IMG/VR virus record: IMGVR_UViG_3300043464_000911
Coordinates: 1-23,883 of that record
Source: a virus
Strand: one strand, 5' to 3'
DNA: 23,883 nt
Shown here: positions 1 through 23,883 of the stretch, in pieces
Layout: each line of letters opens with the position of its first letter
Numbering within the stretch: position 1 is the first letter of the stretch
Program-made: the position numbers and the translations under genes
The notes under the pieces: generated by a model
Told to the model about the DNA's origin: nothing
The model's database searches: none
The model's input: only the letters and a program-made list of their open reading frames with translations

Positions 1-178
1 TATCAGGGTTAATAATCCAAGTCTTGCCCTCTTGCTCATCAAAACTCCTTTGTTCATCAAGCAGCTGCTTGTATGTGTCGGGGTATAGGTGCGCTAGGCG
101 CACGAGTGCCTTGTCTCTTGCCCTTCTGTAATTGCGGTAGTGGATAGATTGTTTCCCGCTTACCTGTCTACTCTCCAT
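1..178 (-). CDS. Small basic phage protein, C-terminus cut by window edge
   Basis: Reads off the left edge; 59 residues are visible, beginning MESRQVSGKQSIHYRNYRRA. The ATG at 178-176 has a GGGAGGA ribosome site at 193-187. The first half is Arg/Lys-rich (HYRNYRRARDKALVRLAHLYP) and looks helical; the second half is acidic and ends at the edge with KTWIINPD. I recall similar RNYRRARDRALVRLA-type small proteins as common in actinobacteriophages, where they are of unknown function; that is memory, not a search. The start lies inside the last codons of the upstream membrane-peptide gene, an 11-nt overlap that suggests translational coupling. A DNA- or RNA-binding role would fit the charge but is only a guess. 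Confidence 0.75.
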   Translation of the reverse strand, partial: MESRQVSGKQSIHYRNYRRARDKALVRLAHLYPDTYKQLLDEQRSFDEQEGKTWIINPD

Positions 179-251
179 TGATCTTGTCCTCCCACACTAT
201 AAGTACATAGACTACCACCATAATTACCGCTATCCCTAACCAGTAACTCAT
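168..251 (-). CDS. 27-residue single-span membrane peptide
   Basis: A 27-codon gene with a good ribosome site (AAGGAGGGG at 268-260). The product starts MSYWLGIAVIMVVVYVLIVW and ends EDKINGE: a hydrophobic stretch from about residue 3 to 20 followed by a short charged tail, the layout of a one-pass membrane microprotein. Its ATG overlaps the stop of the 105-residue gene (ATGA) and its end overlaps the next start by 11 nt, so it sits in a translationally coupled chain. Function is unknown. Small phage membrane peptides of this kind can be holin-like, superinfection-exclusion or membrane-stress proteins, but nothing here picks one. Support is the ribosome site, the coupling and the non-random hydrophobic pattern. 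Confidence 0.65.
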   Translation of the reverse strand: MSYWLGIAVIMVVVYVLIVWEDKINGE

Positions 252-565
252 ACTTTTAGCCCCTCCTTAAACGCTTCTAGTACTATGTCTGTTATGTCTA
301 TGCTCTGACCCACCAAGTGAGCGTCCTCCTCATCACTATCCCAAGCACTTACTAAAAGCCTACACTCATCACGAAGGTTAAGGCGTAGCCATTTGATAGC
401 TTCTAAACAATCCTCCCCTCCCCATAACCCTCTCCCTTGCTTATCTACTACCTCGTACAACAAGATCAGATTATTTTTAGGGGGGTGTATGGTATAGATG
501 TTGCTTGCCTCTTTCTCTAGTTTTCTTTTCATTGCAGCAACCTGTTCTGCTATGTAGTTACTCAT
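248..565 (-). CDS. Hypothetical 105-residue early protein
   Basis: Product begins MSNYIAEQVAAMKRKLEKEA and continues through a predicted alpha/beta part (NNLILLYEVVDKQGRGLWGG, AIKWLRLNLRDECRLLVSAW) to an acidic end with SIDITDIVLEAFKEG. I chose the ATG at 565 rather than the in-frame TTG at 583 because AGGAGGAG at 580-573 is ideally spaced from 565, and this start overlaps the previous gene's stop as elsewhere in this cluster. The N-terminal 30 residues look like an amphipathic helix. I do not recognise the family. The pattern of strand, glycine turn and helix suggests a small soluble globular protein. It shares the leftward early unit with its neighbours. Confidence 0.75.
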   Translation of the reverse strand: MSNYIAEQVAAMKRKLEKEASNIYTIHPPKNNLILLYEVVDKQGRGLWGGEDCLEAIKWLRLNLRDECRLLVSAWDSDEEDAHLVGQSIDITDIVLEAFKEGLKV

Positions 566-719
566 TCTCTGTCTCCTCCTCAAACCCGAACAGTTGAGTC
601 AGGGCAGAGTTAGCCCTGCGTAGGTTAGCGATAGCTCTTGCTATCTCCTCCTGCTGGAGATCTATCTCAGCTTGGTTAAGGCATAGGTCTACCTTAGCCT
701 CTAAGTATTCTTTATTCAT
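558..719 (-). CDS. 53-residue coiled-coil mini-protein
   Basis: ATG at 719 behind GAGGAGGG (732-725). The product starts MNKEYLEAKVDLCLNQAEID, continues with LQQEEIARAIANLRRANSAL and ends acidic (FEEETENE). The middle has a heptad-like spacing of Leu, Ile and Ala typical of a short coiled coil, so self-association or partner binding is likely. It opens with the same MNKE as the next upstream gene, possibly a hint of duplication, but the remaining sequences differ. The stop overlaps the start of the 105-residue gene by 8 nt. Function unknown. Confidence 0.7.
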   Translation of the reverse strand: MNKEYLEAKVDLCLNQAEIDLQQEEIARAIANLRRANSALTQLFGFEEETENE

Positions 720-843
720 TGTGACCCTCCTCTTGTAGTTGCTTGATGTATTCCTCTACCGCTTCTGCCTTGTGGTACTCAGCGTCATAGTCAAAGTTAT
801 CCTTAGCTATCCATAACGCTTCGATTAAGATTTCCTTATTCAT
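712..843 (-). CDS. 43-residue acidic helical mini-protein
   Basis: ATG at 843 behind AGGGAGAGGG (856-847). The product begins MNKEILIEALWIAKDNFDYD and ends KQLQEEGHNE. It is acidic, has no Cys and is probably one or two helices. Its 3' end holds the ribosome site and start of the coiled-coil gene (8-nt overlap), so the two are likely translated in a coupled way. Not recognised. The case for a real gene is the strong ribosome site, the exact fit into the overlapping chain and the lack of room for any alternative reading frame. Confidence 0.65.
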   Translation of the reverse strand: MNKEILIEALWIAKDNFDYDAEYHKAEAVEEYIKQLQEEGHNE

Positions 844-1000
844 TACCCTCTCCCTCGCTTGTGGGTAGTACTCTACCCTTGAATTGACTTTCGATTACCT
901 TTACATCATCACCAGTGAGCAGCTTAGACCAGTCCCAATAGCGCGGATCTGGCCCGTCATAGGTGTCTATCTCTAGTGTTACAAGCCACTTATCTTTCAC
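836..1000 (-). CDS. 54-residue WDW-type small phage protein
   Basis: Product from the GTG at 1000: MKDKWLVTLEIDTYDGPDPR, then YWDWSKLLTGDDVKVIESQF and a polar tail. The pattern of a beta strand (WLVTLEIDTYD), then PRYWDW, then a closing strand resembles small actinobacteriophage proteins with a VTLEI...DPRxWDW signature; this is recalled, not searched, and their function is unknown. Start choice: the GTG overlaps the TGA of the zinc mini-protein (GTGA) and has GAGGT six bases upstream. An ATG at 1015 would give 59 residues and an in-frame TTG at 1027 would give 63, but both lie inside the upstream gene. Confidence 0.72.
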   Translation of the reverse strand: MKDKWLVTLEIDTYDGPDPRYWDWSKLLTGDDVKVIESQFKGRVLPTSEGEGNE

Positions 1001-1104
1001 TCGATTACCTCGCATACCTCTCCACAATTATCGCAGGTACTTGTATCTAGGTCTACATAAGTGACCGTGTTATCGCAGCACTCACTACCAACAGGTCTAC
1101 TCAT
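997..1104 (-). CDS. 35-residue Cys-rich mini-protein, possible zinc knuckle
   Basis: Product starts MSRPVGSECCDNTVTYVDLD and ends TSTCDNCGEVCEVIE. It has five cysteines: C9 C10, then C24-x2-C27 and C31. A pair of Cys at the N-terminus and a CDNCGEVC loop near the C-terminus is what a minimal four-Cys zinc ribbon looks like, so metal binding is plausible. The ATG at 1104 shares one base with the upstream stop (TAATG); a G-rich stretch (AAGGGGGG) lies upstream as a moderate ribosome site. It overlaps the next gene by GTGA. Too short to assign a partner or function; DNA, RNA or protein binding are all possible. Confidence 0.68.
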   Translation of the reverse strand: MSRPVGSECCDNTVTYVDLDTSTCDNCGEVCEVIE

Positions 1105-1328
1105 TACGCTACCCCCCTTGCACTATTAGCTATCGCCAAGATAGACACTAGTTGCTCGCCTACTACATCATCATTATCGGCATACTCACCATCTAAGTAA
1201 GCGGGTTGCCACTCTTGCTTTTCCGTATCGTAGATAGTGCCATCATCTAGGCGCACCGCTTCGGTATCTACATCCCACTCCCACCCATTTTCGTTGGTGT
1301 ACTTAATAATAAACAAGTGCTCTTTCAT
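1104..1328 (-). CDS. Hypothetical 74-residue acidic protein
   Basis: Product begins MKEHLFIIKYTNENGWEWDV and runs through a strand-turn-strand region (TIYDTEKQEWQPAYLDGEYA) into a C-terminal helix (GEQLVSILAIANSARGVA). It is strongly acidic, Trp- and Tyr-rich and probably a compact beta-beta-alpha fold. The ATG at 1328 is preferred over an in-frame GTG at 1361 because AGAGGG at 1341-1336 precedes it and it makes the TAATG overlap with the upstream gene. Family not recognised. Acidic small early phage proteins are sometimes DNA mimics, but the charge here is not extreme enough to claim that. Confidence 0.72.
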   Translation of the reverse strand: MKEHLFIIKYTNENGWEWDVDTEAVRLDDGTIYDTEKQEWQPAYLDGEYADNDDVVGEQLVSILAIANSARGVA

Positions 1329-1456
1329 TACTTTCCCTCTTTCCCGTCCATTAGATCGCATTTAACATCTGGAAACTCGTGCTCTGCCTTACATAATGAG
1401 CACAAGCCATAGCCAATAGAGTCAATAGCCTCTTGTAGTGTCTTAAATACTGTCAT
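1328..1456 (-). CDS. 42-residue Cys-pair mini-protein
   Basis: Product starts MTVFKTLQEAIDSIGYGLCS and ends DLMDGKEGK. It has C19-x2-C22 (LCSLCKAEHEFPDVKC) and a further Cys at 35. The LCxLCKxEHxFPDxKC layout suggests a small metal-binding or redox knuckle; only three Cys are present, so His26 might be the fourth ligand of a CCHC-type site. ATG at 1456 with GAGGG upstream; the stop overlaps the next start (TAATG). I have a weak memory of similar CxxCxxEHxFPD peptides in actinobacteriophages. Function unknown. Confidence 0.68.
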   Translation of the reverse strand: MTVFKTLQEAIDSIGYGLCSLCKAEHEFPDVKCDLMDGKEGK

Positions 1457-1460
1457 TTAC

Positions 1461-1628
1461 TTACCCTCTCCCATTGATGTCCACTATTTCAACCATTGCC
1501 ACCTGCTCAATAGCTAGCGTGTTATTTATAATCTGGTTTACCTTGTCCCACCCATAAGCCTCGTAACAAGGGAAAGACTCTTTCCCATCCTTGTTAGTTA
1601 CTTTTAGTGCTATCCCTGTTGGTGTCAT
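1461..1628 (-). CDS. Hypothetical 55-residue protein
   Basis: Product starts MTPTGIALKVTNKDGKESFP, continues CYEAYGWDKVNQIINNTLAI and ends EQVAMVEIVDINGRG. It looks like beta-hairpin, helix, strand, a small alpha/beta unit. ATG at 1628 with GGGAG at 1640-1636. It is the first gene after the 109-bp gap that holds two inverted repeats, so its expression may depend on those structures. Not recognised. Confidence 0.7.
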   Translation of the reverse strand: MTPTGIALKVTNKDGKESFPCYEAYGWDKVNQIINNTLAIEQVAMVEIVDINGRG

Positions 1629-1651
1629 TTACTTTCTCCCTTATTAGTGTT

Positions 1652-1666
1652 GAGGCGATCTGCCTC
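1652..1666 (-). other. Small inverted repeat in leader of the 55-residue gene
   Basis: GAGGC-GATCT-GCCTC: perfect 5-bp arms with a 5-base spacer, 24 to 38 bases upstream of the start codon at 1628. It lies just downstream (on the minus strand) of the GC-rich hairpin at 1674-1701. It has no T-run, so it is not an obvious intrinsic terminator. It could be a transcript stem or a protein site. Confidence 0.45.
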
Positions 1667-1673
1667 CCACCCT

Positions 1674-1701
1674 CTCCCCCGCTTTTGTAAACAGGGGGGA
1701 G
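1674..1701 (-). repeat. GC-rich hairpin, copy 1 of a repeated element
   Basis: On the minus strand CTCCCCC (1701-1695) pairs perfectly with GGGGGAG (1680-1674) around a 14-base loop containing TGTTTAC. It lies in one of the only two gaps longer than about 50 bp in the leftward gene block. A related hairpin at 2090-2113 shares the layout C-rich arm, TG(T/C)TTAC, then G-rich arm ending GGGGAGAGGG. No U-tract follows, so it is a poor intrinsic terminator. A regulatory RNA structure or a pause/processing site is more likely. Confidence 0.55.
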
Positions 1702-1737
1702 GATAGCAAGCCTACCGATCTATTGCGTACTATACCT

Positions 1738-1902
1738 TTATACTAATTCATAACCTAATCTGGCGCACGATTCTCTAAAGCTCGCTTTAGCATCTTGCGC
1801 CGTATAACCGTAATAAGTGGCAGACTCTAACCACTTTACGCCATTCCAATTAACTAGGGCGCTGACTACTAAAGCCCCCGCGTGGGTCTTTTCTACTGTC
1901 AT
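1738..1902 (-). CDS. 54-residue GALVVSA/YYGYT-family small phage protein
   Basis: Product starts MTVEKTHAGALVVSALVNWN, continues GVKWLESATYYGYTAQDAKA and ends SFRESCARLGYELV. The layout GALVVS...strand...YYGYT..(E/D)A...F is, from memory, a very common small-protein family of actinobacteriophages (GALVI-x...YYGYTKREA types) with no known function. Predicted fold is two beta strands and a C-terminal helix. The ATG at 1902 overlaps the upstream stop (TGATG); AGAGGCGG upstream is a moderate ribosome site. It is the last gene before the gap carrying hairpin copy 1. Confidence 0.8.
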   Translation of the reverse strand: MTVEKTHAGALVVSALVNWNGVKWLESATYYGYTAQDAKASFRESCARLGYELV

Positions 1903-2045
1903 CACGCCACCGCCTCTACATAGTAGCCGAATTGTGCATAGAGTTTGGTCAATCGCTTAACCGCTGCGGGTGTTAATTCCGCCGCTACTAGGCACTCTCT
2001 CGTTTGACTGTCTACTAACCTCACGAAAGTCTTACTCTTGCTCAT
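1902..2045 (-). CDS. Hypothetical 47-residue basic protein
   Basis: Product starts MSKSKTFVRLVDSQTRECLV, continues AAELTPAAVKRLTKLYAQFG and ends YYVEAVA. It reads as strand, turn, helix (TPAAVKRLTKLYAQFG), strand and is mildly basic. ATG at 2045 with AAGGGG about ten bases upstream; the stop overlaps the next ATG (TGATG). It follows the gap that holds hairpin copy 2. The LTPxAVKRLxxLY helix looks well formed, which supports coding, but I do not recognise the family. Confidence 0.7.
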   Translation of the reverse strand: MSKSKTFVRLVDSQTRECLVAAELTPAAVKRLTKLYAQFGYYVEAVA

Positions 2046-2072
2046 AATCTAACCCCTTTACTTAAGATCCGG

Positions 2073-2130
2073 CTAGGTACCGGCTCCCTCTCCCCTACCC
2101 GTAAGCAGGGGAGGAGAGTCACCTACCTAG
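2073..2130 (-). repeat. Nested hairpin, copy 2 of a repeated element
   Basis: Outer arms CTAGGTA/TACCTAG (2073-2079 and 2124-2130) and inner arms CTCCCCT/AGGGGAG (2090-2096 and 2107-2113) are both perfect 7-bp inverted repeats, giving a nested stem that fills nearly the whole gap between the genes at 2045 and 2137. The minus-strand loop contains TGCTTAC, matching TGTTTAC in copy 1. The structure ends about 28 bases upstream of the start codon at 2045. No U-tract follows. Confidence 0.6.
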
Positions 2131-2136
2131 TGAAAG

Positions 2137-2280
2137 TTACATACACTCCAGCATTGAGCCGAGGCAGATCCTCCCCTCCTCGGTAATCCATACATTACCG
2201 CTAATCCATACGAGGCCGGCAATTAGTAGGCCGATAGCTATGCCGGCAACAAGATTGCCCCTCTTGGATAACTCTCTCAC
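2137..2280 (-). CDS. 47-residue single-span membrane protein
   Basis: GTG start at 2280 with an ideal AGGAGG upstream, overlapping the previous stop (GTGA). The product starts MRELSKRGNLVAGIAIGLLI and continues AGLVWISGNVWITEEGRICL. A positively charged N-terminus (RELSKR) is followed by a hydrophobic Gly/Ala/Leu/Ile span at about residues 9-28 and a polar tail with two Cys (C39, C46). By the positive-inside rule the tail would face outward, where the Cys could form a disulfide. Function unknown; it may be a membrane microprotein used in host takeover. No cleavable-signal motif is clear. Confidence 0.72.
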   Translation of the reverse strand: MRELSKRGNLVAGIAIGLLIAGLVWISGNVWITEEGRICLGSMLECM

Positions 2281-2423
2281 TTGCTCGCCTCCTCTCTCCT
2301 AATTGCCTCCTCGGCCTCCTCGCGTGTTTCGGCATAGCCGAACCGGTCAATCGCCCCGTGTGAGTACTGATAGCGGTAGGACATCCACCCGCCTAAACCG
2401 GTCTCCTCGATTGTGTAGGTCAT
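2277..2423 (-). CDS. Hypothetical 48-residue protein
   Basis: Product starts MTYTIEETGLGGWMSYRYQY, continues SHGAIDRFGYAETREEAEEA and ends IRREEASK. It looks like a three-stranded beta meander followed by an acidic helix, the layout of many tiny phage proteins where the last helix follows a (F/Y)xxTxEEAxxA motif. ATG at 2423 with GGGTGGAG upstream, overlapping the previous stop (TGATG). The AGGAGG inside its last codons serves as the ribosome site of the membrane protein downstream. Confidence 0.72.
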   Translation of the reverse strand: MTYTIEETGLGGWMSYRYQYSHGAIDRFGYAETREEAEEAIRREEASK

Positions 2424-2545
2424 CACAAGCTCCACCCTGTTAGTTGCTTGCTAGTGATGCACTTAGCACAAGCTCGCACCTCTTTCTCATTTACGATAAT
2501 CGGAAAGATTACCGCCTTGCTATTGCATACTCCGCACTCACTCAT
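2423..2545 (-). CDS. 40-residue two-CxxC zinc-ribbon-like protein
   Basis: Product starts MSECGVCNSKAVIFPIIVNE, continues KEVRACAKCITSKQLTGWSL. C4-x2-C7 and C26-x2-C29 flank a two-strand middle (AVIFPIIVNEKEVRA), the classical arrangement of a minimal zinc ribbon. Structural zinc is very likely; nucleic-acid or protein binding is the usual use of such ribbons, but the partner is unknown. ATG at 2545 overlaps no codon of the upstream gene but directly follows its stop; the ribosome site GAGGAG lies inside that gene's end. Confidence 0.75.
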   Translation of the reverse strand: MSECGVCNSKAVIFPIIVNEKEVRACAKCITSKQLTGWSL

Positions 2546-2881
2546 TTACTTATTCTCCTCTCGTAGTTGCTTAGCGATTAAGTCGAAAGGGAGAGAGCCT
2601 TGCCCCTGCAATAGTTGAGCAATTAGTAGGCCGGCTATCTCGCTCACCTGCTCGGTGACTAGCTCGGTCACCTGCTCGGCTAGTGTCTCCCACTCTCCGC
2701 GCAAGGTATCCGATAGCTGAACTATGCCCTCGCTATTCTTAGTGTCATCCATTAGCTCGGTATAGGCCTCGTAGTCGTTCATCATTACGAGGAGAAAATC
2801 CTCCTTGAATTGCTCGGCGATAACTATGCGCTTTACATCCTCGCCTAGTGTGTCTGCTTGTTGTTGTGCTAGTGATGTCAT
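2546..2881 (-). CDS. Hypothetical 111-residue acidic helical protein
   Basis: Starts MTSLAQQQADTLGEDVKRIV and is predicted almost fully helical and acidic. Notable segments are the aromatic/acidic EQFKEDFLLVMMNDYEAYTE at about residues 23-42 and a long Leu/Val/Glu stretch (TLAEQVTELVTEQVSEIAGL) at about 66-85 with coiled-coil character. The ATG at 2881 has GGGAG upstream inside the preceding gene's end. I have a weak memory of related NDYEAYTELV-type proteins in actinobacteriophages, of unknown function. It is the second gene after the leftward promoter, so it should be made early and in quantity. Confidence 0.8.
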   Translation of the reverse strand: MTSLAQQQADTLGEDVKRIVIAEQFKEDFLLVMMNDYEAYTELMDDTKNSEGIVQLSDTLRGEWETLAEQVTELVTEQVSEIAGLLIAQLLQGQGSLPFDLIAKQLREENK

Positions 2882-3022
2882 TTACTTAGCTCCCTTTACT
2901 GTTAGGACACCGGCAACAGGTGCAAGCACCTCACGAGCTACATTAACCGCATCATCTAAATCGTATGCACTAACGCGGATAGTAACCTGCACTGTTATTT
3001 CGTATGTATTGAAATCACTCAT
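2882..3022 (-). CDS. First gene of leftward unit, 46-residue protein
   Basis: Product starts MSDFNTYEITVQVTIRVSAY, continues DLDDAVNVAREVLAPVAGVL and ends TVKGAK. It reads as one long beta strand (YEITVQVTIRVSA), a helix opened by DLDDA, then a short strand. The V-x-V-x-A-x-D-x-x-D-A pattern is common among small phage and bacterial proteins. ATG at 3022 sits 10 bases after AAGGAG (3036-3031). It is the promoter-proximal gene, with a stem-loop ending one base before its ribosome site. Function unknown. Confidence 0.78.
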   Translation of the reverse strand: MSDFNTYEITVQVTIRVSAYDLDDAVNVAREVLAPVAGVLTVKGAK

Positions 3023-3037
3023 TTACTTATTCTCCTT

Positions 3038-3065
3038 GTGAGCTTGTTAGGTAGGTTAGGCTCAC
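3038..3065 (-). promoter_or_regulatory. 5'-end stem-loop of leftward mRNA
   Basis: GTGAGC (minus strand, 3065-3060) pairs perfectly with GCTCAC (3043-3038) around a 16-base loop carrying CCTAAC twice. The predicted transcription start is about seven bases beyond the -10 box, near 3065, so this stem would form at the very 5' end of the transcript. It is followed after one base by AAGGAG. Such 5' stems are known to protect mRNA from decay; a role in translation control is also possible. Confidence 0.6.
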
Positions 3066-3071
3066 GGGTCA

Positions 3072-3101
3072 ATTATGGGGGACTATTCCCCATAGTGTCA
3101 A
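3072..3101 (-). promoter_or_regulatory. Leftward sigma70-type promoter (early)
   Basis: On the minus strand: perfect -35 TTGACA (3101-3096), an 18-base spacer, and -10 CATAAT (3077-3072). It is correctly placed and oriented to transcribe the leftward gene block whose first start codon is at 3022. It is the best promoter-like sequence in the window. The spacer contains a perfect inverted repeat, so the promoter is probably repressible. Confidence 0.75.
3074..3094. promoter_or_regulatory. Operator-like inverted repeat between -35 and -10
   Basis: TATGGGG (3074-3080) and CCCCATA (3088-3094) are perfect 7-bp arms separated by seven bases; centre-to-centre of the arms is 14 bp. The repeat lies between the -35 and -10 boxes and overlaps the -10 box. 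A dimeric repressor bound here would block RNA polymerase. No repressor gene is visible in the window. Confidence 0.6.
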
Positions 3102-3172
3102 GCCCTTAACCGGCACTCTTTTGGGCGTGTCGGGCTAGGCAATAGCTGAGCCGGCAGTTTCTTAGATTTGGA

Positions 3173-3188
3173 TCTTTTCCCCAAAAGA
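3173..3188. other. TCTTTT-CCCC-AAAAGA hairpin
   Basis: Perfect 6-bp arms around a CCCC loop. The core TTTCCCCAAA reappears in the hairpin at 17050-17063 before the scaffold gene. It lacks a GC-rich stem, so it is unlikely to be a terminator. Confidence 0.45.
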
Positions 3189-3221
3189 AAGAGCAACGCC
3201 ACCGGCTCGGCAAGGTTAGCC

Positions 3222-3332
3222 GGTCACTAGGTCACCGGCTTAGCCTCACCGGTTAGGAGTGGCAAGGCTATCGGGTCAGGGGTTAGAGCTATTAGGTCAG
3301 GGCTAACCGGTAGAGCTACGGCCTAGAGGTCA
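3222..3332. repeat. Cluster of five GGTCA boxes
   Basis: GGTCA begins at 3222, 3230, 3274, 3295 and 3328, all on the plus strand, within 111 bp. The last three sit in longer related contexts (GGTCAGGGGTTAGAGCTA, GGTCAGGGCTAAC, GGTCAGGCC). This may be a decayed tandem repeat or a set of protein boxes such as iterons. The base composition is GC-rich, so some chance recurrence is expected. Confidence 0.45.
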
Positions 3333-3535
3333 GGCCTTTACCTAGTGGAGCCGAGCCTCTTGCCTGCTATTACTTAGCCAACTACTAACACGAGCCACGG
3401 GCGGGGCTTGCCCGAAGGGTAGTAACCGCAAACGGCACGGCTCAACCTTGCCCCCTTTCGGCTCGGTCTGCCGTAAGGTAGGGGGGTGGGGGGTCCGCAA
3501 AAGGCCCGAAGGGCTACCCGCCCATACTGAATCTT

Positions 3536-3565
3536 TTGTTATTATATAGGGTAGACCCGTATAAA
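3536..3565 (+). promoter_or_regulatory. Candidate rightward promoter
   Basis: TTGTTA (3536-3541), 18-base spacer, TATAAA (3560-3565), followed by an A/T-rich stretch. The -35 box matches TTGACA at four of six positions and the -10 box TATAAT at five of six. It would drive the terminase and head genes with a leader of nearly 400 bases. Weaker than the leftward promoter; other AT-rich spots (3614-3621, 3671-3681) are alternatives. Confidence 0.4.
3545..3563. promoter_or_regulatory. Near-palindrome inside the candidate rightward promoter
   Basis: TATA-GGGT-AG-ACCC-g-TATA: an inverted repeat with one extra G in the right arm, lying between the -35 and -10 boxes and overlapping the -10. Its position and half-site (TATAGGG) resemble the operator in the leftward promoter (TATGGGG), hinting that one regulator could act at both promoters. 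Confidence 0.4.
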
Positions 3566-3620
3566 AAATATTTGCTAAAGTGAAAGCTGGATCTAGCCTC
3601 TGACCTGCGGTTTTATATAC

Positions 3621-3636
3621 TGTGATGAAGGTCACA
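3621..3636. promoter_or_regulatory. CRP/GlxR-type site TGTGA-N6-TCACA
   Basis: TGTGA, six bases (TGAAGG), TCACA: both half-sites match the core binding consensus of the CRP/FNR family perfectly. In actinobacteria the relevant host regulators are Crp and GlxR. It directly abuts the AT-rich TATATACT at 3614-3621. A host cAMP-type regulator acting on phage late or early genes is possible. A chance match in intergenic DNA of this length is unlikely but not excluded. Confidence 0.5.
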
Positions 3637-3668
3637 TCTGTAAAACGGGAAATGCGTTAAATTTCCTG

Positions 3669-3685
3669 CCTTATATATAGTAAGG
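3669..3685. promoter_or_regulatory. AT-rich palindrome CCTTA-N7-TAAGG
   Basis: Perfect 5-bp arms around TATATAG. The centre resembles a -10 box (TATAGT at 3676-3681) but no good -35 box lies upstream. Could be an operator or the core of a promoter read by a phage or alternative sigma factor. Confidence 0.35.
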
Positions 3686-3721
3686 GGTTTTAATAGGAAA
3701 AGCCCTGAGCAGTCAGCGGTT

Positions 3722-3737
3722 GGCCTCTTACGAGGCC
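3722..3737. other. GGCCTC-TTAC-GAGGCC hairpin
   Basis: Perfect 6-bp GC-rich stem with a four-base loop; a stable small hairpin in the leader upstream of the terminase gene. No T-run follows on either side. Confidence 0.45.
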
Positions 3738-3780
3738 CCTAGGCCGAGTTCAGTCTTACCCCTCAGTTCGCTGTAGCTCC

Positions 3781-3799
3781 TTCGGGCGCTAAGCCCGAA
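3781..3799. other. TTCGGGC-N5-GCCCGAA hairpin
   Basis: Perfect 7-bp stem with loop GCTAA. The stem is strong enough to act in transcription termination or RNA processing, but the following bases (CCGCTCCGG) are not T-rich. Confidence 0.45.
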
Positions 3800-3830
3800 C
3801 CGCTCCGGTACTTTTAGTGGGGATAGGTCT

Positions 3831-3844
3831 ATCTACTGGTAGAT
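3831..3844. promoter_or_regulatory. Palindrome ATCTAC-TG-GTAGAT
   Basis: Perfect 6-bp arms with a two-base centre, 112 bp before the terminase start. The short spacer makes it more likely a dimeric protein site than a stem-loop. Confidence 0.4.
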
Positions 3845-3867
3845 GAAACCTTCCTCGCCTAGTATAA

Positions 3868-3928
3868 GGAATCTCTGATTCCGGCCCGAGGCCTACGCGC
3901 CTCGTGTAAAAATAAACCGATTCCGGCC
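3868..3928. repeat. Hairpins and 10-bp direct repeat before terminase; candidate packaging site
   Basis: GGAATC-TCT-GATTCC (3868-3882) and CGAGGC-N6-GCCTCG (3887-3904) are perfect 6-bp stems. GATTCCGGCC occurs at 3877-3886 and again at 3919-3928, exactly 42 bp apart (about four helical turns); the second copy runs into the palindrome CCGGCCGG. Clustered repeats directly upstream of terminase genes often mark cos or pac sites in tailed phages. The fit with the DNA-binding domain on TerL is inference. Confidence 0.45.
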
Positions 3929-3955
3929 GGTCCCCAATAAATTTTAGGAGATCAC

Positions 3956-5815
3956 GTGGCTGACAATAGTGCCGACATCGCCAAGAGAATTATCCTTGGT
4001 TGTGTAGCAGAGGGTATGACCATCGAGCAGGCTTGCGCCTCAGCTGGTAAATCCATTAAGACTTACGAGTACTACCGACGTACCGATAAGGTCTTTACAG
4101 ACAAGGTTGACCGAACACGCCTTGGTCTTAAGGACAAGTCCTTTGCCTCCGGTGATGTTCACGACCTCACCTTTGCCGAGTTCCGCGAAAAGTTCCTGCA
4201 CTCTAAGACCTTCCCACACCAGCAAAACCTGGTAGATATGATCGAAGGCCGCGAACCTGGTTGGCTACACCCTTCTATGAAGTATGAGCCAGGGCTTGCA
4301 TCTAATAGAATTCTTTTGAACATCCCGCCTAACCACGCCAAGTCCATTACGATCACGGTGGACTATGTAACGTGGCAGGTAGTACGTAACCCCAACTTTA
4401 GAGTTTTGATTGTTTCCCAGACCCAGCAGTTAGCTGCCGACTTTCTCTACGCCATCAAGCAACGCCTGACTCATCCGATGTATGAATCACTCCAACAGGC
4501 TTACGCTGCTGGCGTAGGGTTTAACTCTAAGTCAGCCTCTTGGCAAGCAACCCGCGTCACCTTTGGTTCCGAGCTTCGTGAGTCTAGCGAAAAAGACCCG
4601 AACATCGAGGCTATTGGTATTGGTGGTCAGATCTACGGTAAGCGTGCAGATATGATTATTGTAGACGACGCTGTTACCTTAAAGAACGCTAACGAGTTTG
4701 AAAAGCAGATCCGCTGGTTAACCCAGGACGTACGCTCTCGTTTGAACCCTACGGGTAAACTTGTAGTTATTGGTACTAGAGTTTCAGCGATGGACCTATA
4801 CCGCGAACTACGTAACGAAGACCGTTACCCTGGTGGACTGGTCCCGTGGAAGTACTTGGCTATGCCAGCACTTTTAACTACGCACGAAGACCCTGACAAG
4901 TGGGAAACTTTGTGGCCTGCTAGTGATGCACCTTTTGATGGTCAGATGGAATCTGACAAGAACGAAGACGGCCTCTACCCTAGATGGAATGGTCGCAACC
5001 TTTACAATGAACGCCAAGCTATGGATGCAAGTACCTGGGCTTTGGTCTATCAACAACAAGATATCTCAGATGATGCCATCTTTGATCCGGTATGTGTGCG
5101 AGGTTCTATAGATGGTATGCGTAAAGCAGGTCGCCTTGTTCCTGGTAACCCAGGCCATCCGCGTGATGTTAACGGCTTTTCTTTTATTTGTGGTCTTGAT
5201 CCCGCTATGGTTGGTGATACAGCCGTCGTTTGTTACGCTGTTGATAGGGTTACACATAAACGCTATATCGTTGATGCTATTAAGATTACTAGGCCAACGC
5301 CTGCTGCGATACGCCAGCTAATCTTTGACTGGACTTCCCTGTACTCACCCAGTGAGTGGATAGTAGAGAAAAATGCTTTTCAATCATTCCTTACGCAAGA
5401 TGAGGGCATCCGCCAGAACCTTGCCTCACGGGGTGTGTTACTGCGAGAACACCATACTGGAACCAACAAGTGGGACTCCGGTTTCGGTGTTGCTTCTATG
5501 TCCACCTTGTTCGGCACAAAGCAGTTCGACGGCAAACACCACCGCGACAACCTTATTCATTTACCTAGCGACCAAACTGAAAACGTCAAAGCTCTTATCG
5601 AGCAATTGATTACGTGGTCACCTACAACTAAAGGCAAGACCGATATGGTGATGGCACTTTGGTTCTGTGAGATCCGCGCACGCGAGATGCTCAACCAAGG
5701 TATGCACAAGACCCACCACTTAAAAAATCCATTCCTTTCTCGTTACGAGAGAGGCAAGCGAACAGTTGTCAATATAGATGAATTGCTCGCAGAGAAAGAT
5801 CGTACATTCATCTAA
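3956..5815 (+). CDS. terL: Terminase large subunit with N-terminal helix-turn-helix
   Basis: DNA-packaging motor: ATPase that threads the genome through the portal, plus a nuclease that cuts it. 619 residues. Residues about 8-45 (AKRIILGCVAEGMTIEQACA then SAGKSIKTYEYYRR) form a helix-turn-helix like that of small terminase subunits. The ATPase shows a deviant Walker A at 122-130 (NIPPNHAKS), Walker B at 232-238 (DMIIVDD) and a coupling motif VIGTR at 271-275. The RNase H-like nuclease shows D415 (CGLDP), E471 (IVEK) and D563 (KTDMVMALW), the expected acidic triad. Start is GTG at 3956 with AGGAG at 3946-3950. No separate small subunit is seen nearby; the N-terminal domain may take over its DNA-recognition role. 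The length is somewhat greater than many TerL proteins, consistent with the added domain. Confidence 0.95.
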   Translation: MADNSADIAKRIILGCVAEGMTIEQACASAGKSIKTYEYYRRTDKVFTDKVDRTRLGLKDKSFASGDVHDLTFAEFREKFLHSKTFPHQQNLVDMIEGREPGWLHPSMKYEPGLASNRILLNIPPNHAKSITITVDYVTWQVVRNPNFRVLIVSQTQQLAADFLYAIKQRLTHPMYESLQQAYAAGVGFNSKSASWQATRVTFGSELRESSEKDPNIEAIGIGGQIYGKRADMIIVDDAVTLKNANEFEKQIRWLTQDVRSRLNPTGKLVVIGTRVSAMDLYRELRNEDRYPGGLVPWKYLAMPALLTTHEDPDKWETLWPASDAPFDGQMESDKNEDGLYPRWNGRNLYNERQAMDASTWALVYQQQDISDDAIFDPVCVRGSIDGMRKAGRLVPGNPGHPRDVNGFSFICGLDPAMVGDTAVVCYAVDRVTHKRYIVDAIKITRPTPAAIRQLIFDWTSLYSPSEWIVEKNAFQSFLTQDEGIRQNLASRGVLLREHHTGTNKWDSGFGVASMSTLFGTKQFDGKHHRDNLIHLPSDQTENVKALIEQLITWSPTTKGKTDMVMALWFCEIRAREMLNQGMHKTHHLKNPFLSRYERGKRTVVNIDELLAEKDRTFI

Positions 5816-5828
5816 TAAGGAGATAACA

Positions 5829-6275
5829 ATGGGAGAATATAAGAGTCGTAGCAATGACCCTCGTATCACTAAGGGAGCTAAGAAAGACAAGTACTTATAC
5901 GATATGGCTCGTGAAGTAGCACTTCAGCCAGCTGATACACCAGAACGTAAGCGTATGAAGAAGGATGCTCAAAACTACGTACGTGCCTTTGAGTCACGTT
6001 TTCAAAAAGAAGCATTTGTTCGCTCAGGTCGTAACCCATATTCAGCAGGTGGCAAAGGCGAAAACATTGACGAAAGATTTGTAGACAAGGTAGCAGCAAA
6101 GACTTCAGGAACTCAAGCAACAAAGAGGGCAGTAGGAAAGATGAGCAAGGCTCAGCCAAAGACTACATCAAAAAGCCCATCAATTAAAGTTACTAAGAAG
6201 CTAAGTCAAGCACCTAAGCGTACTCCAAAGAACGCACAAACACTTCGTCGATTTGCTAAAGGTGGTAAGAAGTAA
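5829..6275 (+). CDS. Lys-rich basic protein 1 (148 residues)
   Basis: Start is the ATG at 5829 with AAGGAG at 5817-5822; a longer in-frame start at 5778 lies inside terL and is not used. N-terminal two thirds (MGEYKSRSNDPRITKGAKKD onward) look helical, with FVRSGRNPYSAGGKGENIDE in the middle. The last 50 residues are Lys/Ser/Pro/Thr-rich and disordered (TKKLSQAPKRTPK, ending RRFAKGGKK), like histone H1-type tails. The C-terminus resembles that of the next gene (KVTKK...KK versus KITKK...KAGKK), suggesting paralogy. Likely DNA-binding. A role in the capsid (bound to packaged DNA) or in host nucleoid control is a guess; I know no named family. Confidence 0.8.
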   Translation: MGEYKSRSNDPRITKGAKKDKYLYDMAREVALQPADTPERKRMKKDAQNYVRAFESRFQKEAFVRSGRNPYSAGGKGENIDERFVDKVAAKTSGTQATKRAVGKMSKAQPKTTSKSPSIKVTKKLSQAPKRTPKNAQTLRRFAKGGKK

Positions 6276-6742
6276 TGGCAGCTACAAAAAAGCCAAAGGG
6301 AGCTTATCCTAAAATTGGTGGTGTTGGTGGAGTTGAATTTACTGGCAGATCAAAAGCTGAGAAATTTGAAAACTACATAACTGGTATCAGAGATACATCA
6401 GAAACACGCAAAGATAGATTTGAAAACACTTCTCGTCTTTATGCTGCAGCACGTAAAATAGGCCTTAGTGAAAAAGCCGTAAAGCCACAGATTGATGCTC
6501 TTGCAAAAGACTTAAAAAAGTACGGCGCAGCGGTTGAAAAGAAAACTTCCAAGATGGATATGGAAGATATGATGCGACGCTCTGCTGAGAACCAAAAGTT
6601 AAAAGCTAAAAAAACTGCGGCATCAAAGCCAGCAGCAAAGAAAGCAGCAGTAAAGATTACTAAGAAGTCAGCTGCAACCCTAAGTCGTAAGCCAAAAGCA
6701 GGACCTGTAGTTAAGATGGCTAAGAAGGCAGGTAAGAAGTAA
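6275..6742 (+). CDS. Lys/Ala-rich histone-H1-like basic protein 2
   Basis: 155 residues; the ATG shares a base with the upstream stop (TAATG) and GGTGG serves as a weak ribosome site, so translation is probably coupled. The N-terminal 100 residues are a helical domain (ENYITGIRDTSETRKDRFEN, LYAAARKIGLSEKAVKPQID). The last 45 residues are almost pure Lys, Ala, Ser and Pro (KAKKTAASKPAAKKAAVKIT, ending KMAKKAGKK), the composition of H1 tails and of the tails on some actinobacterial nucleoid proteins. Nucleic-acid binding is very likely from composition; the target is unknown. It lies between terminase and portal, pointing to a virion or packaging role. Confidence 0.8.
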   Translation: MAATKKPKGAYPKIGGVGGVEFTGRSKAEKFENYITGIRDTSETRKDRFENTSRLYAAARKIGLSEKAVKPQIDALAKDLKKYGAAVEKKTSKMDMEDMMRRSAENQKLKAKKTAASKPAAKKAAVKITKKSAATLSRKPKAGPVVKMAKKAGKK

Positions 6743-7068
6743 TGGCAAATATGAAGAAGCCTGCGCCTAAGAGACTTACAGGTCCTCGCGCACCATCAAC
6801 TAAAAAGAGCGTCAGAGTTCCAGCGGTTAAAAAAAGTAATCAGCCACCTACTCAAAGGAGATTGCTGCCTAAAGATATGAACGCAGCACCTAGTCCAAGG
6901 AGACTATTGGCTAACTCTGCACTTGCAGCATCTGCTCCAAAAAGAGTGACAACTGCAGCAAAGAAAGAAGCGGCTAATCCAAAGGTTGCAAAGAGAGCAC
7001 CTCTAGAAACCAAGCGTATTGGTGGAGTTTTTGCTATACCAGTAAAGCCTAAGAAAACAATTTACTAA
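6742..7068 (+). CDS. Lys/Pro-rich basic protein 3 (108 residues)
   Basis: Third of the basic series, again starting at a TAATG overlap. It begins MANMKKPAPKRLTGPRAPST and is Lys, Pro, Ala and Arg-rich throughout, with repeated PKRL/PRRLL/PKRV units (APKRLTG, QRRLLPKD, PRRLLANS, APKRVTT). No folded domain is evident until the last 15 residues, which end IGGVFAIPVKPKKTIY and may form a strand. Probably an intrinsically disordered nucleic-acid-binding or scaffold-like protein. Function unknown; grouped with its neighbours by composition and coupling. Confidence 0.75.
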   Translation: MANMKKPAPKRLTGPRAPSTKKSVRVPAVKKSNQPPTQRRLLPKDMNAAPSPRRLLANSALAASAPKRVTTAAKKEAANPKVAKRAPLETKRIGGVFAIPVKPKKTIY

Positions 7069-7087
7069 ATAATTTAAGGACCCTACA

Positions 7088-8845
7088 TTGTTATCAGTCA
7101 AAGAAGTTGACGCTAAGCTAGCACGCTTACGTACTCGCTCATCAGCGCGAGATCAACGTATGCGTGATGTGCTCTCGGTGCGTCAAGGAGATATCTCTAA
7201 GGTATATCCTGCAATGTTTTCAGAGGAATATCCAAAGCCTCTGGTTGCAAACTTCATTGACGTAGCAGCACGAGATCTAGCAGAAGCAATGGCACCACTG
7301 CCATCCTTTAACTGCTCAGCAACTAATATGGTTTCAGATGCAGCACGCAAGGCAGCAGATACTAGAACTCGTATTGCAAACTTTTATGTAACAAACTCTG
7401 ACCTACAACTGCAGATGTACACAGCAGCAGACTGGTATAACACCTATGGTCTTGGTATTGGTATGGTTGAGATGGACTTTGAGGACAACAATCCTCGTAT
7501 CCGTATGCTCAACCCATTCGGTACCTATCCAGAGTTAGATCGTTATGGTCGCGTTATGTCTGTTACTCAGGTTATCGTTACCGATGCAGAGACATTGGCT
7601 TCACAATACCCAGAGTATTACGACATAATCCTAGGTAAAAACCAGTATGCTCTGTCTTCTCCTTATATCTCAATGGTCAAGTACCACGATAAGGACCAGG
7701 ATCTACTGTACTTACCAGAACGTAAGAACTTAGTTCTATCACGTACACCTAACATCTTGAACAAGCCTATGGCATCTGTCGTAATGCGTTCATCTCTTGA
7801 CGGAGAAGCACGTGGACAGTTTGATGATGTTTTATCTGTACAGTTAGCTCGTGCTCGCTTTGCAGTATTGCAGATCCAAGCAGCAGAAAAGTCTATCCAA
7901 GCACCTATTGCTATCCCACAGGATGTGCAAGAACTTGCTCTTGGTCCAGATTCAATTATGCGTTCTGCTAACCCACAAGGTATTCGTCGTGTTCCACTAG
8001 AACTACCACCTGGAGTTTTCCAAGAATCTGGGGTCCTTGAGCGTGAATTACGCCTTGGTTCTCGTTACCCAGAATCTCGTTCAGGTAACATTGACGCATC
8101 AGTTGTAACTGGTCGCGGTGTGCAAGCACTACAGGCTGGCTTTGATACACAGATCAAATCAGCACAAGCACAGTTTGCTCGTATGTTCCAGGAACTTATC
8201 TCAGTTTGCTTTGAAGCAGATGAGAAAGTATTTGGTGGTATTCCAAAGACCATCAAGGGTTCAGATGATGGAACGCCTTACGTTCTCAAGTACACACCAT
8301 CTCGTGACATCAAGGGTGAGTATGGCGTAGATGTACGCTACGGAATTATGTCTGGTATGGATCCAAACCGTGCCATCATTGCTTTACTACAAATGCGCTC
8401 AGACAAGCTCGTATCTCGTGACTATGTACGTCGTGAGATTCCAATGGACTTGAATGTTACGCAGGAGGAACAACGTGTTGATATCGAAGAAATGCGCGAT
8501 TCTTTGCGCGTGGCTGTTGCTCAGTATGCTCAAGCCATTCCGGCCCTTGCAGCGCAAGGTCAGGACCCTACAGAGATTATCACCCGCATTGCGTCTGTTA
8601 TCCAAGGTCGGCAAAAGGGCCAATCGCTAGAGAGCACAATCGAAAAAGCATTTACACCAGAACCACCTCCAACCCCAGAGATGCCACCAATGGCACCAGG
8701 TATGGAACAACAACTTCCAGCAGCAGGAGCGGCCCCCGCCCCAGCCTCAGCGCAACCTCCACAAGAACAAGGTGGTATGGCCCCTGCTGCTGGTCAAAGA
8801 CCCGATATAGCCCAATTACTCGCTGGTATCACCGGCGCAGCTTAA
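7088..8845 (+). CDS. Portal protein
   Basis: Dodecameric ring at the capsid vertex through which DNA enters and leaves. 585 residues; start is TTG at 7088, seven bases after AAGGA, the best-placed start, giving MLSVKEVDAKLARLRTRSSA. The N-terminal stem region has PKPLVANFIDVAARDLAEAM and then a helical part with ADWYNTYGLGIGMVEMD and NPFGTYPELDRYGRV, a pattern typical of portals of terminase-linked tailed phages (membrane-free, long helices plus a wing domain). A long helix around GRGVQALQAGFDTQIKSAQA could be the clip/stem helix. From about residue 521 the tail is Pro/Ala/Gln-rich and disordered. Position after terminase supports the call; family assignment is by pattern and context, not search. 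Confidence 0.85.
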   Translation: MLSVKEVDAKLARLRTRSSARDQRMRDVLSVRQGDISKVYPAMFSEEYPKPLVANFIDVAARDLAEAMAPLPSFNCSATNMVSDAARKAADTRTRIANFYVTNSDLQLQMYTAADWYNTYGLGIGMVEMDFEDNNPRIRMLNPFGTYPELDRYGRVMSVTQVIVTDAETLASQYPEYYDIILGKNQYALSSPYISMVKYHDKDQDLLYLPERKNLVLSRTPNILNKPMASVVMRSSLDGEARGQFDDVLSVQLARARFAVLQIQAAEKSIQAPIAIPQDVQELALGPDSIMRSANPQGIRRVPLELPPGVFQESGVLERELRLGSRYPESRSGNIDASVVTGRGVQALQAGFDTQIKSAQAQFARMFQELISVCFEADEKVFGGIPKTIKGSDDGTPYVLKYTPSRDIKGEYGVDVRYGIMSGMDPNRAIIALLQMRSDKLVSRDYVRREIPMDLNVTQEEQRVDIEEMRDSLRVAVAQYAQAIPALAAQGQDPTEIITRIASVIQGRQKGQSLESTIEKAFTPEPPPTPEMPPMAPGMEQQLPAAGAAPAPASAQPPQEQGGMAPAAGQRPDIAQLLAGITGAA

Positions 8846-8862
8846 GCAGAGGAGGTGTAAAT

Positions 8863-9003
8863 ATGAACAAGGGATCTCGCGCAGCAGCGCCAATGTCAAA
8901 GCCAGTAGAAGGCAAGAAGGACACATCTAAGCCAGCAGGTGGCAAGGTAGTTCCATCAATGATGCCAGCAGGCCGTCGTGGCAACGCAGTAAAAAAGGGA
9001 TAA
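8863..9003 (+). CDS. 46-residue disordered basic peptide
   Basis: A strong GGAGG site at 8851-8855 precedes the ATG. Product starts MNKGSRAAAPMSKPVEGKKD and ends MMPAGRRGNAVKKG; it is Lys, Ala, Gly and Pro-rich without hydrophobic core, so probably unfolded. It lies 17 bases after the portal stop and 30 bases before the next gene. It is similar in character to the basic proteins before the portal. Too short for family recognition; the strong ribosome site and matching codon use support it as real. Confidence 0.65.
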   Translation: MNKGSRAAAPMSKPVEGKKDTSKPAGGKVVPSMMPAGRRGNAVKKG

Positions 9004-9032
9004 TAACTTTTTAATGAGAGGTGTACTGGGCG

Positions 9033-9245
9033 ATGAAAGATGATAAATACATTCCTCGTCCAGTACGCTTTCTCGATCTTGTTGTTGTAGGCGTAGGCTT
9101 TATACACAACATAGCTTCATCTATTGAAACCTTAACAGGTGAACTAATGGAGTTAGCAATTTATCAATCAAATCATCTTACTCAAACCAATAGGGCTTGG
9201 GAAGATATGACAGCAGATTTAGAGAAATTACAGGAGGACAAATGA
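9033..9245 (+). CDS. 70-residue conserved-looking small protein
   Basis: Product starts MKDDKYIPRPVRFLDLVVVG, continues VGFIHNIASSIETLTGELME and ends ADLEKLQEDK. A hydrophobic segment (FLDLVVVGVGFIHNIA) at about residues 13-28 may be a membrane-interacting helix, followed by a coiled-coil-like C-terminus. I recall similar VRFLDLVVVGVGF proteins in actinobacteriophage structural regions, of unknown function. ATG at 9033 is preferred to a GTG at 9021, which has no ribosome site; GAGAGG lies upstream. The stop overlaps the next start (ATGA). Confidence 0.72.
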   Translation: MKDDKYIPRPVRFLDLVVVGVGFIHNIASSIETLTGELMELAIYQSNHLTQTNRAWEDMTADLEKLQEDK

Positions 9246-9655
9246 CAACTGCACCAATGAACCCAAAGGCAGGCGTATCAGGTCCAGGCAAGTACGCAGT
9301 TCGTACTGATAGATTAGAAATGGGTTCTACTTCATACGGCGAAGGCGTTGAGACACAGGCTATTAAGTCTGGCGCTCCGCTAGCCAAGACTAAAGATACT
9401 CGCCCAGCTCCAACAGGGCGACCAGTAACATCACTTTATGCACCAACAGAACGTCCAGATGAGCCTGTAACTACAGGCATTGATCAGGGTGCAGGTGCAG
9501 GATCAGATGCTCTAATGGTTAATCAGCCAGCTGATTACACAAACTTTAACTCTAATATCCAATCTTATACTCCAGTGCTTTCTTACGTTGCGTCTTTGCA
9601 AAATACATCTCCTGAAACACGTAGAGCTATTAGACAACTAATGGACTCACTATAG
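9242..9655 (+). CDS. 137-residue GPGKYAVRTD-type phage protein
   Basis: Starts MTTAPMNPKAGVSGPGKYAV with AGGAGG three bases before the ATG, overlapping the previous stop (ATGA). The N-terminal SGPGKYAVRTDR...YGEGVETQAIKSGAPLAKT pattern is, from memory, shared by small portal-linked proteins of marine and freshwater phages whose role is unknown. The middle is Pro/Thr/Gly-rich and disordered; the last 45 residues look helical (SYVASLQNTSPETRRAIRQL). Its place between the portal and the 1568-residue protein suggests a virion or assembly role. Confidence 0.78.
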   Translation: MTTAPMNPKAGVSGPGKYAVRTDRLEMGSTSYGEGVETQAIKSGAPLAKTKDTRPAPTGRPVTSLYAPTERPDEPVTTGIDQGAGAGSDALMVNQPADYTNFNSNIQSYTPVLSYVASLQNTSPETRRAIRQLMDSL

Positions 9656-9656
9656 T

Positions 9657-12600
9657 ATGGAAACACAAAAGATATGGAACCGAATTGGTGATGTAGCTTC
9701 TACTACTGCTAAAAACGCATTTAAGTTTGCAGGAGAAGTAGTAGGAGCAGGTGCTGGAGTTGCACGCTTTGCGTGGGATGTAGGTACTGCTCCTTGGAAC
9801 GACCAGGCTCAGTATAATGGCTTTATTCAACCGTTCAAAACAGCTGCTGCAAAGCAAGGTGGCGATATTGTAAAGCCATTTGCATCTGCAGGTGGAGCAA
9901 TTATGAAGGTTCCTGGTGTTGCACCAGCCCTTGAACGTATTAACTATGTTAATCGTGAGTACATCCGTGAACCATTAACCACTGTTGCTTTAGTATCTGG
10001 CGATATTCTTTCAGAGCGTGTACCACAAACAGGAATTTTTGATCCTAATGTATGGCGTAATGCCTATAAGGGTGCTCAAGACATTTCATTTGGTCAAGCA
10101 ACTGTTGCTTACTATAGAAATGTTTACGACCCAAAGTTTAATGTTTATGATCCAAAGCAACGCGAGCAAGCATTTAAGAACAGTGGTTGGGGTAAAGGCC
10201 TAACAGGTACTGTTGATGTATTTGCCCAGGTATTTGGAGATGTAACTCTTGCTGCTGGTAAGGCTACTAAAGTATTAAAGGCATCGGATGTAGGTGTTGG
10301 TAAACTATCAACAGCAGATGATATAGCAAAAGCAGCAGAAGATATTACAAAAGCACAATACGGTGAAGTAAACCGTATGACTAAAGTACTAGATGACTTT
10401 ACTAAGAACGATTCTGCCTACGCTATTAGCCACCCAATGGTTAAGTCTTCATCTAACCCAGGACTTCTTGCACACCTTTTAGGTGATTCTGTAGATATTG
10501 ACGAAACAGCGCTTATCTTGCGTTCTGCTATGTCAGATCCTGTAGCTATGGACGAATTACGTCAATCTCGTCGCTATATTACTGATGCACTAGAGACTGC
10601 TCGTGGTGATTTGTCATCTGTTGATGAGTGGAAACTATTTTCCGCACCTGATGATTCTGGAATGATTCCATTCCTTAACGATAATCCAGCAGTTATAGAT
10701 GATGCTCTTGCTAATTACAGATCCCTTGTAGAAAACGATAAGTATTTTGCAAAGTTGATGGAGATTGGCCAAGGTGGAGGTATTCTTACACGCACAACTG
10801 GTAAAGGTCTACAAGGAATAGAAGATCTAGTAGCTCAAGGTCGTGCTGTTAGATTCTATGACAGGGCTGTTGGTACTCCTCGTGTCGAAGTTTTCCAACC
10901 AACACCATTTCATCGTTTATATCAAAAGATTTCTTGGGGTCTAAAAGAAAGACCTGCAGGTTTAATTGACTTTAACGATGCTGATTCTTACAAAGAGATA
11001 ATTGCAACTATAAATATTATCGGACCGAATGAGGCACCAAGACTAGCGGCACCAACCTTGCGTGGTCTTGATCTTTTTACTGCAGAAGAATCTAAAGGTT
11101 TATTAGATAACTATATTGCTGCTCGTACACCTGAAGAACGTATGGCTGCAGCACTAACTCTTGAAAGTTCAGTATTCCGTAGACTTACGGATAAGTACGG
11201 TATTGATGAAAAGATTGCTAATGATATCTATAACAACTATAGAGGCGCTAGAACATCTGCCCAAAAGTCTATTCAAGATAGAGGCTTTATGGTTGATATT
11301 GATGGTGAGATCATCCGTGTTCCTCAACTAGAATCTCAGACAGCAAACTTCTTGCCTATAATGGATTTTAAGTTAATGGATAAACTACTTAAGCGTAGAA
11401 AATTTGAACTCAATCGTCTTGCTGGAAATGCAAATGACAAAGTTTTGTCTCTTGTAAATTTTTTGCAGGATGCTTTTAAGGCTGGAGCATTGCTTCGTCT
11501 TGGATATACAATTCGCAATGGCATTGATTCTCAGCTTCGTATTGCTGCATCTGTTGGATCTATTGCCACATTGCGACACCTAGGTCCTGGCATAAAAAAT
11601 TTGATTGACAATACTGTTCCTGTTCCTGCACGTCTTATTGATACTTACCGTGCAATAGATTCTGGTAAAAATATCAGTCAAGTTCAAGATGCCAGCGTAA
11701 AAGTAATGAATGAACTTGCAGAATTAAAAACCAGAATTGGTGCATTAGAAGCAAAGTTATCTTTGAATCCAGATGATCTTGATGCATTTGGTGAAATAAA
11801 TACATTAAGACTTTTACAAGAAGAAAAGTTAGCTGTATATAATCACTACGCAGATGTTCTTAACCGTAAAGGTGTTGCTGATCCAAAGGCAAGAATTGGT
11901 AGTGGATCATTTAGGACTACAACATCAGATGGTGAAATCTATGATTTAGATGATGCATTTGGTGGACCACTTGGTGATATGTTCCGCAAGATTGCATCTT
12001 CCGGTAACTCATTTGAACGATTAGTAGATAGTAATGCTTATGCTTACATCAAGCGACTAGCATCAAAAGGTATCGGCGTTGTTCGACCAACAGATCCTGC
12101 ATACTTTGAACAGTGGGCGCAAACATTGCGTCAACAGTTTGGTAACTCTGCAGTAGTTACTAAGATTGCTAACGGTGAGTCAATTGAAGATGTCATTAAA
12201 TGGCTACGTAACTCACCAGAAGGTCGTGACCTTCGCAAGCGTCTTGCAATTAGATCAGATGATTCACAGGAATATGTTGAAAGAATCAATGGATTCTTGG
12301 ACCAATATCTACCTCTTGAATCTGGACTTCGTGGCAAAATTAAAGATGTTACTGCAGCTGATTTGCGTTTAGCCTTTAATGATCCAAATGATTTACCACT
12401 TATTCACGGTCACGTTCTTGAAGAAACATTTAAGAATAAATCTGCAATCTTTTCAGACCAGTTAATTAATAACCTCTTTAAGTTAATTGGAACATTACCT
12501 GAAGATGCTTGGGCAAGAAACCCTCTTTATATTGAACTCTACCGACGCGAAGCACGTCGCCGTCTTGAAATTATGACAGGACAAAGAGTTGAACGCCTTA

Positions 12601-14363
12601 CGGTAGATGAACAAGCTGAGTTGATGGCCCAGTCTCACAAAGTTGCTTTGCGTGATATGAAGGGCATTTTGTTTAATATTGAACGTCGTAGCAATCTTGC
12701 TACAGCCTTCAAATTTATCAGCCCATTCTTTTCTGCACAAGAAAACTCTTACAAGACTTGGCTTAAGTTAGCAGCAGCTAACCCTGCTATTGTTAATCGT
12801 GGTTATCTAGTGTGGAACTCACCTAACCAAGCAGGTCTTGTTACAGACCAAGAAGGAAATCCAGTGCCAGCAGGTCAGACCACTGGTAATGATATTATCT
12901 GGTTAAGCCTTCCAAAAGAAGTTGCAAAGATTCCTTACTTTGGAAAAGGTTTAGAACCTTTTGTTAAGCCAGATGCAAAACCTGGAGACAAGACCATTTA
13001 TGGTGGTGGTTTAGGCGTTCCAAAGGGATCACTAGACATCTTGTTCCAAGGTGGATTAGATATGCTTTATACAAAGGGAAGTCCAAATGTATTTAGCGAC
13101 ATCTTCCCAGTAGGTCCTTATGTTGCAGTTCCTGTATCAGAAATTGTAAAGCGTCAGCCTTCATTAGAAGATGCGTTTAAGTGGGCATTGCCATTTGGTC
13201 CATCTAAGGATCCAATAGCAGGTTTTACTCCTGCTTGGTTTCAAAGACTACGCACTCGCTTTGCAGGACAAGAAGATCCACAATTTGCTAATGTGTATCA
13301 ACTTATTGCTAATACACAAAATCAACGTGCAAAGCGTAATGGTGTAAAGCCACCAACTGAAAAAGAAATTACAAAAATGGCTCAAAGATATTGGATGATG
13401 CGTACTGCAGCTAATCTAATTATGCCATTTGCTCCACGTTTTGATACTCCTTACAAATACTATATGGATAAGTCTCGTGAGTATCGTCGTCTGTATGGAC
13501 TTGAAGCAGATGCTAAGTTCCTAGATGACTACCCAGAGTTCTTCTCATTCTCTGCAAGCCTGTCTTCTAACCCAACTAACGTGCAGTCTTCTGTTCAAGC
13601 AGTTGAAAACATCAAGAAGTATGGGGATTTAGTATCAGATTTAGCAAATATTGAGCCTCGTCTTGTAGGTCTTATTACTAACAACTTTACAGGCTATGAG
13701 TTTTCTCAAGCAGCATATAATTATTTACAGAGAAAACCCATTTCACCATCTTCATCAACAAAGTTTTTAGAATCTCAGTCAGTGGCAGATGCACAAAAAC
13801 GCAATGAAGCTGAAAAGGGATGGATTCAATACAACCGGCTTATGGATGCTATTGACAATGATCTTCAGGATCGTGGTCTTACATCAACACAGCAAAAGGG
13901 TGCAGAAGATCTGGCAATTCTTAAAACTGCAGTTATTACTAAACTATCTCAAAAGACGGATGCTAATGGTAACCCAATTGTCAATCCAGTAACTGGTCAG
14001 ATTGAGCAAACTGCTTGGTCAGATGATTACCTAGATTCAGATGGATCTAAAACTAACCGAGTAATCCTTGGACTTGGTAGAATTTTTACAGATAAAAAGT
14101 TTATTGAAGCCAATAAGAATAACCCTACTTGGAAGTCAGTATCTGCTTACTTAGATTTACGTAAGGCTATTGCTCAAGAACTTTCAAGTCGTAAGGTTAA
14201 GTCAATTACTGCTAAGGCTAATACTGACCTGAAATTAATTTTAGACGGAACTGTTAACAAACTCAAGCAAGATGATAAGTTAGGTTTTGCCTATGTGTAT
14301 GACCGTTTCTTATCACAAGATCTTGTATATGATAAATATTTAACCCCGAAAGAGAGTGACTAA
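9657..14363 (+). CDS. Giant 1568-residue protein, likely internal or ejected virion protein
   Basis: The largest gene in the window. It opens METQKIWNRIGDVASTTAKN, followed by a Gly/Ala-rich amphipathic part to about residue 50. It is mainly helical, with a Leu/Ile-rich segment at about 608-640 (LLRLGYTIRNGIDSQLRIAA), a coiled coil at about 675-740 and an aromatic segment near 1017 (FKFISPFFSAQENSYKTWLK). I see no catalytic signature of a lysozyme, protease, kinase or single-subunit RNA polymerase. Size, helicity and place next to the portal recall internal/ejection proteins of podoviruses (T7 gp16 is about 1300 residues), but this is inference. It could also be a large tail-associated protein. 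It does not look like a tape measure: no tandem repeats, and it precedes the capsid genes. Confidence 0.75.
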   Translation: METQKIWNRIGDVASTTAKNAFKFAGEVVGAGAGVARFAWDVGTAPWNDQAQYNGFIQPFKTAAAKQGGDIVKPFASAGGAIMKVPGVAPALERINYVNREYIREPLTTVALVSGDILSERVPQTGIFDPNVWRNAYKGAQDISFGQATVAYYRNVYDPKFNVYDPKQREQAFKNSGWGKGLTGTVDVFAQVFGDVTLAAGKATKVLKASDVGVGKLSTADDIAKAAEDITKAQYGEVNRMTKVLDDFTKNDSAYAISHPMVKSSSNPGLLAHLLGDSVDIDETALILRSAMSDPVAMDELRQSRRYITDALETARGDLSSVDEWKLFSAPDDSGMIPFLNDNPAVIDDALANYRSLVENDKYFAKLMEIGQGGGILTRTTGKGLQGIEDLVAQGRAVRFYDRAVGTPRVEVFQPTPFHRLYQKISWGLKERPAGLIDFNDADSYKEIIATINIIGPNEAPRLAAPTLRGLDLFTAEESKGLLDNYIAARTPEERMAAALTLESSVFRRLTDKYGIDEKIANDIYNNYRGARTSAQKSIQDRGFMVDIDGEIIRVPQLESQTANFLPIMDFKLMDKLLKRRKFELNRLAGNANDKVLSLVNFLQDAFKAGALLRLGYTIRNGIDSQLRIAASVGSIATLRHLGPGIKNLIDNTVPVPARLIDTYRAIDSGKNISQVQDASVKVMNELAELKTRIGALEAKLSLNPDDLDAFGEINTLRLLQEEKLAVYNHYADVLNRKGVADPKARIGSGSFRTTTSDGEIYDLDDAFGGPLGDMFRKIASSGNSFERLVDSNAYAYIKRLASKGIGVVRPTDPAYFEQWAQTLRQQFGNSAVVTKIANGESIEDVIKWLRNSPEGRDLRKRLAIRSDDSQEYVERINGFLDQYLPLESGLRGKIKDVTAADLRLAFNDPNDLPLIHGHVLEETFKNKSAIFSDQLINNLFKLIGTLPEDAWARNPLYIELYRREARRRLEIMTGQRVERLTVDEQAELMAQSHKVALRDMKGILFNIERRSNLATAFKFISPFFSAQENSYKTWLKLAAANPAIVNRGYLVWNSPNQAGLVTDQEGNPVPAGQTTGNDIIWLSLPKEVAKIPYFGKGLEPFVKPDAKPGDKTIYGGGLGVPKGSLDILFQGGLDMLYTKGSPNVFSDIFPVGPYVAVPVSEIVKRQPSLEDAFKWALPFGPSKDPIAGFTPAWFQRLRTRFAGQEDPQFANVYQLIANTQNQRAKRNGVKPPTEKEITKMAQRYWMMRTAANLIMPFAPRFDTPYKYYMDKSREYRRLYGLEADAKFLDDYPEFFSFSASLSSNPTNVQSSVQAVENIKKYGDLVSDLANIEPRLVGLITNNFTGYEFSQAAYNYLQRKPISPSSSTKFLESQSVADAQKRNEAEKGWIQYNRLMDAIDNDLQDRGLTSTQQKGAEDLAILKTAVITKLSQKTDANGNPIVNPVTGQIEQTAWSDDYLDSDGSKTNRVILGLGRIFTDKKFIEANKNNPTWKSVSAYLDLRKAIAQELSSRKVKSITAKANTDLKLILDGTVNKLKQDDKLGFAYVYDRFLSQDLVYDKYLTPKESD

Positions 14364-15532
14364 TGGCATATTCAGATGCAACGAAAGCTGCTCTTAAAAA
14401 AGCAGGTTATACAGACGATGAAATTAAAGCAATGGAAGCTGCAGCAGCTGATACCACTGATACTGGAGATGATAAGCCAACAAAACCAAAGGTTGATTCA
14501 ACTAGATATCCAGCTATCTCTAGCCCTACTCAGGCTACGCAACTTATCAACAAGGTATTCCAAGATGTCCTAAAGCGTCCTGCTACTGCTGCGGAAATGA
14601 AGAAGTGGAAGCCACTTCTTAAAGCAGCACAAGAGAAGAACGCATCAACCCAAACATATACAGTCAAGGGCAAGATTGGAACTCAAGCCACTACAGGTGG
14701 ATTAGATGCTGATACCTGGTTATTGCTTCAGCTCCAAGGAGATCCAGAGTACAAGGCAGAACTTGATAAGGTTAAGTTTACTGACCCTTACCTATTTCAG
14801 CGTCAATCAGATAAGAAGTTGTATCAAGATGCAATCGCTGCAGCAGGTAATGATGTTGCCAAGTTAGCAGAAGTAGAAGCAACTACAACTTATGGACGAG
14901 GACTTAAAGACCTTAAGGATGCTATTGAAACAGCACGCCTTGCAGCTGGTGCAGAACTTACAGATGTTGAGATTACTGCCCTAGCACAAGAGGCATACGA
15001 TAAAGGCCTTGATAGAGAGCGTAATTCTTTTAACGCTTTCCTTGATAGCAAGTTTAAGTTTAGCGCTGAGGGTGCCAAGGGTAAAGCAGGCGAGCAACTA
15101 TCAGAGCTGCAGAAAGTAGCAGCGGCTAATGGCCTAGATCTACAGAAGGCTTTTGGTACACAACTGCCTACTTGGTTTGCATCTATTAACAAGGGTGAGT
15201 CTATTGATACTTACAAGAAGATTATCCGTGATGTAGCCAAGATTGGTATGCCACAGAATATTGCATCTTTACTTGATAATGGTGTTGACCTAGACGCTAT
15301 CTATTCACCATACAAGAATGTAATGGCATCTGTCCTAGAGATTAACCCAGAGTCAATTACTCTTAGTGACCCAGTACTACGCAGCGCGATTACTGGTGAG
15401 AAAGAACTTCCAATCTATGAATTCCAGCGTCAACTCCGTAAGGACTCTCGCTGGCAGTATACTAATCAGGCTAAAGAAGAAGTGTCTGATGTCGCACTTA
15501 AAGTCCTTCGTGACTTTGGATTCCAGGGGTAA
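14363..15532 (+). CDS. Large helical virion protein A (389 residues)
   Basis: Starts at a TAATG overlap with the giant gene. N-terminus MAYSDATKAALKKAGYTDDE is a UBA-like short helical stretch, then an acidic linker. Residues about 57-85 (ATQLINKVFQDVLKRPATAA) have the VFxxVLxRPATxxE spacing reminiscent of the DUF4214-type module, a weak resemblance. The C-terminal half is helical, with a GLDLQKAFGTQLPTWFASIN segment and NGVDLDAIYSPYKNVMASVL. It may be distantly related to the C-terminal half of the next protein. Function unknown; likely structural by position between portal and scaffold. Confidence 0.75.
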   Translation: MAYSDATKAALKKAGYTDDEIKAMEAAAADTTDTGDDKPTKPKVDSTRYPAISSPTQATQLINKVFQDVLKRPATAAEMKKWKPLLKAAQEKNASTQTYTVKGKIGTQATTGGLDADTWLLLQLQGDPEYKAELDKVKFTDPYLFQRQSDKKLYQDAIAAAGNDVAKLAEVEATTTYGRGLKDLKDAIETARLAAGAELTDVEITALAQEAYDKGLDRERNSFNAFLDSKFKFSAEGAKGKAGEQLSELQKVAAANGLDLQKAFGTQLPTWFASINKGESIDTYKKIIRDVAKIGMPQNIASLLDNGVDLDAIYSPYKNVMASVLEINPESITLSDPVLRSAITGEKELPIYEFQRQLRKDSRWQYTNQAKEEVSDVALKVLRDFGFQG

Positions 15533-15534
15533 AG

Positions 15535-16980
15535 ATGGCACGCGATCCACAGAGTGGTTCATTCAACTCTAAAGTTGTAGATGAACAAACTAAAGCAGCT
15601 GGGCTTCGTGCTGCAGCAGCGGCTATTCCAGGAGCAAGAGTTGCTATTGCTAAAACTCCAGGCGAGCTTGCAATTGAAAGAATAAATGCACAGATTGCTA
15701 AGAATCAAGCAAGTGTTGAAAGTTTAGAAAGAAGTGCTACAGAACTTGGTGCATTAAATCCTGCTGTTATGACAAAAGCAGCTGGAGAAAGCAACGCACA
15801 ATTTTTAGCACGTAAACAAGCAGCAGAAGCATTAGCCCGTCAAAACGCTATTGCATCAGATCCACTTAGGAACAAAGCATCAAAGCCAACAAATGCTCCT
15901 GCTGGAAAGTACTACGCTTGGATAGGTGGAACCGATACAGGCAGTTGGCAACTCTATGACATTCCTGGCTATGGAACTACAGGTGCTGGTGGCGATACAG
16001 GTGGTGTTACTGGCAGTGATATTGGTGGAACCACTGATGGTGGTCAAACATATACAGCACCAGATGGAAAGATCTTTACAGACCTTAATGCTTACAACAC
16101 ATACCTTGCAGATCTAAAGCAACAGGACAAGACTAAGGCAGGACAGTCTGCTTACGATCTACTATTTGAACAGTTTAACCAATATGGTATGGGCGCTCTA
16201 GTAGAACCACTTAAGCAGTTCATTCAGCAGGGTCTATCTTCATCAGAGTTTACTCTTCGTTTGCGCGATACAGATGCTTACAAAAAGCGCTTTGCTGCTA
16301 ACGCACAACGCATTGCTAAGGGCCTATCTGCTCTTAATGAGGCTGAGTACATTGGTCTTGAGGACCAGTACCAGAACATTATGCGCGAGTATGGATTGCC
16401 TTCCTCTTACTACGCACGTGGTGATATGGGTCGCCAAGAAGGATTTGAAAAGTTCTTGGCCAATGATGTATCTGCAGCAGAACTAGAAGACCGCGTTATG
16501 ACAGCACAGTCTCGTGTTATGAACGCTAACCCAGAAGTACTTGCTTCACTTAAGCAGTTCTATCCAGGTATTGCCAATGGAGATATTCTTGCCTACACAT
16601 TAGATCCTGAGAAGGCACTAACAGATATTAAGCGTAAGGTAACTGCTGCTGAAATTGGTGGTGCTGCAATGCAAGCAGGACTACAAGCTGGAGTTACTCG
16701 CGCTGAAGAACTTGGTGCTGCTGGTGTCACTAAGCAACAAGCACAGCAAGGTTACGGAACTATCGCCGGTGGACTACAGCGTGGTTCACAACTTGCATCT
16801 ATCTATGGAGAAAATCCATATACTCAGACAACAGCAGAGTCTGAAATCTTTAACATTGCTGGTTCAGCAGAAGCTGAGAAGCAACGCAAGAAACTTACTT
16901 CACTAGAGAAGGCCACATTTAGTGGTCAATCTGGAGCATCATCTAGTGCCTTAGTACGAGATCGTGCTGGCGCTTACTAA
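15535..16980 (+). CDS. Large helical virion protein B (481 residues)
   Basis: Starts MARDPQSGSFNSKVVDEQTK two bases after the previous stop. Layout: Ala-rich N-terminus, short coiled coil (ERINAQIAKNQASVESLERS) at about 38-57, a Gly/Thr-rich linker at about 150-175, then an all-helical half: LRDTDAYKKRFAANAQRIAK, a YIGLEDQYQNIMREYGLPSS helix pair and GDILAYTLDPEKALTDI. I recall RFAANxxR...LSPAEYIALExxYRxxMxxxGLP proteins in actinobacteriophages annotated as minor structural proteins. Likely a virion protein with a repeated four-helix module; role unknown. It ends with a Ser/Ala-rich tail. Confidence 0.78.
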   Translation: MARDPQSGSFNSKVVDEQTKAAGLRAAAAAIPGARVAIAKTPGELAIERINAQIAKNQASVESLERSATELGALNPAVMTKAAGESNAQFLARKQAAEALARQNAIASDPLRNKASKPTNAPAGKYYAWIGGTDTGSWQLYDIPGYGTTGAGGDTGGVTGSDIGGTTDGGQTYTAPDGKIFTDLNAYNTYLADLKQQDKTKAGQSAYDLLFEQFNQYGMGALVEPLKQFIQQGLSSSEFTLRLRDTDAYKKRFAANAQRIAKGLSALNEAEYIGLEDQYQNIMREYGLPSSYYARGDMGRQEGFEKFLANDVSAAELEDRVMTAQSRVMNANPEVLASLKQFYPGIANGDILAYTLDPEKALTDIKRKVTAAEIGGAAMQAGLQAGVTRAEELGAAGVTKQQAQQGYGTIAGGLQRGSQLASIYGENPYTQTTAESEIFNIAGSAEAEKQRKKLTSLEKATFSGQSGASSSALVRDRAGAY

Positions 16981-16992
16981 ATAAAAAGCCTG

Positions 16993-17016
16993 CCACTAGA
17001 GTAGCTGGACTAGTGG
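16993..17016 (+). promoter_or_regulatory. Inverted repeat in leader of scaffold-capsid genes
   Basis: CCACTAG (16993-16999) and CTAGTGG (17010-17016), perfect 7-bp arms with a 10-base loop, in the 126-bp gap between the helical proteins and the scaffold gene. No T-run follows, so an RNA-processing or stability element upstream of the highly expressed scaffold-capsid message is as likely as termination. AGTAGCTGG and AGTAGCTAG in and after the loop form a near-repeat. No clear promoter was found in this gap. Confidence 0.5.
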
Positions 17017-17049
17017 AGCGACAATCAAAACCAGTAGCTAGAGCCATAC

Positions 17050-17063
17050 CGTTTCCCCAAACG
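17050..17063 (+). other. CGTTT-CCCC-AAACG hairpin
   Basis: Perfect 5-bp arms around CCCC, 44 bases before the scaffold start. Its core TTTCCCCAAA is identical to that of the hairpin at 3173-3188 in the control region. Confidence 0.45.
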
Positions 17064-17106
17064 AATATGAGGCTAGTGCCAACAACTAATAGGGAGAAGG
17101 ACCACT

Positions 17107-17577
17107 ATGTCCAATTACGACTACGAGGATGAAGACGACATCACACAAGATGATTCGCCTAACGACCTAGTAAAGCAACTACGTAAAGCAGCTAAGCAGA
17201 AGGACAAAGAACTACAAGAGCTACGTGCTCAGTTTGAAGGCCTTAACAAAGCGCAACGTGAAAGAGCAATAAAGGATGCCCTCGCTAGTCGCGGGGTAAA
17301 CAGCAAAATTGCTTCATTTATCCCACAGGATATAGACCCAACTGAAGAGTCTGTATCTAAATGGCTTGAAGACTATGCCGATGTATTCGGTATTGAAACA
17401 GGCCAAACCCAGGCAACACCTAACGTAAATCCAAACGATGCTGCAGCATATAAGCGTATGACTAACTCCGCAGACTCTGGTGTTTCACCAGAACATAACG
17501 GAGACATTATGCAAAAACTTATGAACGCTAACAGCAGAGAAGAATTGGATGAAGTTATCAGATTGTCTGGACTCTAA
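17107..17577 (+). CDS. Capsid scaffolding protein
   Basis: 156 residues: very acidic N-terminus (MSNYDYEDEDDITQDDSPND), then a Lys/Glu coiled coil (VKQLRKAAKQKDKELQELRA) at about 22-41, a short helical domain (DPTEESVSKWLEDYADVFGI), a disordered linker and a small C-terminal helical pair (IMQKLMNANSREELDEVIRL) likely to touch the capsid protein. Size, charge pattern and place directly before the major capsid gene fit a scaffold that directs procapsid assembly and then leaves. No protease catalytic site is seen here or nearby. Ribosome site AGGGAGAAGG precedes the ATG. Confidence 0.8.
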   Translation: MSNYDYEDEDDITQDDSPNDLVKQLRKAAKQKDKELQELRAQFEGLNKAQRERAIKDALASRGVNSKIASFIPQDIDPTEESVSKWLEDYADVFGIETGQTQATPNVNPNDAAAYKRMTNSADSGVSPEHNGDIMQKLMNANSREELDEVIRLSGL

Positions 17578-17609
17578 TCCGATCCTAAAACAGAAAGGCT
17601 AGACCATAA

Positions 17610-18788
17610 ATGGCTATCCCAACAGGTACCCCTACCACCACGTCTAGCATCAGCAACCTCGTACAAGCAGCATACGATCAGTATGTAAGAATGGCACTTC
17701 GTTCCATTCCTGTTATGCGTTCACTTGCAGATGTTAAGCCAGTGCAACAGGCAATGCCAGGATCATCAGTTGTATTCTCAATCTATTCAGATTTGGCTCA
17801 GGCTACATCTACATTGACAGAATCATCAGATGTTTCAAGCATTGCACTAGGTAACCCATCACAGGTTACAGTAACACTGAACGAATACGGTTCAGCAGTT
17901 ACAACAACAAAGAAGCTAAACCTAACTTCTTTCAACGATGTTGATTCAGCACTTGCTGACATCATCGCATACAACGCAGCAGATTCGATTGACAACGTAG
18001 TAGGTCAGGTCCTCTCAGCAGGAACTAACGTGATCTACTCAAACGGTCCATCAGGAACTGTTCCAACTGCATCATCAGGAATTCTCCCAGTAGACACAAT
18101 GACAGTTGCGGATATCCGTAACGCTGTTGTTTCACTACGCACAAACAAGGCATTGCCTCGTATGGGTGAACTATATGCTGCATACCTACACCCACGTCAG
18201 TCAGCCGATCTTCGTGCTGAAACTGGTACAGGTGGCTTCCAGGAGCTAACAAAGTACGTTGAGCGTACACCGTTCGTTGCTGGTGCAGTAGGCGTTATCG
18301 AAGGCGCTTTCATCGTTGAGACACCTCGCGTTCTTAACGGTCTAAAGTTGTCTACAGGTATCACACCTACAGTTGCTATCACCAACGTTGCTTTGACATC
18401 TAACGTAGTAACAATTACTACAGCAGTTGCTCACGGCCTCGGAACAGGTCAGGTTGTAACAGTTGCTGCTACAACTAACACAGGTGTTAACGGCACATAT
18501 ACCATCACAGGTACAACATCAACAACATTTACCTATGCACTTACAGCATCTAACATTACATCAGTTGCTGACACAGGTACTGTTACATTTACCAACAACT
18601 ACCGCGCAATCGTCGCTGGTCGTGAAGCATTGGCTGAAGCACAGGCAGCAGACATCTCAACCGTTATCGGTCCAGAGATTGATGCGCTACGTCGTTTCCG
18701 CACAATCGGTTGGTACTACTTCGGAGGCTTTGCACGCCTTCGTGAAGCTGCGCTCTTCCGCATTGAGTCTGCAGCAACAAACGGATAA
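17610..18788 (+). CDS. Major capsid protein (N4-gp56-like) with inserted domain
   Basis: 392 residues. An HK97-fold capsid protein by pattern: N-terminal helix (NLVQAAYDQYVRMALRSIPV), beta-rich E-loop region, the central helix TVADIRNAVVSLRTNKALPR, and YAAYLHPRQSADLRAETGTG, a segment typical of N4-gp56-family capsid proteins. The protein ends IDALRRFRTIGWYYFGGFAR plus a short tail. Residues about 250-329 are unlike the rest: Thr/Val-rich with VAHGLGTGQVVTVAATTNTG and NGTYTITGTTSTTFTYALTA, a small beta domain inserted before the final strands. Codon use is smooth across it. RBS AAAGG upstream; scaffold directly precedes, as expected. No cleavage site is evident. Confidence 0.88.
   Translation: MAIPTGTPTTTSSISNLVQAAYDQYVRMALRSIPVMRSLADVKPVQQAMPGSSVVFSIYSDLAQATSTLTESSDVSSIALGNPSQVTVTLNEYGSAVTTTKKLNLTSFNDVDSALADIIAYNAADSIDNVVGQVLSAGTNVIYSNGPSGTVPTASSGILPVDTMTVADIRNAVVSLRTNKALPRMGELYAAYLHPRQSADLRAETGTGGFQELTKYVERTPFVAGAVGVIEGAFIVETPRVLNGLKLSTGITPTVAITNVALTSNVVTITTAVAHGLGTGQVVTVAATTNTGVNGTYTITGTTSTTFTYALTASNITSVADTGTVTFTNNYRAIVAGREALAEAQAADISTVIGPEIDALRRFRTIGWYYFGGFARLREAALFRIESAATNG
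18357..18596 (+). other. Beta-rich domain inserted in the capsid protein
   Basis: Covers capsid residues about 250-329. Strand-forming runs (VAITNVALTSNVVTITTAVA) are followed by the AHGLxTGxxVTV...GVNGTYTITGTxSTTFTYAL pattern, which I know as a small repeat found in many phage tail and fibre proteins (VTTxxAHGLxxGDxV...FNGTYTV...TFTYA). The domain is probably displayed on the capsid surface, like Ig-like decorations in other phages. Boundaries are approximate. Confidence 0.6.
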
Positions 18789-18805
18789 TTCCGCTAGTGC
18801 AACGG

Positions 18806-18831
18806 CAGGGGGTGGGGAAACCCGCCTCCTG
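18806..18831 (+). terminator. Hairpin after the capsid gene, possible attenuator
   Basis: CAGG-GGGT pairs with ACCC and CCTG around loop GGGGAA, with a four-base bulge (GCCT) in the 3' arm, 18 bases after the capsid stop. No T-run follows, so it is not a classical terminator; partial termination or mRNA stabilisation is likely. Such sites after capsid genes help keep capsid output high relative to downstream genes. Confidence 0.4.
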
Positions 18832-18851
18832 TCACTTAGGAAAGGTTGGAT

Positions 18852-19178
18852 ATGGCATACACATTAACAACTCCGTACCAGTGGCAAACTTGGGGCGCAG
18901 GGTATAACGAGTTCACTCCATACTCACGCCTTGCAGGTCGTCGTTTTAATGGTGGCACTATTGATGGAGCTATCGCTCCTAGTATGACTGATATCCCACG
19001 AGGCCAAACTTTAATTGTTAATGGAACTACGGTAACTGCTACGTTAACTCCAAGCCAAGATGATTTAGCAGCAGCTAGTTATTACTTCCTCGGTGGTCAC
19101 GAATATACTATTAGCGATGCACAAGCACAGGTACTTATCAATGCTGGCTACGGCGATTATGTGACACCGGTAGTATGA
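18852..19178 (+). CDS. 108-residue head-region protein
   Basis: Product starts MAYTLTTPYQWQTWGAGYNE from the ATG at 18852, six bases after AGGAAAGG; a TTG at 18846 is less well placed. Two parts: an aromatic N-terminus (YQWQTWGAGYNEFTPYSRLA) and a C-terminus with YYFLGGHEYTISDAQAQVLI then NAGYGDYVT. The latter, strand-turn-strand then helix and GYG, is a small module seen at the ends of other phage structural proteins. Immediately after the capsid gene, a decoration or head-completion role is likely but unproved. Confidence 0.75.
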   Translation: MAYTLTTPYQWQTWGAGYNEFTPYSRLAGRRFNGGTIDGAIAPSMTDIPRGQTLIVNGTTVTATLTPSQDDLAAASYYFLGGHEYTISDAQAQVLINAGYGDYVTPVV

Positions 19179-19447
19179 GTTTACATAGACGAACAACACA
19201 CCTTGAGTATGTCGAAGGATGCTTTGGCTGCAAGATAGGCGAACTAGAGTTGAGCGTAGGCGTGGCAAACCACAGAGGCATACCTACTGCTAAGCAACAC
19301 GATAAGGAACTACAATCTTATTATGATGCAACACGACAGGGTATAGAACCACGTTCAACAAAGAGCAAAGATATAGATGCAGCAGTTCAACTTTCCAACG
19401 AGGCTGGTAAGGCTTTCGATGGGATCTCAATGACCTTTAAGGAGTAG
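19175..19447 (+). CDS. 90-residue EYVEGCFGCK-type protein
   Basis: Product starts MSLHRRTTHLEYVEGCFGCK, continues IGELELSVGVANHRGIPTAK and ends SNEAGKAFDGISMTFKE. The HxEYVExCFGCK motif with a CxxC pair (C16, C19) followed by a Tyr-rich helix (DKELQSYYDATRQGIEPRST) is, from memory, widespread in actinobacteriophage structural regions and unassigned. Two Cys alone make a redox pair or half of a metal site, perhaps with nearby His. Start overlaps the previous stop (ATGA). Confidence 0.8.
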   Translation: MSLHRRTTHLEYVEGCFGCKIGELELSVGVANHRGIPTAKQHDKELQSYYDATRQGIEPRSTKSKDIDAAVQLSNEAGKAFDGISMTFKE

Positions 19448-19449
19448 CA

Positions 19450-19578
19450 ATGCCAAATGTAAACGGAAAAGAATTCCCATACACAGCAAAAGGTATGGCA
19501 ATGGCAAAGATGGAAGCCAAGAAGACTGGCAAGAAAATGATTAAGAAGCAGACTAAGAAGATGGGGAAGAAGAAGTAA
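19450..19578 (+). CDS. 42-residue Lys-rich peptide (FPYTAKGMAMAK type)
   Basis: Product starts MPNVNGKEFPYTAKGMAMAK and ends KKMGKKK. The P-x-V-x-G-K-x-F-P-Y-T-x-K-G start followed by a poly-Lys helix is a pattern I recall from many marine and freshwater phages; function unknown. GGAG at 19441-19444 precedes the ATG and the end overlaps the next gene (TAATG). Nucleic-acid binding or packaging with DNA is likely from charge alone. Confidence 0.72.
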   Translation: MPNVNGKEFPYTAKGMAMAKMEAKKTGKKMIKKQTKKMGKKK

Positions 19579-19700
19579 TGGAAAACTATTCAGAAGATAT
19601 CACAAAGTACCCAACACCAGACAAGCAATACGATGGTGCTAAGAAGTACGAGACATACGAATCAATCCAAACCGGTGCGATGGGCAAGTCTGCTAAGTAA
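19578..19700 (+). CDS. 40-residue Tyr/Lys-rich peptide
   Basis: Product starts MENYSEDITKYPTPDKQYDG and ends TGAMGKSAK. It has five Tyr residues and alternating acidic and basic groups, and is probably unstructured. It starts and ends at TAATG overlaps, so it is part of one coupled chain from 19175 to 20133. Not recognised. Strict coupling and preserved frame support it. Confidence 0.65.
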   Translation: MENYSEDITKYPTPDKQYDGAKKYETYESIQTGAMGKSAK

Positions 19701-19978
19701 TGGCTAAATCTCCAGCGTGGCAAAGAGCAGAGGGCAAAAACCCAAAGGGTGGCCTCAACGCAAAGGGTCGTGCCTCTGCCAAAGCGCAGGGGATGAACCT
19801 CAAGCCTCCAGTCAAGAAGGCTGAGGCAGCTAAGTCTCCTAAGTCTGCAGGACGGCGTAAGTCTTTCTGTGGTCGTATGTGTGGGATGAAGGCAAAGAAC
19901 ACTTCTAGTAAGACTGCTAGAGATCCGAACTCAAGGATAAACAAGTCACTTCGTGCTTGGGATTGTAGTTGCAAATGA
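19700..19978 (+). CDS. 92-residue basic Cys-containing phage protein
   Basis: Product starts MAKSPAWQRAEGKNPKGGLN, continues AKGRASAKAQGMNLKPPVKK and ends PNSRINKSLRAWDCSCK. The SPAWxRxEGKxxKGGLNAKGRAS...KSFCGRM-x-GMK...SRINKSLRxWDC architecture belongs to a well-spread phage protein family, recalled as a DUF (possibly DUF6321), with conserved Cys57, Cys61, Cys89 and Cys91. These could bind zinc; basic charge suggests nucleic-acid contact. Function is not known to me. Coupled to neighbours on both sides. Confidence 0.82.
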   Translation: MAKSPAWQRAEGKNPKGGLNAKGRASAKAQGMNLKPPVKKAEAAKSPKSAGRRKSFCGRMCGMKAKNTSSKTARDPNSRINKSLRAWDCSCK

Positions 19979-20133
19979 AGAAGACAGCGTTTTGGGATAA
20001 ACCAAATCCTAACAAGAAGTCAAAAGCATTAACGCCAGAGCAAAAGAAGAAAGCAAAGGCAAGAGCCAAAGCAGCGGGACGACCTTGGCCGAATTTGGTT
20101 GATAATGCCGCAGTTTCAAGAAAGAAAAAATGA
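19975..20133 (+). CDS. 52-residue FWDKPNPNKKSKALTPEQ-type peptide
   Basis: Product starts MKKTAFWDKPNPNKKSKALT, continues PEQKKKAKARAKAAGRPWPN and ends LVDNAAVSRKKK. The FWDKPNPNKKSKxLTPEQKxKAKxxAKxxGxPxPxLVxN pattern is, from memory, one of the most widespread small-protein signatures in aquatic phages, still uncharacterised. It looks like a helix flanked by Pro-rich caps. ATGA overlaps at both ends tie it to the Cys-containing basic protein before it and to the endonuclease after it. Confidence 0.78.
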   Translation: MKKTAFWDKPNPNKKSKALTPEQKKKAKARAKAAGRPWPNLVDNAAVSRKKK

Positions 20134-20567
20134 AAGTTTGCCCTACTTGTAAAGCATCTAAGCCATTAGATGACTATTGGAAAAGCCAATATAGTTGCAT
20201 ACCTTGCACTAAAGAAAAACAAAAGAATAGATGGAGTAGTAGAACTCCAAAGAAAAGGTTAGAGCAACATCTTAAATACAAGTATGGCGTTACTGTTTCT
20301 GAACTAGAAGAGACATTAAAAGAACAAAACAATAACTGCGCTATATGTAAATCGGAGTTGCCAGACCTACTTATCTATGAGAATAGAAAGCGTGGTTACG
20401 CTATAGATCACAACCACGATAACGGTGAGTTTCGTGGAATTCTATGCTTAACCTGTAATACCTTATTAGGTATGGCAAAAGATGACAAAGATATATTGTT
20501 AGCAGCAGTAGATTATTTAGAATTAAATGGAACATACGCTGCAGTCAAGAGAACTAAGAAGAAGTAG
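20130..20567 (+). CDS. HNH endonuclease of the endonuclease VII type
   Basis: 145 residues with two zinc sites. N-terminal ribbon: C4-x2-C7 and C23-x2-C26 (MKVCPTCKASKPLDDYW). The nuclease domain has C70-x2-C73, then YAIDHNHDNGEFRG with D93, H94, N95, H96 and R102, then C106-x2-C109 and N110: the beta-beta-alpha-metal fold of recombination endonuclease VII (T4 gp49-like). T4 gp49 resolves branched DNA before packaging; freestanding relatives with this N-terminal ribbon are also mobile homing nucleases. Its position in the middle of a structural operon favours the homing reading, or a packaging-linked nuclease, but it is coupled by ATGA to the previous gene, so it is not a crude insertion. Lys-rich end (KRTKKK). 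Confidence 0.88.
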   Translation: MKVCPTCKASKPLDDYWKSQYSCIPCTKEKQKNRWSSRTPKKRLEQHLKYKYGVTVSELEETLKEQNNNCAICKSELPDLLIYENRKRGYAIDHNHDNGEFRGILCLTCNTLLGMAKDDKDILLAAVDYLELNGTYAAVKRTKKK

Positions 20568-20577
20568 GAGATATAAG

Positions 20578-20858
20578 GTGGCACTAGGACAATACGGCAC
20601 AACGTTATTAGATGAACTTAATCGTTTGGCTAATGGTGGCACCTATAGAGCACCAGGCGAAATGGTTGATGAAGCACTTGCTGCTCGTCAATGGGCAGTA
20701 GCACGCTCAGTAACAACAAACTTAACAGACACAGTGGGAGTTCTAAATGCGATTGCGGGTACGACTACTACTAATCGTCTTGATTACAACGGCGTATGTA
20801 ACCTCATCGCTGGTACTTTTCAACTACCTGCAGCGCAAGCTCTCAGAGCGGTGTCATC

Positions 20859-20862
<4 letters not shown>
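20578..20862 (+). CDS. 94-residue head-tail region protein
   Basis: GTG start at 20578 with AGGAG at 20566-20570; longer in-frame starts lie inside the nuclease gene. Product starts MALGQYGTTLLDELNRLANG, continues GTYRAPGEMVDEALAARQWA and ends FQLPAAQALRAVSS. All-helical by appearance with repeated Ala/Leu; the LNRLANGGTYRAPGEMVDEA-type segment suggests a small head-tail joining or neck protein, by position only. Overlaps the next start by four bases (TTGA). Confidence 0.72.
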
Positions 20863-22645
<1,783 letters not shown>

Positions 22646-22654
22646 GATTCTCCT

Positions 22655-23716
22655 ATGAGATTCCACGTTATCAGCCTGCCCCATACACAGACAACTAAAG
22701 ATTACGTCAACTGCGCTTATACCGAAAAGGTTAGACGCTTTTGTATGATGATGAAAAGCCTTGGTCATACGGTCTATCTGTATGCAAGCGAGGACAACGA
22801 AGCACCAGTAGATGAACTGATTACCTGCATCACTAAAGAGCAACAGCAAGAAGCTCTCGATGGTAAACACTTTACAGAGGCTGAGTTTAATAATGAACTA
22901 CCACACTGGCAGATCTTTAATAGCAATGCCATAGTAGAACTAGGCAAGCGCCTAGAGCAGAAAGACTTTATCTGTCTTATCGGTGGAGCATCACAAGAAC
23001 CAATCGCTAAGGCTTATCCTAACCACATCAGCGTAGAGTTTGGTGTGGGCTACGGTGGAGTCTTTAGCAAGTACAAGGTCTTTGAATCATACGCTTGGAT
23101 GCACAGCATCTATGCAATGTTTAAGAACCCAACGATGGTAGATGGCAACTTCTATGATGCGGTTATACCTGGTTACTTAGAACCAGAGATGTTTCCGCTG
23201 CAAGAGAAGAAAGAAGATTACTACCTATACGTTGGACGTATGGTAGATCGCAAAGGTATTGGGATTGCCCAGCACGTATGCAAAGAGATGGGTTTGAAAC
23301 TTATCTTGGCAGGTCCTGGTAAAGATCCTAAAGTTGAGTATGGCGAATGGATAGGACCAGTAGGTTCTGAAGAGCGTGCAAAGTTAATGGGCGGTGCTAT
23401 CGCTTTGTTTGCACCGACGTTATACATAGAACCTTTCGGTAACGTTGTTATCGAAGCACAAGCCTGTGGAACTCCGACGATTACCACAGACTGGGGAGCG
23501 TTCACAGAAACTAATCCACAAGGTGTTACTGGATATCGTTGCAGAAATGCAATGGAGTTTGCAGTAGCTACAGAGTGGGTTAAGAGTTTAGACCCAGTAG
23601 CAATACATAAGAGAGCAGTGTCCTTGTACTCCTTGGATGCTATCGCACCACAGTATGAACAATATTTTGCAAGACTCCTTACGTTGTGGGGAGATGGCTG
23701 GTATGAGAGGAAATAA
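22655..23716 (+). CDS. GT-B glycosyltransferase (GT4-like)
   Basis: 353 residues; ATG 22655 with AGGA nine bases upstream. C-terminal half has YLYVGRMVDRKGI (191-202), LKLILAGPGKDPKVEYGEWI (215-232), a GPVGSEER turn, the E-x7-E motif EPFGNVVIE (259-267) and ACGTPTITTDWGAFTE (270-285): the sugar-nucleotide half of retaining GT-B enzymes (GT4 family). The N-terminal half (VRRFCMMMKSLGHTVYLYAS) is the acceptor Rossmann domain, with a GLGH-like SLGHTV loop. It lies 9 bases after the collagen-like gene. The likely role is sugar transfer to the fibre or to a surface receptor; donor and acceptor are unknown. Slightly short but complete: both Rossmann halves are present. Confidence 0.88.
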   Translation: MRFHVISLPHTQTTKDYVNCAYTEKVRRFCMMMKSLGHTVYLYASEDNEAPVDELITCITKEQQQEALDGKHFTEAEFNNELPHWQIFNSNAIVELGKRLEQKDFICLIGGASQEPIAKAYPNHISVEFGVGYGGVFSKYKVFESYAWMHSIYAMFKNPTMVDGNFYDAVIPGYLEPEMFPLQEKKEDYYLYVGRMVDRKGIGIAQHVCKEMGLKLILAGPGKDPKVEYGEWIGPVGSEERAKLMGGAIALFAPTLYIEPFGNVVIEAQACGTPTITTDWGAFTETNPQGVTGYRCRNAMEFAVATEWVKSLDPVAIHKRAVSLYSLDAIAPQYEQYFARLLTLWGDGWYERK

Positions 23717-23883
23717 TGCCAACACTAAACGACCTAGTAGATGAGGTCAAGGCTAACCTGCAAGGCTACGCCCTGCGCCAAGATCGCATCACTTACGTTG
23801 CAAACCCTTCTGGTCTAACCACCACTAGCACACAGATTACTGTTGGCTCTGGAGGTAACCTTGCTAAAGGCATCATCGAAATT
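23716..23883 (+). CDS. Structural protein start, cut by window edge
   Basis: 56 residues visible from ATG 23716 (TAATG overlap with the glycosyltransferase): MPTLNDLVDEVKANLQGYAL RQDRITYVANPSGLTTTSTQ and onward through ITVGSGGNLAKGIIEI. The pattern MPTLxxLxDExxxxLxGYxxxQxRxTYL...G..I.I is familiar as a phage structural/connector protein of actinobacteriophages, remembered, not searched. The glycine-rich turn and (I/V)E(I/V) strand repeat suggest a beta domain. Full length unknown. Confidence 0.72.
   Translation, partial: MPTLNDLVDEVKANLQGYALRQDRITYVANPSGLTTTSTQITVGSGGNLAKGIIEI

Follow-up and report, generated by a model that had tools for sequence, protein, structure and literature searches.

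A cysteine-free gene block between portal and scaffold as a probable ejection cassette of short-tailed actinobacterial phages

Between its portal and scaffold genes, the window (the whole stretch of 23,883 nucleotides analysed here, positions 1 to 23,883 of the viral record IMGVR_UViG_3300043464_000911) carries a block of four genes (9197–16980) that probably forms the ejection cassette of a short-tailed actinobacterial phage. These genes lie among late virion genes, with portal, scaffold and major capsid protein (MCP) genes on their flanks, and a related phage, Abafar, is podoviral. The sequence-only reading had offered a “distinct ejection apparatus” as one of two options, and as judged from sequence an ejection apparatus is indeed the best-supported reading, because the proteins are cysteine-free like known ejection proteins, one of them shares a module with cell-wall hydrolases, a relative is podoviral, and the block is exchanged as a unit. 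Assembly inside the head on the portal, the other option then given, would be plausible from position. The arrangement is not confined to this phage. The hosts are actinobacteria, since larger freshwater relatives encode WhiB.

All genes considered here are on the + strand. The large terminase subunit (3956–5815; phrog_38, 5.3e-65; 43% identity to Streptomyces phage terminases; 6 Cys) and the portal protein (7088–8845; 43–45% identity to portals annotated in Streptomyces phages, over 531–604 alignment columns; 2 Cys) precede the block, which comprises genes for a 152-aa protein (9197–9655; phrog_8200, 2.8e-18), a 1568-aa giant (9657–14363; phrog_10618, 6.6e-107), a 389-aa protein (14363–15532; phrog_6654, 9.1e-30) and a 481-aa protein conserved over residues ~188–480 (15535–16980; phrog_8424, 3.1e-95). 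No function is assigned to the PHROG families matched by the three larger proteins. On the right follow a scaffold-like protein (17107–17577; phrog_7813, 2.8e-49), which also weakly matches the scaffold families phrog_3760 and phrog_648 and, below cut-off, PF14265 (0.0041), and the MCP (17610–18788; phrog_1357, 1.2e-70; PF13252, 9.1e-17). A separate tail-like module sits downstream of the capsid gene. The three larger reading frames are open and nearly abutting, and with both flanks identified they bear out the earlier placement of a giant and two large proteins between portal and scaffold; the extent then given (9657–16980) was too short, as the 152-aa gene upstream also belongs to the unit.

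A gene-order comparison, which had been suggested as a check, showed that this arrangement is the rule in a large group of actinophages rather than a peculiarity of the window phage. The order portal, 152-aa protein, giant, 389-aa homologue(s), 481-aa protein, scaffold and MCP recurs in 129/129 distinct relatives, within the reach of each contig and counting only reading frames above length limits, with fragments dropped (as for the cysteine counts below), and with this recurrence it is not a matter of chance. In one of the 129 gene-order rows, a terminase-labelled reading frame lies between the portal and the 152-aa protein. Among these relatives, the closest named parallels are the Beephvirinae (Streptomyces phages Immanuel3, Manuel, Kumquat, Stella and Abafar), whose gp7 to gp13 block also lies between portal and scaffold in identical order. 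Homologues of the 152-aa protein, the giant, the 389-aa module and the 481-aa protein follow one another in both, and the two groups also share the absence of cysteine and, through Abafar, a podoviral morphology. They differ in that the Beephvirinae encode an additional protein of 275 aa and bear a tRNA array ahead of the scaffold gene, while the window has no tRNA, and in that they carry two hydrolase-bearing copies of the 389-aa module (NlpC/P60 and SLT), as opposed to a single 389-aa protein with no recognised hydrolase. Every protein of their block is annotated as hypothetical or minor tail protein. A DNA-level search of named phages using window positions 7000–19000 gave no match.

The shared module connects the block to cell-wall hydrolases of Streptomyces phages. 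The C-terminal part of the 389-aa protein (residues ~197–388; 14951–15526) is 29–34% identical to gp12-type proteins of Kumquat, Stella and Immanuel3, and is the common anchor of two Streptomyces-phage cell-wall hydrolases, Immanuel3 gp11 and gp12, whose N-termini match PF00877 (3.6e-30) and PF01464 (2.5e-5), respectively. While wall-degrading domains are thus present in the block of Streptomyces relatives, Pfam recognised none in the 389-aa protein or the other block proteins of the window. Likewise, NlpC/P60 was found in none of 10 freshwater records searched, several of which are fragments, and the tail lysozyme domain PF18013 was found in one of six, below cut-off and outside the block. 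The 481-aa protein is 37–38% identical to Streptomyces phage proteins; a common origin of the 389- and 481-aa families was considered and rejected (hhalign probability 6.5).

The giant is 25% identical over 1544 columns to a 1644-aa protein of Streptomyces phage Kumquat. The earlier description of the block proteins as helical held for the two covered by AlphaFold2 models, namely giant residues 560–1568 (mean pLDDT 67; residues 1149–1568 mostly 80–90) and the 389-aa protein (pLDDT 89), which is largely helical and includes one short beta hairpin. Foldseek found no PDB match at E<=0.001 for either model, and for the giant returned eight BFVD matches, all unnamed or uncharacterised, including one from Streptomyces phage Manuel. 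VIA-align paired the giant model mostly with helical hairpins (best Z 10.0 over 71 residues, 107–179), and stayed below Z 4 for the 389-aa model; one chain titled “core proteins”, 7eyb_A, reached Z 2.6 across 53 residues, which was too weak to retain. Profile searches against the PDB gave only coiled-coil or chance rows and no match to a solved ejection protein. The window's giant has no Pfam domain above cut-off, and matches no RNA polymerase in Pfam or PHROG, with the fold model covering residues 560–1568. No homologue was found among plasmids, and no prophage home was found, since a scan for the giant (A1) across contigs from genomes of bacteria and archaea gave 106 pattern stretches of which none was confirmed.

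Some relatives' giants carry an additional domain at mid-length. A 171-aa insert in the giant of relative L080 follows the residue equivalent to residue 745 of the window's giant (11889–11894), just beyond a predicted helical hairpin (residues 673–736, 11673–11864; helices 114–144 and 149–177 of the model), and F-type giants (after residue 822) and E-type giants (after residue 757) have inserts at comparable points along their length. Recognised inserts include ADP-ribosyltransferase (ART; PF03496, 6e-16 and 9.9e-18), acetyltransferase (GNAT; PF00583, 1.4e-4) and ParB-like (phrog_1033, 2.6e-7) domains; the ART and GNAT inserts had no phmmer match in the PDB at E<=0.1. The L080 insert looked ADP-ribosyltransferase-like by eye, an assignment we dropped as Pfam and PHROG gave nothing usable. 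Inserts are rare, being found in 1/88 freshwater-type and 0/42 Streptomyces-type giants (130 surveyed, i.e. the 129 relatives plus the window), 1/10 E-type and 6/15 F-type giants. This pattern suggests that the giant has a mid-length cargo slot, which is empty in the window. If so, these inserts would indicate that protein-delivery vehicles exist in nature and that their insertion point is known.

Cysteine content provides a further line of evidence. The window's block has 0 Cys in 2590 residues, where ~15 would be expected at the portal rate of its clade, and the 389- and 481-aa proteins also lack histidine. Across the freshwater clade, 85/87 giants, 84/84 152-aa proteins, 76/76 389-type proteins and 66/66 481-aa proteins are cysteine-free, compared to 9.7 Cys per 1000 residues in terminase and 5.8 in portal. 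Six Streptomyces-type giants do contain cysteine, in each case within the first 43 residues, and these are probably start-codon miscalls. Among the NlpC-carrying gp11 homologues, 40/40 have exactly one Cys, always within the DCSG motif. In eight comparator phages (T7, SP6, phiKMV, P-SSP7, P22, Sf6, N4 and LIT1, with phi29 left out), 24 known or annotated ejection proteins, among which N4 gp51/gp52, LIT1 72/73 and P-SSP7 033 were placed by a reading of synteny, contained 3 Cys in 20404 aa, vs 161 in 24945 aa for 50 further proteins of the packaging, head or tail classes, including a T7 portal cut by the region edge. Among proteins of at least 400 aa, 16/16 ejection proteins were cysteine-free vs 2/31 other virion proteins, and the long members of the window's block share this trait, which we use as a usual feature seen here rather than a published definition. 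Cysteine-free proteins with no known ejection include several scaffolds, the N4 MCP, N4 gp57 and P22 gp26. An absence of cysteine was earlier remarked on for the virion RNA polymerases (vRNAP) of LUZ7 and LIT1/PEV2 (PMC3715699); a general rule for ejection proteins was not found in the literature searched, with subscription journals mostly outside it. As it spans three unrelated systems, the cysteine-free character of long ejection proteins offers a cheap means of spotting ejected proteins in the absence of sequence similarity.

The same data bear on the possibility that the block encodes head-interior structural proteins, such as a portal-barrel or DNA-organising core with the giant as core filler, that are never ejected. 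In its favour, the block lies directly 3' of the portal and 5' of the scaffold, and the scaffold of this group is also mostly cysteine-free while some capsid proteins are cysteine-poor. Yet nearly every long cysteine-free protein of the eight comparators is an ejected one, the 389-type module also carries cell-wall hydrolases, and ART and GNAT domains in giants would make little sense if kept in the head, so that a purely structural role seems unlikely. Another alternative is tail or tail-tip proteins, with the giant as tape measure or tail-tip scaffold, since giant helical proteins resemble tape measures. The sequence-only reading had held that recognisable homology to enzymes or tail proteins would, by giving another role, refute it, and this was found in part: two Immanuel3 proteins homologous to the 389-aa one, gp11 and gp12, bear the annotation “minor tail protein, peptidase/glycosylase”. 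This annotation suits ejected hydrolases of the T7 gp16 kind more readily than tail parts, although a tail location is possible. Against it, the tail of Abafar, a Manuelvirus (Beephvirinae), measures 16 nm by TEM (PMC11536984), too short for a 1600-aa tape measure; comparator tail proteins carry cysteine (T7 gp11 and gp12, SP6 33 and 34), as does gp13, the tail hydrolase of phi29 (7 Cys in 364 aa); and a distinct tail-like module is already present downstream of the capsid gene. We thus regard a tail role as unlikely.

The ejection reading is also supported by the way the block is exchanged. Two cultured Planktophila phages, LanE43-AprE7 (E7) and AprF5 (F5; OX376640, OX376641), resemble the window in genome size class, G+C, gene order and homologous portal, scaffold and MCP, and their slot holds a cysteine-free giant and companions, although these giants are related to that of the window only remotely. 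The two genomes are ~96% identical either side of an 8.5-kb block without blastn match that comprises most of the 152-aa gene, within which the left crossover falls, along with the giant and proteins of 442/364 and 530/482 aa, all cysteine-free. Remote homology links the replaced proteins in co-linear order (109 and 34 bits vs 0.4 for the best control); we relied on this HMM test with shuffled controls, as the hhalign alignment of the giant to the E-type giant was weak (probability 14.8). Read at the sequence level, near-identical phages swap the block whole, including the 152-aa protein. Among the 29 freshwater loci where the six genes are all present, the flanks co-vary while the giant does not follow them (portal–scaffold rho 0.80, portal–giant 0.25; difference 0.55, bootstrap 0.29–0.86). 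The replaced block appears to be the 8 kbp genomic island that the E7/F5 report (PMC10202952) describes as encoding hypothetical proteins without homologues in the other phage and leaves without functional assignment; that it is a hypervariable island of accessory genes, with no single machine and ordinary gene turnover behind the E7/F5 difference, is highly improbable given the co-linear homology, the preserved order and cysteine-free character, and a slot filled in every relative examined. The ejection reading would provide a function for the island separating these two phages.

Taken together, we infer a pathway in which the four cassette proteins would be packed in the virion head beside the portal and exit via the tail before the DNA or together with it. 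The 389-type module may anchor or deliver a wall-opening activity, as suggested by the NlpC/P60 and SLT domains it bears in Streptomyces-phage relatives; the giant may help carry the DNA through the single membrane and may enter the cytoplasm itself, and some relatives' giants may ferry one enzyme domain inserted at mid-length, which could then act in the cell. The cassette is inherited and exchanged as one unit. Several findings weigh against the ejection reading: no sequence match or significant PDB fold match to a solved ejection protein, cysteine-free proteins not known to be ejected and a mostly cysteine-free scaffold, no recognised hydrolase or cargo in the window, no NlpC/P60 in the freshwater records searched, and the rarity of inserts. 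Under the ejection reading, this group would carry ejection proteins over to hosts with a single membrane and a thick wall, among them the Nanopelagicales that abound in freshwater. More tentatively, podoviruses of Gram-positive actinobacteria may possess a full ejection machine as an exchangeable cassette, whose giant offers a fixed cargo port filled in close relatives with different enzymes acting on the host (ART, acetyltransferase or ParB-like), and whose identity would decide which cells the genome enters or which rival phages are kept out.

In a review (PMC8954989), ejection proteins are attributed to podoviruses of Gram-negative hosts and not to phi29-like phages; phi29 gp13, with its seven cysteines, is unlike the gp11 and gp12 homologues of Streptomyces relatives. 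The ejection sets of T7 (gp14–16), P22 (gp7, gp16, gp20) and N4/LIT1 (vRNAP and partners) differ from the block in having no detectable sequence or fold match to it, in their Gram-negative hosts, and in lying 3' of the capsid gene. This last position confirms the earlier statement on where podoviral internal protein genes normally lie, true in 8/8 comparators fetched (T7, P22, N4, SP6, phiKMV, Sf6, P-SSP7 and LIT1). What these sets share with the block is a combination of late proteins in small, middle and giant sizes, cysteine-free when long, and wall hydrolase domains in some. Finally, polyvalent proteins are described (PMC5512222) as late-encoded multidomain proteins with ART, GNAT and other enzyme domains, proposed to be co-injected with DNA. 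Late encoding, ART, GNAT or similar enzyme domains, and a proposed injection are what the giants have in common with them and with T4 Alt, an injected ART. Polyvalent proteins carry at least two disparate enzymatic domains per polypeptide, whereas the window's giant has none above the Pfam cut-off and those of relatives at most one recognised insert, a single optional domain housed at a fixed site midway along a conserved helical protein that serves as the proposed vehicle.

On the plus strand of the window, a terminase (3956-5815) and a portal (7088-8845) are followed by a 152-aa ORF (p152; 9197-9655), a giant 1568-aa protein (9657-14363), a 389-aa ORF (p389; 14363-15532) and a 481-aa ORF (p481; 15535-16980), these four forming a cassette at 9197-16980, and then by ORFs for a scaffold-like protein (17107-17577) and the major capsid protein (MCP; 17610-18788). 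These coordinates and sizes agree with the sequence-only reading, and its claim that the order is unusual was borne out, because ejection genes lie 3' of the capsid gene in all eight comparator podoviruses fetched, unlike the cassette in the window. The comparison with related phages which that reading proposed returned the same order (portal, p152, giant, p389 homologue or homologues, p481, scaffold, MCP) in relatives with 129 distinct giants, up to the contig ends, with an additional terminase-labelled ORF separating portal from p152 in a single row.

Several features around the cassette were recorded separately. Three small basic Lys/Ala-rich ORFs occupy the terminase-portal interval (5778-7068), where Streptomyces relatives carry an endolysin. 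MCP homologues in L005-L083 come in two main lengths, ~309 and ~392 aa, the longer with an extra beta-rich stretch (by eye) seemingly gained or lost among close relatives. Further downstream lie a 145-aa ORF that by eye shows Cys pairs and a His/Asn arrangement resembling HNH and is possibly a homing endonuclease (20130-20567), a 482-aa protein made mostly of collagen-like G-x-y repeats (21197-22645; PF01391 1.2e-48) and, directly after it, an ORF that by eye is glycosyltransferase-like (22655-23716).

The window's giant matched 29 phage records at ~24-25% identity, every one from a Streptomyces phage; those whose taxonomy was read belong to Beephvirinae and likewise carry the block in the portal-scaffold interval. 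One relative, Abafar, is described in PMC11536984 as a podovirus with a 16-nm tail. Environmental relatives came from IMG/VR, one scan giving 79 fetched loci and a profile scan 299 encoding stretches, 80 of which were kept. Among ten freshwater records searched (the window and nine relatives), WhiB was found in six, the six largest relatives, and had no match in the other four, all shorter fragments. Since WhiB is exclusive to Actinobacteriota, as stated in PMC10202952, the hosts are actinobacteria. A ~190-aa proteasome-beta-like protein (PF00227, best 7.4e-8) was also seen in freshwater relatives G001, G002, G003, G004 and G006 and at L204:7500-8036; its homologue in the Planktophila phages E7 and F5 lies directly 3' of the portal, and in G002 and G003 the gene is elsewhere.

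These two phages, LanE43-AprE7 (OX376640) and LanE43-AprF5 (OX376641), infect the same Planktophila strain. They align at 96% over E7 2833-8372 and 16922-38376; blastn gave no match in the interval separating these two stretches (8372-16922). This gap runs from within p152 to the end of the p481 homologue. Encoded in it are giants 1764 and 1711 aa long, accompanied by proteins of 442 and 530 versus 364 and 482 aa, all Cys-free; by size and content it probably corresponds to the published 8-kbp island of these phages, which consists of hypothetical proteins without homologues in the other phage (PMC10202952). A profile of 130 giants scored the F5 giant at 109 bits and the E7 giant at 34 bits, both co-linear, whereas the best of 201 shuffled or reversed control sequences reached 0.4 bits. 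The E7, F5 and window-type giants are therefore diverged forms of one protein. Within the freshwater clade, across 29 loci with all six genes, divergence co-varied strongly between the cassette flanks (portal-scaffold rho 0.80) and weakly between portal and giant (0.25; difference 0.55, bootstrap 0.29 to 0.86). Giant-p389 and giant-p481 each reached 0.49, above giant-portal, the interval for giant-p481 just including no difference. Candidate reasons for such exchange are the membrane receptor, host defence and exclusion by resident phages.

The exchanged unit is also a cysteine-free one. The window's four cassette proteins have no Cys in 2590 residues, where 15 would be expected at the clade's portal rate (Poisson P ~3e-7, ignoring relatedness). 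Across the freshwater clade, Cys-free proteins comprise 85/87 giants, 84/84 p152, 76/76 p389-type and 66/66 p481, as against 0/20 terminases (9.7 Cys per 1000) and 0/55 portals (5.8 per 1000). Giants are likewise Cys-free in all E-type (10/10, 9 loci) and F-type (18/18, 25 loci) relatives, fragments included, and in 36 of 42 of the Streptomyces-type clade, while in the remainder Cys is confined to the first 43 residues, probably because the start was miscalled. The 40 homologues of gp11, a p389-type protein of Streptomyces phage Immanuel3, bear an NlpC/P60 domain, and each retains a single Cys, in the catalytic DCSG motif. In eight control phages, 24 known or annotated ejection proteins (20404 residues) contained 3 Cys in all, and 50 others with packaging, head or tail roles (24945 residues) contained 161; at ≥400 aa, 16/16 versus 2/31 were Cys-free (Fisher P 1e-10, for non-independent proteins). 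Given that non-independence, and since scaffolds are often Cys-free too, Cys absence is a strong pointer to ejection proteins rather than proof. A 2010 paper (PMC3715699) noted this absence in a single N4-like vRNAP and proposed the protein's route through tail and periplasm as an explanation.

Immanuel3 gp11 has its NlpC/P60 domain at the N-terminus (PF00877 3.6e-30) and gp12 an SLT domain (PF01464 2.5e-5); their C-terminal ends share one module, phrog_6654. The window's p389 has this module as its C-terminal half and no recognised hydrolase in its N-terminal half. A confident model of this p389 module is helical and gave no useful match in the PDB. Among length variants, p389 versions of 580-585 aa (L034:9279-11018, L041, L056, L082) resemble two tandem C-terminal modules by eye, and a 661-aa p481 version (L075:8552-10537) is extended at the N-terminus by a long Ala-rich segment and contains short repeats.

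Most likely, the four proteins would be housed at the portal inside the head, exit first through the short tail, breach the wall in cases where they have a hydrolase attached and aid DNA across the membrane; the giant would end up in the cytoplasm, bringing an enzyme with it in some phages. The data show anatomy, composition, conservation and exchange, whereas where the proteins sit, that they are ejected and how they act are inferred. The cassette genes were already known as database families of unknown function, Streptomyces phages that have been sequenced already contained the block, and ejection proteins and polyvalent proteins are both established categories. Within the scope of the searches, the putative ejection role, the delimitation of the block as an exchangeable unit with the same bounds as the Cys-free one, the account of the E7/F5 island and a cargo slot in the giants are new.

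Among F-type giants, 6 of 15 full-length proteins carry an extra domain in this slot, always inserted after F5 residue 822. In L227 and L232 it is an ADP-ribosyltransferase (ART) of 200 aa (PF03496 6e-16 and 9.9e-18), and in L228-L231 a ParB-like domain of 146-149 aa (phrog_1033 2.6e-7 for L231; sub-threshold Pfam ParB_N hits in two; L228 and L229 inserts identical). Searching with the ART insert gave six contigs; one of them, L244, encodes a 1938-aa giant with 57% identity to the F5 giant over its second half. One of 10 E-type giants (L210) has a 96-aa GNAT domain after residue 757 (PF00583 1.4e-4, above cut-off), and one of 88 freshwater-type giants (L080) a 171-aa insert after window residue 745; the latter (L080:3398-3931; 171-178 aa) had no usable Pfam or PHROG match and in IMG/VR found L080 itself only. 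Streptomyces-type giants have inserts in 0/42, bar two N-terminal additions of 31 residues. Every insertion site lies 43-48% of the way along the giant, either within the central helical region or immediately behind it. According to PMC5512222, ART and GNAT domains occur in polyvalent proteins, which are multidomain and injected, and Alt of T4 is likewise an ART that is injected.
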